From the NCBI GenBank assembly GCA_903876875.1, contig CAIRBT010000176.1:1-64000 (forward strand): a stretch of 64,000 nt of DNA. The letters are read 5' to 3'. A program made the translations under genes and the position numbers. Shown in pieces: positions 1 through 64,000 of this stretch; position 1 is the stretch's first letter, and the number at the start of each line of letters is the position of its first letter. Below the pieces are notes generated by a model. The model was given only the letters and a program-made list of their open reading frames with translations, ran no database searches and had not been told where the DNA came from. The stretch is from an uncultured Geobacteraceae bacterium. Its GTDB lineage: Bacteria; Desulfobacterota; Desulfuromonadia; Geobacterales; Pseudopelobacteraceae.

Positions 1-58
1 GCTCGATGAAACCAAAACCTTTTGTGTCGTTGAACCATTTAACTTTACCCTGTGCCAT
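1..58 (-). CDS. Cold-shock protein, CspA family (5' end only)
   Basis: The first 19 codons of a cold-shock-domain protein read leftward off the window edge, starting MAQGKVKWFNDTKGFGFIE. KGFGFI is the RNP1 motif of the CspA family, which are small single-strand nucleic-acid-binding proteins acting as RNA chaperones. An AAGGAGG ribosome-binding site lies just upstream of the ATG. A promoter-like pair at 212-239 would give a leader of roughly 145 nt; long leaders are usual for csp genes. The rest of the gene is outside the window, so length and exact paralogue are unknown. Confidence 0.9.
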   Translation of the reverse strand, partial: MAQGKVKWFNDTKGFGFIE

Positions 59-211
59 TTCCTGCCTCCTTGTGTTGTCCGGCCATGCCGGAGCTGTGGT
101 TACCGCTAAAGTTTCTGGAGTCTGATGCAGGAAAAGCGCAAAGCCTGGTCAAACACGTCCTAGTTGCAATGTTCTGCAAAAACTTCCGAAACTGCGTGCG
201 TGCCCGAGTCG

Positions 212-239
212 TGTATCACAGCAATAATGCAAGTGTCAA
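212..239 (-). promoter_or_regulatory. Probable sigma-70 promoter of the cold-shock gene
   Basis: On the minus strand a perfect -35 TTGACA (234-239) is followed after 16 bases by GATACA (212-217). It points at the cold-shock gene and lies between it and the mlaC stop. Confidence 0.5.
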
Positions 240-254
240 GACAATTTGCATCCA

Positions 255-848
255 TCAGGGCGCCTTCAGCTCTTCGTTCTTGCTCTGAAGCTTCTTGACC
301 AGCTTTTCGTATCCGCTGGCGGTGATTATTTTATTGAACTGGCTCCGGTAATTTGACACCAGACTGACCCCTTCAATCACCACGTCATAGACCATCCACT
401 TGCCGTTCTGTTTGGCAAGATGGTAATCGAGGGAGAACTCATCCCGATTGGCGGTCACCACCTTTGACTTAACGATCGCGTGGCCATCATCCTCCAGCAA
501 CTCTTTCAGGTAGACTATTTTTTCATTATTATAGGACTCAATTTTCCCCGCATAGGAGTTTTCAAGGAGGGTGGCAAACAGCTCGGCAAACTGTTTCTTC
601 TCGGCGGGAGTCCGCACAACCCAATGTTTTCCCAATGACCGCTTGGCCATTTCAGAGTAATCAAAGATGACGCTGATGGTTTTTTTCAGAGCCTGCCGAC
701 GTTTAACCTCATGGGTTCTCGACTCCTTGTCACCAACGATACGCACAACCTCGTCAACGGTTTTCTTCACATCGTCAGTCGGCCCTGCAAAGGCTGCCGA
801 AACAGTAAAAATGGCGAGTACACACCCCAGCATCAATCGCTTCAACAT
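255..848 (-). CDS. mlaC: MlaC-type periplasmic phospholipid-binding protein (Ttg2D family)
   Basis: This 197-residue protein belongs to the MlaC/toluene-tolerance Ttg2D family, which ferries phospholipids between the outer membrane and the inner-membrane MlaFED complex. Residues 1-21 form a signal peptide (basic start, hydrophobic core, cleavage after AFA). The mature part has the usual MlaC features: a helical N-half, the LGKHW region, then a mixed domain around GKWMVYDVVIEGVSLVSNYR, which is typical of the family. Length is normal. It is the last gene of an mlaE-mlaF-mlaD-tolC-mlaC operon, 12 bp after the tolC-like gene. Assignment to the family is firm; the direction of lipid transport cannot be judged. 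Confidence 0.9.
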   Translation of the reverse strand: MLKRLMLGCVLAIFTVSAAFAGPTDDVKKTVDEVVRIVGDKESRTHEVKRRQALKKTISVIFDYSEMAKRSLGKHWVVRTPAEKKQFAELFATLLENSYAGKIESYNNEKIVYLKELLEDDGHAIVKSKVVTANRDEFSLDYHLAKQNGKWMVYDVVIEGVSLVSNYRSQFNKIITASGYEKLVKKLQSKNEELKAP

Positions 849-860
849 ACATCCTCCCGG

Positions 861-2240
861 TTATTTTTCTAAGGCTCGTAACGGTTCATTCGTGGCATAA
901 TCAAGGTTGGCCGAGGCGATTTTATAATTATAGACCGACCTGAAATAGTCTGCCCGCATGCTGGAGTACGCCTGCAACGCTTCAAAAATTTCTTTGGCCG
1001 GCCCCATGCCAAAGTCAAAATTGGCAATGGCGGTCACTGCCCACTTTTTGGCATTCAGATAGGCTCCACGGGTGGCGGTCACACTGTTTTTAGCTTCGAC
1101 CAGATCCAGATAATACTTTTGCACCTGCAGCGGGATATTTGCTTCAGCATAATCACGGGTGCTCAAAAGCCGGTTATACTGAGCCCGTTCACCGGCCACC
1201 TTTGACCCGGTAATGCCAAAATCCAGTTTCCAGCGAGCACCGACGGCCACCCCCCCCAGCAGATGATTGAACGGATCGCTCAGATAGGGATTATGCAGAT
1301 TATCCCGCCCCTCGGCGTAGGCCCATGAGACTACCCCCCCCAGAAAAATATCGGGATAATAGTTGGCCCTGGCCGCCTCTACCAAAGCAGAGCGGGCCTT
1401 GAGGCCTTCAGCAATTTGCAGCAGTTCCGGACGGCGACGGCGGGCATGTTCGATGAAGGTATCAAGGGGGGGAATCTCCGTATCACCAATGGCCAAACGC
1501 TCGGCACCAACCTCCAGCGGAGCGTCAACCCCCAACCCCATGCGCGCCCGTAGAGCCGCCAGTGCCAGTGCTTCACCCTTCTTCGCTTCTTCAAGATACT
1601 TTGAAGCAACGCCGGAAAAAGCATCCAACTTATAGAGATCCATCTCATCAACTGTGTCAGAGCCCTGATCAAGAAGCTTCTTCGCCTTTTCACGGGCTCT
1701 AATGAGAATTTCCTCCACCTCCAGAACCAGCTCTTTCATCTCCCGTGCCAAGAGGAGACCGTTATAATACTCATGAACCTTCTGGACGATCTCATTGCTT
1801 CGTTGCTGTTTCCGGGAACGATCAACCTCTATGCCATGGGTGGCAGCTTTCATATTTTCCGAAATCTTACCAAAGGTGTAGAGTGGCTGAATAACCGTGG
1901 CATCGGCACTGGTAAACCAGGTGACCGAGTTAAGAGTGAAAGGAATTTCGGTAGCCACACCGGACGTAATATCCTGACGGGACGCGGACGGTGCCGGCCC
2001 AACCAGCGTTGTCAGAGTCAACTGCGGAAAACGGTAGGAACCGGCTTCATCAAGTTTGCTCTTGGCAAGGGCGATATCCTGATCCGCCTCTCCCAGTTCA
2101 GGTGCTCTTTTCAGAGCCATGCGAATACAATCATCCACCCCCAGTGCCGCCGGGGGTACCGGAATTTCGTCAGCCACACCAATGCTGCTCACCAAAAGGA
2201 GCAGCGATAACGCCATGCTGGTCTTTTTCAACAATTTCAT
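861..2240 (-). CDS. TolC-family outer-membrane efflux protein
   Basis: About 459 residues with a signal peptide (hydrophobic stretch MALSLLLLVSSIGVA) and two homologous long-helical halves typical of outer-membrane efflux proteins. TolC trimers form a barrel and periplasmic tunnel that serve tripartite pumps and type I secretion. I prefer the ATG at 2238-2240 because an AGGA box lies 7 bases before it; an ATG two codons upstream almost touches that box. The gene sits inside the Mla operon, between mlaD and mlaC, which suggests a lipid-related partner. It is also the only TolC-like gene in the window, so it could serve the HlyB/HlyD exporter at 36-40 kb, but that is speculation. Confidence 0.88.
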   Translation of the reverse strand: MKLLKKTSMALSLLLLVSSIGVADEIPVPPAALGVDDCIRMALKRAPELGEADQDIALAKSKLDEAGSYRFPQLTLTTLVGPAPSASRQDITSGVATEIPFTLNSVTWFTSADATVIQPLYTFGKISENMKAATHGIEVDRSRKQQRSNEIVQKVHEYYNGLLLAREMKELVLEVEEILIRAREKAKKLLDQGSDTVDEMDLYKLDAFSGVASKYLEEAKKGEALALAALRARMGLGVDAPLEVGAERLAIGDTEIPPLDTFIEHARRRRPELLQIAEGLKARSALVEAARANYYPDIFLGGVVSWAYAEGRDNLHNPYLSDPFNHLLGGVAVGARWKLDFGITGSKVAGERAQYNRLLSTRDYAEANIPLQVQKYYLDLVEAKNSVTATRGAYLNAKKWAVTAIANFDFGMGPAKEIFEALQAYSSMRADYFRSVYNYKIASANLDYATNEPLRALEK

Positions 2241-2265
2241 AACCATTTCCTAATTAAAACTCCCA

Positions 2266-2718
2266 TTATTCAACCTTACCATGAATAAACTTGCTGACCA
2301 GCTCTTCGATATCAATGGCCGATTCGGTATCACGGATTTTACCGTTATTTTTGAGCATGATTTCCGAGCCACCCGGCCGCAGTTTGATGAATTTATCACC
2401 AATGATGCCACTGGTGCGCACCGATGCAATGACATCATCGGTAATCTTCACACCGGTTTTTATCTTCAGAAAGGCAAGGGCCCGATCACCGCTTTTTTCA
2501 TCAAGTGCTATCCGATCGACCTTTCCCACCTCAACACCAGCCACTTCAACCCGAGCACCCGGCTTAAGCCCTGACACCGAGTCAAAAACGGCAACCACCG
2601 AATAGTAATCACCGCCGACTATTTCCATTTTACCCAGCTTGATGGAAACATATCCCAGACAGAGAATTCCAATCAGCATAAAGGAGCCAACCATTAGTTC
2701 CAATTTAACCATATTCAT
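2266..2718 (-). CDS. mlaD: MlaD-type MCE-domain lipid transport protein
   Basis: 150 residues. One N-terminal membrane anchor (about residues 10-28) is followed by an MCE domain (about 38-118) with the typical VSGLKPGARVEVAGVEVGKV segment. MlaD forms a hexameric ring on the MlaFE transporter through which phospholipids pass. The protein is shorter than E. coli MlaD because the C-terminal helix is brief (ending DIEELVSKFIHGKVE). It lies 20 bp downstream of mlaF on the same strand, with a GAGGTG ribosome-binding site. Confidence 0.92.
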   Translation of the reverse strand: MNMVKLELMVGSFMLIGILCLGYVSIKLGKMEIVGGDYYSVVAVFDSVSGLKPGARVEVAGVEVGKVDRIALDEKSGDRALAFLKIKTGVKITDDVIASVRTSGIIGDKFIKLRPGGSEIMLKNNGKIRDTESAIDIEELVSKFIHGKVE

Positions 2719-2738
2719 ACAGGCTCACCTCAAAGTTA

Positions 2739-3485
2739 CTAAATCATCTGAATCGGGCCATCCAGGCTGCCACTGATAAACTGGCGGATAGCCGGATCGT
2801 CGGAATTACGGATTTCGTCGGGCGTTCCATGTTGTAAAATTTTACCCCGAAACAGCATGGCCACATTCTGAGCCACATCGAAGATATCCGGGATTTCGTG
2901 GGACACAATCACCGCCGTGAAACCAAACTTGAGGTGCGTATCAATAATGAGCTGATGTATGGCCCGTTTAATGATCGGATCCAAACCGGTAGTCGGCTCA
3001 TCAAAGAGAATTATCTTTGGCTCAAGTACCACGGCACGAGCCAGGCCGACCCGTTTTTTCATCCCCCCGGACAGTTCGTCCGGATACTTCTGTTCGATAT
3101 TTTTCAGCCCCACATCCTCAAGGGCAGAGAGCACCCGTGAGCGAATTTCATCCTTGTCCAGCGGGGTCTTCTCCTGCAGGGGAAAGGCAACGTTTTCAAA
3201 AACCGTCATGGAGTCAAAGAGAGCCACGTTCTGAAACAGCATGCCAAACTTTTCCCGGATCCGGTTCAGCTCGCCACGCCCCACATTGAGGATGCTCTCC
3301 CCCTCAACCTGCACCGTACCACTGTCGGGCTGCAGCAGGCCGATCAGATGTTTCAGAAGCACGCTCTTACCTTCGCCACTCGGCCCGATAATCGCCGTGA
3401 TCTTGCCCCGGGGGATATCAAGATCAAGGCCGTCAAGAACCTTTTGGGAACCGAAGGATTTATAAATATTACGGAGAGTAATCAT
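2739..3485 (-). CDS. mlaF: MlaF-type ABC transporter ATPase
   Basis: 248 residues forming a complete ABC ATPase domain: Walker A GPSGEGKS (about residues 34-41), signature LSGGMKKR, Walker B IILFDEPTTGLD and the switch histidine in VSHE. The LSGGMKKRVGLARA form and the gene order (permease before, MCE protein after) place it in the MlaF family, which powers phospholipid transport at the inner membrane. Its start lies one base after the mlaE stop, so translation is probably coupled. Confidence 0.93.
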   Translation of the reverse strand: MITLRNIYKSFGSQKVLDGLDLDIPRGKITAIIGPSGEGKSVLLKHLIGLLQPDSGTVQVEGESILNVGRGELNRIREKFGMLFQNVALFDSMTVFENVAFPLQEKTPLDKDEIRSRVLSALEDVGLKNIEQKYPDELSGGMKKRVGLARAVVLEPKIILFDEPTTGLDPIIKRAIHQLIIDTHLKFGFTAVIVSHEIPDIFDVAQNVAMLFRGKILQHGTPDEIRNSDDPAIRQFISGSLDGPIQMI

Positions 3486-3486
3486 A

Positions 3487-4248
3487 TCAGAGCAGCACCG
3501 AGGTGAGGAAATAGTCCCACACTAAAATAATGACCGAGGTCAGCACCACCGACTCGGTGGTGGCCTTTGACACCCCCTCGGCACCATGGCCGGCATAATA
3601 TCCCTTGTAGCAACCGATCCAGGCGATAATGATGCCAAAGGAAAAGGATTTGGCAAAGCCGGAGAAGACGTCACGCCAGACCACCGCTTTTTCCATTTCA
3701 TAAAAATAGGCACCCGGATTAACCCCCAGCAGTTTCACCCCCACCAACCAACCGCCGTAGATACCGATCACATCAAAAATTGCGCAGAGCAGGGGAAGTG
3801 ATATCATGGCAGCAACGAACTTTGGCGTCACCAGATATTTGAAGGGATCAAGAGCCATGGTTTCCAGGGCATCTATCTGTTCGGTGATGCGCATGATGCC
3901 GATTTCTGCCGTAATGGCACTACCGGCTCTACCGGTCACCATCAAGGCAGCGAGCACCGGCCCCAGTTCCCGGATCAGCGAGAGAGCCACCGCAGTGCCG
4001 AGCATCCCCTCCGAGCCGAATTTTGCGAGAGTATAATACCCCTGCAACCCCAGCACCATGCCGGTAAAACCGGCAGTTAAAACGATGACGAACAGGGATT
4101 TGGTGCCGATAAAGCGCATCTGCTTGAGGATATGCAGCAGACTTCCCGGATGGCGGAACATCATATAAAAGGAGTAGGCAAGGAACCAACCGGTTTTCCC
4201 CAAATCCTGCACAATTGTTATGGTTGTCCTTCCCAGTACCCGAACCAC
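3487..4248 (-). CDS. mlaE: MlaE-type ABC transporter permease
   Basis: 253 residues with five or so membrane segments and the conserved MlaE/DUF140 signature regions (GMVLGLQGYYTLAKFGSEGMLG and ELGPVLAALMVTGRAGSAITAEIG, each matched in part). It is the permease of the MlaFED phospholipid transporter. The start is GTG at 4246-4248 with AAAGGA 5 bases upstream; no better ATG is seen. It is first in the five-gene operon. No small STAS protein (MlaB) gene follows, unlike E. coli. Confidence 0.92.
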   Translation of the reverse strand: MVRVLGRTTITIVQDLGKTGWFLAYSFYMMFRHPGSLLHILKQMRFIGTKSLFVIVLTAGFTGMVLGLQGYYTLAKFGSEGMLGTAVALSLIRELGPVLAALMVTGRAGSAITAEIGIMRITEQIDALETMALDPFKYLVTPKFVAAMISLPLLCAIFDVIGIYGGWLVGVKLLGVNPGAYFYEMEKAVVWRDVFSGFAKSFSFGIIIAWIGCYKGYYAGHGAEGVSKATTESVVLTSVIILVWDYFLTSVLL

Positions 4249-4282
4249 GGCAATCCTTTGACCATAAAATGAGCAACGTGTA

Positions 4283-4310
4283 TTTATACATCAACAGGCC
4301 GGCAAAGCAA
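4283..4310 (-). promoter_or_regulatory. Possible promoter of the mla operon
   Basis: On the minus strand TTGCTT (4305-4310) and TATAAA (4283-4288) are spaced by 16 bases, 35 bp before the mlaE start and just after the dctA terminator. The -35 match is partial. Confidence 0.4.
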
Positions 4311-4340
4311 AGCGGAAGTTGAAACTGCCGGTGACGAAAA

Positions 4341-4366
4341 GGGGCGACAGAGATATCTGTCGCCCC
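4341..4366 (-). terminator. Rho-independent terminator of dctA
   Basis: A perfect 10-bp stem GGGGCGACAG/CTGTCGCCCC with loop AGATAT is followed on the minus strand by TTTT. It lies 30 bp past the dctA stop and separates dctA from the mla operon. Confidence 0.85.
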
Positions 4367-4395
4367 GAAGAAGCAAAATTGGGTATCACTTTTAA

Positions 4396-5706
4396 TTAAG
4401 CAGGGTCATCTTCAAGCAGCAGCTCCGGCTCTTCAGCCTCAAGATCGGTCTCCTTGTTGAGTACCCGTGTCATCCGCTCCATATCCAGTTCTTTTTCCCA
4501 GCGGGACACCACCATGGTTGCCACGCCGTTGCCCACCAGATTGGTCAGGGCACGGGCCTCGGACATAAAACGGTCAATGCCCAGAATGAGTGCCAACCCG
4601 GCCACCGGAATGGTCGGAATAGCGGCAAAGGTGGCTGCCAAGGTCACAAAACCGCTGCCGGTAACACCGGCCGCCCCCTTGGAGGTCAGCATCAATACAC
4701 CAAGAATAGTCAGGGTCTGGGTCGTCGTCAGGGGGGTGTTGGTGGCCTGGGCCACAAAGATGGCCGCCATAGTCAGATAAATAGAAGTACCATCCAGATT
4801 AAAGGAATAGCCGGTCGGAATGACCAGACCAACCACCGACTTGGCACAGCCAAGATTTTCCAGCTTAGCCATCATACGGGGAAGTACGGATTCGGAAGAG
4901 GATGTGCCGAGAACGATGAGTAACTCTTCCTTTATATAGCTGATGAATTTAAAGATACTGAAGCCGCAGAGCTTGCAGATGGTGCCAAGCACCACAAAGA
5001 TAAACAGCAGACAGGTCAGATAAAAACTTCCCATCAACATGCCCAGCTTGGTCAGGGTGCCAAGACCGAATTTCCCGATGGTAAAGGCCATGGCACCAAA
5101 GGCACCGATTGGTGCAGCTTTCATAATAATGGCAACAATGCCGAAAAAGGCATGGGACAGTTGGTCGATGAAATGATAGACCGGCTTGCCCCGCTCCCCA
5201 AGAGCTGAGAGGGCAAAGCCGAAGAGAATTGCAAAGAACAACACCTGGAGGATGTCCCCCTTGGCAAAGGCATCAACCACGCTGCTCGGAATAATTCCCA
5301 TTAAAAAATCCGCCAGGCCGTGGGATTTGGACGCAGTTTCCGTGAAGCCGGCCAACCCTTTGGTATCAAGCTTGGTGACATCGGCGTTCATACCGACACC
5401 CGGCTGAACTATATTAATGACCAGCAGACCGATCCCCAACGCCAGCGTTGAAACCACTTCAAAATAGAGGAGTGCCTTGCCGCCAACCCGGCCGACCTTC
5501 TTCATGTCATCCATACCGGCAATGCCGGTCACCACCGTGCAGAAAATGACCGGTGCGATGATCATCTTGATCAACTTGATGAAACCATCCCCCAACGGCT
5601 TCATGGCCGCACCGGTTTCCGGGAAAAAGTGCCCAACACAAACCCCGATGCTGATGGCCGTCAATACCTGAAAATAGAGATGCTGGTAAAATTTCTTTCC
5701 ATTCAT
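4396..5706 (-). CDS. dctA: C4-dicarboxylate:cation symporter DctA (DAACS family)
   Basis: 436 residues, the usual DctA length. The protein has about eight membrane helices, the serine-rich re-entrant loop [13 protein letters not shown] and the substrate-binding segment [14 protein letters not shown] that marks DctA among glutamate/dicarboxylate symporters. It imports fumarate, malate or succinate with protons or sodium. In dissimilatory metal reducers such carriers feed fumarate respiration or carbon uptake; the sequence cannot say which applies here. AAGGAG lies just before the ATG. It is monocistronic, ending in the terminator at 4341-4366. Confidence 0.92.
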
Positions 5707-5796
5707 TGCGTGGCTCCTTATCTTGAGTAGTTCCCTATCTTAGCAAGTGAAACAGAAATAGTGTATACATTTTTAACACCGCAGGGGAATAACAGG

Positions 5797-6396
5797 TCAT
5801 CTTTGCGCCGGTGCCTTCTGTATGAGCATCAGATAGGGAGCGGTTGCCGGTACATTAACCTGCCCCAGACGCCACGAGTGGTAGTGACGGGGTTCCAGAC
5901 TTGCTGCCCATCCTTCAACCGCCTGGCGTTCATCGTCTCCCCCCGGATGACCCGGATAGATTGTCACCAGCACGCTCCCCCCCGCTGCCAGGAGAGCGAC
6001 CGCCTGCGACAGGGCGGCACGCGTGCTCTCCGTACGAGTGATAACAGAGCGATCCCCCCCCGGCAGATATCCCAGATTGAACAACACCAGGTTGAGCGGA
6101 GCCGGAACCAGCTCCGTCAGCAACTCATGACTACCATGGAGTAGCGTTACCCGTTCCGCTAATCCGGCTTCGGCCACCCGCCGACCGGTCTCCGCAATGG
6201 CATCTGCCTGAATATCAAAACCCCAGACCCTGCCGACAGAACCCACCAACCGGGCAAGCAGCAGGGTATCGTGACCGTTACCACAGGTGGCGTCAACTAC
6301 CTGAGCACCGTCATGGAGCATACTCTGCAAGAGCAGGTGACACAGGGGCACCGGCCCCCGTAGAAACAGGGGAAACGTAAGAGAAACATCATTCAT
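5797..6396 (-). CDS. Class I SAM-dependent methyltransferase, MnmM/YtqB-like
   Basis: 199 residues. The SAM-binding motif VDATCGNGHDT (about 35-45), acidic motif FDIQ and the distinctive FNLGYLPGGD segment match the YtqB/MnmM family (older name: putative rRNA methylase, PF06962). MnmM completes mnm5s2U34 in the wobble position of some tRNAs; a tRNA role is therefore likely but is inherited from the family. The gene stands alone, 90 bp upstream of dctA on the same strand. The ribosome-binding site is weak. Confidence 0.8.
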   Translation of the reverse strand: MNDVSLTFPLFLRGPVPLCHLLLQSMLHDGAQVVDATCGNGHDTLLLARLVGSVGRVWGFDIQADAIAETGRRVAEAGLAERVTLLHGSHELLTELVPAPLNLVLFNLGYLPGGDRSVITRTESTRAALSQAVALLAAGGSVLVTIYPGHPGGDDERQAVEGWAASLEPRHYHSWRLGQVNVPATAPYLMLIQKAPAQR

Positions 6397-6478
6397 GGAA
6401 TGAGGTTACCAGAATAAACATGTTTTCGCTACGGAGAATTTGTTTGTAATTGAACATTAAACAGGGTAGTACAGCAGC

Positions 6479-7363
6479 ATGATCATACGAAAAGCAGTGA
6501 CAAAAGAACAGAATGGCTGTCGGCTCGACGATGCCATCGCCATCCTCTGCAACGGCGTCAGCAAATCCGAAGCGAGACGTATTATTGACCGGGGGGGCTG
6601 CACCGTCAATGTAGCTCTGGTGCGAGTGGCATCACGCAGTGTGAAAGCCGGCGATATAATTGAAATCGGCATTATGGAGACCGGGCGTTTTGAAGAGCTG
6701 CACCTGCCGCCGGAGGCACTCCTCTATGAGGATGGCGAGCTGATTGCCGTCAACAAACCGGCCGGCATTAACAGTCAGCGCACCCCCTATCAGCTGAAGG
6801 GGACGCTGGAATATTGGGTAACCGAATACTTCAAGGCGGGGGGAAACAGCGAACCGGCACGGGTTGTCCATCGCCTTGACCGGGGCACTTCGGGTGCCAT
6901 GCTTTTCCCAAAAAGCAGAAGTGCCGCTGCCTGTCTCTCCCGGCAATTTCAGGAAGGAACGATAGAAAAACACTATCTGGCACTGGTGTCCGGTTGTCCG
7001 GAACAGCGCAACTGGAAGGTGGGTGGCCCGATTGGCAAGGTGGGCCCGGCACGTTACGGCATTGTTGACGGCGGCAAGCCGTCGGAAACTGAATTCACCA
7101 CGGTGGCCAGTTCCGCCACCCATTCCCTGATTGAGGCACGTCCACTCACCGGTCGCACCCACCAGATCAGGGTTCACCTCGCCTCAGTCGGCCTGCCGAT
7201 CCTGGGGGACAGCACCTACGGGGGAGCAGAGGCCACCCGGATGATGCTCCACTGCTCCGCAATGACTTTTCTGACCGGAGCACAAAAAACGGTCACAGTA
7301 ACCGCCCCCCTCGGCGGTGAATTTGACCGGATCGCTGCAGCACTCACGACAGCACCGGAATAA
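6479..7363 (+). CDS. RluA-family RNA pseudouridine synthase
   Basis: 294 residues. An N-terminal S4-like RNA-binding domain (about 10-75) precedes the pseudouridine synthase domain, which carries the catalytic motif HRLDRGTSG (aspartate of HRLD), the GRTHQIRVHL motif and GDSTYGG. These enzymes isomerise uridine in rRNA or tRNA. Which site is modified (RluC, RluD or another) cannot be told. The gene ends exactly where the AMMECR1 gene begins to end on the other strand, with no intervening terminator. Confidence 0.9.
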   Translation: MIIRKAVTKEQNGCRLDDAIAILCNGVSKSEARRIIDRGGCTVNVALVRVASRSVKAGDIIEIGIMETGRFEELHLPPEALLYEDGELIAVNKPAGINSQRTPYQLKGTLEYWVTEYFKAGGNSEPARVVHRLDRGTSGAMLFPKSRSAAACLSRQFQEGTIEKHYLALVSGCPEQRNWKVGGPIGKVGPARYGIVDGGKPSETEFTTVASSATHSLIEARPLTGRTHQIRVHLASVGLPILGDSTYGGAEATRMMLHCSAMTFLTGAQKTVTVTAPLGGEFDRIAAALTTAPE

Positions 7364-7915
7364 CTATTGCTCCCCAAACACCTGGGCAGTGAAGAGATAG
7401 ATATCGCACTCCCCCTGCCAGGCGTCGGGCAGCAGACCGGCTTTGGCGCAGGTCTGCTGCAGGAATTGCTCCCGATGCCAGCCGTTTTCGGTGGCAACCT
7501 GGGGGAGCAGTACCCCCCGATGATTCCCCTTGATAATATAGATACCGTGGACACCAACCTGAATTTCATCAACCGATCCGGCTTTTCTCAAGGGAGACAG
7601 CACCGAAATATCAATTTCAAAATCATTCAGGTCAGCCTGTTTCATCGGGTGAAAACGGGGGTCACGGGTCGACGCGGACACCGCCATTTCCTGCACCAGT
7701 AGATAGAGCGGCTGGCTGGAAACGAAATTGCCGATGCAGCCACGCAGGGCACCCTGTTTCTTGATGGTAACAAAACACCCGGACTGGAGCAGCAACCCCG
7801 CCGAAGGGGTACCGGTGATATCAGGCACCTTCTGGCTGACCACATAGCTGACAATGGTGCCACGGGCTATCCTCAACAGATCCTGCTGCTCTGCGACATT
7901 CAACAACTCACTCAT
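7364..7915 (-). CDS. AMMECR1-domain protein
   Basis: About 183 residues covering the AMMECR1 domain, with the highly conserved RGCIGNF motif and the segment SASTRDPRFHPM. The domain is widespread in bacteria, archaea and eukaryotes; its biochemical role in bacteria is not established. I chose the ATG at 7913-7915 because GAGGGGGG lies 7 bases upstream; a TTG nine codons further upstream has no such site. It abuts the convergent pseudouridine synthase and follows the peptide deformylase gene by about 50 bp. Confidence 0.85.
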   Translation of the reverse strand: MSELLNVAEQQDLLRIARGTIVSYVVSQKVPDITGTPSAGLLLQSGCFVTIKKQGALRGCIGNFVSSQPLYLLVQEMAVSASTRDPRFHPMKQADLNDFEIDISVLSPLRKAGSVDEIQVGVHGIYIIKGNHRGVLLPQVATENGWHREQFLQQTCAKAGLLPDAWQGECDIYLFTAQVFGEQ

Positions 7916-7964
7916 GTTCTGTCCCCCCTCTCTATTGGGCAAACGGCCATTCGCCCCCCCACCG

Positions 7965-8468
7965 TTAATAATTTTTCCGTCGAAACAAACCGGTCTTGAT
8001 GCTCACCACCCGGTCCAGGAACAGCACCCCGTCCAGATGATCCATCTCATGCTGGATGGCAACCGCCTCAAAACCGCGGGTTTCAATCTGCCGCTCCGCA
8101 CCGTCAGGTTCGGTAAAACGGAGCGTAATTTCCGTACTCCGCTCCACATCACCGGTGTAATCGGGAATGCTCATACACCCTTCACGCATGGTGGCACTGC
8201 CGGAGCGGGCGATGATTTCCGGGTTAACCATCAACAGCAGACCATGGTTATGCTCTTTTCCGAAACGGTTTTTCGACACATCAACAACACAGACCCGCAG
8301 CGTCACACCGATCTGCGGTGCGGCCACGCCGACCGAACCGGGACCGGCCACCATGGTATCGACCAGATCAGCCACAAGGGTATGGATCAGGGTATCAATC
8401 TGGTCAACCCGATTGCATAGTTTTTTTAAAACAGGATGGGGATAGCGAAGAATTGGCTGAATCGGCAT
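7965..8468 (-). CDS. def: Peptide deformylase
   Basis: 167 residues with all three deformylase motifs: GVAAPQIG, EGCMSI (metal cysteine; the common form is EGCLS) and QHEMDHLDG (two metal histidines and the catalytic glutamate). It removes the N-formyl group from nascent proteins. The start is the ATG at 8466-8468, giving the canonical MPIQPILRYPHPVLKK opening; the frame stays open upstream only through the overlapping ACT gene. One base separates it from the ACT-protein stop, so the two are probably translated together. Confidence 0.95.
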   Translation of the reverse strand: MPIQPILRYPHPVLKKLCNRVDQIDTLIHTLVADLVDTMVAGPGSVGVAAPQIGVTLRVCVVDVSKNRFGKEHNHGLLLMVNPEIIARSGSATMREGCMSIPDYTGDVERSTEITLRFTEPDGAERQIETRGFEAVAIQHEMDHLDGVLFLDRVVSIKTGLFRRKNY

Positions 8469-8469
8469 T

Positions 8470-9030
8470 TCAGAACACCACCGGGGTAATGATCCGCACA
8501 CCGATCTCAACCTTGAGCTCGGCCTTGAGAGCCGCCAGCATCGCCTCAACCCCTTCGGCCGTTTCACCTTCCGGCAGAGCTACTTCCAGCATCAGCACGT
8601 AGACCGGCTCGGCCTCACTGCCGATCAGCTTGGTATTGAGGTCAGTGATGTTAATGGAACGGGTTGCCAGCTCACGGGTAACCCGGTAGACGATGCCCGG
8701 CTGATCGGCACCATACACCGAAATCATGCAGATTTCCCCGTCCGGTTCCTGGCGGATAATCTCGTCACCAGAGAGAGTTCGCACCCCCAGACTCATGCCG
8801 ATCCGGTCACACACCGGCGTCAGCTCTTCGAGAAGCCCCCTCTCACCGGACGCTTTTTTCAACGAGACGATCAGAATCATGGCAAATTCACCGGCCAGCA
8901 TGGTACAGCTGGAATCGGCAATATTCCCTCCCAGCCTGAACAGCCCTTCGGTTATGGCAGCAACAATACCGGGTCGATCTTTACCAACCACCGAAACGGC
9001 GTAATGGGTTATTTCCTGTTCTGCAGTCAT
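8470..9030 (-). CDS. ACT-domain protein, GcvR-like
   Basis: 186 residues made of two ACT domains (about 8-80 and 98-175), each starting with the DRPGI/DQPGI turn. The arrangement matches the glycine-cleavage repressor accessory protein GcvR and related stand-alone double-ACT proteins, which sense amino acids. No gcv genes are nearby, so the regulated pathway is unknown. It forms a pair with def, and GAGGTGA precedes the start. Confidence 0.85.
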   Translation of the reverse strand: MTAEQEITHYAVSVVGKDRPGIVAAITEGLFRLGGNIADSSCTMLAGEFAMILIVSLKKASGERGLLEELTPVCDRIGMSLGVRTLSGDEIIRQEPDGEICMISVYGADQPGIVYRVTRELATRSINITDLNTKLIGSEAEPVYVLMLEVALPEGETAEGVEAMLAALKAELKVEIGVRIITPVVF

Positions 9031-9090
9031 TGGTTCACCTCAAGGTATAAATTCACTGGCTTCTGCAATACGACACGAGCACATAAGAGA

Positions 9091-9372
9091 TCAGGTGATG
9101 CAGGCTTTTTTCTGCTTTTGCTGTTCCATAACAGACCGTAAAAGTGTATTAATTCTTGTTTGATACCCTCTCCCCCCATGTCTCAGCCAATCAATGACAT
9201 CGGCATCCAACCTGATCGTCACTGCCTGCTTAATGGGACGATAGAACTTACCCACACGAACCCCTTCCCAATCCGTAATCCGGCGAATACCTGAAAGATC
9301 TATATCTTCATCCGACATTGCGGTAACTGCATCCAGCTCTTTCCGTTGTTTCTCAGTAAGCCCCTTCTTCAT
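9091..9372 (-). CDS. BrnA-type antitoxin
   Basis: About 93 residues. The C-terminal half (KQAVTIRLDADVIDWLR followed by GGRGYQTRINTLLRSVM) is the ribbon-helix-helix DNA-binding domain of the BrnA family, antitoxins of the BrnT RNase toxin. The ATG at 9370-9372 has AAAGGA 6 bases upstream and gives the normal BrnA start. No intact brnT precedes it. A short frame ending at 9353 and overlapping the brnA start by 20 bases encodes a BrnT-like tail (RIDAERNERIRYEEG), suggesting the toxin was lost. It could now act only as an autoregulator. Confidence 0.8.
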   Translation of the reverse strand: MKKGLTEKQRKELDAVTAMSDEDIDLSGIRRITDWEGVRVGKFYRPIKQAVTIRLDADVIDWLRHGGRGYQTRINTLLRSVMEQQKQKKACIT

Positions 9373-9590
9373 AACGAATCCTTTCATTCCTTTCAGCGTC
9401 GATACGCATGCCCAACACGATAAATGATATTGACAGTTTTGTACATACATTTATTGTCTGCGTCATTATATCGGCAGGAACTACCACGGGACACTTTCGG
9501 CAGTTGACCATCTTCAATCCAATGTGATAGGAATCAGTAACGACGAACAGTTAGTATGTCTCACCTCCCCTTTTGAAAAGGAACCATCCC

Positions 9591-11603
9591 ATGCCGGTTA
9601 TCACCCGTTCTGTCTGCCCCTATGACTGCCCCGATGCCTGCGGGTTGCTGGTAACCGTTAACCGGGGACGAGCCGTTGCCGTCTGTGGCGATCCCGACCA
9701 CCCCATAACCAAAGGCTTCCTCTGCCCGAAGATGGCACAATACGAACGCACTGTCCACTCTCCCCGCAGACTCACCACCCCGCTGCGGCGCACCGGTGCC
9801 AAAGGGAGCGGCCAGTTTGAGTCGATCTCCTGGGACGTCGCACTGGAGCTGATAACCGACCGCTGGCGGCACATTATCGCCAGCCATGGTGCGGAGGCGA
9901 TCCTCCCCTACTCCTATGCCGGCACCATGGGGCTCATTCAACGGAACGCAGGCCACCCCTTCTTCCATAAGCTTGGTGCCTCACGGTTGGAGCGCACCAT
10001 CTGCTCACCGGCAAAGGATGCCGGCTGGAAAGCACTCATGGGGGATTCCCCCGCCATGGATCCGGCTGAAATCAGCGACAGTGACCTGATCATCCTCTGG
10101 GGCATCAACGCCGCCGCCACCAGTATCCACGCCATGGCCGATGCCCAAAAAGCCCGCAAAAAAGGGGCGCGTCTCTACTGTATCGACACCTACCGCACCC
10201 CCACCTGCGATGCCGCCGATGAAGCCCTGCTGATCCGCCCCGGCAGTGACGGAGCCCTGGCCCTGGCACTCATGCATGTCATGGCACAGGAAGGGTTGAC
10301 GGATGCCGGCTTCATCGCTGACAACGTCCGGGGGTACGAAAAACTCGCAGCAGATATACTGCCCGACTATTCTCCGGAGCGGGCGGCGACACTCTGCGGC
10401 ATTCCGGCCGACACCATCAGACGACTGGCACGGGAGTATGCCGCTGCCCGTGCCCCCTTTATCCGCCTCGGCAGCGGCCTGACCCGTTACGGCAACGGCG
10501 CCATGACCGTGCGTACCATCAGCTGCCTCCCCGCCGTCACCGGTGCCTGGAACAGGCCGGGAGGGGGCATTTTCCTCGGCACCGCCACCGGCGGAGCCTT
10601 CCCGCTGTCGCTGGTAACACGGGAAGATTTCATGGCGCGGGAAACCCGCCCCATCAGCATGAACCAACTGGGTGCCGCCCTCACCGAACTCAGTGACCCG
10701 CCGATTCAGTCGCTGTTCGTCTACCACTCGAACCCCGCCGCCATCGCGCCGGATCAGAATACCGTTATCAGAGGGCTGGAACGGGAGGATCTCTTTACCG
10801 TGGTTCATGAGCGGTTCCTCACTGACACCGCCCGCTACGCCGACATTGTGGTGCCGGCCACCTCCTCACTGGAACATTCTGACCTCTACCGCTGTTACGG
10901 CAGCTACCACGCCCAGCGGTGCCATGCGGTAATCCCCCCGGTTGGTGAGGCAAAAAGCAACTGGCAGCTGTTTGCCCTGCTGGCGAAGCACATGGGGTGG
11001 GACGAACCATTTTTTCAACAGACGGCGGACGAGCTGATCGAACAGCTGCTGACTGACGACTCCCCCTGGCGTTCTCCCGAAGTCACGGAGCGACTACGGC
11101 AGGGAGAACCGGTACTGCTGACCCCCCCCACACCTCTCAAACAGGCGTGGTTGACCCCCACGGGGAAAATAGAAATCCACAACGAGCGGGAGAGTGAGCC
11201 GCTGCCCCGTCTGCTGCCGACCCATGCCGCAAACGATGGCTATCCGCTCCGGCTCCAGCCGGCGGCGACCCCCTTTGCCCTCAACTCAAGCTTCTACGAG
11301 CAGGATGGGTTACGGGACAGGCAGAAATGTATGATTTTGCTGATGAACCGAAGTGATGCCGAGCTGCGGGGGTTGATCGACGGCACAACCGTCAGTGTGG
11401 AAAATGACCGGGGAAAGGTGCGCTTTACCCTTGAGATTTCGGAGCGCACAGCACCAGGAACCGTCGTCACCGAGGGGGTCTGGTGGCGGGAGTTCATTGC
11501 GGGTGACCGGGGGGTCAACGCCCTCACCTCCCAGCGGCTCACCGATGGCGGGCGGGGCAGTACTCTCTATGATGTGACGGTGGAGGTCAGGAGCGTGTCA
11601 TAA
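9591..11603 (+). CDS. Molybdopterin-dependent oxidoreductase, catalytic subunit
   Basis: About 670 residues of the DMSO-reductase superfamily. The N-terminus has a [4Fe-4S] motif, C-x3-C-x3-C then Cys in GFLCPK. Next come the bis-MGD binding regions and a C-terminal molydopterin-dinucleotide domain. The segment RTICSPAKDAGWK aligns in position with the molybdenum-ligand loop, so the ligand may be the cysteine there. There is no Tat signal peptide, so the enzyme is probably cytoplasmic. No electron-transfer subunit or TorD chaperone gene is adjacent, and the substrate is unknown. I chose the ATG at 9591 because AAAGGAA lies 7 bases upstream. Its end overlaps the convergent ROK gene by 17 bp. 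Confidence 0.85.
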   Translation: MPVITRSVCPYDCPDACGLLVTVNRGRAVAVCGDPDHPITKGFLCPKMAQYERTVHSPRRLTTPLRRTGAKGSGQFESISWDVALELITDRWRHIIASHGAEAILPYSYAGTMGLIQRNAGHPFFHKLGASRLERTICSPAKDAGWKALMGDSPAMDPAEISDSDLIILWGINAAATSIHAMADAQKARKKGARLYCIDTYRTPTCDAADEALLIRPGSDGALALALMHVMAQEGLTDAGFIADNVRGYEKLAADILPDYSPERAATLCGIPADTIRRLAREYAAARAPFIRLGSGLTRYGNGAMTVRTISCLPAVTGAWNRPGGGIFLGTATGGAFPLSLVTREDFMARETRPISMNQLGAALTELSDPPIQSLFVYHSNPAAIAPDQNTVIRGLEREDLFTVVHERFLTDTARYADIVVPATSSLEHSDLYRCYGSYHAQRCHAVIPPVGEAKSNWQLFALLAKHMGWDEPFFQQTADELIEQLLTDDSPWRSPEVTERLRQGEPVLLTPPTPLKQAWLTPTGKIEIHNERESEPLPRLLPTHAANDGYPLRLQPAATPFALNSSFYEQDGLRDRQKCMILLMNRSDAELRGLIDGTTVSVENDRGKVRFTLEISERTAPGTVVTEGVWWREFIAGDRGVNALTSQRLTDGGRGSTLYDVTVEVRSVS

Positions 11604-12564
11604 TGGCCAGCTCCTGCCACGCCAGGGCAGCAGCACCCAGTACGGCACCATTCTGTTCTGCCAGGGAGGAGGGGAGTAGTGACACCTTTCCCCTGTACGC
11701 CCCAAAAAGGAATTGATCCATAGAGAGCCGGGCAGGTTCCAGTAGCAGATCACCGGCCGCCGCCATCCCCCCCGCAAGAAAAATCGCTTCGGGACGGGTA
11801 TGGGCCACCGCATCGGCCAGCTTCATTCCCAGAATCCGGGCGGTCCGGTCAAAGGCAGCCAGGGCAATGACATCCCCCCGCGACGCCTCTTCATACACCT
11901 GGCGGGCGGTCAGTTGATTAAAGCACACATCCCGCAACGGACTCGGCGCCCCCATCACGGCACACAATTCACTCACGGTGCGACAGAGTCCGGTTGCCGA
12001 CACATACGTTTCCAGACAGCCACGATTACCGCAGGCACAGGCACGCCCGTCCGGCTCAACCACCGTATGCCCCAGCTCACCGGCAAAACCATCGGCACCG
12101 TACACCACCCCCCCATTGACAATAATACCGCTGCCGAGGCCGGTACCCAGGGTGATAACAATAACATCTTTCATCCCCCGTGCCCCGCCGAACAGCAGTT
12201 CCCCCAGGGCGGCAGCATTGGCATCGTTGGTAATGGCAACCGGCACAGGAAACCGTTGTTGAAACAGTTCCACCAGGTTCGTTGAAGCCCCCCAGTTCAG
12301 GTTGACCGGGTTTTCAACGGTCCCCCGATGGTAATTGGCATTGGGGGCACCGATGCCGATGGCGAGAATGTCCGGACGTCCAGAGGTCTCACCACACATT
12401 TCGGTTATTGTATTGCAGAGCATCATTACTAAATGCTCTGCCGGCCGTACGGCGTCCGTTGGCACAACGACACTCCACACGATACAACCTGTTTGGCTAA
12501 CCAGTGCCAGAGAAGTGGTTGTCCCACCGATATCAATTCCGATCACACATCCGTCTGCTTTCAT
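11587..12564 (-). CDS. ROK-family sugar kinase (glucokinase-like)
   Basis: 325 residues. The N-terminal phosphate loop GIDIGGTTTSLALV, the NDANAAALGE active-site segment (catalytic aspartate), TLGTGLGSG and the ROK zinc-binding motif ACGNRGCLETY are all present. It lacks the N-terminal helix-turn-helix of ROK repressors, so it is probably a kinase such as glucokinase. It is a single gene, convergent with the molybdopterin oxidoreductase and divergent from the TPR-GT10 gene. Confidence 0.88.
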   Translation of the reverse strand: MKADGCVIGIDIGGTTTSLALVSQTGCIVWSVVVPTDAVRPAEHLVMMLCNTITEMCGETSGRPDILAIGIGAPNANYHRGTVENPVNLNWGASTNLVELFQQRFPVPVAITNDANAAALGELLFGGARGMKDVIVITLGTGLGSGIIVNGGVVYGADGFAGELGHTVVEPDGRACACGNRGCLETYVSATGLCRTVSELCAVMGAPSPLRDVCFNQLTARQVYEEASRGDVIALAAFDRTARILGMKLADAVAHTRPEAIFLAGGMAAAGDLLLEPARLSMDQFLFGAYRGKVSLLPSSLAEQNGAVLGAAALAWQELAIMTRS

Positions 12565-12691
12565 TATTTCACCTTGGCAGAACTCTGCCTCCCTGTTTTT
12601 TCTGCTTATATACCATCATAATGACAACGTAGTTGCAGTATTTTAAAAATACACTAGAATGGCGTCACTTATTCACGACAGAGAGGTTTAC

Positions 12692-13807
12692 ATGCATACG
12701 TCCCCCCCCGCCATCACCAAACCGCAAGCCAAAAACACCGCATTGTCACATATCGTCAATTTAGATGAAATGGGCCTGGTGTCTGAAGCAGACCAACTCA
12801 TGCAAAGCGGAAAAATTGAAGAAGCAATTTACCTGTACAAAACATGGTTAGAGCACAAAACCAGCCACACACTCTTATTCGCACTTTACTTTAACCTTGG
12901 TGTCTGCCTGCGTAGAGATAACAAACTACTTGAAGCAAACAGCTACTTTAGTAAAGCTCTTGCAGAAAACCCACAATTTGATCTTGCGAGAACAGCCATC
13001 TGGCGAAACCAGATCGCACTCAATAATTGCAACAATTTTGGAGAGTCATGGATTAATATCCCCTTTGAATTTGAATGCGAAATACATCACTGTTTTCCCA
13101 GAGACGGCGGTAGTGCAACTGCATTTAAAGTGCTCAATATTGCCACGGAACCAACCCCATGGTGCATTTCGTCAGAAGCTCTCCGTGCCATTGCGGACAA
13201 GTTTGACCTCATATTGACATATCGTAGTGAATTACTTGATCTGCCAAATGCTCGCTTTATGGTTTTTGGCAACTGCACGATAACGGGAAAACCAGTGATA
13301 AAGAGATTCGAAGTTTCATTTCTCTACAGCGTAGGCCTTAATAACAATATGACAGGCTACGCACTCCGCAAAACCATTTGGGAATCCAGAAAGAGACTTC
13401 CCCCCACGTTCAAATATTATTCCAGCAAAATCAGGCCACCGCTTGAAAATGACAACCCATGGATCCACGACAGCAAGGATGCGTTATTTGAATCCATGTT
13501 CTCCGTAATAATTGAGAATTCCTCGGAGAGCAGCTATTTCACCGAGAAGATTATCGATGCGTTTCAGACATATACGATCCCAATATATTGGGGGTGCCCG
13601 AATATTTCAGACTTCTTTGACAGTAAGGGGATATTATTCATCAATAGCGTAGCCGAACTGGAGCAACTCCTTCTCGAACTGACGGCAGAGGATTACTATT
13701 CCAGATATTGGAGTATTGCAGAAAACTATGTTCGATCATGCAAATACTCTGATATTTTATTAAACATTAGAAATGAGATTAATGATGCATATCATGCCAG
13801 AACCTGA
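12692..13807 (+). CDS. TPR plus GT10 (fucosyltransferase-like) protein
   Basis: About 371 residues. Residues 30-110 hold TPR-like helices (ADQLMQSGKIEEAIYLYKTW, FNLGVCLRRDN). The C-terminal half carries the GT10 donor-binding signature: ENSSES, YFTEKIIDAF, then PIYWG. GT10 enzymes are alpha-1,3/4-fucosyltransferases, so a sugar-transfer role is likely, though donor and acceptor are unknown. The ATG at 12692 has GAGAGG 5 bases upstream; an in-frame ATG 11 codons earlier lacks a site. Base composition is more AT-rich than its neighbours, consistent with transfer. Its TPR block resembles that of the GT41-GT92 protein at 18.9-21.6 kb. It is the left edge of the accessory region. Confidence 0.75.
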   Translation: MHTSPPAITKPQAKNTALSHIVNLDEMGLVSEADQLMQSGKIEEAIYLYKTWLEHKTSHTLLFALYFNLGVCLRRDNKLLEANSYFSKALAENPQFDLARTAIWRNQIALNNCNNFGESWINIPFEFECEIHHCFPRDGGSATAFKVLNIATEPTPWCISSEALRAIADKFDLILTYRSELLDLPNARFMVFGNCTITGKPVIKRFEVSFLYSVGLNNNMTGYALRKTIWESRKRLPPTFKYYSSKIRPPLENDNPWIHDSKDALFESMFSVIIENSSESSYFTEKIIDAFQTYTIPIYWGCPNISDFFDSKGILFINSVAELEQLLLELTAEDYYSRYWSIAENYVRSCKYSDILLNIRNEINDAYHART

Positions 13808-13893
13808 AGAGTAACAGACACAGGTGAGACGAGGAGCTCTTCCTGCTCTGTTGTTTAAAACGCAACAACTAACGGAAACTAGCTATAACAATT

Positions 13894-13924
13894 CAGGCCC
13901 GCCCCTTACAAAAGGACGGGCCTG
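13894..13924. terminator. Bidirectional terminator between GT10 and NHL genes
   Basis: An 8-bp stem CAGGCCCG/CGGGCCTG lies between two convergent genes, followed on the plus strand by a T-rich stretch (ACTGTTTTG). It probably ends transcripts from both sides. Confidence 0.65.
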
Positions 13925-13948
13925 ACTGTTTTGAATATGTGGTACTAA

Positions 13949-16900
13949 CTACTTGATAACCCGGATAACGTTATTACCTGAGTCAGTCACATAGAGAGAC
14001 GTACCATCGGTGGTAATACCGGTGGGGTAGTTGAACTGAGCCGCAGAACCAGCACCATCCACCAGGGCGCCAACCCCGCTCTTACCGGCTACGGTCGAGA
14101 CAACTCCTGCTGCGGTAACTTTACGAAGAATATTTCCGTAATCAACCACGTACAGATTTGTGCCGTCAGTACTGACTGCCACGGGAGAGTTAAACAGAGG
14201 CGTGCCATTGACTCCCGCAGAAGTGTACCAGCCACTATTTCCCAGCGTAGTCACCAGACCGCTTGCGATCACAATTCGCCGAACAGTATTATTTGAAGCA
14301 TCAGCAACGTACAAATTCACACCATCAGTGGTAATGCCGACAGGATTGCTAAACGAGGCCGCCACACCTGTCCCGTCAACAGCACCGATATCACCACTAC
14401 CGGCAATTGTCGTTACCACACCGGTGGAAATTACTATCTTACGAATAACATTATTATTTGAGTCAGCCACATAAAGGTTTGCCCCGTCGGTGGTGAGTCC
14501 TGACGGGCCATCGAACAAGGCACTATTTCCCGTTCCATCATCACTCCCGTTCAAACCGGTAAGGCTTCCGGCCAACGTACTTACCATACCGGACGAAATC
14601 ACCACTTTACGGATCGTATTATTATTGTAATCGGCCACATACAGGTTGGTACCGTCGGTCGTAATCCCGACAGGGGAGTCAAATAATGCCACCACGCCGG
14701 ATCCATTATCTGCACCATTATGACCGGCTGCACCGGCCAAAGTAGTAACCACCCTGGTGGCAATCACCACCTTACGGATCGTATTATTACTTGCATCAGT
14801 TATAAAAAGATTCGTTCCATCGGTGGTAATGCCCTTCGGCGAGCTGAACAGTGCCGCCGTGCCGGTACCGTCAGTTATGCCACTGGCTCCGGCTGTACCG
14901 GCAAGGGTAGATGCAGTACCTGTGGCGATAATCACTTTGCGAATGGTGTTGTTGCCGGTGTCAGACAGGAGTAGATAGGTATGATCGGCTGAAACGGATA
15001 TGCCGGCGGGGGAGTTATACTGAGCCACCGCCTTAAGGCCATCAGTGAAGCCATTTACCCCAACCGTCCCGGTAACGGTTGTGACCGTCCCGGCCACGGT
15101 CACTTTTCGTATGGTATGGTTAGCAGAATCGGTGACATACAGTGCCTGACTCTGACTATCAATGGCTATATCCGTTGGGCCACTGAACTGGGCAAACGTA
15201 CCGTAACTGTCCGTTGATCCGCTCGTACCGCCATTACCTGCCACAGTAGTAACGACACCGGTAGCTATGACAACTTTGCGAATCCCGTTGTTATTGCTAT
15301 CAACCACATAGAGGTTGGTACCTGCAGCATCGGCAGTGATGCCGGCGGGGTAATCAAACAGAGCAGCACTTCCCAGCATTCCATCAGTTGGGCCGCTGGT
15401 CGCGGAACTGCCAGATATAGTTGAAGTCACACCTGACGCCTTAATCACCTGCCTGATGGTGTTATTGTTGGTATCAACCACATACAGATAGCTGCCATAA
15501 GTCCCGGTACCAGCCACAACACCTGAAGGGCCATCGAACCGGGCTGCGGCAGGGAAACCGTCTGTCGTACCATTGGTAGTGGTTCCAGAAAGCGTACTTA
15601 CTACATACGGACTACTCATTGTAACCTTACGAATCGCATTATTCGACTGATCGGCAACATAGAGATTGGTCCCATCGGAGGCAATCCCAACAGGGGCATT
15701 AAAGCGAGCGGCAGTACCGGAAGCATTCACCATCCCCACAGAGTCAAGAGCGGTAGCATTACCGGCAATAGTCGTTACCTCACTGCTACTGACGACCACC
15801 TTCCGGATAGTATTATTGTTTGTATCGGTTACATAGAGATTGCCGTTATCGAAAGCAATCCCGGAGGGACCATTAAACTGCGCCAGCGCGCCAATGCCAT
15901 CGTTGGAACCAAGCCCATCGGCACTGCCAGCCACCGTTATGACAGCACCGGTGGCAATGGTTATCCGACGAATCGTACATTTATCAGTATCTGCAACATA
16001 GAGATAGCTCCCGTCATTTGTTATCCCGGCAGGATAACTGAACAAAGCAGTGGCAGCAGAACCATCGGTCGATCCGCCGACCCCCGCACTACCGCTCAAG
16101 GTTGTTACTTCACCGGTGGCGATAATAATCTGACGAATGGTCTTATTGCCAGAATCAGCAACGTAGAGGCGACCTCCGACTGCCGTAATTCCGGTGGGAT
16201 TACTAAAACGAGCCGCACCACGGATACCATTTTCAGCACCAGGATTCTCCGCTTTACCGGCCAACGTGGTTACCATCCCGGTTGCAATAACCATTTGCCG
16301 AATAGTGTGGTTGTTGGAGTCAGCCACGTACAAATTTGTTCCATCGGTGGTGACCCGAGAAGGAAGATTATAGAGCGCAACAGCACCAATACCATTGGTT
16401 GAGCCGCTCTGACCGGCGGTACCGGCCAGAGTGGTTACGATACCGGTACCGGTACCGGAAGTAACCACTTTGCGGATGGTGTTGTTGTTTGAGTCACTGA
16501 CAAAAAGATTGCCACCACTGAGGGTAAGCTTTGTCGGTGAATTGAACAGTGCAGTGGAACCTATACCATCAACGGCACCCGCCACCTGATTGGCACTACC
16601 AGCCAGGGTAGACACCGCGCCGGTGGCCAGTACGATCTTTCTGATCGCATTGTTGCCCGAATCAGCAACATAGAGAGAGACTCCGTCGGTGGCAACACCG
16701 GTGGGAGCATTAAAGAGAGCCCCATCCCGAGTTCCGTCTGCCGAGCCTTTCAAGCCAGCCCTTCCCGCCAGAGTTGTCACAGCACCCGATAAAATATCTA
16801 TTTTCCGGATAACATGATTATTCGCATCAGCCACATAAAGAAAGGTACCGTCGGTGGCGGATCCCATTGGCATATCAAACTGAGCCGACGTGCCGGTACC

Positions 16901-17122
16901 GTCCTGTGACCCCGCCTTGATTCCCCCCACAAAGGTACTCACGACCGGATTAGTCAATGCCAACGCAACCCCCTGTTTGGCACCCCCCATCTGGCGCGTC
17001 GGATCTCCGACACCGCCGCCGCCTCCTCCACCGCCGCCGCATCCAGCCAGAATAATTGTCAGAGAGATGAAAAATGTCACGCAGGTAACCATACGTGCCC
17101 GTGTCTGTGTGTAGAGTATCAT
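13949..17122 (-). CDS. NHL-repeat lipoprotein (18 repeats)
   Basis: 1057 residues. A signal peptide ends in the lipobox LAGC (about residue 28) followed by nine glycines, a typical tethering linker. The rest is 18 tandem NHL repeats of about 55-58 residues with the pattern TTLAG...DGxGxxAxFxxPxGI, TDGTNLYVADSNNNTIRK. NHL repeats form six-bladed propellers, so 18 repeats suggest three propellers. The protein is expected to be anchored in a membrane facing the periplasm or cell surface. AGGAGG precedes the ATG. It is the last gene of a minus-strand set with the methyltransferase and GT41 genes. A role as binding scaffold for surface protein or glycan is inference only. Confidence 0.85.
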   Translation of the reverse strand: MILYTQTRARMVTCVTFFISLTIILAGCGGGGGGGGGVGDPTRQMGGAKQGVALALTNPVVSTFVGGIKAGSQDGTGTSAQFDMPMGSATDGTFLYVADANNHVIRKIDILSGAVTTLAGRAGLKGSADGTRDGALFNAPTGVATDGVSLYVADSGNNAIRKIVLATGAVSTLAGSANQVAGAVDGIGSTALFNSPTKLTLSGGNLFVSDSNNNTIRKVVTSGTGTGIVTTLAGTAGQSGSTNGIGAVALYNLPSRVTTDGTNLYVADSNNHTIRQMVIATGMVTTLAGKAENPGAENGIRGAARFSNPTGITAVGGRLYVADSGNKTIRQIIIATGEVTTLSGSAGVGGSTDGSAATALFSYPAGITNDGSYLYVADTDKCTIRRITIATGAVITVAGSADGLGSNDGIGALAQFNGPSGIAFDNGNLYVTDTNNNTIRKVVVSSSEVTTIAGNATALDSVGMVNASGTAARFNAPVGIASDGTNLYVADQSNNAIRKVTMSSPYVVSTLSGTTTNGTTDGFPAAARFDGPSGVVAGTGTYGSYLYVVDTNNNTIRQVIKASGVTSTISGSSATSGPTDGMLGSAALFDYPAGITADAAGTNLYVVDSNNNGIRKVVIATGVVTTVAGNGGTSGSTDSYGTFAQFSGPTDIAIDSQSQALYVTDSANHTIRKVTVAGTVTTVTGTVGVNGFTDGLKAVAQYNSPAGISVSADHTYLLLSDTGNNTIRKVIIATGTASTLAGTAGASGITDGTGTAALFSSPKGITTDGTNLFITDASNNTIRKVVIATRVVTTLAGAAGHNGADNGSGVVALFDSPVGITTDGTNLYVADYNNNTIRKVVISSGMVSTLAGSLTGLNGSDDGTGNSALFDGPSGLTTDGANLYVADSNNNVIRKIVISTGVVTTIAGSGDIGAVDGTGVAASFSNPVGITTDGVNLYVADASNNTVRRIVIASGLVTTLGNSGWYTSAGVNGTPLFNSPVAVSTDGTNLYVVDYGNILRKVTAAGVVSTVAGKSGVGALVDGAGSAAQFNYPTGITTDGTSLYVTDSGNNVIRVIK

Positions 17123-17207
17123 CAGAGACCTCCTATTACTTTTAACTCATGTATTGCAGATAGTATCTTTATAAGATTTTCACATAATTGTAAAGCTTTC
17201 ACAAAAT

Positions 17208-17942
17208 TTAAAACTGATGAACCTGGGCAACGGTACCAACAATGACCCGGCTGCCAAGTTTATCGTGTCCCGGGTGCAACGATTTTTTAATGGTTATGAT
17301 AGAATTTCTGAATTCGATTGACTCTATCCACCCCTCACCAATGAAGCCCGGCGTTTGATCAAGCGGAAAAAAGCTCCGCAGATAGGTATTGATAGCAAGC
17401 TCTTTTTGCCAAAACTGGAAGTTAACGACATCAACCAGTTTTTTAAAAAAAGCATAGGCACTGAACTCATTAAGTATCCCCCCCCCGTAGGCACTCTCGT
17501 AGAGGGTATGGGTATCTTCGACAACATAAAGCCCCCCCGGCTTTACCAAGGGAAAATAGTTTACAAAAGAATTAAGGATGTCGGTCGAAACATGGGAACC
17601 GTCGTCGATCACAATATCAAATTCCGAAGAGAGGGAGCAGATCGACCGGTATGCCGGCAAACTGTTGGCATCACCAATGATGACATTGACACGAGGATCC
17701 GTGTACTGGAGGGCACCACAGGCCGGATTGATGTCACAACCGATAAATATCTTGCCGGCAGTGAAAAACCTGGTCCAGGTTTCCAGTGACCCACCATTCT
17801 GCACACCGATCTCAAGCATTGCAATCGGCGCATCCTGTAACGCTCCAAACAGAGAGTCATAATACCCCAGGTAGGAGTCCCACTTATCACTCACTTTACC
17901 AATTTTATTATGGTGCAGATCAGTAATTAATCGTCCGGCCAT
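17208..17942 (-). CDS. Class I SAM-dependent methyltransferase, CmcI-like
   Basis: About 244 residues. The SAM motif LEIGVQNGGSL, the acidic residues in IGCDINP, IGDAN and the IDDGSHVSTD segment are typical of CmcI-like/class I methyltransferases found in sugar and antibiotic clusters. After VKPGGLYVVEDTHT the C-terminal part is specific to this subgroup. I chose the ATG at 17940-17942 because AGGAG lies 5 bases upstream. In this context it may methylate a sugar on the exported protein, but no acceptor can be deduced. Confidence 0.78.
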   Translation of the reverse strand: MAGRLITDLHHNKIGKVSDKWDSYLGYYDSLFGALQDAPIAMLEIGVQNGGSLETWTRFFTAGKIFIGCDINPACGALQYTDPRVNVIIGDANSLPAYRSICSLSSEFDIVIDDGSHVSTDILNSFVNYFPLVKPGGLYVVEDTHTLYESAYGGGILNEFSAYAFFKKLVDVVNFQFWQKELAINTYLRSFFPLDQTPGFIGEGWIESIEFRNSIITIKKSLHPGHDKLGSRVIVGTVAQVHQF

Positions 17943-18003
17943 GTCAGCTCCTTTCAGACAGTACCCGGGCAGAGGCACAATTCACCCCGTCCGGTTACTC
18001 CTG

Positions 18004-18816
18004 CTACTCCTGTGAATTGGGGAAAAATACTTTTTTTCTTATTTCTGAAAAACCGGCGTAATACTCCGGAAACTTCAGTTCATTATAAGCTAATTTAAGC
18101 GCATCGCTGATAACCGCCTCCTGGGGAAAACGGCTGGTGCCAAGGGCTGACCAGGCACAGGCGAACGTATTATAGGGGTGAATACTCCAACGAGCGGTTC
18201 TTAGCAGGAGAGGAGCGATTCGCTCAATAAGAAAGACTTTCCGGGGAATCCCCTGATAGGTGGTTCCCCCATTCATCTGGTTGGCCAGAGCCGTGCCACC
18301 CCGTTCGCAGAAATGAAAAATCTTCTCACAGAGCTCCAGCCAGGCAATCCAGAAAGCCCTGGTAGCGACGATATAGTTACTGAAAACCGTGTGACGGGAA
18401 TCCATCACGAGGGAACCGAGGTCAACCTCATAGCCAACCGTGGTGAGTAACTCCTGCGCCATCCCAAGAAAACCGGGATCAAACAGTTCATTCTGTTCAA
18501 AGACGTTGAGAAAGAAGGCTCCCATATCCGGCTGGGGACTAAAGGTAAACACCTGGGCATTTCGGTCGCTGTTCCGAATGAAGCCCACCACCTCAGCCGG
18601 CGAAAGCCCCACTTTGCTTTTGAACTTTGGTGAAAAAAAACCGTACAACGTATCCGGCTGAAGCTCCGTATTCAGGAGAAAACGCCGTATGGGCCAGTAT
18701 TCACGCCAGTCAGGCCGTTCATTATCCACATTATCGAGGGCAAGATACCCCTCTTCACAGGCAGCACGGCTTTCAGATGAGTAAACAATTATATGCAGCT
18801 TAACATTGGAATCCAT
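18004..18816 (-). CDS. Unknown protein of the glycosylation region
   Basis: 270 residues; I do not recognise a named domain. It has no signal peptide or membrane segment, so it is probably cytosolic. Aromatic-rich segments stand out (YWPIRRFLL, LYGFFSPKFKSKVGL, NYIVATRAFWIAWLELCEKIF). The alternation of hydrophobic strands with charged loops near the N-terminus (KLHIIVYSSES) resembles the nucleotide-binding start of a glycosyltransferase, but that is a weak hint. It lies between the methyltransferase and the GT41-GT92 gene on the same strand, with short gaps of about 60 bp on each side, so a role in sugar attachment or sugar supply is plausible. Confidence 0.6.
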   Translation of the reverse strand: MDSNVKLHIIVYSSESRAACEEGYLALDNVDNERPDWREYWPIRRFLLNTELQPDTLYGFFSPKFKSKVGLSPAEVVGFIRNSDRNAQVFTFSPQPDMGAFFLNVFEQNELFDPGFLGMAQELLTTVGYEVDLGSLVMDSRHTVFSNYIVATRAFWIAWLELCEKIFHFCERGGTALANQMNGGTTYQGIPRKVFLIERIAPLLLRTARWSIHPYNTFACAWSALGTSRFPQEAVISDALKLAYNELKFPEYYAGFSEIRKKVFFPNSQE

Positions 18817-18883
18817 AGGTCACTCTAGCCTGAGTACACAGGGGTGTCAAGTACGGACAGCAACCCGTTCCGTACGGGCTTTT

Positions 18884-21637
18884 TCACCGGCTTCCCGGTG
18901 ATGAAGCCAGTACGGAACGAAGCTCCCTGACTTTTAATTTCAGCGGAAGCAGGTAATGATACATCACGCCGTCATCCAGCTCATTCCTATCGAACCGGGC
19001 GTAGCGGCCATCAACAACCGCATTGTCGGCATCAGACACAATATTGTTCCTCCCACAGAAATGGTCGTATCCCTGCAGATAGCGATTGACCCGTAAAGAG
19101 GCACAAGATGGTTCCATCTGAGCCATAAGCCCACCATCAACCGGTCGATTACGTTCATCATAGGTTCCATGCGGAGTGGTAAAAATCCGTGAGTCTGTGG
19201 TAACAATACCCTCCTGCCTTCCCCGAACAATTGACCTTACCTGCCGGTTTGGCACAAAGTCGCTCCCGCTGTGGCGCTGATAGTTCTCAAGAATAAGCCC
19301 GTCAGGCTCCTGTAGATGCCCTCCCCCGCCATAGCAAACAGAATATGTTGCCAAGGCTGACAGTGACTGTTCTTCAAACCGTGACAGGGCATCGCCGATC
19401 AGACGATCCGAAGGTGAAAACAGGAATTCATGCTCCTCAACAAAAGCCATCCAGTCAACCAGTCCACCGTAACTGTTGTAGGCATGTTGGTAACAGACCG
19501 CATGGGGACGCTCGTGGACACCGATTTCATGAACGGTAATCGAATAACGGCTGGCAAGCCTCAACAGTATCTCCGTCGTCTCATCACTGCACTGATGGGT
19601 ATACAGGTAAAACCGGCTGAACCCGACTTGCAGATGAAAAGCCAGCCACTCAACTATCCAAGGCCCCCGGTTCTGCACCACCGCAACCAGCGCCACATCC
19701 TTCTGCCGGAGCTGTTTCACCGGCGTTACCTTCTCCGCTTTATTGTCGAGACCGTCAAACCCTGCCAGGGCTATCTGTTGCCGGTCAAGAAAAGCTTCAC
19801 CGTCACGGGCAGTTTCTTTCGCAAGGTTGCGATACGTACCTTCCAAATCCCTGACAAAACGGGGAATGTCAAAAACGGGAGAAGTTATTTTATTCAGTTG
19901 TAGTTTTTTCTTAAGGATTTCAATCTGCCCCGGGTTAGTAGCCAACTGCACCGCACGTTCTTCATAGTCGGCAAAGCTGGACGTAATCAATTCTGGAAGA
20001 CCAAGATTGGCAAGCAGGCTACCCGCCATGCGCGATGCAAACGTTTTGCCCGAGCAGGTCAGCAGTGGCAGCCCCATCCAGAGCGCATCATTGGCAGTTG
20101 TGCCACCATTGAACGGAAAAGTATCCAGAAAGAGATCCGCAATCAGGTAACGGGCAAGATAATAGGGGGGAGCCGCCCGGACTGCAAATACCAGCCTGTT
20201 GCTCTCAACACCATGACCAGTGGCAGCCGCAATAAGGTTTTCCTCTGCCCATTCGTTATCAGCAAGAATCCAGAGGACACTTCCCGGCACCCGCTTGATG
20301 ATGTTCATCCAGACGGCAAACATCTCCGGCGTATACTTGTAATTATTATTAAACGCACAGAAGATAAACCCCTCTTCCGGCAGACCGTTTTCTTGTCGCG
20401 TCGGTGCTGTCGCAGACTCCCGCTTCACATCACTCACCTGAAAACAGTTCGGCATCCAGAGTGGTTTTTCCATGAAATGCGGAGCCAACTCCTCGGGAAT
20501 CAGGTATTTATCGGAGATAACATAATCGATCCAGGGCAAACCGGTGGTACCGGTGAAGCCAAGATAGGTAATCTGTACCGGTGCCGGTCGATAGGAAAGA
20601 ATCTGTGGCCGTGCCCCCGAGGTCAACCCCTGAAGATCGATTAAAATATCAATTTCATGTGAGCGGATACATTCGGCAGCCTCCCGATCCCCCATCTGCC
20701 CGATGGAGATAAACTGATCCATGGCCGAGATCACCCGCCTCCGCAGGGGTGTGCCATCCTCTCGGCTCCAGCAGAAACCATATATTTCAAATTGTTCGTG
20801 ATCGTGCAGTTCAAAAAGCTGAACCGTCAACAGCGATACAGCATGGAGACAAAAGTCCGACGACAGATAGCCTACTCTGATCCGGTCGTGACCATAACCG
20901 ACAGGAGACGCCAGATTACCAGTTTCCAACGAATACTTATGCGCCACAAACCGTTTGGCAATGGAAAGTTGGAGCGGTGGATCATCAAAGGCGGCCACCG
21001 ATGCCAGCGGCGACGTCCCGTTGATCATCTCCTGCCGGGTAATCCCCTCCGGTGGATTGTAAATAGGCCAGTAACACATTTTCTGCCGCAAATGCACCAG
21101 ATGAAGGAGCACATCCTTTTGCGTCGGGTCTATGGCAAAACTCTCCTCCAGTGCGGCCAGAGAATCCTGATATTTTTTCTCTGTTTCAAGCAACCGTCCC
21201 AGATTATTCAAGGCATGCAGTTGAAGTGAGCGGTTCTCCGGCAGTTCCATTCCTTCAAAAGCCAGTGCGATCCGCCACTGTGCCAACGCCTCCTCTGCGA
21301 CCCCCCGCTGTTCCAGGCAATTAGCCAGATTCATCCGGGCCTGTACCAGATCCGCATTGAGCGTAAGTGCATTCCGATACATAAGCTCAGCCAGCTCTGG
21401 CTGACCTTCTGCCGACGCCAGCACACCGCAGTTAAAACAGGCGACATAGGTAAAAGGATGTATGGATCGCTCGATCCAGACCTGATAGATTGCAATGGCC
21501 TCACCCCGACGACCGGCAGCTACCAGACGGTCAGCAAGCCCCATCAATGGCACCAGATCCAGGGTGCCCTGACGAGCCAGCTCAAGAGCTTCAATCACCT
21601 CTGCATCATTATCTGTTCCCTTACTGCCATTGACCAT
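18884..21637 (-). CDS. TPR - GT41 (OGT-like) - GT92-like glycosyltransferase fusion
   Basis: 917 residues in three parts. Residues about 15-190 are TPR helices. Residues about 230-620 are a GT41 catalytic region: RIRVGYLSSDF, LIDLQGLTSGARPQILSYRPAPVQITYLG (in part), NNNYKYTPEMF with the donor-site lysine, and NGGTTANDALWMGLPLLT. The last 260 residues resemble the GT92/DUF23 glycosyltransferase: VAVVQNRGPWIVEWLAFH, VGFSRFYLYT and WMAFVEEHEFLF, where an acidic-x-acidic metal motif is expected. GT41 enzymes add sugar to Ser/Thr or Asn of proteins; the second domain could extend that sugar. The start ATG at 21635-21637 has AGGGAG 6 bases upstream. The gene follows the giant repeat gene by about 105 bp, with a terminator between. 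Confidence 0.85.
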   Translation of the reverse strand: MVNGSKGTDNDAEVIEALELARQGTLDLVPLMGLADRLVAAGRRGEAIAIYQVWIERSIHPFTYVACFNCGVLASAEGQPELAELMYRNALTLNADLVQARMNLANCLEQRGVAEEALAQWRIALAFEGMELPENRSLQLHALNNLGRLLETEKKYQDSLAALEESFAIDPTQKDVLLHLVHLRQKMCYWPIYNPPEGITRQEMINGTSPLASVAAFDDPPLQLSIAKRFVAHKYSLETGNLASPVGYGHDRIRVGYLSSDFCLHAVSLLTVQLFELHDHEQFEIYGFCWSREDGTPLRRRVISAMDQFISIGQMGDREAAECIRSHEIDILIDLQGLTSGARPQILSYRPAPVQITYLGFTGTTGLPWIDYVISDKYLIPEELAPHFMEKPLWMPNCFQVSDVKRESATAPTRQENGLPEEGFIFCAFNNNYKYTPEMFAVWMNIIKRVPGSVLWILADNEWAEENLIAAATGHGVESNRLVFAVRAAPPYYLARYLIADLFLDTFPFNGGTTANDALWMGLPLLTCSGKTFASRMAGSLLANLGLPELITSSFADYEERAVQLATNPGQIEILKKKLQLNKITSPVFDIPRFVRDLEGTYRNLAKETARDGEAFLDRQQIALAGFDGLDNKAEKVTPVKQLRQKDVALVAVVQNRGPWIVEWLAFHLQVGFSRFYLYTHQCSDETTEILLRLASRYSITVHEIGVHERPHAVCYQHAYNSYGGLVDWMAFVEEHEFLFSPSDRLIGDALSRFEEQSLSALATYSVCYGGGGHLQEPDGLILENYQRHSGSDFVPNRQVRSIVRGRQEGIVTTDSRIFTTPHGTYDERNRPVDGGLMAQMEPSCASLRVNRYLQGYDHFCGRNNIVSDADNAVVDGRYARFDRNELDDGVMYHYLLPLKLKVRELRSVLASSPGSR

Positions 21638-21687
21638 AAGCGGCTCCCTTTCACGAACGAGTGTCATAAGCGACACGAAACTCAAAA

Positions 21688-21719
21688 ACGCTGAGCCACG
21701 ATATTCTGTGGCTCAGCGT
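21688..21719 (-). terminator. Strong terminator after the giant repeat gene
   Basis: A perfect 12-bp stem ACGCTGAGCCAC/GTGGCTCAGCGT with an 8-base loop is followed on the minus strand by five Ts. It lies 26 bp past the giant gene stop and about 50 bp before the GT41-GT92 start, so the two are probably transcribed separately or linked only by read-through. Confidence 0.88.
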
Positions 21720-21744
21720 CAAATTACTACATACTCTTAAATAA

Positions 21745-24700
21745 TCAACTCAAAAAATCCTTCGGCCCTGTCGGCACATGAGTCGACTGCGGCACGACCA
21801 CGCCGCTCTTGTGGTCATCGCCGTACACCATCATGGTTCCGGCAGGCTTCCAGACAGTCTGTTGCCCGGTCAGAACGGCCGCCTCAGTGGGTGCCCCATT
21901 CAGAACGGTGGTATCCAGCACGACGGGAGCAATGACTGAGGTATTGAACGGGACCGGCACCGTTCCGTTAAAGACATCCACCGGCTTGGCCGCACCGGCC
22001 AGTGTGGTGATATCGTTTTGGGCAAGCCCGGCGGCCAACTGCGGTGCCAGCACCTGTGGACCGGCAGGGTCACTGAAACCAAAGTACACATCGGCAAGGT
22101 CATGAACCGTGCCATCAGTGGTCTTGTAGGTTGAATCCAGCAGAATGAAGTTGCCATTATTGGCGATAGTCGTTTTGACCGCATTCAGACCCATCTCTGC
22201 CACTCCCAGTGACGAGAGAGTAAACAGTTCAGAGGGTTGTGACACACCGTCACTGTTACCATCAACCCAGACCCTGAGACTGTTCCAGGCGGCATCAGCA
22301 CTATTGATCACGCCATCTTTATTTGAATCAACGGCAGCCAGTGCGGCAAAACCATCGGGTGCAATACTGCCATCCGGCATAACCGTTGAGGTACCAAACA
22401 ACTCACTACCATTGTCGATGACACCATTGTTATTGACATCCCGTACCAGGAAACCACTGCCGGAAGTGAGCCAACCGACATTTTCAGCAGTGCCGTCAGC
22501 GTTGAGGTCATAATTGATCCCCGCAGACACGGCAACGGTTTTAATCCCCAGTCCATCGAGGTTCAGGACGATTGGTGACGTCGTCAGCTTTGTAATCTGG
22601 TCATTTGTCATAGCTGCTATCTGTGCTGTGGTAAACGGCGGCTGAGCTTGATAGGCCGTATGAATAGCCGCTATGTCCGTGGTAGTCATCGCTTTCACCT
22701 GTGCAGTGGACAGGGCTACGATTGAAGTCGTAGTAAGTCCCACAACCTGTGCGGTGGTTAAGGCCGCAATGTCGGCGGTATTCAGCTTGACAAGGTTGGT
22801 TGTGCCCAGTGCGTTGAGCATAGCCGGAGTCAGGTTACGAACTTGGTCGGTGGTCAAGGCACTCACCTGGGCGGTACTCATGTTGGCGAACAGTGTCGTT
22901 GCCAGCGAATTGATCTGACTTGTGGACAGTGCCCTGACATCTGCCGTATTAAAGGCCTGTAGACTGGCAGTTGACAGGACATTCAGGTCGGTGGTGCTGA
23001 TGGCACGAACCTGTGCGGTGGTCAGGGCTCCCAACTGTGCAGAGGTCATACTGTTGAGCACCGCTGTGCCCAGGCCATTGATCTGGGCGGTGGTCAGGGC
23101 GCGCACATCTGCTGTTGACAACGCCCGTAGATTGGTTGTTGTCAGCGCATCAAATTCACTGGCCGGCAACACTCGAACCTGACCGGTGGTCAGGGCAGCC
23201 ATCTGTCCGATTGTCAATGAATTCAAGGTACTGGTGGTAAGTGCTCCCATCTGATTTGTAGAAAGGGAGGCGACCTGTGCCGACGTCAACAGAACCAGAC
23301 TAACCGTGCTCATGGTGTTAAGAGCGGTCGTACTGAGGGCAGCAATCTGTATCGACGTCAGCGACACCACCTGTGAAGAGAGCAGCTGGTTGATCTGCGA
23401 TACTGCCAAGGCGTTAATCTGAGCTGTGGACAGACTGCGCACCGCCGCCGTGGAAAGCACAGTCAGATTTGTTGTGGAGAGCCCGTTCAAGGCGGTACTG
23501 TTCATCGAGCGGATCTGAGAAGTAGTAAGCATCCCCACCTGAACAGATGTCAGTTGATTCAGGGTTGCACTCGTCAGCGCATTAACCTGAGCGGTGGTCA
23601 GGGCACGCACCGACGGTGTGGTGAGCACATTAAGATTGGCCGAGCTCATACTGTTCAGATCAGCAGCGTTGAGTGCGGCGATCTGCCCCACGCTCAACAG
23701 GGTTATTTGTGCAGAACTCAAGCTGCCGAACTGGGCCGTATTGAGGCTGTTAATCTCGGCCGTGGTCAACGCTTTGAGCTGCACGTTCGTCAAGAGGCTA
23801 ATAGTCGTGGTACTGAAACCATTAATCTGACCGGTGGTGAATGCCGCCACCTGGGCGGTGGATAAGGTCTGAATATTCACGGTATTGAGCGGCTGCAGCG
23901 TCACCGAATCAAGCACCTGACCAAGAGAAAGTGCATTGATACTACCGGCTTTCAGTGCCTGAATTTCAGCGGTGGTCAGCGAAGTCAACTGCGCCACGCT
24001 CAGATTGGTAATACCGGTAGTATTCAGGGCATTAATTTGTGCCGTGGTAAGGCTCCGTATATCAACTGAGTTCAACGCCTGGATGTTGGTGGAACTGATT
24101 GCATTCAGGGCATCCGTCGTGAGTGCCCGTACCTGTGCAGTCCCCAGTACCCCCATCACTGCCGCGCTCATACTATTGAACTGAGCGGCTGTCATGGCCG
24201 TTATTTCGGCGGTGGTCAGTGCCTTCACCTGGGCACTGGTCAGATAACTGACAGCGGTGGTGGTAAAGGCATTAACCTGATCCGTGGTCAGAGCTTTCAC
24301 CGCCGCCGTGGCAACCGCCCGCAGAATGGTGGAGGTCAGTGCGTTCAGATTGGTACTGGTCAGGGACGGAATCAAGGCGGTATTCAGCGACGCAACCTGA
24401 TAGGTCGTCATACCGTTGAGAACCGAGGTTGAGAAATTTGATACCTGGGTTGTACTTAACCCCTTCAGCTCTGCCAACGTCATCGCCTGCATGTTGGTGG
24501 AGGTCAATGCATTGACGCCATCGCTGCTCAGTGCCCGCACCTGGCCACTCGAAAGGGCAGCCATCTGTGACACAGTCAGACTATTCAACTGAATACTATT
24601 GAATACGTTGATATCCAGCGTCGTAAGAGCCCTCACCTGATTGTTCGAAAGGGTACTAACGGTGGTCGTATTCAGCCCGGTTATCTGCAGTGGTGTCAAA

Positions 24701-27700
24701 GCAGCAACCTCCGTAGAGCTCAGTGCCAACAGATGACTCGGATCGAAACCATTCAGCGTATCACCCGCCAATGCCTGAATCTGACCGGTACCCAACATGG
24801 CAATCTGATAGGTACTCATGCCATTCAGCGCAGTTGTGTTCAAGGCACTGACCTGATCGGTGGTCAGGGCACGGATAGCCGTTGATCCAATGGCCTGCAA
24901 GCTGGTCGACACGAGACCATTCAGTGCGTCGGCACTCAGCACGGCAACCTGCGTCGCACTCAGTGCGCCGACCTGACGGGAGCTCATATTGTGTAAGGCA
25001 CTGGAGTTGAGATCGGATAACTGTCCGGTGGTCAGTGCCCGAATTTCCACCGTAGTCAGTGCCGGCATATTGGTGGAATTCAGTGAATTCAGCTCCGCCG
25101 AAGTCAGCTGGGTCATCTGGTTGACCGTAAATGACTGCAGCTGAATGCTCGTGAGACCATTCAGAGCAGCGGTGGTCAGCGAAGTCACCTGCTCGTTGTC
25201 AAAGGCGGCTATTTCTGCCGGGGTAAACGCTTGGAGATTACCCGGGGTAAGACTATTCAGAGCCTCACTGCCAATGGCCTGAATCTGCACAGTGGAGAGC
25301 TGGGCAAGCAGTGCAGTGCCTAAACCGTTCAACTGGGAGGTGGTCAGTACGTCGATCACAGCCGTTGTCAAGGCCTTAATCTGGCTGGTGGCAAGACCGC
25401 TCAGGGTGCTGCTGTTCACACCGCTGATCTGATCAGTGGTCAGCGTAGCAACCTCCGCCGTGGTCAGCGACTGCATATTGGTGGAGCCAAGAGACATCAG
25501 GTGGTCTGCCGTGAGGGCTTTAACCTGAGCCGTTGTCAGAGCCGACAACTGGGTTGTGCTCATATTGGTGAGAGCGGTTGTAGTAAAGACCGCGATCACA
25601 TCAGTTGTCAGGTTCCGGATATCCTCGGTACCGAGTGCCCGCATATTGGCAGAACCGAGGCCGATAATATTATCACTACTCAGGGCACGGGTCTGGGCAC
25701 TGGTCAAAGCACTGAACTGGGCGGTGTTCCAACTGTTAATCTGGGCACCGGCCATGAGAGTAATGTTCGCCGGTGACAGGGCAGCAACCTGCGCCGTACC
25801 GAGGGCTTGAACCATGGTTGTGTACAAGCCACTCACCTGGCCTGACGTCAGAGCAGCAATTTCAGCGGTGGAAAATGCCTGGAGATTGACGGAACCCAAA
25901 CTATTGAGGCTGTCACTCCCAATGACCTGAACCTGACCCGTGGTCAAATGTGACAACTGGCTGGTACTCATGCCGTACAGGGCACTGGTCGTCAGGGCAG
26001 CAACCTGCTCGGTGGTCAACGCAGCAGTCTCTGCCGTCGTCAAAACCCGCATGTTGTTACTGGTCAGGGCATTGAGATCCGTGGCACTGAGAGCACGCAC
26101 CTGAACGGTCGACAGGGAAGCTAACTGGGTGGTGCTCATGCCGTTTAAGGCGGCGGTGCTCAACTGGTTGATCTGAGCGGTGGTCAGGGCACGGATTTCA
26201 CCAGTGCTCAGAAGTCGCATGGTAACGGTCGTCAGGGCGTTCAGGTCAGCACTGCTAATGGCCGGAATCTGCACACTGGTCAGTATGGTGATCTGGGCAG
26301 AAGAAAGGTTATTAAGAACATCTGTAGAGAACGCCTTAACCTGTGCAGTGGACAGTGCCAAAATATCATCCGAGCTTAATGTCTGTAGCTTGGTGGAATT
26401 CAGGGCATTAATAGCATTGGTATTGAGGGCACGAACCTGAGCCGTTGACAGGGCACCCAATTGATCTATGCTCAGGGCAGCAACCTGATCCGTGGTGAGG
26501 TTGAGCATATCTGCCGTACTCAATACACCAATCTGAACGGTGCTGAGTCCCGAACTGAACGAGGTACCCAGAGCACTCAACTGGGTAGCGGTCAGGGAGG
26601 CAATTGCCGCCGTGCTGAGTGACTTAACGTTGGAAACACTCATGGCACTCAGGTTCGCCGTCCCCAGTGCCCGGAACTCGGCCGTTGTTAACGAGGCCAG
26701 CTGCAGGCTGCTCAATTTGTCGATTACCGTTGTATCAAAGGAGCTTATCTGAGCCGTCGTCAGGGCAGCTATCTGATCCGTACTCAGTGCTCTGAAGTTA
26801 GCGGAACCCAGGGCATTCAGATCCGCACTAGAGATGGCCTGAATCTGAACGCTGGTCAGGGCGGCAACCTGTGCTGTCTTCAGGCTGTTCAGCAGAACCG
26901 TACTAAAATTATTCACCTGCTCCGTCGTCAATGTCTGAATGTTTACCGTACCGATGGCCTGAAGATTGACATCAATGAGATTATTCAGACTATCCGTCGG
27001 AATAGCACGCAGCTGATCGCTCCCCAACTGGGAGATTTGGCGACTACTTAAGGCGTTAAGCGCCGTGGTATTGAAATTACTAATCTGATCTGTCGTCAAG
27101 GCGGCAATATCACTACTGTTCAGTGCGCGCATGTTGATCGAGGAGAGTGCATTCAGGCTATCACTCCCCAGTGCCCGCACCTGATCGGTGGTTAACCAGC
27201 TGATCTGACGGGTAGTCAAACCGTTGAGCAGACCGGTTGATAAGACGGCAATCTGATCCGTACTCAAGGACATGATCTCAGCAGAAACGAACGCCTGAAG
27301 GTTGGCAGTCGTCAAACCGTTCAGTTCGCCACTGGTGAGTGCCTGAATCTGATCGGAACGGAGCCAGCCCAGCTGTCTGGTTGACAGGTTATTGAGGGCA
27401 ACTGTGTCCAGTGAAGAAATCTGAGCCGTGGTCAGGGCAGCCAACTCGGCCGAGGTGAATGCCTGCAGGTTCAGTGACGCAATACTGTTCAGCTCACTGC
27501 TCCCCATGGCCTGAATCTGCGCCGCGTTCAACCAGCCAATCTGGCGCGTCGTCAGATTATTCAGGATTGCCGTGGTCAGATTTTCTACCTGCGTTGTCGA
27601 GAGGAAACCGATTTCAGTAGAGGTCATGGTCTGCAGATTGAGTGACGTCATGCCGTTCAACGTATCACTGCCGATGGCCTGTAGCTGGCTAGAAGTGAGC

Positions 27701-30700
27701 CACCCCACCTGCCGACTGGTCAGATTATTGAGAATTGCGGTGGTGATGTTATTCAGCTGAAGTGTCGAAAGAGCCATGACCTCTGACGAGACCAATGCCT
27801 GCAGACCGACGGAATTCAGTACATTCAGATCGTCGCTGCTGATTGCCCTAACCTGATCGGTACCCAGCAGTGACAACTGACGGGTGCTCAGATTATTTAA
27901 TGCCGCCGTCGTCAGGGAATTGATCTGAACGGAGGTGAGTGCCCGAATGTCATCGGTTGTCATAGCCTGCATGCGGAGCGATTCAAGAGAATTAAGGTTG
28001 TCCGTAGCCAGTACCCGCGTCTGAGCCGTGGTCAATGCTGCAACCTGAGCGCTGCTGAGAGCGGTCATCTGCTCAATGTTCAGGCTACCGATGAAGCTGG
28101 TTGACAGTGCTTTTACCTGCGCCGTGGCAAGGGCGGCAACAAAGGAGGTATTCAGGTCACTGAGCTGGCTTGAGGTAAGTGTTGCCACCGCTGCCGTGGT
28201 AAAGGCCCGCACATTGGTACTGTTCAGCGCATTGAGGTTGTCCGTGCCCAAGGCCCGGAATTCAGTTGTGGACAGGGCGGCCACCTGGAGGGTGGACAGA
28301 TTATTCAGGAAGCTGCTATTCACCGCGCTTAACTGAGCGGTACTGAGTGCGGCGATATCAATGGTATCAAAGGCCTGAAGATTGCTTGAGTTCAGTCCGT
28401 TCAAGCCTTCACTGTTCAAGGCACGAACCTGGGCACTCCCTAAGGCTGCCGCCTGATCGCTGGTTAATCTATTAAGCACATCGGCCGAAAGTGCCGTGAT
28501 CTGCGCCGTCGTCAATGCCCCGATTTCCACACTGTTCAGGGCTTGAATACTGGTGCTGGTAAGGGCGTTCAGTGCCTCACTACCCAACGCCTGAATCTGA
28601 TCACTCCGGAGCCATCTCAGTTGGCTGGAAGTCATGCCATTCAGCACAGTGGTGGACAGTGAACTCAGCTGCAGGGTGCTTAAGGCTCCGATTTCTGTGG
28701 ACACAAAAGCCTGAAGATTTGTCGATGTCAAACCGTTCAGGTTATCCGTCGAGATGGCCTTGATCTGGGTCGTACCGAGCGCCGCCATCTGTCCGACGGT
28801 CAGGCTATTGAGAACCTCTGGATCAAAGGCCGCAATCTGGGCAGCACTTAAGGCAGCAACATCATCACTGCTCAGCGCCCGCAGCGAATTCGAAGAGAGG
28901 GCGTTCAGATTATCGCTGCTCAAAGCCCGTGCCTGGGCGGTGGTCAATGCGGCCAGTTGGCTTGTGGTCAGCGTAGTGGCTTGCTCACTGCTCAGGCTCA
29001 CTATGTCGGCGGTGGAGAGCACCTTGATCTGGTCACTGCTCAGTGCCGATGTAAAGGTGGTGAACAGGGCACTAATCTGGGCAGTAGTCAACGTTGCCAC
29101 CGCTGCGGTGGCAAGCTCCTGTAAGGTAGTACTGGTAAGGGCGTTCAAGACATCGGTTGACAGTGCTTTGAATTCAGTCGACGTTAATGCGGCCACCTGT
29201 GCCGAGGACAGATTGTTAAGCAGATTGGTTGAGACACTTCCCAGCTGAGCCGTGGTAAGCGCGGCAATAGTGTCCGTGGTAAGTGCCTGCAGGTTACCGG
29301 TGATAAGCCCGTTCAAATGGACACTGGAGAGAGCCTGCACCTGAGAAGCCGTCAACACGGACATCTGTGCCGTACTCAACTTATTGAGGGTTGCCGAGAC
29401 AATGCCACTAATCTGTACCGTTGAAAGCGACTGTACATCATCGGAGCCGAGGGCTTGCAGATTGGTTGAAGAGAGAGCATTCAGCACACTGCTCCCCAAC
29501 GCCCGCACCTGAACGGTTGTCAGCAGCGACATCTGAGCCGTACTCATTCTGTTGAGCAGATTAGTCCCGATGGCGGCAAGCTGGACATCGCTCAATGCCG
29601 TCACGGCGTCACTGCTCATGACCTGCAGGTTAACCGAAGTAATGGCGTTCAACTCATTAACGCTGAGAGCAGCCGCCTGATCGGAGGTGAGAGCCGCCAT
29701 AAGTGACGTCCCCATGCTGGTGAACTGGGTGGTTGACAGGTTATTGAGAGCCGCCGGCGTCAAGGCCACCAACTGCGTCGTGCTCAGATTGCTGATAAAG
29801 GCGGTGGTCAGGCTGGTAACCTGGTCACTGCTCACCGTGGCAATGTCAGCCGTGGTAAGTGCTTGAAGGTTAATACTATTCAGACCGGTCAGATTACTGA
29901 AGTTCAGTATCTGGAATTCGGCCGTAGTCAGGGAAGCTAACTGGGTCGTGCTCAACTTATTCAGGGTTGTTGCGGTCAGTGCCGTCAACTGGTCTGTGGT
30001 GAGGGCAACGATGTTATCACTGCTCAACGCCTGCAGGTTGGTCGAGGTAATCCCCTGCAGATCAACGGTAGTGAGTGCCTGGGCCTGCGCCGACGTAAAG
30101 GCAGCCAACTGAGCACTTGTCATGTTGTTCAGTGCCGTCGAATTGAGAGCGTTTATCTGTGCTGTCGAGAGTGCCACCACCTCGCTGGAGGTCAGTGCCC
30201 TGAGACTGTTGGTTGACAGTGAGTTAAGAGCATTGCTGCTCAACGCCTGAACCTGGGCAGTTGTCAGAACAACCATCTGGGAAGTGCTCAGACCGGCCAA
30301 CTGACCCGTCGACAGAGCATTAATGGTGGCCGTCGGCAGTGCCTGTACTTGGGTTGTTGACAACTTGCTCAGCACCGTGGTGGTCACCTGGGAGGTGGTG
30401 AAAGCCCTGATTTCCGACGCAGAGAGTAGCTGCATACTGGTTGAAGAGAGTGTTTCCAGTGTTGCCCCGTTCAGTGCCTGCACCTGAGCCGTGCTGAGCC
30501 ATCCCAACTGGAAGGTCGTCAACTGAGCCAACTGACTGGTGGTCAGGTTATTGATGACAACGGTCGACAGGGCAGCCACCTCACCGGCGGTCAACACCTG
30601 CAGGTTGGTGCTGCTCATACTATTGATCTCAGTTGAGCTGAGAGCCCGTAGCTGAGCCGTTGTCAGCCCAAGCATCTGACTGGTACCCAGATTATTAATC

Positions 30701-33700
30701 TGCGGAATGGTCAGATTACTAATGGCAGCGGTTGACAGTCCCCGAATCTGGTTGGGTAACAGATTGCTCAGCGTGGTTGTACTTAACTGAGACACCTGAT
30801 CGGTCGTCAGGTAGCCGATTTCGCTCTGGAGCAACGCCTGGAGGTTTACGGTTGTAAGGGCGTCTATTTTTGAGACTGACAGTGCCTGAATCTGTGCACT
30901 GGTTAATACGGCCATCTGGCTTACGGAAAAATCGTTAAGGGTAACGCTATTCAAACCGTTGAGGGTTGCCGGAGCGATGGCACGCATATCGCCGTTGCTC
31001 AGTGTCTGCAGTGCAACCGAGCCAAGATTATTGAGCGTAGTGGCGGTAAGGCCAGCAATTTGAATAGTCGACAGCGGTGCCAGCAGCGCGGTAACGCTGA
31101 CCAACTGGGCGTTGGTGAGACTATGAACCGCCGAACTGGACAGATTGGACATCTGGGTGGTGGTCAGATTACTCAGGGTCGTCGTGGCCAGCAAAGAGAC
31201 CTGATCCGAGGTCAAGGCGGCAATTTCCGTGCCGGTAAACGACTGGAGGTTGATTGAGGTCAGGGCGTCAAGCTCCGAAGCCAGCAGTGCCTGCATCTGA
31301 GCCGTTGTCAAGCTACTCAGCTGACTGGTGGTAAACTGATTTAACTGGGCTGTCGCCAAATTGGAAATTGCTGAGACCGAAATCCCCATGACGTTGCTAT
31401 TACTAATCTGCGTTAACACCGTGGTGGTAAGTGAGTTCAGCGTATCGGCAGACAGTGCCTGAAACTGGGCGGCTGTCAAGTTGGATAATAGGGTAGTTCC
31501 CAGGGCACCAACCTGCAGATTGCTCAGACTCCCCACGGCGGAGCTCGACAGGTTATTCATCTGGGTGGTGGTCAGCATACTCAGGGTGGTGGTACCGAGT
31601 TGACTTACCTGATCACCGGAGAGAGCGGCAATTTCGTCCACGGATAGCTGCTGAAGCGTGGTGGTGAGCAGGGCATCAAGATCCGAAAAGGGCAGTGCCT
31701 GCATCTGCACCGAGGTCAGGTAGTTTAGCTGTGTCGCGGTAAAATTGTTCAGTGCCGCCGTGGTCAACGACGAGAGCTGAACGGCAGTCAGTGCCTGTAC
31801 TTCAGACTGAATGAGTGCGTGAACGCTTGTGGTAACCAGGGCGTTCAGATCGTCGGTGCTGATGGCCTGTATCTGAGCCGTCCCGAGGGAGGCCAACTGG
31901 CTGGTGGTCAGGTTATTAATCTGTGTCGTGGAGAAATTACCAATTTGGCCCACCGACAGGCTATCGATAACAGTAGTGCTCAAGGCCTGAAGAGTACCCG
32001 CAGTGAGGGCGTTCAGGTCGTCACTGCTCAGGGCTTGAAGCTGTGCCGTCGACATGGCGGCAAACTGGCTGGTGGTCAGGCCGTTGATCTGTACCGTGTT
32101 GAGACCCGCGATGGTTGACACGGTCAACGCCTGAATCTGGCTGCTGCTCAACTCACTGACAATGGTACTGTTGAGGGCACTTACCTGACTGGCCTTGAGT
32201 CCCCGTATCTCCGTCGAGGTCAGTGACTGGAGAGTCCCCTGAGTCATGCTGTTGAGTGCGGTGCTACTGATGGCCTGAATCTGGGTAACACTCAGGTTTG
32301 CCAGCTGGCTCCCCCCCATGTTATTGAGAACCTGAGTAGAGAAGTTACCTATCTGGTTCGCCGTCAACGACTGCACCTGAGCCGACGAGAGCCACTGCAT
32401 CGTCGTTGAGGTGAGTGCGTTCAGATCCTTGCTATTCAGCGACTGAATCTGGCTGGTGGTTAATTTGGCCACCTGCCCGGAGATCATATTATTGAGGACT
32501 GTAGTGGCAAGTGCCCCCACCTGTGCCGCTGTCAGTGCCTGAATCTGCACGGAGGTAAGAGCCTGCAGGTTACCCGTGGTCAGTGCATTGAGATCGGTAC
32601 TGGTGAGCTTTTTAATCTGGTCACTGCTCAGGGCTACAACCTGCTGGGTACTCATGCCATTTAAAGCCTGGGTGGCAAGAGATTGCAACTGACCGGTGGT
32701 CAGTGCCCGAATCACTGCCGTACTCAGAGCCTGCATACTGTTGGAAGAGAGGGCATTCAGGTTGGTACTGTTCAGGGACTGGATCTGTTCTGTGGTAATG
32801 AGAGCAACCTGATTGACACCCAGATTATTGAGAACGGAGGTTCCCATTGCTGCAAACTGTGTACCAGACAGGGCGAGTATGTCGGACGACGACAGATTCT
32901 GCAGACTGGTGGAGGAGAGTGCATTCAGACTGCTGCCGCTCAGTGCCTGAACCTGACCGGTTGTGAGAGCCACCATCTGGGTGGTGGTCAGACTGCTCAC
33001 CTGAGCGGTACCCAGATTATGCACGGCATCAGTTGTCAGTGCCTGTATCTGGCTGGTGCTCAACACACTGACCGCCACCGTACTCAGGGCGGTCAGCTGA
33101 CTGGCAGACAGGGCACGAATCGCCGCCGTACTCAGGGCCTGCAGGTTCAAAGAGGTCAGACCGTTCAGGTCGCTACTGGTGATCCCCTGAATCTGATCAC
33201 TGGTCAGCTTAGCGAGCTGCGTTACACTCATGTTGTTCAGAGCGGTAGTCGTCAGGGTGGAGAGCTGAAGCGTTGTTAAGGCACCGATCTGGGCTGAATC
33301 GAAGTACTGCAGACTCACCGAAGCAAGGTTGTTCAAGTCATCACTACTGAGCGCCTGCAGCTGATCGGTGGTCAACTTTGTCAACTGTGCCTGATTTAAC
33401 CGATTAATGGCGGTTGTGCTCAGAGCACCGATCTGGAGTGACGTCAGTGCCCGCACTTCAACGCTGGTCAGGGCATTCAGGTTTGTTGTCAGCAGCGCAT
33501 TGAGGGCATCACTCCCGAGGACGGTCACCTGGTCGGTGGTCAGATTGGCAATCTGAGCGGTCGTCATGGCATTGAGTATTGTTCCGGTCAAGTTGGACAG
33601 CTGAGTACTGGTCAGGGCACGAACCTCAACGGAAGTCAGAGCCTGCAACTGAACCGATGTCAGGGCATTCAGATCCGTACTGGTTAACAGCTGAATCTGC

Positions 33701-35643
33701 TCGGTCTTGAAAGCAACCAACTGGGTGCTGCTCAGGGTATTCAGCAGGGAGGTACTAAATCCGCTCAGCTGCACATCGGTCAGGGCACGGATATCGGCAC
33801 TGTTGATCGCCTGCAAATTCACCGAACTCAGGGCATTAATATTGTCACTACTGAGCGTCTGAATCTGGGCGGTGGTGAGGGCGGCGACCTGCCCGGCACT
33901 CAACGCATTCAGCTGACCCAATGAGAGTGCATTCACGGCATCGACGGAAAGGTATCCGACCTCGGCAGTGGCAAGCCTGCCAAGGGCGGTGGTGGTCAGG
34001 GCGGTTACCTGAGCGGTCGTCAGGGCACCGATTTCAACGGAAGTTAACGCCTGCAGGTTAGTTGAGTTAAGTCCGTTCAGGGCATCACTGTTAAGAGCCT
34101 GCACCTGATCGTTGGTCAGCCACCGCATCTGCTGGGTACCCAAGTTATTAAGAACCGTACTCCCCATGGCACCGACCTGATTCGCATCCGCCGTCAGTGC
34201 CGAGATTTCAGCAGAATTGAGGGCTCGCAGTGTTGTGGAGGTCAGGGCGTTGAGGGCATCACTACCGATGGCTTTGATCTGGGTATCCGGCGTCAACCAA
34301 CCGAGCTGGCGACTGGTCATATTATTGAGCACCGTGGTGTTCAATGCCCCCAACTGAAGTGCCGAAAGAGCCATAACTTCATCGGAGTTTAACGCATTCA
34401 GATTGTTTTGGGAGAGACTGTTCAGATTATCACTACCGATGGCCTTGATCTGATCCGTCGTTAACCAGCTGATCTGGCGTGTCGTAAGATTGCTTAATAC
34501 GGCAGTACCCAGTGCTGCTATCTGAGCCGTTGACAGGACGATTATTTCGGCCTGATTCAGTGCCTGCAGATTATTTGTCTGGAGTGCATTCAGCGCGTCA
34601 CTCCCTATGGCCTGCAGTTGATCATTCGTCAGCTTGGTCATCTGAACCGTACTCATGTTGCCCAGTGCCGAAGCGGTCAGATTGGATATCTGGGTGGCCG
34701 TCAATGCACGAAGGTCGTCGGACCCGAAGGCCTGCATGTTTACCGAACCAAGGGCATTCAGATCATCACTGGACAGGTAGTGCACCTGCGCCGTGGTCAA
34801 AGCGGCAATCTCATCGGTTCGCATAGACCCCAGCTGTTCACTGCTTAACCGTGCAATGACATCATTCTGAAGTGCCTTTATTTGGGCGGTGCTGAGGGTT
34901 GAGGTAAAGGTTGTGGCAAGGGCTGCCATCTCGGAAACAGAAATGGAAGCGATATCGGCAGTGGTAAATGCCTGTACATTAATGCTCCCCAAGGCGTTGA
35001 GGTTTTCCGAATTGAGGGCTTGAAACTGGGACGTCGTCATGGCCGCCAGCTGTGCGGTGGCCATCTTGGTCAACACAGCCGTGTCGAAATTATTTACCTG
35101 TATTGTTTTTAACGCCCGAATATCATCGGTACCAATGGCCTGAAGGTTGGAAGAACCGAGGGCGTTCAGATTATCGCTGCCGATGGCCTGAACCTGGGCT
35201 GTGTTGAGCGCCAGTATCTGAGCCGTCGTCATCGAACTCAGTACCGTTGTGGTAAAACCAGCAATCTGCGATGTTTTCAGAGCGGCAATATCTGCGGTCG
35301 TAATGGCTTGGAGGTTGGCCGTTACCAAGACATTCAGATCGTCAACATTGATGACCTTAATTTGGCTCGTGGTCAGGGCAGAAATCTGTGCCGAGCTGAG
35401 CAGGTTCAGTGCCGAGGTATTAAGATTGGCCACCTGAACAGTTGTCAGCACCTGAAGATGAGCAGAGTCGAGTACCTGCAACTGGGTCGAGTTGAGTACA
35501 TTCAGGCCGTCACTGGTTATGGCCTGAATCTGTGCCGTACTGAAAAGGACCAAATCATCCGTTGACATACCACTGATCTGCTGTGTACTCAGTTGCGCAA
35601 TCGAATCAGTAGCTAATCTATTGTAAAATGTACTCGTACTCAT
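21745..35643 (-). CDS. Giant octapeptide-repeat type I secreted protein (4632 aa)
   Basis: 4632 residues, start ATG with GGAGG 6 bases upstream. There is no N-terminal signal peptide and I saw no cysteine. Residues about 9-4350 are roughly 540 copies of an eight-residue unit, [S/T][S/T]x[Q/D/N][I/L/V]x[A/N][L/M/I], arranged mostly in sets of seven (56 residues). The set runs TTDQIQAI, GSDNLNAL, SSTNLQAL, TSAEIRAL, TTAQISNL, TTAVLNNM, TTRQLGWL. The C-terminal 280 residues hold a calcium-module found in RTX-like exoproteins, with EF-hand-like loops DLNADG, DVNNNGVID, DSNKDGVIN and DGNSDGVSQ. The tail, ending GPKDFLS, probably carries the type I secretion signal. Divergent HlyB/HlyD genes and flanking GT41 genes suggest an exported, glycosylated surface protein or adhesin. 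Function is inferred. Confidence 0.88.
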   Translation of the reverse strand: MSTSTFYNRLATDSIAQLSTQQISGMSTDDLVLFSTAQIQAITSDGLNVLNSTQLQVLDSAHLQVLTTVQVANLNTSALNLLSSAQISALTTSQIKVINVDDLNVLVTANLQAITTADIAALKTSQIAGFTTTVLSSMTTAQILALNTAQVQAIGSDNLNALGSSNLQAIGTDDIRALKTIQVNNFDTAVLTKMATAQLAAMTTSQFQALNSENLNALGSINVQAFTTADIASISVSEMAALATTFTSTLSTAQIKALQNDVIARLSSEQLGSMRTDEIAALTTAQVHYLSSDDLNALGSVNMQAFGSDDLRALTATQISNLTASALGNMSTVQMTKLTNDQLQAIGSDALNALQTNNLQALNQAEIIVLSTAQIAALGTAVLSNLTTRQISWLTTDQIKAIGSDNLNSLSQNNLNALNSDEVMALSALQLGALNTTVLNNMTSRQLGWLTPDTQIKAIGSDALNALTSTTLRALNSAEISALTADANQVGAMGSTVLNNLGTQQMRWLTNDQVQALNSDALNGLNSTNLQALTSVEIGALTTAQVTALTTTALGRLATAEVGYLSVDAVNALSLGQLNALSAGQVAALTTAQIQTLSSDNINALSSVNLQAINSADIRALTDVQLSGFSTSLLNTLSSTQLVAFKTEQIQLLTSTDLNALTSVQLQALTSVEVRALTSTQLSNLTGTILNAMTTAQIANLTTDQVTVLGSDALNALLTTNLNALTSVEVRALTSLQIGALSTTAINRLNQAQLTKLTTDQLQALSSDDLNNLASVSLQYFDSAQIGALTTLQLSTLTTTALNNMSVTQLAKLTSDQIQGITSSDLNGLTSLNLQALSTAAIRALSASQLTALSTVAVSVLSTSQIQALTTDAVHNLGTAQVSSLTTTQMVALTTGQVQALSGSSLNALSSTSLQNLSSSDILALSGTQFAAMGTSVLNNLGVNQVALITTEQIQSLNSTNLNALSSNSMQALSTAVIRALTTGQLQSLATQALNGMSTQQVVALSSDQIKKLTSTDLNALTTGNLQALTSVQIQALTAAQVGALATTVLNNMISGQVAKLTTSQIQSLNSKDLNALTSTTMQWLSSAQVQSLTANQIGNFSTQVLNNMGGSQLANLSVTQIQAISSTALNSMTQGTLQSLTSTEIRGLKASQVSALNSTIVSELSSSQIQALTVSTIAGLNTVQINGLTTSQFAAMSTAQLQALSSDDLNALTAGTLQALSTTVIDSLSVGQIGNFSTTQINNLTTSQLASLGTAQIQAISTDDLNALVTTSVHALIQSEVQALTAVQLSSLTTAALNNFTATQLNYLTSVQMQALPFSDLDALLTTTLQQLSVDEIAALSGDQVSQLGTTTLSMLTTTQMNNLSSSAVGSLSNLQVGALGTTLLSNLTAAQFQALSADTLNSLTTTVLTQISNSNVMGISVSAISNLATAQLNQFTTSQLSSLTTAQMQALLASELDALTSINLQSFTGTEIAALTSDQVSLLATTTLSNLTTTQMSNLSSSAVHSLTNAQLVSVTALLAPLSTIQIAGLTATTLNNLGSVALQTLSNGDMRAIAPATLNGLNSVTLNDFSVSQMAVLTSAQIQALSVSKIDALTTVNLQALLQSEIGYLTTDQVSQLSTTTLSNLLPNQIRGLSTAAISNLTIPQINNLGTSQMLGLTTAQLRALSSTEINSMSSTNLQVLTAGEVAALSTVVINNLTTSQLAQLTTFQLGWLSTAQVQALNGATLETLSSTSMQLLSASEIRAFTTSQVTTTVLSKLSTTQVQALPTATINALSTGQLAGLSTSQMVVLTTAQVQALSSNALNSLSTNSLRALTSSEVVALSTAQINALNSTALNNMTSAQLAAFTSAQAQALTTVDLQGITSTNLQALSSDNIVALTTDQLTALTATTLNKLSTTQLASLTTAEFQILNFSNLTGLNSINLQALTTADIATVSSDQVTSLTTAFISNLSTTQLVALTPAALNNLSTTQFTSMGTSLMAALTSDQAAALSVNELNAITSVNLQVMSSDAVTALSDVQLAAIGTNLLNRMSTAQMSLLTTVQVRALGSSVLNALSSTNLQALGSDDVQSLSTVQISGIVSATLNKLSTAQMSVLTASQVQALSSVHLNGLITGNLQALTTDTIAALTTAQLGSVSTNLLNNLSSAQVAALTSTEFKALSTDVLNALTSTTLQELATAAVATLTTAQISALFTTFTSALSSDQIKVLSTADIVSLSSEQATTLTTSQLAALTTAQARALSSDNLNALSSNSLRALSSDDVAALSAAQIAAFDPEVLNSLTVGQMAALGTTQIKAISTDNLNGLTSTNLQAFVSTEIGALSTLQLSSLSTTVLNGMTSSQLRWLRSDQIQALGSEALNALTSTSIQALNSVEIGALTTAQITALSADVLNRLTSDQAAALGSAQVRALNSEGLNGLNSSNLQAFDTIDIAALSTAQLSAVNSSFLNNLSTLQVAALSTTEFRALGTDNLNALNSTNVRAFTTAAVATLTSSQLSDLNTSFVAALATAQVKALSTSFIGSLNIEQMTALSSAQVAALTTAQTRVLATDNLNSLESLRMQAMTTDDIRALTSVQINSLTTAALNNLSTRQLSLLGTDQVRAISSDDLNVLNSVGLQALVSSEVMALSTLQLNNITTAILNNLTSRQVGWLTSSQLQAIGSDTLNGMTSLNLQTMTSTEIGFLSTTQVENLTTAILNNLTTRQIGWLNAAQIQAMGSSELNSIASLNLQAFTSAELAALTTAQISSLDTVALNNLSTRQLGWLRSDQIQALTSGELNGLTTANLQAFVSAEIMSLSTDQIAVLSTGLLNGLTTRQISWLTTDQVRALGSDSLNALSSINMRALNSSDIAALTTDQISNFNTTALNALSSRQISQLGSDQLRAIPTDSLNNLIDVNLQAIGTVNIQTLTTEQVNNFSTVLLNSLKTAQVAALTSVQIQAISSADLNALGSANFRALSTDQIAALTTAQISSFDTTVIDKLSSLQLASLTTAEFRALGTANLSAMSVSNVKSLSTAAIASLTATQLSALGTSFSSGLSTVQIGVLSTADMLNLTTDQVAALSIDQLGALSTAQVRALNTNAINALNSTKLQTLSSDDILALSTAQVKAFSTDVLNNLSSAQITILTSVQIPAISSADLNALTTVTMRLLSTGEIRALTTAQINQLSTAALNGMSTTQLASLSTVQVRALSATDLNALTSNNMRVLTTAETAALTTEQVAALTTSALYGMSTSQLSHLTTGQVQVIGSDSLNSLGSVNLQAFSTAEIAALTSGQVSGLYTTMVQALGTAQVAALSPANITLMAGAQINSWNTAQFSALTSAQTRALSSDNIIGLGSANMRALGTEDIRNLTTDVIAVFTTTALTNMSTTQLSALTTAQVKALTADHLMSLGSTNMQSLTTAEVATLTTDQISGVNSSTLSGLATSQIKALTTAVIDVLTTSQLNGLGTALLAQLSTVQIQAIGSEALNSLTPGNLQAFTPAEIAAFDNEQVTSLTTAALNGLTSIQLQSFTVNQMTQLTSAELNSLNSTNMPALTTVEIRALTTGQLSDLNSSALHNMSSRQVGALSATQVAVLSADALNGLVSTSLQAIGSTAIRALTTDQVSALNTTALNGMSTYQIAMLGTGQIQALAGDTLNGFDPSHLLALSSTEVAALTPLQITGLNTTTVSTLSNNQVRALTTLDINVFNSIQLNSLTVSQMAALSSGQVRALSSDGVNALTSTNMQAMTLAELKGLSTTQVSNFSTSVLNGMTTYQVASLNTALIPSLTSTNLNALTSTILRAVATAAVKALTTDQVNAFTTTAVSYLTSAQVKALTTAEITAMTAAQFNSMSAAVMGVLGTAQVRALTTDALNAISSTNIQALNSVDIRSLTTAQINALNTTGITNLSVAQLTSLTTAEIQALKAGSINALSLGQVLDSVTLQPLNTVNIQTLSTAQVAAFTTGQINGFSTTTISLLTNVQLKALTTAEINSLNTAQFGSLSSAQITLLSVGQIAALNAADLNSMSSANLNVLTTPSVRALTTAQVNALTSATLNQLTSVQVGMLTTSQIRSMNSTALNGLSTTNLTVLSTAAVRSLSTAQINALAVSQINQLLSSQVVSLTSIQIAALSTTALNTMSTVSLVLLTSAQVASLSTNQMGALTTSTLNSLTIGQMAALTTGQVRVLPASEFDALTTTNLRALSTADVRALTTAQINGLGTAVLNSMTSAQLGALTTAQVRAISTTDLNVLSTASLQAFNTADVRALSTSQINSLATTLFANMSTAQVSALTTDQVRNLTPAMLNALGTTNLVKLNTADIAALTTAQVVGLTTTSIVALSTAQVKAMTTTDIAAIHTAYQAQPPFTTAQIAAMTNDQITKLTTSPIVLNLDGLGIKTVAVSAGINYDLNADGTAENVGWLTSGSGFLVRDVNNNGVIDNGSELFGTSTVMPDGSIAPDGFAALAAVDSNKDGVINSADAAWNSLRVWVDGNSDGVSQPSELFTLSSLGVAEMGLNAVKTTIANNGNFILLDSTYKTTDGTVHDLADVYFGFSDPAGPQVLAPQLAAGLAQNDITTLAGAAKPVDVFNGTVPVPFNTSVIAPVVLDTTVLNGAPTEAAVLTGQQTVWKPAGTMMVYGDDHKSGVVVPQSTHVPTGPKDFLS
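22590..35620 (-). repeat. 24-bp coding repeat array with 168-bp higher-order period
   Basis: About 13 kb of imperfect 24-bp units encode the octapeptides of the giant protein. Phase is kept almost throughout, with a few 1-, 2- or -3-residue slips, such as the nine-residue TPDTQIKAI and ten-residue TADANQVGAM units. Synonymous codons vary widely between units, so the array is old rather than freshly amplified. Occasional extra octads shift the seven-unit register. Confidence 0.92.
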
Positions 35644-35811
35644 CTCAAGCCTCCGCTCTTATAGTTAATCTTTTTGTAATATAAATGGCTTCATACACCG
35701 CACCAGTAACCGGCGGGAACCGCCCAACGTATCACTGAGGTGTGGCTGGCAACGGTTCACTGAACAACGTAGCCCACATAAAATCCGGGAATCCTAGCAT
35801 GATTTTAGATT

Positions 35812-35840
35812 CTTTTACTATTCTAATCAAATAATGTCAA
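35812..35840 (-). promoter_or_regulatory. Probable promoter of the giant repeat gene
   Basis: On the minus strand TTGACA (35835-35840) and TAAAAG (35812-35817) are spaced by 17 bases. This would give a leader of about 160 nt before the giant gene. Confidence 0.5.
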
Positions 35841-36008
35841 GCAAGTTAGAAAGAAACTCATAGTGAGCTCATCGGTAAACGGTAATCTGAACTTTAGAAT
35901 TATCTGCAATTAATTTTAAAAAGAATGAAAAATATTTTTTTGTGCGTGGCCAACTGCCGCTTGATGCTACGTGAAAATGGCTTAATTCCGTTATAACTAT
36001 CATGAATT

Positions 36009-36034
36009 GTTGGGCACGCCTTGCTTTGCCCAAC
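36009..36034. repeat. Intergenic hairpin GTTGGGCA/TGCCCAAC
   Basis: A perfect 8-bp stem with a 10-base loop between divergent genes. It looks like a small repetitive palindrome rather than a terminator, because no T run follows on either strand. Confidence 0.5.
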
Positions 36035-36063
36035 CGACGAAACAACCACCTGATAGATACTGG

Positions 36064-36127
36064 TTTTTTCTGAGTGCCCGTATTCCCACCTTGTGCTCTG
36101 TGCCTCCGCGTCAAAAACCGCCGTTGC
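36064..36127 (+). repeat. Fragment of the dispersed intergenic repeat
   Basis: The words GTGCCTCCGCGTCAAAAA and CCGCCGTTG match the tail of the element at 42161-42293 (TATCTCCGCGTGAACAAACGCCGTTG region) with the same order and spacing. The hairpin head is missing. Confidence 0.55.
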
Positions 36128-36192
36128 GATAATTACGCACATACGCAACGCAACAGATTAACCCCGGCACACCACACGATCGCTACTTTCCT

Positions 36193-36221
36193 TAGACAAT
36201 CTAATAAGAATACTGTATAGT
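36193..36221 (+). promoter_or_regulatory. Probable promoter of the exporter operon
   Basis: TAGACA (36193-36198) and TATAGT (36216-36221) are spaced by 17 bases, about 50 bp before the ABC exporter start. Confidence 0.5.
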
Positions 36222-36272
36222 CAGCCAGATACGTACCAATCCCATTAATTTTTTTTCACACAGGTTCTGTCC

Positions 36273-38420
36273 ATGATTAATTCAGGTATGCTCTCATTGG
36301 TAATAATGGCGAGACACCACGGTATTGCGGTTGATGAGGCCCGACTGCTCCATGAGTTTGGCCACAAACCGTTCACGGAGCAGGTTATTCTCCGGGCGGC
36401 AAAACGCCTCGGCATGACCGCCCGCGTGGTCAAACAGGAACCGGAACGTCTTGACCGCACGCCCCTTCCCGCCATCGCCAGCGATAAGGATGGTAATTTT
36501 TTCATCGTTATCCGCTATGGCTACGCCCAGGGGGATAACACTAATCTCAAAGTCGTTATCCAGCGGCCCGACTCACCCACCGGCCAGATTCTTGAACTGG
36601 CCGAATTCCTCGACCTCTGGTCAGGGCGCTTCATCTTCTGTATCTCAAAAGCCACCTTCATGAAGGATCTCGGCAAATTTGACTTCAGCTGGTTCATCCC
36701 GGCCATTGTCAAATACCGCAAATTACTCGCTGAAGTCATGATCATCTCCTTTGCCATCCAGATTCTCGGCCTGATCACCCCTTTGGGAATGCAGGTGATC
36801 ATGGATAAGGTACTGGTCAACCACGCCATGAAGACTCTCAACGTGGTGGCATTCGGCCTTCTCTGTGGTGCTTTCTTTGAAAACATCCTCACCGGTATCC
36901 GTACCTGGGTTTTTGCCATCACCTGCAGTAAGATCGATGTGGAGCTGGGGGCACGGCTCTACCGACATCTCATCTCCCTCCCCACCTCATATTTTCAATC
37001 CCGGCGGGTCGGTGAATCGGTGTCCCGGGTTCGGGAGTTGGAAAATATCCGCAACTTTCTCACCAGTAACGCCCTGTCACTGGTGCTGGACTTTTTCTTC
37101 TCCTTTGTTTACGCCGGTGTCATGGTCTGGTATAGTTTCCAGCTCTCCATGATCGTCTTCGCGTCGCTGCCGTTCTACTTCCTCCTTTCGGTCGGCTTTA
37201 CCCCGCTCCTTCGAGAGCGGATTAAAGCGGCCTGTGAGAGTGGTGCCCGCAACCAGTCCTTTCTGGTGGAATCCCTGAGCGGCATCGACACGGTCAAATC
37301 CATGGCCGTCGAACCCCGCTGGGTCGACACCTGGGAAAAACAGTTGGCGGCCTATGTGACCGCCGCCCTGAACACGGTGGCCATCGGCACGGTGGCCATG
37401 ACCGGCGTCAGCACCGTCAGCCGGGTGGCCTCCATAGCCATTCTCTGGATCGGAGCCAGCCAGGTGGTTGACGGCAACATATCGGTGGGACAGCTCATCG
37501 CCTTTACCATGATGTCCGGGCGACTGACCGACCCAATCCTCCGCATCGCCCAGCTCTGGAACAGCTTCCAGCAGGTCGGCGTTTCCATGGAGCGCATGGG
37601 TGATATTCTCAATGCACCAACCGAAACATCCGGCAGCAAAACCCGTATCCCCCGCCTCAACGGCTCCATCGAATTCGATCAGGTTTCCTTCCGCTACCGC
37701 TCCGACACCCCCGACATTATCCGCTCCGTCAATGTTAAAATTGAACCGGGTCAGGTAATCGGCATTGTCGGCCGCTCCGGTTCGGGCAAAAGCACCCTGA
37801 CCAAGCTGGTTCAACGGCTCTATTCACCCGATCGGGGCCGGGTATTGATCGACGGCCAGGACATCTCCATTATTGATACCACCTCCCTGCGTCACCAATT
37901 GGGGGTGGTTCTTCAGGAGAACCTACTCTTCACCGGCACCATCCGTGACAACATTGCCCTTTCCAACCCGGCACTCTCCATCGATCCTATTATCGAAGCG
38001 GCCAAACTGGCCGGTGCCCATGAATTCATCTGTGAACTACCGGAAGGGTACGACACCGGCGTTGGCGAACATGGCAACGGCCTTTCGGGGGGGCAGCGGC
38101 AACGCATCGCCATCGCTCGAACCCTTATCAGCAATCCCCGCATCCTCATTTTTGATGAGGCGACCAGTGCCCTTGACTATGAATCGGAACAGATTATTCA
38201 GGAAAATATGCGCAGCATCTGTGCCGGCCGAACCGTACTGATCATCGCCCACCGCCTGTCAGCCGTCCGGAATGCCGACCGCATTCTGGTGATGGAACGG
38301 GGGCAGGTCGTGGAGGATGGCCCCCATGAGGCTCTGGTCAACAAACCGGGGGGCATCTACGCCCACCTCTACAGCCTGCAGTTCGGTGGTCATGCTATGC
38401 CGACGGAGGGGTCGTTATGA
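36273..38420 (+). CDS. Type I secretion ABC exporter, HlyB-like
   Basis: 715 residues. Residues 1-125 form a C39-like domain that lacks the catalytic cysteine (the start reads INSGMLSLVIMARHHGI). It is therefore the non-cleaving domain found in HlyB-type exporters of C-terminally signalled substrates. Six membrane helices follow (about 150-430), then the ATPase with Walker A VGRSGSGKST, signature LSGGQRQRIA, Walker B ILIFDEATSALD and switch IIAHRLS. It exports unfolded protein across both membranes with HlyD and TolC. Its overlap with the HlyD gene and its divergence from the giant repeat gene make that protein the obvious substrate. Confidence 0.92.
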   Translation: MINSGMLSLVIMARHHGIAVDEARLLHEFGHKPFTEQVILRAAKRLGMTARVVKQEPERLDRTPLPAIASDKDGNFFIVIRYGYAQGDNTNLKVVIQRPDSPTGQILELAEFLDLWSGRFIFCISKATFMKDLGKFDFSWFIPAIVKYRKLLAEVMIISFAIQILGLITPLGMQVIMDKVLVNHAMKTLNVVAFGLLCGAFFENILTGIRTWVFAITCSKIDVELGARLYRHLISLPTSYFQSRRVGESVSRVRELENIRNFLTSNALSLVLDFFFSFVYAGVMVWYSFQLSMIVFASLPFYFLLSVGFTPLLRERIKAACESGARNQSFLVESLSGIDTVKSMAVEPRWVDTWEKQLAAYVTAALNTVAIGTVAMTGVSTVSRVASIAILWIGASQVVDGNISVGQLIAFTMMSGRLTDPILRIAQLWNSFQQVGVSMERMGDILNAPTETSGSKTRIPRLNGSIEFDQVSFRYRSDTPDIIRSVNVKIEPGQVIGIVGRSGSGKSTLTKLVQRLYSPDRGRVLIDGQDISIIDTTSLRHQLGVVLQENLLFTGTIRDNIALSNPALSIDPIIEAAKLAGAHEFICELPEGYDTGVGEHGNGLSGGQRQRIAIARTLISNPRILIFDEATSALDYESEQIIQENMRSICAGRTVLIIAHRLSAVRNADRILVMERGQVVEDGPHEALVNKPGGIYAHLYSLQFGGHAMPTEGSL

Positions 38421-39760
38421 GCATAAAACACCGACTCGAAGCCTCAGCCATGCTGTTGAAACATTACCGTACCACCTTCCGCACCTACTGGGATTTGCGG
38501 CATCAGGTGGGCAGCGACCTGTTCCGGCGGGAAGAGGCGGAATTTCTCCCGGCAGCGTTGGAGATTCAGGAAAAACCGGTTTCTCCCACCCTCCGCATGA
38601 CCGCCAAGGTTATCATAACTATCCTGGCTATCGGCCTTGGCTGGACTTTTTTTGCCACTCTGGACATTTTCATCGCCGCCTCAGGCGAAATCATTCCCCA
38701 CGAACGGACTAAAACCGTCGCCTCCATCGACACGGCAACGGTCAAAGCTCTCCACGTCACCGAAGGACAGATGGTTAAAAAGGGGGATCTGCTCATCGAG
38801 CTGGATACCACCGCCGTCGATGCCGAGCATGACAAGGCACAGAGTAACGTAACCGAAGCACGCCTCAAGATCGCCCGCTCCCAGGCGCTGATTTCAGCCA
38901 TCGACCACCGCAAACCACCCCGACTTGCGGCACTGCCGGACATACCATCCCACCGGATTGTTGAGGTACAGGAACACCTGAACGGCCAGTTCCGTGACTT
39001 CATGGCCCGGGTACAGCGCTTGGAGGGGAGTATCACCCGCTATACCGAGTCGCTGGAGCTGATTTCACGGCGGGTTGCCGACTATAAAGAGTTGGCACGT
39101 AGCCATGACGTGTCAATGCACACCTACCTGGAAAAGGAGCAGGAGCGTTCCGACATTGAAGGGCAGCTGAAGGACGCGAAAAACCAGCTGACCGGCCTGA
39201 TAGCTGACGCCAAGCGGATCGCCTATGACGAGCAGGAGGAGGCGGCAAAATCAATTGGCGAAGCCCGTCAGGATGTAACCCGCAACGCGGCACACAGTAA
39301 ACTGCTCCGTCTGGTAGCTCCGGTGACCGGCACCGTGCAGCAGTTGGAAGTCTACACCATTGGTGGGGTCGTTCAGGGTGCTCAGCCATTAATGAAGATC
39401 GTGCCAAAGGAAGATCACATCGAAGTAGTCGCCAAAATAGAGAACCGGGACGTCGGCTTTGTGGAGGTGGGTCAGCTGGCCGCCGTCAAGGTAGACGCCT
39501 TCGATTATGCCAAATTCGGCTTTATCCAGGGAAAAGTCATCAATATTTCTCAGGATGCCGTTAAGGACGAGAAGCGGGGGCTCCTCTACTCACTGACCAT
39601 CGCGCTGGACAGATCCTCCATCATGGTCAAAGGGCATGAGGTACCGCTCACCGCCGGCATGACCGTCACGGCGGACATAAAAACCGGTTCCCGACGGGTC
39701 ATCGAATACTTCCTCAGCCCGTTCATCCAGCACAAGCAGGAGAGCCTCCACGAACGGTAA
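38417..39760 (+). CDS. Type I secretion membrane-fusion protein, HlyD family
   Basis: 447 residues. A cytosolic N-terminus of about 60 residues precedes one membrane helix (about 62-84), then a biotinyl-lipoyl-like segment, a long coiled-coil hairpin (about 125-310), and a C-terminal beta domain ending near MTVTADIKTGSRRVIEYFLSP. This ending is the HlyD secretion-family signature. It links the ABC exporter to the outer-membrane TolC. Its ATG overlaps the exporter stop by 4 bp. A GTG-start GT41 gene follows after about 83 bp, so the three are probably one operon. Confidence 0.92.
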   Translation: MSIKHRLEASAMLLKHYRTTFRTYWDLRHQVGSDLFRREEAEFLPAALEIQEKPVSPTLRMTAKVIITILAIGLGWTFFATLDIFIAASGEIIPHERTKTVASIDTATVKALHVTEGQMVKKGDLLIELDTTAVDAEHDKAQSNVTEARLKIARSQALISAIDHRKPPRLAALPDIPSHRIVEVQEHLNGQFRDFMARVQRLEGSITRYTESLELISRRVADYKELARSHDVSMHTYLEKEQERSDIEGQLKDAKNQLTGLIADAKRIAYDEQEEAAKSIGEARQDVTRNAAHSKLLRLVAPVTGTVQQLEVYTIGGVVQGAQPLMKIVPKEDHIEVVAKIENRDVGFVEVGQLAAVKVDAFDYAKFGFIQGKVINISQDAVKDEKRGLLYSLTIALDRSSIMVKGHEVPLTAGMTVTADIKTGSRRVIEYFLSPFIQHKQESLHER

Positions 39761-39777
39761 CACATTGAAGCAATTAT

Positions 39778-39797
39778 TCTTCCCCCAGCGGGGGGAA
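39778..39797. repeat. GC hairpin between hlyD-like and GT41 genes
   Basis: TTCCCCC/GGGGGAA inverted repeat around AGCG in the 83-bp gap. It has no T run after it, so it is more likely an mRNA-stabilising or attenuating stem than a true terminator. Confidence 0.4.
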
Positions 39798-39843
39798 GGA
39801 GGCTGTTCCGAACCGCTCTCACCATCCAGAAGGAGATCATTGC

Positions 39844-42114
39844 GTGCACGTAGACAAAAAGCAGCATAAGGCACTGACCCTGCTTGAAACCGGCAGGCTG
39901 CGGGAATCAGAAGAGCTGTTCACCCAGATTATCAAAAGCAAACCACATGATTTTATTTCGCTGTTTTCCCTTGGCGTATTGATGCAGAAGAAAGGCAATG
40001 CCCCAAAAGCACTGGAATACATCGACCGTGCCATCAGGGTGAAACCTGATTTTGCCCTCTCCTGGTACAATCGTGGTTTTGCCCTGCAGGATTTACGAAG
40101 AAACGCTGAAGCAGTTGAGAGCTATGACCGGGTCTTGAGCATGAATCCCACCAATGCCGATGCCCTGGTGAACCGTGGGGTGGTGTTGCGGGAGATGGGG
40201 CGGTTTCGTGATGCGGTGGAAAATTACGAGCGGATTATCGCCTTTGATCCGGGTAACACAGCGGCTCTGAACAATATCGGCCTGCTCCACACCGATCTTA
40301 AACAGTATGATGAAGCCATAGCAGCCTTTGAAAAGCTGCTCCGCCTTGACCCGGAGTATGACTGTGCCCTCGGTGCCTACTGTAATGTTTTGCAACTGGC
40401 CTGCCACTGGGAACCATTGCCCGACTGCGTAGCCTCCATATCTGCGGGGCTCGCAGCCGGAAAAAGCGTCAGTGTGGCACTTGAACTGCTCACCCTGGCC
40501 GAATCCCCCCATGAGCACCAGATTGGTGCCGCCATGTTCGGAGGCCGACTGTTCCCTCCCCTCGCCCCCCTCTGGCGCGGCGAGCGGTACCATCATGACA
40601 AAATCCGCATCGCTTACATTTCGCCCGATCTCCAGGAACATCCGGTTACCCACCTGATGGCCGGTATCTTTGAGCAGCACGATAAAACCCGTTTTGAAAC
40701 CATCGCCCTTTCTTTGGGGAGCGAAGACCACGGCCCCCTCCGGAATAGAGTTGCCGCTACCTTCGATCACTTTATCGAAGTTCGACACAAAAGTACCGCC
40801 GAAATTGCCGAGCTGCTCAGGGCCATGGAAATTGACATCGCCATCGATCTGGCCGGTTACACCGCCGGAGCACGCCCGGACATTTTTTCCCGCCGCCCCG
40901 CCCCGATTCAGGTCAACTATCTCGGCTATCCCGGAACCATGGGCATGGCGTACTACGACTACATTGTTGCCGACAAATGGGTCATTCCGGAAGCAGATCA
41001 GAGCTATTTTACCGAAAAAGTAGTGTATCTTCCCGACAGCTACCTTCCGGCCGATGATACCGTCGCCATTGCCGAGCGACTGCCGACCAGGGAAGAGTAC
41101 GGTCTACCGACGGAAGGCTTTGTTTTCTGTTCCTTTAATCACAGCTACAAGATTACCCCCGAGGTGTTTGACATCTGGATGGCGATTCTCACCGCCATAC
41201 CGGCAAGCGTCTTGTGGTTAATGAAACTTAACAGCTACGCCGAAGGCAACCTGCAGAAAGAGGCTGCGGCACGGGGTGTTGATCCTGGCAGACTGATATT
41301 TGCCACCCGGGTTCCCCATATTTCCGATCACCTGGCTCGCTATCGGTTGGCCGACCTCTTTCTTGACACCACCCCCTACAACGCCCACACCACTGCCAGT
41401 GATGCCCTGTATGTGGGACTGCCGGTGTTGACCTGTTTGGGTACGGCCTTTCCGGGCAGAGTCGCGGGAAGCCTGCTCCACACTATCGGCATGCCGGAGT
41501 TAATTACCGGTACCTTACGAGAATATCAAGAAACAGCCATCGCCCTGGCTCAAGACCGCTCCCGCCTGGCGGCAATCCGCCACAAGTTGCAGCGGCAACG
41601 CCAGGAATCACCACTCTTTGATACCACACGCTATTGTCGCAACCTGGAAGCGGCCTTTACCACCATGTGGCAGCGGCAGCAGCAGGGCAAACAGCCAGAA
41701 GCCTTCGCCGTCACCCCCCCGGAACCGGTCTCCCGACAGGCGGCATTCTCTCCAGAACAGACGCTTCAACAGGCACTGAGACTTCAGGAGCAGGGGGATG
41801 TACCGCAGGCCGCCCACCTGTTCAGTCAGTTGCTGGAAGCGGATCCCGCCCATGTGGTAGCACTCTATTCCCTGGGAGTCCTCACCCTCAACGCCGGTGA
41901 CCCGGTAGCGTCACTGCACTATTTTGACCGCACCATCCAGGTGAACCCCCAGTTTCCACTAACCTGGTTTAACCGGGGGGTGGTACTGCAACAACTGCAG
42001 CGCTCTGAAGAGGCACTGACTAGTTACCGCCAGGCGGTGGCACTGGATCCAGCCTTTGAGCAGGCCAGACGGCAGGGGGACGCTTTGGCGAATACCTTGG
42101 GCACAATGGAATGA
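39844..42114 (+). CDS. TPR - GT41 (O-GlcNAc-transferase-like) - TPR protein
   Basis: 756 residues from a GTG start with AAGGAG 8 bases upstream. Residues about 5-175 are TPR repeats (for example FSLGVLMQKKGN, WYNRGFALQDLRRNAEAVESY). Residues about 245-610 are the GT41 catalytic region. It has RIAYISPDLQEHPVTHLM with two histidines, DLAGYTAGARPDIFSRRPAP, HSYKITPEVFDIW with the donor-site lysine, and YNAHTTASDALYVGLPVLT. Unusually, two or three more TPRs follow (about 640-745). GT41 enzymes transfer sugar, often GlcNAc or hexose, to Ser/Thr or Asn of proteins. Operon position after the exporter and adaptor suggests it modifies the giant repeat protein in the cytosol before export. Confidence 0.88.
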   Translation: MHVDKKQHKALTLLETGRLRESEELFTQIIKSKPHDFISLFSLGVLMQKKGNAPKALEYIDRAIRVKPDFALSWYNRGFALQDLRRNAEAVESYDRVLSMNPTNADALVNRGVVLREMGRFRDAVENYERIIAFDPGNTAALNNIGLLHTDLKQYDEAIAAFEKLLRLDPEYDCALGAYCNVLQLACHWEPLPDCVASISAGLAAGKSVSVALELLTLAESPHEHQIGAAMFGGRLFPPLAPLWRGERYHHDKIRIAYISPDLQEHPVTHLMAGIFEQHDKTRFETIALSLGSEDHGPLRNRVAATFDHFIEVRHKSTAEIAELLRAMEIDIAIDLAGYTAGARPDIFSRRPAPIQVNYLGYPGTMGMAYYDYIVADKWVIPEADQSYFTEKVVYLPDSYLPADDTVAIAERLPTREEYGLPTEGFVFCSFNHSYKITPEVFDIWMAILTAIPASVLWLMKLNSYAEGNLQKEAAARGVDPGRLIFATRVPHISDHLARYRLADLFLDTTPYNAHTTASDALYVGLPVLTCLGTAFPGRVAGSLLHTIGMPELITGTLREYQETAIALAQDRSRLAAIRHKLQRQRQESPLFDTTRYCRNLEAAFTTMWQRQQQGKQPEAFAVTPPEPVSRQAAFSPEQTLQQALRLQEQGDVPQAAHLFSQLLEADPAHVVALYSLGVLTLNAGDPVASLHYFDRTIQVNPQFPLTWFNRGVVLQQLQRSEEALTSYRQAVALDPAFEQARRQGDALANTLGTME

Positions 42115-42160
42115 AGCTTTTTTCAGCATACGTCACCCCCAGCATGCCAATGAGACACAG

Positions 42161-42293
42161 CAAAGGCGGGCACCCACATGGGGGTGCCCCTACGCAAAAC
42201 ACTCTTATTCTATAAACCGGAAAATTGGCTCTTTTCTAATGCCCGTTTTTCCTCCGCATCTCCGTATCTCCGCGTGAACAAACGCCGTTGGCT
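42161..42293 (+). repeat. Dispersed intergenic repeat with hairpin head
   Basis: A head with inverted arms GGGCACCC/GGGTGCCC (about 42169-42190) is followed by CTACGCAAAA, an AT-rich body and a tail with TCTCCGCGTGAACAAACGCCGTT. The same order is found inverted at 56.46-56.60 kb and in part at 36.06 kb. It fills most of the gap between the GT41 gene and mqnB, at the right edge of the accessory region. Confidence 0.75.
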
Positions 42294-42335
42294 CTAAACT
42301 CCTCCACCCACAGCGGGGGGAGGCTGGGAGGGGGG

Positions 42336-43061
42336 CTACCCGCCCCACTGGTGCAGATAGAGCAGCACAAACCGCTGGGCAACTGCAACCGCACGCCCAA
42401 AATCCCATTTATTGAGATCCCGTTCCTCCACCAGATTACTGATACCCCGGATTTCCAGGCATTCCACACCGGCACGGAGGCAGACCTGTGCCACGGCGGC
42501 TCCTTCCATATTCTCGGTTACGGCGTTCCAACGGCGGGACAGCTCCGCACCATATTCGGTGGTGCCGCTGCAAGTTGACACGGTTGCCGAAATCCCCCGC
42601 TGCAGGGTGACGCCATTCCGCCCTGCCAGCTCTACAGCTCGCTCCGCTGCCGCTCCGCACAGAGGGAGCACATTGTAGAACACTTCCCCCTCCTGGCGAA
42701 CCGAAGGGAGCTTCATATACTGCAGATCCCGCCAGCCATCCCCCACCAGCACCCCTTCATCGGCCAGCACCTCCCCGGTGGCCAACACCAGGTCGCCGAC
42801 CGCCAGGTTGCTCCCGCCATAGGCACCAGCACAGCCGGTGTTGATGATCAGCCGGGGGTGGTATCGCTCGATCATCAGGGCGGTGGCGGCTGCGGCGTTG
42901 ACTTTGCCTACCCCCCCTACACAGGTGACCACCGGCAGGCCGCCGATGCCACCTTCGACGATGGTGTGACCGAGTATCGACAAGCGACGGGAAGAGCCGA
43001 GAGCCTCTTCCAGCTGGTTCAGCTCCTGTGGTACGGCAGCAATGATGATGACCGGTTTCAT
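42336..43061 (-). CDS. mqnB: Futalosine hydrolase (MqnB)
   Basis: 241 residues of the nucleoside phosphorylase/hydrolase fold, with the purine-site segments GVGKVNAAAATA, NTGCAGAYG, ENMEGAAVAQV and the end motif GISNLVEERDLNKWD typical of MqnB. It cleaves futalosine to dehypoxanthine futalosine in the alternative menaquinone pathway. Its start overlaps the upstream TIGR04282 gene by 4 bp, placing it last in an engB-folE2-TIGR04282-mqnB operon. Other mqn genes are not in the window. The MTA/SAH nucleosidase alternative is less likely because of the NLVEERD motif. Confidence 0.88.
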   Translation of the reverse strand: MKPVIIIAAVPQELNQLEEALGSSRRLSILGHTIVEGGIGGLPVVTCVGGVGKVNAAAATALMIERYHPRLIINTGCAGAYGGSNLAVGDLVLATGEVLADEGVLVGDGWRDLQYMKLPSVRQEGEVFYNVLPLCGAAAERAVELAGRNGVTLQRGISATVSTCSGTTEYGAELSRRWNAVTENMEGAAVAQVCLRAGVECLEIRGISNLVEERDLNKWDFGRAVAVAQRFVLLYLHQWGG

Positions 43062-43684
43062 GATCTGGTACCTTTTCCTTCCGTTCGCTGCTGAAACGCC
43101 TGAAAGTCGGCAAGGGTGTCAATATCCTGCCATTCGGGGAGGAGTGCCACCGTCAGACCGGCATGACACGCTGCATCCCGACTCTGCTTAAGTACGTAGT
43201 CCGTACCCCAGGGGATGCCGCTGAACAGTTCCGGGTGTGGTTCCCCCATGGCGAGCAGATAATATCCTCCGTCGGGGCAGGGGCCAAAGGCCACCTGGGC
43301 GATGGCCGACTCCACCAAGTGAAAGCCATCGTGAATGTAGGAGGGGGGGAGATCGGGGGCGTCACTGCCGATGATGCAGCAGGCGGTATACCCTTCGGCA
43401 AACAGTTCAGCAAAGGCGGAGGCCATCCGCTCCCCCAAAGTCCCCGTCGTTTGACGTCGGGAACAGCAGCAGAATGATTCCGCCAGGCGGGCAAGTGCCC
43501 GCTCTTGGCAGTCCCAGAAGACATGAACAGCAACACCGTCCAGACGATGAGCCGTCTGCAACACATCACGTATCATGGTTTCATAGAGCCTGGCTGCGAC
43601 GACATCTCCTACCGTTGCGGCCAGACGGGTTTTAACCCGCCCCGGTATGGGATCGCGGGCGAAGACAATCAACCCCCGGCTCAT
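43058..43684 (-). CDS. TIGR04282-family (DUF2064) glycosyltransferase-like protein
   Basis: 208 residues with a nucleotidyl/glycosyl-transferase A fold: IVFARDPIPGRVKTRLA at the start, IIGSDAPDLPP in the middle and FGPCPDGGYYLLAMGEPHPELF, then WQDIDTLADF near the end. These are the hallmarks of the TIGR04282 family, annotated in databases as arsenosugar biosynthesis glycosyltransferase, though the role in most bacteria is unproven. It overlaps both neighbours by 4 bp (folE2 upstream, mqnB downstream). Confidence 0.85.
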   Translation of the reverse strand: MSRGLIVFARDPIPGRVKTRLAATVGDVVAARLYETMIRDVLQTAHRLDGVAVHVFWDCQERALARLAESFCCCSRRQTTGTLGERMASAFAELFAEGYTACCIIGSDAPDLPPSYIHDGFHLVESAIAQVAFGPCPDGGYYLLAMGEPHPELFSGIPWGTDYVLKQSRDAACHAGLTVALLPEWQDIDTLADFQAFQQRTEGKGTRS

Positions 43685-44487
43685 CTCCGATCCAGTTCCA
43701 CCGCTGCATACGCCGAATGGTTATGAATCGATTCAAAGTTCTCCGCCTCAACGGAAAACCAGCTGATATTGGGCTGGGCAGCCAGTCGGGAATAGGCTTC
43801 CCGCACCATATCCTCCACAAAACGGGGGTTTTCGTAGGCCTGTTCAGTCACATACTTCTCGTCGGCACGTTTCAGCAGGGAATAGAGGGGACTGGAACCG
43901 CACTGTTCGATCAGCTCCACCAGATCCTCGATCCAGATGAAGTCCCGATAACGAACCCGCACCGTCATGATGCTCCGCTGGTTGTGGGCACCAAAGCGGG
44001 ACAGCTCACGGCTACAGGGGCAGAGAGAGGTAAGCGGCACCTTGATGCCAAGGACAAAATCCAGTTCGTCGGTGAGGGAGGCACTGAATTCGCAGGTATA
44101 TTCCATGAGACTCTTGGCACCGGAGACCGGAGCCGCCTTGTCGATGAAATAGGGGAACTGAATTTCCAGGTGTGCCGTATCCGATCCCAGCTTGGCTTTC
44201 ATTTCCCCCAGGATGGTCTCAAGTTTGTCAAGGGCGATCTGCTCCCGGTATTTGTTAAGAATCTCCACAAAACGGCTCATGTGGGTACCCTTAAAATGAT
44301 GGGGCAGGTCAACGTACATGTTGATGCGAGCCACCGTATGTTGCAGGCTGTGATTTTTATCCATCACCACAATCGGATAGGTAATGTCCTTGACCCCCAC
44401 CTTGGCGATGGGAATATTGCGGGTATCGGGGCGTTTCTGCATATCCGGCATGGGAGTCGCAGTCGATTGTCCGGCGGTCTGTTTCAT
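43681..44487 (-). CDS. folE2: GTP cyclohydrolase FolE2 (type IB)
   Basis: 268 residues. The FolE2 signature [18 protein letters not shown] holds the metal-binding cysteine, and the C-terminus contains [11 protein letters not shown] and [18 protein letters not shown]. FolE2 makes dihydroneopterin triphosphate from GTP for folate and related cofactors, and works with metals other than zinc. The gene starts inside the end of engB (4-bp overlap) and overlaps the next gene by 4 bp. Confidence 0.95.
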
Positions 44488-45092
44488 AGGGTAGTATCCG
44501 CTTTCAGGGTAATTTCAAGGGTTGTACCGATCTGCTGCCAGATACCGTCCCGCCCTTCCTTTGAGAGAGCCGAGAAGGGAAGCAGCATCCCCTTGTCCCG
44601 TTTGATGGCGGCGGCGACAATCGCCTTCTGCCTGGCCTGTTCGTTCTTGGACAGCTTATCACACTTGGTCAGCACAAAGATGGGAGGAATGTTATAGAGC
44701 TCCAACCAGCGGAGCATCTGCAAATCACCATCGGACGGCACCCGCCGCACGTCGAGAATCAGCACCACCGCTTTCAGGGATTCCCGCAGGGAGAGATAGG
44801 ACTCAATCATGGGGCCCCACTGTTTACGCAAATCGGGGGGTGCCTTGGCATATCCATAGCCGGGCAAATCCACCAGGGTCAGGATGCTGTTGATGTCGAA
44901 AAAATTGATCAACTGGGTTCGCCCCGGCGTGGAGCTGGTGCGCACCAACCCCTTGCGCCCTGCAAGTACGTTGATTAACGACGACTTGCCGACGTTTGAA
45001 CGACCGACAAAGGCCACTTCCGGGAGGCCCGGTGGCGGGTAATCCTTCGGCTTGGCGGCACTCTTGATGAAATCTGCCTGAAATACATTCAT
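44484..45092 (-). CDS. engB: Ribosome-biogenesis GTPase EngB/YsxC
   Basis: About 202 residues with all G motifs: GRSNVGKSS (G1), TPGRTQ (G2), DLPGYG (G3), TKCD (G4) and SALSKEG (G5). EngB helps assemble the large ribosomal subunit. The ATG at 45090-45092 gives the usual [12 protein letters not shown] start and has AAGGAG upstream; an ORF extension of 18 codons upstream is not family-like. It heads the four-gene operon with folE2 and mqnB. Confidence 0.93.
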
Positions 45093-45185
45093 TGATCCAT
45101 TCTCCTTGGGGAGGACAGTATACTGTTCACTCCCTGGCAGTTTCAAGCGTATAATTTTTTTATATCATACGCCATCATTTCCCAA

Positions 45186-45275
45186 AAGCCCGTGGCGTCC
45201 GCCACGAATCTATGGTATAGAGGAAAAGCTGTTTTTCGTTCGTCTTGTCGTTGAAATGATACTTACACGGGCGTC
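45186..45275. repeat. Two GC palindromes upstream of the ankyrin gene
   Basis: CGTGGCG-TCCG-CCACG type stem near 45190-45206 and CGGGCG-TCA-CGCCCG near 45269-45283, in the gap between divergent engB and the ankyrin gene. They may be small repetitive palindromes; neither has a T run. Confidence 0.35.
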
Positions 45276-45308
45276 ACGCCCGATCATGTACCAACGGAGG
45301 GAGTACCT

Positions 45309-45719
45309 ATGGAAAGCGTAAACTCAAAGGATCGCCACGGCCATACCCCACTCATAAGTGCTTCAAAGGAGGGGCTCAAGGATTTTGTTCAGGATCTGCT
45401 GCATCGTGGTGCTGATATCACGGCATGCAGCGACAAGGGCAAAACGGCTCTCCATTACGCCTCAGCCAACGGGCATACGGAGATCGCCCGGATGTTGATC
45501 GAAAAGGGGGCTGAAATTGATGCCCGTGACAGAGAAGGGCATACACCCCTCATGCTCGCGGCCATTTACGGCTGCAACCAGACGCTGCAGGCACTGCTTG
45601 GGGGGGGAGCCAATCCGCTGCTGAAAACTTCTGCCGGCACTACGGCGGAACTGTATGCTGAGAACAACAGCCACCCACTGGCGGCGGCACTCTTGAAAAA
45701 AGGGGCACGAACCACGTAG
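45309..45719 (+). CDS. Small ankyrin-repeat protein
   Basis: 136 residues made of about four ankyrin repeats (GHTPLISASKEG, GKTALHYASANGHTEIARMLIEKGAEIDARD, GHTPLMLAAIYGCNQTLQALLGGGANP). There is no signal peptide, so it is probably cytoplasmic. Ankyrin repeats bind proteins; the partner is unknown. GGAGG precedes the ATG. It stands alone between the divergent engB operon and the convergent panD, from which a long hairpin separates it. Confidence 0.85.
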   Translation: MESVNSKDRHGHTPLISASKEGLKDFVQDLLHRGADITACSDKGKTALHYASANGHTEIARMLIEKGAEIDARDREGHTPLMLAAIYGCNQTLQALLGGGANPLLKTSAGTTAELYAENNSHPLAAALLKKGARTT

Positions 45720-45756
45720 CAGCTTCTGACATACACCCGCATTCCAAATCAAAAGC

Positions 45757-45797
45757 CAGCTCGTTTCTGTCCAGAGTGTCCAGACAGAAACGAGCTG
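45757..45797. terminator. Long convergent terminator between ankyrin gene and panD
   Basis: A 15-bp perfect stem CAGCTCGTTTCTGTC/GACAGAAACGAGCTG with an 11-base loop lies between convergent genes. On the minus strand it is followed by a T-rich stretch (GGCTTTTGATTTG), fitting termination of panBCD. Confidence 0.75.
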
Positions 45798-45827
45798 CGT
45801 CGGCCTGTTATTATAAACCGTTTCAGA

Positions 45828-46223
45828 TCAGTGAAGGCACTTCAATTTTGCCTGCCCCGCATCTTCCTTGCGGGTGGGGAGCATGCGGTTCTCTTCGTCC
45901 ACAAACACCAGCTTCGGCTCATATGCGAGCGCTTCAGCATTATCCATGGTGACAAAGCTGGCAATGATGACCAGGTCTCTCGGTGCCACCAGTCGTGCCG
46001 CAGCTCCATTCAGACAAATGACCCCCGAACCCCGCTCCCCCTCAATGGCATAGGTCTCAAGGCGACTGCCGTTGGTGACATTCCAAACCGCAACCTTCTC
46101 ATAGGAAATAATGTCGGCGGCATCCATCAGGTCCCGGTCAATGGTGACACTTCCCTCGTAATGCAGGTCGGCTCCGGTAACGGTGGCACGGTGGATTTTG
46201 CTCTTCAGCATGATTCTCTGCAT
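45828..46223 (-). CDS. panD: Aspartate 1-decarboxylase
   Basis: 131 residues, standard length. The self-cleavage site Gly24-Ser25 sits in HYEGSVTID; the serine becomes the pyruvoyl cofactor. PanD makes beta-alanine for pantothenate. It is the third gene of panB-panC-panD, starting 3 bp after panC. Confidence 0.96.
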
Positions 46224-46226
46224 GGC

Positions 46227-47078
46227 TTATAACTCCTCTCCAAGTACGCAATTATCAATCAATCGGGTCTGTCCGATTTTTACCGCCAGGGCCAGGACGG
46301 TGTTACCGTCGGCCACCTGTTGCTCACTCAGCAGAAAGCCGTCACGAAATTCCACATAGTCGATAACAGCTCTACTCTCCTGTTCAATCACCCCCCGGGT
46401 TGCCAGGAGCAGCTCGGGAACCGACCGTTCCCCGGCACCGAATAGCTCACGAGCCTTTACGAGGGCACGGGAGAGACAGAGGGCACTCTGTCGTTCACAG
46501 GGGGAGAGATAGGCGTTACGGGAACTCATGGCCAGGCCGTCGGACTCACGTACGATGGGCATACCAACAATCTCGACCGGCAGATTCAGGTCGGCGGTCA
46601 TCCGGCGAATCACCGCCAGTTGTTGGTAATCCTTGCAACCGAAGAGTGCCACGTCGGGGCGCACGATATTGAACAGCTTGGCGACCACCGTCGCCACACC
46701 GTCGAAATGCCCCGGACGACTGGAGCCACAGAGCGGCAGCGAAATATCGCGCACCGTTACCCCGGTTTGGAAACCGGCCGGATACATTTCTGCGGCGGTC
46801 GGAATGAAGACGATATCCACGCCGCACGCCTCGGCAATCCGGCAATCCCGATCCATGTCGCGGGGATAGCGGTCTAAGTCCTCATGCTGACCAAACTGGA
46901 TCGGATTGACAAAGAGAGAGAGTACCAGCACATCTCCCCTGGTGCGCCCCTCACGGAGCAGCGAGGCATGCCCCTCATGGAGAAAGCCCATGGTTGGTAC
47001 GAAGGAGATTCGCCTCCCCCCCCGCTCCGGTGCAATGGCCAGAGCCTGCATATGCATGATGCTGTTAATTATTTGCAT
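46227..47078 (-). CDS. panC: Pantothenate synthetase
   Basis: About 283 residues. The nucleotidyltransferase motifs [17 protein letters not shown] (HIGH-like, in part) and [10 protein letters not shown] are present, plus FGCKDYQQL and [11 protein letters not shown]. PanC joins pantoate to beta-alanine using ATP. The ATG at 47076-47078 gives the normal family start; the frame extends 48 codons upstream into panB without family similarity. It follows panB by 11 bp. Confidence 0.95.
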
Positions 47079-47089
47079 GGGAGCCTCAG

Positions 47090-47890
47090 TCAGGAAAAGG
47101 AGTGTTCTTCGGTGGGAAATTCGCCGCTTTTCACGTCGGCCACATAGCGGGAAACCGCATCGGAGATGGTCGGACCCAGCTCGGCGTAGCGTTTGACAAA
47201 TTTTGGTGAGTATTTCTCGCACAGACCAAGGATATCGTGGATCACCAATACCTGACCGTCGCAGGTCGGCCCCGCACCAATACCGATGGTCGGGATGGTC
47301 AACTCGGCACTGATTTCCGCCGCCAGCGCGGCCGGAATACCTTCCAGCACCACGGCAAACGCACCGGCGTGTTGAACCGCGTAGGCATCATCTTTAATCC
47401 GTTCCGCCTGGTCATGTCGCCCCTGAACCCGATAGCCCCCCATGCGGTGAACGGACTGAGGGGTCAGACCGATGTGCGCCATGACCGGAATATCAATGGA
47501 GGAGACGGCACGAATGACGTGAGCCATATTGCTCCCCCCCTCGACCTTCACCGCCTCGGCCCCCCCCTCTTTGACCATGCGGCCACAGTTGCGACACGCC
47601 TCATCAATACCGGTCTGGTACGACATGAACGGCATATCGGCCACCACCAGTGCCTTCGGGTCGGCTCGTTTGACGGCTCGCAGATGATAGATCATTTCGT
47701 CCATGGTCACCGGCAGGGTCGTATCATGGCCTGCCACCACCACTCCGACGGAATCGCCGACCAGGATAATGTCAACGCCACCGCCATCAATAAGCCGGGT
47801 GAAGGGGAAATCGTAGGAGGTCAACACGGCAATACGCTGACCGTTCTGCTTCATCTTCAGTATGTCAGGAATGGTTATTTTTTTTCTCAT
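47090..47890 (-). CDS. panB: 3-methyl-2-oxobutanoate hydroxymethyltransferase
   Basis: About 266 residues with [19 protein letters not shown] (in part), [41 protein letters not shown] (in part) and [18 protein letters not shown]. PanB makes ketopantoate. I chose the ATG at 47888-47890, which has GAGGAACC just upstream and the standard [14 protein letters not shown] start. It is first in panBCD. Confidence 0.95.
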
Positions 47891-47923
47891 GGTTCCTCGA
47901 AAGTGTCGCGTTGTTCCTGCGCA

Positions 47924-47948
47924 CAAAAAAACGCGCCGGAGAGCGCGT
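47924..47948 (-). terminator. Terminator after the chemoreceptor gene
   Basis: Stem ACGCGC/GCGCGT with loop of 6 followed on the minus strand by seven Ts. It lies about 190 bp past the chemoreceptor stop and about 35 bp before panB, so it separates the two units; it could also act as an attenuator of pan genes. Confidence 0.75.
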
Positions 47949-48135
47949 AAAGAACGGAGAGAGGTACACAACCTACTCAGGGGGTATCCCCCTTCCGTCC
48001 CGGTTCGCTGCCGAATCCGTGCGGTATATGTACCTGCGTGTCCACCATATCTTTGATCAACTCCCGAGTCGGGGTAGCCGTCAATGGTGAATGATGAGAA
48101 TATCAGAGGCGGATGGTTAAATCCAGTTATTTATT

Positions 48136-50115
48136 TTACCGCAAACCCTTCATCTGCTCAAGCTCCTTCACCACCTCCGCACTCTGTTCCCGCCGCATCT
48201 CCATGTTGTCGAATATTTCGGTCACCATACTGCTTACCTGCTCCACATTACGGCGGATCTGCTTGCCATCCTCGGCCTGGCGCGACGTTGAATGAACCAT
48301 TTCATGGGTCATATCCTTGATGGATTCAATGGAGCGGGCGATACTTCTGGTGGCCTTTGACTGGTCGGTGAGGGCAACAAAAATATGAGAGGTCATGGAA
48401 CTGATGTCTTCCATGGAACGAGCCACCAGCTGTATGCTGCTTACCTGCTCCTGGGTTGCCAACTTGATCTGCTTCGTCATATCCAATGAGGAGGAGGAAC
48501 TGTCAAAGATCGCCTTCAGGGATTCTCCCGTAATATACCCCCGCTCCACACCCCGCTGCACCAGATCCCTGCTGGTTCTAATGTTATTGGCGGCAGATTT
48601 TGACTCGTTCATAATCTCTTCGATTATGGAGGTTATCTCGCCGGTGGAATTGCCTGTCTGAAGAGAAAGATTACGAATCTCATCGGCCACCACGCCAAAG
48701 CCTTTGCCATATTCCCCCGCCTGGGCGGCGATAATGGAGGCATTGAGAGCCAGCAGATTGGTGCGTTTAGTAATGTCGTTGATCACGCGGACAATGTTTT
48801 CGATACGGGTACTTTTCTCCGCCAGACGCTGAATGGCATCAAAGGAAAGCCCCACCGACTGCTTGATCTCGTCAAGGGCCGCAATGGTTTCCGTGACCAC
48901 AGCCCTGCTCTCTTCGGCCCGATCCTTCACTTGATGTGACACTTCGTGGGAAATAGCGGTGTTGTGCTGGATGTTAACAATGGTGCTGTTGATCTGTTCC
49001 ATGGCCGAAGCCGACTGGTGGACGATGCCTGCCAGGTGGTCAAGGTTGCGGGTTACCTGTTCAATGGCCACGGAAATCTGGTTGACCGCCGAACTGGTTT
49101 CATCCACCGAAGACATGACCCCCTCGGAGGCAGAGGCTATATTGGCAGTACCGTCGGCAACCGAATCCACACCATCTTGAAGGTTTCGCACATTACGGGA
49201 ATACTGATCCCGGTTGGAGAGGAGGAACCTGAACGAACTTTCAATCTCAGAGGTCAGAGTATCAATGGAAGTCAACAGATTAATACGGGTGATTGCCGCT
49301 GCGACCTGGTCGGCAAAAAGAATAATGGTGTCAACATCAGAGTCGTTCAAGGCCCGGTGGCTGCTCTTGTTGTCAACACCAAAAACCCCGACAGAGGCAT
49401 CCCGAACCACAATGGGACAAATGATAAAGCTTTTTGAACGGAGCGGTGTCAGGTTGTTATGGGGCGGCTTCAGGTGATATTCTTCCGGATAGAGTGCAAT
49501 ATCATCCACCAGAAATACCTTCCGTTCATTGAAACATTTGCCGATAATGCCGCTGCTCCCGTCGGTTGGCAAGGCAACGCCGGTTGGATCAAAGCCTTCC
49601 GAACCAACCGACGTCACAAAACGAAGTCGCCGTTCTTCGTCGGCAATAAGGATATTAACCCTCTCATAGCCGAGTACATCGTGGAGCCCCTCTGCACAGA
49701 GCAACAAGACCTCTTCCAGATTGAGTGATTTTTGGATTTTACTACTAATTTGATGAAAATTCTTGATATTACGATCCAACACTTTGTAGCGGTTCTCAAA
49801 AATTTCCTTCTGCTCCGCCACCTCATGATGGAGAATGTCCAGTTCCTCTGCCCGTTCCCGCAACTCATCGCCGTTCTTGCCGATCATATAGCCAAGGAGT
49901 GCCAGAATCACGGCGGTTCCACCCCCCATGTACAGGTAGTGGATAACATGCTCACTATTTTTGGTAATATCCTGGAATAGTTGTTCAAAAACGCCCTGGG
50001 AATCATCAAAAAACAGCAGCAGCCTGATCAGTATCCAGCCGATGGGGGCTCCGATACCGAGCAGACAGCCGCCGATGGAGAATCGAGTTGCACCTCGTGT
50101 CATCATTCTGTTCAA
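48136..50115 (-). CDS. Methyl-accepting chemotaxis protein with GAF sensor
   Basis: 659 residues. Two membrane helices lie near residues 13-35 and 60-85 with only a short periplasmic loop, so sensing is probably cytosolic. A GAF domain follows (about 125-285), then a long coiled coil and the MCP signalling domain with its hairpin tip [33 protein letters not shown] (in part). There is no HAMP domain and no CheR-binding pentapeptide at the C-terminus. The start overlaps the PilZ gene stop by 4 bp, tying the receptor to a c-di-GMP-binding partner. Confidence 0.9.
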
Positions 50116-50492
50116 CCTTCTGTCGGAGCCGTGAGCTTTTCATCTATTGAATGGCTAATCTCTTCCATAACCGTTTCGGCATCATCACTATTATAGGAGA
50201 TGATATTCTTCAGATGCATGTAGGAATCAAGATCAATAGTATCAAAGGTGAATCCCATACCATCCTCGCAGAGCCGACTGACCGTCCCGCCGAAGTCGAC
50301 TGAAATCTCCGGCTCCGTACCCGTAAGTACGATAGTAATAGCAACCTGTTCTCCTTCCGCAAGGCGTTCATCGGTATCGAGCAGCATGCCGGTCATACTG
50401 AGGTTATCAACCTCACCCTGAAACTGACGCCCAGCGGTTTTAATGATTGCAGCAACATGAAAATTTACGCGGGAAAACTTACGGGTAGCCAT
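50112..50492 (-). CDS. PilZ-domain protein
   Basis: 126 residues comprising one PilZ domain. The c-di-GMP-binding motifs are present: RKFSR (RxxxR, residues 4-8) and DNLSMTGM (D/NxSxxG). It presumably changes behaviour of a partner, here perhaps the chemoreceptor whose gene overlaps its end by 4 bp, in response to c-di-GMP. The C-terminal 35 residues are helical and acidic. Confidence 0.88.
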
Positions 50493-50528
50493 AGTATTGA
50501 CTCCATTTAGTATGGTATAAACCGAATT

Positions 50529-51506
50529 TCATGCTTTACCGGCCGAACCAAGTACCGCTTCGTTTTTGTGTTTAACCAGCTTAATCAGCTCTTTGCGGGC
50601 TTCGCCCAGATATTTTCTTGGATCAAATTCCTTTGGATCCTTGGCGAAATATTCGCGAATTTTGGCGGTAACTGCCAGTCTGCCATCGGAGTCGATATTG
50701 ATTTTGCAGACGGCACTGGCTGCGGCACGGCGCAGTTGCTCTTCCGGAATGCCGACCGCTCCTTCCAGTTTGCCACCATACTGATTAATCAGCTCCACAT
50801 ATTCCTGCACGACGGAGGAAGCACCATGGAGGACGATCGGGAAGCCGGGAATCCGCTTTTCACACTCTTCGAGGATGTCAAAACGGAGCGGTGGAACCGG
50901 CTGCCCGGCCTTGAACTTGTAGGCACCATGGCTGGTTCCGATGGAAATTGCCAGTGAATCAACGCCAGTCTGCTTGACGAATTCTTCAACCTCTTCCGGT
51001 TTGGTGTAGGTTGAATGATCTGCAGAGATCTCATCCTCAATGCCGGCCAGCACACCCAGCTCGGCTTCAACCGTCACGTCAAACTGGTGGGCATATTCGG
51101 CGACTTTTTTTGCGAGGGCAATGTTTTCGGCAAAGGGAAGATGGGAACCATCAATCATGACCGATGAGAAGCCGCTGTCAACGCAGGATTTACAGAGTTC
51201 AAAGGTATCGCCATGGTCAAGGTGAAGACTGATGGGGATCTGGGAACCTGCTTCACGGGCCATCTGTACGGCACCCATGGCCATGCAGCGGAGCATGGTT
51301 TCGTTGGCGTAACTGCGGGCTCCCTTGGATACCTGGATAATTACGGGGGAGTTTGTCTCAACACAGGCAGTTATAATAGCCTGCAATTGTTCAAGATTGT
51401 TGAAATTGTACGCTGGAATTGCATATTTACCGGCCATTGCCTTGGCAAACATTTCTTTGGTGTTAGACAATCCTAAGTCACTGAAATGAACCTTTTGCTT
51501 TTCCAT
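50529..51506 (-). CDS. fba: Class II fructose-bisphosphate aldolase
   Basis: 325 residues. The zinc ligands lie in HLDHGD and later in HGASSV. YNFNNLEQLQAI at the N-terminus and MIDGSHLPFAENI support class IIA/IIB ketose-bisphosphate aldolase. The enzyme interconverts fructose-1,6-bisphosphate with the triose phosphates in glycolysis and gluconeogenesis. The gene has its own good promoter and GAGGGGG ribosome-binding site. Confidence 0.93.
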   Translation of the reverse strand: MEKQKVHFSDLGLSNTKEMFAKAMAGKYAIPAYNFNNLEQLQAIITACVETNSPVIIQVSKGARSYANETMLRCMAMGAVQMAREAGSQIPISLHLDHGDTFELCKSCVDSGFSSVMIDGSHLPFAENIALAKKVAEYAHQFDVTVEAELGVLAGIEDEISADHSTYTKPEEVEEFVKQTGVDSLAISIGTSHGAYKFKAGQPVPPLRFDILEECEKRIPGFPIVLHGASSVVQEYVELINQYGGKLEGAVGIPEEQLRRAAASAVCKINIDSDGRLAVTAKIREYFAKDPKEFDPRKYLGEARKELIKLVKHKNEAVLGSAGKA

Positions 51507-51556
51507 AGTGTCCCCCTCGGGCAGTCATAATATGTGGATAAACCACATTCTTTCAC

Positions 51557-51586
51557 ATTATACCATCCTCTATCAATATCACGCAA
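51557..51586 (-). promoter_or_regulatory. Promoter of fba
   Basis: On the minus strand TTGCGT (51581-51586) and a perfect TATAAT (51557-51562) are spaced by 18 bases, 51 bp before the fba start. Confidence 0.65.
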
Positions 51587-51665
51587 CCGGCGTATAATCA
51601 AGGTGTAAACCGGTATATCTCTGCACTCCCGCTGCCAGACACTCGCCGGTATCCCTTCTCGGAAA

Positions 51666-51702
51666 CGACAAAAGGGCAGCCACTGTGGCTGCCCTTTTGT
51701 CG
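51666..51702 (-). terminator. Terminator of the peroxiredoxin gene
   Basis: A long perfect stem around AAAAGGGCAGCCA/TGGCTGCCCTTTT lies 20 bp past the peroxiredoxin stop, with the A/T-rich arm supplying the U run. Confidence 0.88.
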
Positions 51703-51721
51703 TTCATACTCAGCTAAAATA

Positions 51722-52318
51722 TTATTTACCGTGTTTCGCCAGATAGGTAGCAACACCTTCAGCCGTCGGCTTCATGGCATCATCACCCTGTTTCCAGTTA
51801 GCGGGGCATACTTCACCATGGGTGTCAACAAACTGCAATGCGTCAACCATACGAAGTGCCTCGTCAACGTTTCTGCCCAGCGGCAGGTCATTGATGACCG
51901 AGTGACGAACCTTGCCGGTGGCGTCGATCAGGAACAGGCCGCGCAGGGCAACGGCACCGTTGAAGAGGATACCGTAGGATTTTGCGATTTCTTTGTTAAG
52001 ATCCTGTACCAGTGGATACTGGATGTCGCCGATGCCGCCGTCTTCGATGGCGGTTTTTTTCCAGGCCAGGTGGGTAAATTTGGAATCGACGGAAACGCCG
52101 ATAACTTCAGTGTTTTTCTCTTTAAACTCGGCAACCTTCTTGTTGAAGGCGAGAATTTCAGAGGGGCAGACAAAGGTGAAATCCAAAGGATAGAAGAAAA
52201 GCAGAACATATTTACCCTTGAGAGCAGACAGGGTGATTGAACCAAAGCTGTTGTCAGGCATAACGGCCTCGGCAGTAAAATCAGGTGCTTGCTGTGTAAC
52301 GAGTGTGGTAAGACACAT
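51722..52318 (-). CDS. Typical 2-Cys peroxiredoxin (AhpC/Prx1 type)
   Basis: 198 residues. The peroxidatic cysteine (residue 51) sits in FTFVCPSEI, and the resolving cysteine in GEVCPANWK near residue 170. The enzyme reduces hydrogen peroxide and organic peroxides using thioredoxin or AhpF-like partners. It is monocistronic with a near-consensus promoter and AAAGGAG ribosome-binding site, consistent with strong expression. No reductase gene is adjacent. Confidence 0.93.
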   Translation of the reverse strand: MCLTTLVTQQAPDFTAEAVMPDNSFGSITLSALKGKYVLLFFYPLDFTFVCPSEILAFNKKVAEFKEKNTEVIGVSVDSKFTHLAWKKTAIEDGGIGDIQYPLVQDLNKEIAKSYGILFNGAVALRGLFLIDATGKVRHSVINDLPLGRNVDEALRMVDALQFVDTHGEVCPANWKQGDDAMKPTAEGVATYLAKHGK

Positions 52319-52359
52319 GGTGAATTCTCCTTTAAAATTGTAAATTAAACATGCCGCAA

Positions 52360-52388
52360 GTAATACCAGCCTATTTGGGTTTTGTCAA
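52360..52388 (-). promoter_or_regulatory. Near-consensus promoter of the peroxiredoxin gene
   Basis: On the minus strand a perfect TTGACA (52383-52388) is followed after 17 bases by TATTAC (52360-52365), 42 bp before the start codon. Confidence 0.75.
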
Positions 52389-52572
52389 CAGGATAAAAAT
52401 GGTCTCTTAGTTCTGTGATGATTTTTGTGGTCATGTGTCAAACACCAGGCAATAGTCAGTGTTGTCCGGTTAGAAAATTGCTGCGGGACAAAACATGTCC
52501 TTATCCCCTCATCAGCCATCTTCTCCCTGAGGGGAAAAGCAGTCACTTGCAAAAACCCAACCGCCTATCACC

Positions 52573-52950
52573 TTAGTGGTACAACTCCAGAACGTCCTTG
52601 ACAACACGTATCAAATGTTCATAGTCAAGGGGTTTGGTCAGTACCCGGTCTGCCCCCATGTAACTTGCCGTCCTTATCATATTGCCCATTGCAGCGGTGG
52701 GTCCGCTGCCGGTAATGACAATCACTCCCATTCCGACATTATTTTTCTTCAGCTCCAGCAGCACCTCAAGACCATCTTTTTGGGGCATAAAAACATCCGT
52801 AATTACCAACTGGTACGAAAAATTGTTTGTAAGCTCCATTCCGGCGGCACCATCAAGTGCGGTATCCACGGTATATCCTTCCGCTTCAAGTAGCTCTTTG
52901 ATAATCACCCCGACATGTTTATTGTCATCTATTACAAGTATTCTTTCCAT
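52573..52950 (-). CDS. Stand-alone response-regulator receiver
   Basis: About 125 residues forming one receiver domain: acidic pocket IDD (residues 6-8), phospho-acceptor Asp in ITDVFMP, switch Thr in VITGSG and Lys in LTKPL. There is no output domain. The ATG at 52948-52950 has AAGGAG 8 bases upstream and gives the normal MERILVIDDN start. It follows the CHASE hybrid kinase by about 30 bp and is probably its phosphorylation partner. Confidence 0.9.
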   Translation of the reverse strand: MERILVIDDNKHVGVIIKELLEAEGYTVDTALDGAAGMELTNNFSYQLVITDVFMPQKDGLEVLLELKKNNVGMGVIVITGSGPTAAMGNMIRTASYMGADRVLTKPLDYEHLIRVVKDVLELYH

Positions 52951-52983
52951 CGGGTTATCTCCTTTTCGCATGGGCAGCTCTGG

Positions 52984-55900
52984 TTAACAGATGGTGGCAC
53001 CAACAACGTCTAACAATTCGGCCAGGTTTATTGGCTTCAACAGAACACGTGCAGTACCAAAATCCCCCTGACTATTAATAATTTCTTGCTGGTGTCCACT
53101 CATGAAAATGAACGGGACATTCGAGTGGATGCATATTTCGTCAAATAATGCCTTACCATTTTTGTTTGGCATAATAACATCGGTAATTATCGGGCTGATC
53201 TTCTCATCATATTCCATAAATTTCTTATAGGCATCCGCGCCATCCACCGCCAGTATCACGTGGTAACCAGCATCTGAGAGATATTCACTGATTACCTTCC
53301 CCAGCTTTTCGTTATCATCAACAACCAAGAGGGAACCGGCCTTTTTAATGACAGTATCGAGGCAGGTTATCGTCCCATCCGTTACGTCGGATGTCACCGC
53401 TGCTGATATAACAGGTAACTGCAGACGAAAGGTCGTGCCTTTTCCCAGCTCACTCTGTACCGTAATTGTACCACGATGCTGCGTAATGATTCCGAACACC
53501 ACAGGCATGCCGAGCCCCGTACCTTTGCCAACTTCCTTGGTGGTAAAAAATGGATCAAAGATCCGTTTTTGGGTAAATTCATCCATCCCCTCCCCGTCAT
53601 CAGTAACGGTGATCTGGGCATTTACCCCTTCTTCAGTACCGGGGCAGGAGAGCGTGCCCACTGTTATGTGCAGTCCGCCCCCGTTTGGCATTGCATCACG
53701 GGCATTGGTTGCCAGATTTATGAGCACCTGCTTGATCAACTGAGGATCGCACAGCACGAAGACAGGTTGCTCGGGAAGATCTTTGGAAACAATGATATCC
53801 TCACGGAGAACCTGTTCGATAAAAACACCTGCAGCTTTTACCAGCGCAACTAAATCATGACACCCCAGGTTCAGGTTCTGTTTACGGCTATAGGCCAACA
53901 TACCGTGGGTGATGGCACCGGCGTCATTTACCGCCGTCGCAATCTCTGTCAGGTATTGTTGCTGTTTTGGTTCCAGGCAACACGATTTTTTCAGCAGAAG
54001 GGTATATCCTCCGATGATACTCAGGATATTATTCAGTTCATGGGCCAACCCACCGGCCAATGCACCAATTGTTTCTGCTTTTTGTGCGTGTAACAACTGT
54101 TCCGCAAATACTCTTTTCTCGGTGATGTCCTCTTTAATAGAGACGTAATGGGAAATCACCCCCTGTGCATCATGGAGCGGTGCGATAATCGATTGCACCC
54201 AGTAGAGGCTGCCATCCTTACGCCTATTGTGCAGTTCACCTTTCCATGTATTGCCCCTACTGATTGTCTTCCAGAGAGACGTGTAGAATTCATCTGTCAT
54301 TTCACCAGACTTGATAAAACGGGGATTCTGCCCTATGGCTTCCGTTTCACTATAACCGGTAAGCGTGGTAAAACTTTCATTGACAAACTCAATTACTCCC
54401 TCCCTGTCAGTTATCAAGATAGGCGATGGACATTTTTCAACAGCATACGAAAGCTTTTTCAAACGACTTTCGTTGTAGTACTGGTTGGTGATATTCTTAT
54501 TTACCCCCCGATAGCCCTGAATCCTCCCTTCCTCATCTACAATCGGCACACCGTTTGAGGAAAACAAGATCGAAGTACCATCCTTGGCGAGAATCCACTG
54601 CTCCATATTTGAAAAGCGCCCCTTCTCGAGGCTTATTTTCCTGAATGCCTCGGCAACCCGTGCGGCCTCTGCGGGGTACATGAAGTCGTAGGGCGTTTTC
54701 CCTATGATCTCTTCCGGGCTATACCCAAGGTGTTCCACAACCTGGGGTGAGCAGTAAACAACACGTGCGTTGGCATCAATCTCCCACAGCCAATCTGACA
54801 TGGTATCAACAATGGCATACAGTAATTTATTGGATTTATCAGCTATCGAATTTGCATGCTGCAGGTCAAGCTCAATCTGTTTCCGACCAGAGATATCAAT
54901 ATGTACCCCTTGCATAATCAGTGGCTTGCCGTCATCAGTCCACCGGGTCACACTCCCCCAATCACTTACCCAAATCCAGGTGCCATCCTTATGTTTCATG
55001 CGGATATCGCAATGGTAGGGTTCGGAGGGTTCTTTGTAATGTTTTTCCAGCAACAAACTACTTTGTGCAAGGTCCTCCGGATGGGTAAACGAAACCCATG
55101 AATCAATAGAAATCGGCTCCAGCTCAGCATACGTATAGCCTATTATGTGAGCCCATCGTTCATTAATTGCAACGGTACCGGTCTGAACATTCCACTCCCA
55201 GGTCCCCGCATTTGTGCCATGGATTATGTTGGTTAAACGAGTTTCATTTGATAACACTGCTAATAATTGATTCTGGCGTTTGCGAGCGTACAGAGTAAGC
55301 AGGAGTGATGCAACAATCCCGGCAATGACGATTAGGTTGGTTAACCAGGTGGCAAAATAATAGGTAAAAGATGGCAGGGTTTTAAAAACGATGTAGCCGG
55401 TGATACCGTAAGAGCTAAAGGGCATTTTACTTGAATAATCGGGCAGATATCCTTTTGGCACGGTAGTACGTTCAGACTCAAAACTACTGAAGAGCAGATT
55501 ACTTTCCTCTACCCCCCCAATGTATATGTCAAAACCAACCTCCTTCGGCATAGTTCCGAAGGTACCATAGATATAATCCTTTATCCTGATGGGGCTGTAA
55601 ACAAAGCCCCGTATCGCTTTGCGACGCCCTTCAATCGTGTCAACCGCCACTCCTGGTTGATACACAGGAGCAAACATGATCAAGCCGATCTGTTTGTCCT
55701 GTTCGGTTTCCTGGAGTAAGGTTAATTTGCCCGTCAGCACCACGCTTCCACTGTCAAGAGCCCTGTCCATCGCCACCCGTCGTACCGGTTCTGTGTACAT
55801 GTCATAGCCGAAGGCTCGCTTGTTTCTCCAGTTGAATGGTTCAATTAAAGTGATGCCCGTATACCGGGGGCGCACACCACCAGGTTTGATGTCATACTCC

Positions 55901-56295
55901 GTGAGACCTTCCGCCCGCACAGCTGTAATGGTTGCCTCTTTTTCCAGTGGTGACAGCCAGGCACTGTAACCAATACCCAGAATACCGGGGCAGTTTTCAT
56001 CGAGTCGCAAGGAGTTGACATAATTTTTGAATTCAGCTCGTGAAACGGAGGGGCGAGCGTTACAGAACCCCTTAGCTCCAAGAAGTATCATTTCATGATC
56101 ATGCATTCGTTCATGAATATTTTCATAAATATCAGTGGTAATATTTTTATATCGACTTTCAGCCCGTTGCTTGAAGTTATAATTCAACAGCACCCCTATC
56201 GCTAGTGTGACAATGAGTGATGTACAGAGAACCGTGGTCGGTACCATTTTAGTAACAAGCAGAAATTCCGATTTTTTTATATCCATTAACGCCAT
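52984..56295 (-). CDS. CHASE-PAS hybrid histidine kinase
   Basis: 1103 residues. A membrane helix (about 17-38), a periplasmic CHASE domain (about 75-290) and a second helix (about 318-340) are followed by three PAS domains with PAC tails (about 350-735). Next come a HisKA domain with phospho-His in LAHELNNILS, an HATPase domain (DDGEGMD, GTGLGMPVV) and a C-terminal receiver with Asp in ITDVIMPN. CHASE domains bind small extracellular ligands; the ligand is unknown. A lone receiver gene follows directly. An ATG three codons downstream is an alternative start. Confidence 0.9.
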   Translation of the reverse strand: MALMDIKKSEFLLVTKMVPTTVLCTSLIVTLAIGVLLNYNFKQRAESRYKNITTDIYENIHERMHDHEMILLGAKGFCNARPSVSRAEFKNYVNSLRLDENCPGILGIGYSAWLSPLEKEATITAVRAEGLTEYDIKPGGVRPRYTGITLIEPFNWRNKRAFGYDMYTEPVRRVAMDRALDSGSVVLTGKLTLLQETEQDKQIGLIMFAPVYQPGVAVDTIEGRRKAIRGFVYSPIRIKDYIYGTFGTMPKEVGFDIYIGGVEESNLLFSSFESERTTVPKGYLPDYSSKMPFSSYGITGYIVFKTLPSFTYYFATWLTNLIVIAGIVASLLLTLYARKRQNQLLAVLSNETRLTNIIHGTNAGTWEWNVQTGTVAINERWAHIIGYTYAELEPISIDSWVSFTHPEDLAQSSLLLEKHYKEPSEPYHCDIRMKHKDGTWIWVSDWGSVTRWTDDGKPLIMQGVHIDISGRKQIELDLQHANSIADKSNKLLYAIVDTMSDWLWEIDANARVVYCSPQVVEHLGYSPEEIIGKTPYDFMYPAEAARVAEAFRKISLEKGRFSNMEQWILAKDGTSILFSSNGVPIVDEEGRIQGYRGVNKNITNQYYNESRLKKLSYAVEKCPSPILITDREGVIEFVNESFTTLTGYSETEAIGQNPRFIKSGEMTDEFYTSLWKTISRGNTWKGELHNRRKDGSLYWVQSIIAPLHDAQGVISHYVSIKEDITEKRVFAEQLLHAQKAETIGALAGGLAHELNNILSIIGGYTLLLKKSCCLEPKQQQYLTEIATAVNDAGAITHGMLAYSRKQNLNLGCHDLVALVKAAGVFIEQVLREDIIVSKDLPEQPVFVLCDPQLIKQVLINLATNARDAMPNGGGLHITVGTLSCPGTEEGVNAQITVTDDGEGMDEFTQKRIFDPFFTTKEVGKGTGLGMPVVFGIITQHRGTITVQSELGKGTTFRLQLPVISAAVTSDVTDGTITCLDTVIKKAGSLLVVDDNEKLGKVISEYLSDAGYHVILAVDGADAYKKFMEYDEKISPIITDVIMPNKNGKALFDEICIHSNVPFIFMSGHQQEIINSQGDFGTARVLLKPINLAELLDVVGATIC

Positions 56296-56685
56296 TCGTT
56301 GGCACCCTTTTATGACAGCAACTCAGGAGTCTGTTCGGACGGAGGAAATCGTCGCGAAAATCCGGCTGGGCAAGAGCAGATTTCTCCTAAGCCCGGCAGG
56401 CTCCTCGCCGCATGTACAATCAACATCAACACCGGGTATCCACATGGGGGCACCCCTACACAATCACTGTCAACGGCGGTTGACCACGCGGAGACGCAGC
56501 GGAAAACCCGGTAATCAGAAAAATTGCTGATTTTCTCGTTTTGTAGAATAAGAATGTTTTTGCGTAGGGGCACCCCCACGTGGGTGCCCGCCGTTGATTC
56601 TCGTACCCGGTAACATCTCATCGTCGCATCAAACCCCTCCAAACCTCCCCTTGACAGGGGGGATTGAGGGGGGGTGGTTTAAATA
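56296..56685. other. Intergenic region with an inverted-repeat element
   Basis: 390 bp without a convincing gene. It contains the 172-bp inverted-repeat element at 56426-56597 and, near 56645-56672, a CCTCCCC-TTGACA-GGGGGG stem that may end transcription of the upstream kinase gene. Confidence 0.7.
56426..56597. mobile_element. MITE-like element with 38-bp terminal inverted repeats
   Basis: Left end 56426-56463 and the reverse complement of 56560-56597 match at 30 of 38 positions by eye (both start TCAAC, share GGGG and CCCCTAC blocks and end CAA). The interior holds the CGGAGACGC tail motif and an AT-rich spacer, the same parts as the element at 42161-42293 in inverse order. There is no ORF, so it would be a non-autonomous element or a repetitive palindrome. 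Confidence 0.6.
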
Positions 56686-57642
56686 TTACAACCGACTCGT
56701 ATTGTAATCGTTCAGAGGTACAGAGAGGGAAAAGACACAGCCGGTTGCTGCATTTTGTACTGCAATAGCACCATTCATATTACGTTCGATGATCATCTTG
56801 GACATGTAGAGACCGATGCCGGTTCCCAGCTCTTTTGTGGTAAAGTAAGGTTCAAATACCCTGTCAATGATATCGTCAGCTATGCCACCGCCGTTATCCT
56901 GTACCGTTACAAAACCCCTGTTTCCGTCTTTCCCATAGGTAATGGTAATGAGCCCACCCGTGACACCCGAAGCAACGATAGCTTCTTTGGCATTGCCAAA
57001 AAGATTGAGTAACACCTGTGAAAATTCATTGGGAAAACCAAACATAGTACACTCTTCACCCGCTTCAACCACGATTCTGATACCATTGGTTCGATATGAA
57101 GCTTCAACTAATTCAATAGTCCGGGTGATTTTTTTCAGCGGTATAAAAGGTACTTTGAGCTTGTCCGGACTAAAAAAGTCTCGAAAGTCATCAATGGTGG
57201 TGGACATTTTTTGAATGAGCATATCGGCAGTAACAACTGATTTATCAAAGTACTCGTCGTTTAACGTCTTGTCTTTGTAACTCAGCTCAAGGTTACCGAG
57301 TAAGAGTGCTAATGCATTCAATGGTTGACGCCATTGATGGGCAATATTGTTAATCATTTCCCCCATGGCCGCCTGACGACTCTGACTGATGAGCGTCTGA
57401 TCTTTCTGCCTGATTTCAGTAAGTGCAGCCTCCAGATCCGATTGTATCCGGGCATTAAGCTTTTCCAATCGGAACCTGAAACGCTTCTCACCTTGATACT
57501 GCATAACTTCGAGTGATTTTTTTAAAAACTGGCGGGTAAAAATTCCGGTACTAAGCGCAAATAAGCAAAGTGCCAGAGCAATGCCATACAGTTCAAAACG
57601 CCACGGTTTCAGAATTTCGTCACGGGAGTAGCCCGCTATCAC
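56686..57642 (-). CDS. Histidine kinase C-terminal part (downstream of in-frame TAG)
   Basis: 318 residues from a GTG that is only the first possible start after an in-frame stop. It has one membrane helix (about 15-35), a coiled coil, HisKA with phospho-His in IAHQWRQPLNA, and an HATPase domain (DNGGGI, GTGIGLYMSK). Reading back across the TAG at 57685-57687 the frame stays open and matches the C-terminal end of a Cache-domain sensor (YARVTSYPLVVIAGYSRDEIL, in part). It is therefore the kinase half of a split gene. It could work if translated alone, but no good ribosome-binding site is seen. Confidence 0.8.
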   Translation of the reverse strand: MIAGYSRDEILKPWRFELYGIALALCLFALSTGIFTRQFLKKSLEVMQYQGEKRFRFRLEKLNARIQSDLEAALTEIRQKDQTLISQSRQAAMGEMINNIAHQWRQPLNALALLLGNLELSYKDKTLNDEYFDKSVVTADMLIQKMSTTIDDFRDFFSPDKLKVPFIPLKKITRTIELVEASYRTNGIRIVVEAGEECTMFGFPNEFSQVLLNLFGNAKEAIVASGVTGGLITITYGKDGNRGFVTVQDNGGGIADDIIDRVFEPYFTTKELGTGIGLYMSKMIIERNMNGAIAVQNAATGCVFSLSVPLNDYNTSRL

Positions 57643-57684
57643 AACAAGTGGATAGGAAGTGACGCGGGCATAGGAGCTTATTCT

Positions 57685-57687
57685 CTA
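57685..57687 (-). other. In-frame amber codon splitting a Cache sensor kinase
   Basis: TAG interrupts ...FSPADNT and RISSYARV..., two parts of one family-typical Cache-domain end. The frame is the same on both sides. One base change would restore a 602-residue kinase. Confidence 0.85.
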
Positions 57688-58494
57688 GGTATTATCTGCG
57701 GGAGAAAAAAGTGTGATCGTGCCGTATTCAGCCCCGCTTGCCATGGCTGAACGCAATTGCTTTGATATCTTGCCAAGCGTACCCACATCGGCATCACTTC
57801 CCGGGACTTCAGGAAAACGGGTCAAAAAAGTCATATCAGTATTTCTCAACACAATAGACCCGCCAGGTCCGGTCACCACACTGGAAATAACATTCCTGAG
57901 GCTTTCGAGCCGAATGGCCGCATAACTGATGCCGGCAAACGAACCATCCGGATTGTCCATACGACGTGCCAGGTAAATACCCCATTTACCGGAGCGCAAT
58001 CCTTTGAGGGGTTTTGAGACCACAAGACGGGGTGTGGGGTTGTTTTTCGCTTCTTGAAAAAACTCACGTTTTTCAATATTCAACGTTTCCTGGGGATTCA
58101 CCCCGTAGACAACGTTCCCGTCCCCATCTGCAATATGGACAAACTCAACGGGGGGCTCAATCAGGGCACTATGAAGATCCATATGTTGACGAATCGCAGC
58201 ATCAGACAATTTATCATGCTGTTTCAGATAGAGATACTCCCTGGCATTTGTGCGTATAGTTGCATCGGCTTTTTCCAGGTCTGACTTGATATGTTGCTGG
58301 AGAACAACAACAAGATTCCGCGAATTACTATGGGAGCGTTCCAGATAACCATTGCGGCTGTAAACGAGAAAAAAGACAGCAAAACAGGTGGAGAGAACAA
58401 TCGTTGCAATCCACACCGCAATGATTCGTCTTTCGATATATGATTTTTCAGGAGTGACATTGTGCTGTTCATCACCATTTAACGGTTCCTGCAT
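57685..58494 (-). CDS. Cache-domain sensor part of a split histidine kinase
   Basis: 269 residues. A cytosolic start, a membrane helix (about 26-46) and a periplasmic dCache domain (about 60-265) with FVHIADGDGNVVYG, REFFQEAK, SKPLKGLRSGKWGIYLARR (in part) and FAGISYAAI. Such domains sense small organic ligands. It stops at an in-frame TAG just before the end of the Cache domain, while the kinase continues in the same frame. The ATG has AGAGGTG upstream. As it stands the product would be an anchored sensor with no output. Confidence 0.8.
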   Translation of the reverse strand: MQEPLNGDEQHNVTPEKSYIERRIIAVWIATIVLSTCFAVFFLVYSRNGYLERSHSNSRNLVVVLQQHIKSDLEKADATIRTNAREYLYLKQHDKLSDAAIRQHMDLHSALIEPPVEFVHIADGDGNVVYGVNPQETLNIEKREFFQEAKNNPTPRLVVSKPLKGLRSGKWGIYLARRMDNPDGSFAGISYAAIRLESLRNVISSVVTGPGGSIVLRNTDMTFLTRFPEVPGSDADVGTLGKISKQLRSAMASGAEYGTITLFSPADNT

Positions 58495-58573
58495 GAATCA
58501 CCTCTGGTGAGCAGCGTTCAGGCGCTACGTCACAATCATCTGACATTCACCGACCTGCGCACCAGGCAGTAGG

Positions 58574-61500
58574 TCAAGCGGTTGCTGCCAGCCATTTCGT
58601 AAGCATTTCTGAAAGTTTACTTTTGTTAACCGGCTTCGAAAGATAGTCATCCATCCCCGCTTTCAGGCATTCTTCGCGGTCTTCTGACATGGCGTTTGCC
58701 GTCATTGCGATAATGGGAACCTTATGATTAAGCACGCAAGATTGGGGATCACGGATGGCAATTGTAGCCATAAAACCGTTCATTTCCGGCATTTGGCAGT
58801 CCATGAGGACCATATCGTACTCGATCTTTTCTAACGCACGGAGGGCTTCAATACCGTTTGCCACAACATCGGCATTATACCCCAGGCTGCTGATCATTTT
58901 ATGAGCGACCTTCTGATTAATGAGATTATCCTCGGCAAGTAATATCTTCCACGTTTGTGCTGAAACCGGGGCACTTTCCCCAGATTCGGCCTGCCCAGCC
59001 GGTATGGCATCTTGTCGACCGAGTGCCCGGCTGAGACACTCATGCAGTTGATCCTGCTTGAGTGGTTTCGTCGTAGTGGCAACAAAACCGGCTTGTTCGA
59101 TACGTTGAGTATCAAGGCGTCTGCCAAGCGTTGTTAACAGTACCATGGCGGTTAAAGCAAGGTGAGGATCGGCTTTAATTTGTCTGCCCAGCTCAACGCC
59201 ATCACATCCCGGCAGCTGGTGATCAATAAGCACCATGCTAAATGGCGTCCCCGAGCGTGCTGCCTCGTGGAGCATCTGCAGCCCCATCTCTGCTGAGGAA
59301 CTGGCTTGGCACAGGCAGCCCCATCCCTCCAGCAGTTTCGTCAACTGTACTCGACTGGTATAATTGTCATCAACTATCAACACAGAGGTGGTGCAGAAAC
59401 CACTGGCATGTGGTTCACCTGTCTCAGCCACAACCTGTGCCGAAAGGTCAAAACAGACGGTAAACCAGAAAGTAGAGCCACTACCATATTCACTGGTTAC
59501 CCCTATTTCACCCCCCATCAATTCAGCTAACTGACGACAGATTGTCAAGCCAAGACCGGTACCACCGTATTTTCGTGTTGTAGAGCTCTCTGCCTGAGTA
59601 AATGGTGTGAAGATATCATCCAGGCGATCTTCCGGAATACCAATACCGGTATCACTCACCTCGAAGAGCACAGTTACTGACTCATTAGTAAGGGTATTTA
59701 GGGTGGCACGCAGGACAATCTCCCCTGCCTGGGTGAACTTAATGGCATTGCCGGCCAGATTGGTAATGATCTGCCGTACCCTGCCCGAATCCCCCGTAAG
59801 GTTTTTGGGAATAGCGGGGTCAACGGTGCAGATCAGCTCCAGCTGCTTCTCCACGGCACGGAGAGCCAACAGTTCAGCCGTATCCTCCATTGTCGTTAAC
59901 AGGTCAAAAGCAATTATTTCCAAAGAGAGCTTTCCCGCTTCTATCTTGGAAAAATCAAGAATTTCATTAAGTATTTCCAGCAGATTTTCACCACTTTTGC
60001 GGACGATCTCGGCATAATCACGTTGTTCAACGGTCAAGCCGCTTTCGAGGAGAATGTCGGCCATACCTATCACCCCGTTCATCGGGGTGCGAATTTCGTG
60101 ACTCATGGTCGAAAGGAAGTTGCTTTTTGCCTTAGTAGCCAATTCGGCACGTTCTCGTGCAAGATTCAGTTCATCAATCAACATTTTCTTTTCAGTGACA
60201 TCAACACAGACGGCAACATAATGGGTTATCAGACCGGCACTATTACGCAGAGGTGTGATGGTCGCCAATTCCCAGTATAAGCTTCCATCTTTGCGCCGGT
60301 TAACCATCTCGCCATGCCAGAAGCCCCCGGCTCCAAGTGTCGTCCATAATTCAGTAAATATTTCCGGTGGTGTCAACCCCGACTGCAAGATCCGTGGGTT
60401 TTGTCCCACCAGCTCTTCAGGAGTATAGCCGGTGATCTCGGTGAATTTTGGATTAACAAATTCTATAATTCCCCAGGGATCCGTCATAATAATCGATACG
60501 GGACTCTGTTCCACGATACGGGAGAGTTTCCGCAGTTCATCCTCATACTCCCTAAGCTTGGTGATATCGGTGTCAACACCCCGGTAACCGGTCAGAATGC
60601 CAGCTGCGTCAAAGATCGGTACTCCATTAGTTTTAAGAAGAATTGGCTGACCATCCTTGTGTCTATTCCAATTTTCAAGGTTGATAATACGCTCCTGATT
60701 CTGCACAATCCCGACAAACAGCGACCCAATCCGCACAGCCTCTTCGGGGGGCATAAAATCCAAGGGGGTTTTGCCGATAATTTCTTCCGACGTGTAGCCG
60801 AGATGTTTTACCGCTCGATCCGAACAGAAGGTATATCGCCACTGACTATCGACCTCCCAGACCCAGTCGGACATGGTTTCAACAATGGCATTCAGGGTGT
60901 CGTTGGAATGCTTGACAACCAGGTTGGCTTGTACCAGGGCCATTTCAGCCAATTTACGTTCGGTAATATTTTCATGGGAGATAACTGCCAATTTTTGGCT
61001 GTCAATGGTGAATTGATTGATATGACAAATAAACCAGCGATCCTCAGTGGCAGAATGGCAGGGGTACTCTTTCGTAAACGTCTGGAGTTCACCGGCGAGG
61101 ACATCCTGCAGACCGGAGTGGAACTCATTGAGGTCAGAGCTGTTTTCCGGATTACCTCTGTCTATATCGCATGCATGCAGATAATTAATCCCTTTACCGA
61201 TACTTTCAGGCGTTGCACCATTGAGTGCGGCAAAAAGATCCCAGGCCAGATTGGTGAAAATGATATCCCCGGCAACATCAACTACGCATATATGAGCACT
61301 CAGACCGTTAAGGGCCGAACGATTAAATAGCTCTAACTCACGGATCGTCTGTTCGGCTCTGCGTCGCTCGGTTATATCGGAGAAAGTAACAACGGCACCG
61401 GTGGTTGAGTCGTTTTCAATGATGGGGTGGGATGAGTATTCGGTGAGGAAGGAGGTACCATCGCTCCGCCAAAAAACTTCCGTGTCAACGCGACAACCGA

Positions 61501-63328
61501 TGGCACTATTTTTAGCATGGTAAATAGGACAGTCCTCTACAGGGTACGTCGTACCATCAAGACGACTGTGGTGTACAAGTGTATGCATGTCATAACCAAG
61601 GCAATCAGCCAGGTTATGGCCCAAAAGCCTCAAACCGGCTCTGTTTATAAAGGTACATGCGCCTGACGCATCTATGCCGTAAATACCTTGATCTGTTGTC
61701 TCAAGAAGTTGTTTTGTCACCTTTTGAGCGGAATCTGCTGCCTGAACCGCAGCGGACAATTGATACTCAAGGTTTTTTCTATCGGTAATGTTGTAAGTAA
61801 AACCGTGCCAGAGAGTGCTGCCGTCCTCCGTCCTTTGCGGCAGAGCACTCCCATAGTGCCACTGCAGCCCCTTTTGTGGCAGAATGACCCGATATTCGTA
61901 TTCCCATGGTGAGAGGGTCAGTGCCGAACCCTTGAAAGAGAGCCGGATCCCTTCGGCATCATCGGGATGAAAGAGGGAAAAGACAGCGGTGGCATTTTCG
62001 CCAATGTCCTCAGGAGCCAGCTCAAAAATATCCCGTATGCCATAACTAACAAAGGGAAAACTATGGAGACCTTCCGGCGATATGCGATACTGGAAGATCA
62101 TTCCCGGCACCTGGCTCGAAAGGTCATGAAGCAACTTATGGCTTTTCTGTAATTTATCCTCCAGGGCTTTCCGGGTGGTTATATCGGAAAAGCTCCAGAT
62201 ACTTCCCGCAGTTGGGTCATTAGGATTAACTGCTGAGCCAGTAAGACTGATAATCAAAACCGTATCGTTCTTGCACTGTAACCTCAGTTCGTTCACAAAC
62301 GGCTCACCGGTTGTTAACAGCGGGTACACCGTTATCCCAAATTGTTCAAACTCTTCTGCGGTAGGATAAAGTATCCTGGTACTGGCTCCTATCACTTCGT
62401 TTTCATTGTAGCCAAACATTACGTTAAATGCCGAATTAGCCCATTTAATCCGCCGGTTTTGCACAAAGATCATTCCATTACCGGCATTTTCAAGAATTAT
62501 CCGTTGTTCCTCTGATCTCCGCTGCCGTTCCTGCTCCAAGCGTTTTATACGTGTAATGTCAACCAAAGTCACCAAACTGGTGCCGTCCCCCTGATCGGTA
62601 GCGGCTATTAACGCGAAAATTTCGCTGCCATTTTTACCAATTACCCTATACTCTCTCTCAATCACTGAACTTTCATTTGCACGGGCAGTTGAGACGTCTT
62701 CGCTCCAGATATTTTGAACCCAACGACGATATTCATCATCGGGATAGGCCTTTTCCATCCAGACATCAACGGTAGGTATATCCGCAAGAACATAACCAAA
62801 CGTTTTTTCAAAGTTTGCATTAACGTAAAGAATCGTGCCATCTGCCGAGTTCAGCGCACATGATACCGGCAAACTGTCCATCATTATACGGAACTTTCGT
62901 TCACTTTCGGCTAATTGGCGTTCCGTTCGCAGGCGGCGGGCACAATCAAGCAGACTCTTGGTAAACTGCCTCAGATTAATCGGCTTGGTTATATACCGCT
63001 CTATGCCCAACTCAATGGATTGTTTCAAATAACTTACCTGGTCGAAGGCTGTTAATACAATGATCGCGACAGTGTGGTCATGCTCCCGAATGTGGGCGAC
63101 CATTTCCAGACCATCCATAATGGGCATACGTATATCGGTGACAATAATATCGGGATGATGGTTCTGATAGGCAGCGAGTCCCTCCTCGCCATTTTTAGCC
63201 GTTATCAAACGGCCGCAGTAGCGTGCCAACAGCTCGCTCCCCTGCTCTAAGATAAAGTCCTCATCTTCCACATAGAGAACGGTCAGTCCCTTCAAAAAGT
63301 CTCTATCCGCACTATCACGATGTATCAT
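58574..63328 (-). CDS. Large multi-PAS hybrid histidine kinase with three receivers
   Basis: About 1584 residues, no membrane helix, so cytosolic. The order is receiver (about 10-125, Asp in IVTDIRMP), about seven PAS/PAC domains (about 145-1040), HisKA with phospho-His in MSHEIRTPMNG, HATPase (DTGIGIPED, GTGLGLTICR), then two receivers (Asp in VLIDHQLP and in VLMDCQMP). It has no histidine-phosphotransfer domain, so a separate one is needed. I chose the ATG at 63326-63328, which has GGAGG 6 bases upstream; the ATG seven codons earlier has none. Several PAS domains closely resemble those of the 52.98-56.3 kb kinase, suggesting duplication. A 21-base G tract lies about 100 bp upstream. Confidence 0.9.
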   Translation of the reverse strand: MIHRDSADRDFLKGLTVLYVEDEDFILEQGSELLARYCGRLITAKNGEEGLAAYQNHHPDIIVTDIRMPIMDGLEMVAHIREHDHTVAIIVLTAFDQVSYLKQSIELGIERYITKPINLRQFTKSLLDCARRLRTERQLAESERKFRIMMDSLPVSCALNSADGTILYVNANFEKTFGYVLADIPTVDVWMEKAYPDDEYRRWVQNIWSEDVSTARANESSVIEREYRVIGKNGSEIFALIAATDQGDGTSLVTLVDITRIKRLEQERQRRSEEQRIILENAGNGMIFVQNRRIKWANSAFNVMFGYNENEVIGASTRILYPTAEEFEQFGITVYPLLTTGEPFVNELRLQCKNDTVLIISLTGSAVNPNDPTAGSIWSFSDITTRKALEDKLQKSHKLLHDLSSQVPGMIFQYRISPEGLHSFPFVSYGIRDIFELAPEDIGENATAVFSLFHPDDAEGIRLSFKGSALTLSPWEYEYRVILPQKGLQWHYGSALPQRTEDGSTLWHGFTYNITDRKNLEYQLSAAVQAADSAQKVTKQLLETTDQGIYGIDASGACTFINRAGLRLLGHNLADCLGYDMHTLVHHSRLDGTTYPVEDCPIYHAKNSAIGCRVDTEVFWRSDGTSFLTEYSSHPIIENDSTTGAVVTFSDITERRRAEQTIRELELFNRSALNGLSAHICVVDVAGDIIFTNLAWDLFAALNGATPESIGKGINYLHACDIDRGNPENSSDLNEFHSGLQDVLAGELQTFTKEYPCHSATEDRWFICHINQFTIDSQKLAVISHENITERKLAEMALVQANLVVKHSNDTLNAIVETMSDWVWEVDSQWRYTFCSDRAVKHLGYTSEEIIGKTPLDFMPPEEAVRIGSLFVGIVQNQERIINLENWNRHKDGQPILLKTNGVPIFDAAGILTGYRGVDTDITKLREYEDELRKLSRIVEQSPVSIIMTDPWGIIEFVNPKFTEITGYTPEELVGQNPRILQSGLTPPEIFTELWTTLGAGGFWHGEMVNRRKDGSLYWELATITPLRNSAGLITHYVAVCVDVTEKKMLIDELNLARERAELATKAKSNFLSTMSHEIRTPMNGVIGMADILLESGLTVEQRDYAEIVRKSGENLLEILNEILDFSKIEAGKLSLEIIAFDLLTTMEDTAELLALRAVEKQLELICTVDPAIPKNLTGDSGRVRQIITNLAGNAIKFTQAGEIVLRATLNTLTNESVTVLFEVSDTGIGIPEDRLDDIFTPFTQAESSTTRKYGGTGLGLTICRQLAELMGGEIGVTSEYGSGSTFWFTVCFDLSAQVVAETGEPHASGFCTTSVLIVDDNYTSRVQLTKLLEGWGCLCQASSSAEMGLQMLHEAARSGTPFSMVLIDHQLPGCDGVELGRQIKADPHLALTAMVLLTTLGRRLDTQRIEQAGFVATTTKPLKQDQLHECLSRALGRQDAIPAGQAESGESAPVSAQTWKILLAEDNLINQKVAHKMISSLGYNADVVANGIEALRALEKIEYDMVLMDCQMPEMNGFMATIAIRDPQSCVLNHKVPIIAMTANAMSEDREECLKAGMDDYLSKPVNKSKLSEMLTKWLAATA

Positions 63329-63649
63329 TACAATCCTCCAAAGACACAAATGTGCCTCTGACTACTGGGCAAAAAATGACTCACAAGAGCGCAGAAATGC
63401 CCTTCTCGCTGCGGAAACTCGCTACCGGGGGGGGGGGGGGGGGGGGGTAAAATGTCTTTTTGCTCTTAAGTACCATTTTAAGGCGCACAGCAAGTATTTT
63501 GAGAGCATGGTTTCTCCTGCAGATAGGTGCCACAGACTCTTCAGTTTGACTTTTATTCGTGAGAGGTAGTAAATTAGCGGCATTGAATCATAGGCATTCA
63601 TCTGAATTAGTCAAGTTTTTTTTCATTTCTGGTCTCACCAAGCAACCAC
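63329..63649. other. Intergenic region with a poly-G tract
   Basis: About 320 bp with no gene. It contains a run of 21 G (63427-63447) and otherwise AT-rich sequence near 63.5-63.63 kb. I see no clear promoter, though transcription of the hybrid kinase must start in or near it. Confidence 0.7.
63427..63447. repeat. Homopolymer of 21 G
   Basis: An uninterrupted run of 21 guanines on the plus strand, about 100 bp upstream of the hybrid-kinase start. Such tracts can change length by slippage, or may reflect a sequencing or assembly problem. Confidence 0.9.
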
Positions 63650-63835
63650 TCAATTTATCGCCCTGGCAAGCGCCTCTGTAAGCTGTTTTTTGGTGAACGG
63701 CTTCGAAAGGGTTGCTTTTGCCACTGCCATTTCAGCACGATGCAGGTCATCTTCCAAACTTATATGACGACCTCCCCCGGAAACAGCCACCACAGGAATA
63801 TCAAAGCCCATTTCCAGCATGGCTTTAATCGGCAA
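63650..63835 (-). pseudogene. Remnant of a response-regulator receiver
   Basis: About 61 codons match the second half of a receiver domain: IPVVAVSGGGRH (switch region) and LSKPFTKKQLTEAL (conserved Lys). The first half with the acidic pocket and phospho-Asp is absent: upstream in this frame are stop codons (two TGA within about 50 bases), and other frames give no receiver motifs. There is no start with a ribosome-binding site. It is most likely a decayed gene end next to the kinase cluster. Confidence 0.7.
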
Positions 63836-64000
63836 TGGGCAAAGACCGCATAAATCCTCCAGTCACAAACTTCATTGGCGTCAGCCAGCGTGCTTCTGGA
63901 TACACGGCTGCAAATACCCATCCGATACAGTTTACTGCTTTGGGATCGAAGGCAAGTCACGGTATCCCGCAAACTATCGCGATAGATTAGTTGGGCAAAG

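Follow-up and report, generated by a model that had tools for sequence, protein, structure and literature searches.

The minus strand of the window (the whole 64,000-nucleotide stretch analysed here) carries a dCache histidine kinase gene at 58494-56686, which comprises 602 codons and is interrupted by one in-frame TAG at codon 270. The window lies in contig C176 (65,081 bases) of a 3.93 Mb draft genome with 191 contigs and an estimated completeness of 95.84%. The kinase gene is part of a sensor array, in which it stands between two hybrid kinases. The features of the array, which is compared below to that of the closest relative (G034, an uncultured Geobacteraceae MAG), are the following:

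58574..63349, minus strand: upstream neighbour, a hybrid kinase with PAS, HisKA, HATPase_c and three receiver domains; intact, with the same order in G034
57685..58494, minus strand: 5' part of the kinase gene, with an N-terminal membrane helix and most of the dCache sensor; 269 aa, ends at the TAG
57685..57687, minus strand: the in-frame TAG (codon 270), Trp in the three nearest relatives
56686..57684, minus strand: 3' part in the same frame, with the Cache end, the second membrane helix, HisKA and HATPase_c
52984..56295, minus strand: downstream neighbour, a CHASE-PAS hybrid kinase with a receiver domain; intact here

The 269-aa ORF (57685-58494) indeed closes with the TAG, as the initial annotation had stated for its Cache sensor. 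Past this codon the frame is open from 57684 down to a TAA at 56686, a stretch of 332 codons. With the TAG translated as X, a single 602-residue protein (P0001) is obtained without any frameshift, again as initially claimed, and this protein was the basis of the domain search. Pfam matches were found to dCache_1 (residues 88-214), dCache_1_like (199-288), HisKA (377-442) and HATPase_c (489-595). The dCache_1_like and HATPase_c matches lie above the curated cut-offs and those to dCache_1 and HisKA below, HisKA falling just short (24.9 vs 26.9 bits). Two strong hydrophobic stretches are present, at residues 24-42 and 302-320. The core motifs of the kinase, known as H, N, G1, F and G2, all lie downstream of the TAG. 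The read-through frame therefore holds a periplasmic dCache domain between two membrane helices, followed by a HisKA domain with its phospho-acceptor His and by HATPase_c. The helix at 302-320 and the domain matches bear out the earlier proposal that the frame runs on into the end of the Cache domain, a membrane helix and a kinase, and they place the TAG near the end of the periplasmic domain, ahead of the second helix. In its domain order, its two helices and its kinase motifs the read-through frame resembles the dCache-type membrane histidine kinases (dCache_1 / dCache_1_like + HisKA + HATPase_c). It differs from them in that the frame is not continuous, the TAG at codon 270 interrupting the Cache domain.

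Several other features were seen in and around the array. The intergenic stretch just 3' of the kinase gene (window 56380-56640) consists of interspersed palindromic repeats of the GGGGCACCCCC...GGGTGCCC type, with 37 further matches in the same genome, one of them in the window at 42161-42290. Upstream of the hybrid kinase lies a fragment with a partial match to DUF4372 (L161:761-1006; G000:C176, about 63760-64005), a domain that is presumably the N-terminus of some transposases. It is followed by an ArsR-type regulator and a low-molecular-weight phosphatase-like protein. Elsewhere in the window, a 4,632-aa protein (21745-35643, minus strand) with 85 matched ALTTAQ repeats adjoins a TPR/glycosyltransferase family 41 protein (18884-21685) and a possible methyltransferase (17208-17978).

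The conserved frame beyond the TAG is not a product of chance. It aligns over the stop with relatives at 85%, 51% and 47% identity, and its 332 codons form the longest post-stop extension among the 40 window ORFs of at least 100 aa that were left after overlap thinning, some of which may not be genes (the next longest: 201). Another gene of the window had also been considered as TAG-split (TAG 45717-45719). There the frame beyond gave no family match, and the TAG was accepted as the natural stop of an ankyrin protein.

All 39 genomes of the genus (own included) contain a match to P0001, mostly to the kinase half. Among the matches listed, the closest outside the own genome is found in G034 (85% identity), and no other near-full-length match among them exceeds 50% identity. 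The own genome holds no intact full-length paralogue among the matches listed, the others covering the kinase half only. No same-species strains were found among the records covered, which may leave out this genome or one very near it. The TAG column was surveyed in 21 rows (loci numbered up to L115), which were merged, several being duplicates, to 11 distinct places, the own gene included. The comparison with relatives gives a sense codon at each of the 10 other places: the column is Trp in the nearest three (the G034 orthologue, a G034 paralogue and a G029 relative), while the seven more distant places carry Glu (two), Leu, Val, Gln, Pro and Ser (one each). The disabling change is thus absent from the relatives. 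No description of this gene was found in the literature searched, which is not to claim that none is in print.

The comparison of the gene to its G034 orthologue yields a dN of 0.084 and a dS of 0.535 (ratio 0.156). The ratio is 0.169 for codons 1-269 and 0.146 for codons 271-602, so purifying selection has acted on both sides of the TAG. When the changes are assigned to branches, using only the columns where two outgroup copies agree, 4 fall on the own branch and 7 on the G034 branch before the stop (116 columns), and 4 on each branch after it (174 columns). No excess of changes on the own branch is seen before or after the TAG, and constraint after it shows no relaxation, as expected if the loss is recent. 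Together with the Trp in the relatives, these observations leave three options for the stop: it is of recent origin, it is not real, or it is read through. In a simple neutral simulation, which assumes an equal split of dS between the branches and one half transitions, about 13 stops are expected if the whole branch was unconstrained and 7 if half of it was. The simulated probability of at most one stop is 0.062 with 0.3 of the branch unconstrained and 0.007 with 0.5. One stop or none would hence be expected only if the unconstrained period covered under about one third of the branch, i.e. the gene fell out of use late, provided that the stop is real. At synonymous sites the broken kinase has diverged less (dS 0.54) than the neighbouring hybrid kinase (0.92; window 56686-63349 vs L037), perhaps as a result of recombination. 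The alignment of the hybrid kinase to L037 contains a few small frame-breaking gaps.

The G034 orthologue (L037:7596-9402; G034:C31) is itself disrupted: one base has been inserted near codon 105, within a run of G. It has a sense codon at the TAG site, and its lesion is thus a different one. At the place of the downstream neighbour, G034 retains only a 347-base remnant of the 5' end of this CHASE hybrid kinase. As G034 is a draft MAG, the frameshift of the orthologue could also be an error; if G034 comes from a stratified-lake data set, as is plausible, it was assembled with Megahit from Illumina reads. The sensor array is losing genes in both lineages, by different routes. Such losses from one array speak more for ordinary gene decay than for a conserved recoding device.

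The probable explanation is therefore that a dCache histidine kinase gene, formerly intact, has recently acquired a nonsense mutation, present as a fixed or frequent allele in the assembled population, though perhaps not fixed. The different lesion of the G034 orthologue and the remnant of the next gene speak for this reading, as both point to gene loss within the same array. Translation would halt at codon 270, and the predicted product is a membrane-anchored sensor fragment that lacks the Cache end, the second helix and the kinase. Signalling by this sensor would be lost, and the 3' part, although it looks intact, probably undergoes little translation, if any. Prokaryotic pseudogenes that are young and have few disablements are described as recent losses in PMC522871. 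As in those cases, the gene here is otherwise well preserved, carries one disablement and has intact relatives elsewhere. However, the pipeline of that paper required more than one disablement, so that a gene with one lesion would not have been counted.

The main rival is a sequencing or assembly error: the consensus base would be wrong and the gene intact in the organism. This is considerably less probable than a nonsense allele, yet a single lesion in a gene under purifying selection over its whole length is equally expected from a consensus error in a working gene, and the assembly is a draft of many contigs. Short-read consensus sequences rarely carry a false substitution, and one would seldom arise here, if this genome was assembled from short reads. 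Moreover, the nearest orthologue is broken as well, at another place, which is a better fit to real decay.

The two nearest known orthologues are switched off by different single-base lesions and keep the mark of purifying selection. It is conceivable from this, if improbable, that the sensor is kept in lake populations as an on/off polymorphism, or that low-level reading through the TAG doses the kinase.

Read-through proper is doubtful. In it an amino acid would be inserted at the TAG to give the full-length kinase, either all the time through a suppressor tRNA or at a low level through near-cognate tRNAs. The conserved frame would fit, and so would the base after the TAG, which is A and not U; a U at +4 is reported to reduce read-through (PMC5289835). 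With this A some leak is possible, with no sign of a programmed event. RNA folding downstream of the TAG is unremarkable (z -1.73 and -0.75), so no clear structure follows the stop, nor does a stop recur at this column in the 10 other distinct places. RF1 is present in the own genome (550 bits vs a cut-off of 423), and of the 40 window ORFs counted (100 aa or longer) 8 end in TAG, the kinase 5' ORF included. The search for a suppressor tRNA, suggested at the outset, came back empty: all 36 tRNA matches were read and none has a CUA anticodon. That set is incomplete, however, as tRNA-Trp and others are absent from the 36 matches in the own draft genome. Nor was nusG found in it, a gene that is often close to tRNA-Trp in such genomes, and a suppressor may thus sit in a missing contig.

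Genes that encode pyrrolysine by UAG share with the kinase gene an in-frame TAG and a conserved continuation; the typical case is a methylamine methyltransferase. The gene here differs in its product, in the Trp of its relatives and in the lack of PylS. Matches to the PylS C-terminal part in the 39 genomes are all weak, the cut-off being exceeded in none (own included), and the N-terminal search gave no match in the own genome. Likewise, 12 of the 13 control genomes have C-terminal matches that are weak and below the cut-off. Neither PylS nor a CUA tRNA was detected in the genome, which in an incomplete draft is not proof of absence.

Equally doubtful is a working split, in which the sensor fragment and a membrane kinase started past the TAG function as two polypeptides: both halves are intact and translation from a GTG at 57642 (the first in-frame start listed downstream) would yield 318 aa that comprise the kinase and one membrane helix, but this GTG has no Shine-Dalgarno-like sequence, the best matches to AGGAGG ahead of the first three in-frame starts (1/6, 2/6 and 3/6) make none of them a convincing internal start, the TAG falls inside the Cache domain instead of at a domain border, and no split point is shared with G034, whose copy is broken elsewhere.

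The initial annotation had left three readings side by side: a recent nonsense mutation, a sequencing error and a read-through site. The first is now the best supported, by the Trp in relatives, the purifying selection and the lack of acceleration on the branch, while the last has gained no positive support. The stop in this lake bacterium most likely reflects ordinary gene decay and not a special decoding trick. The two ORFs should be annotated as one interrupted gene, instead of being listed as a short Cache protein and an independent kinase, and the finding has little import beyond annotation. Should both alleles turn up in reads, the gene would offer a modest natural example of a sensor being lost in an uncultured Geobacteraceae lineage.
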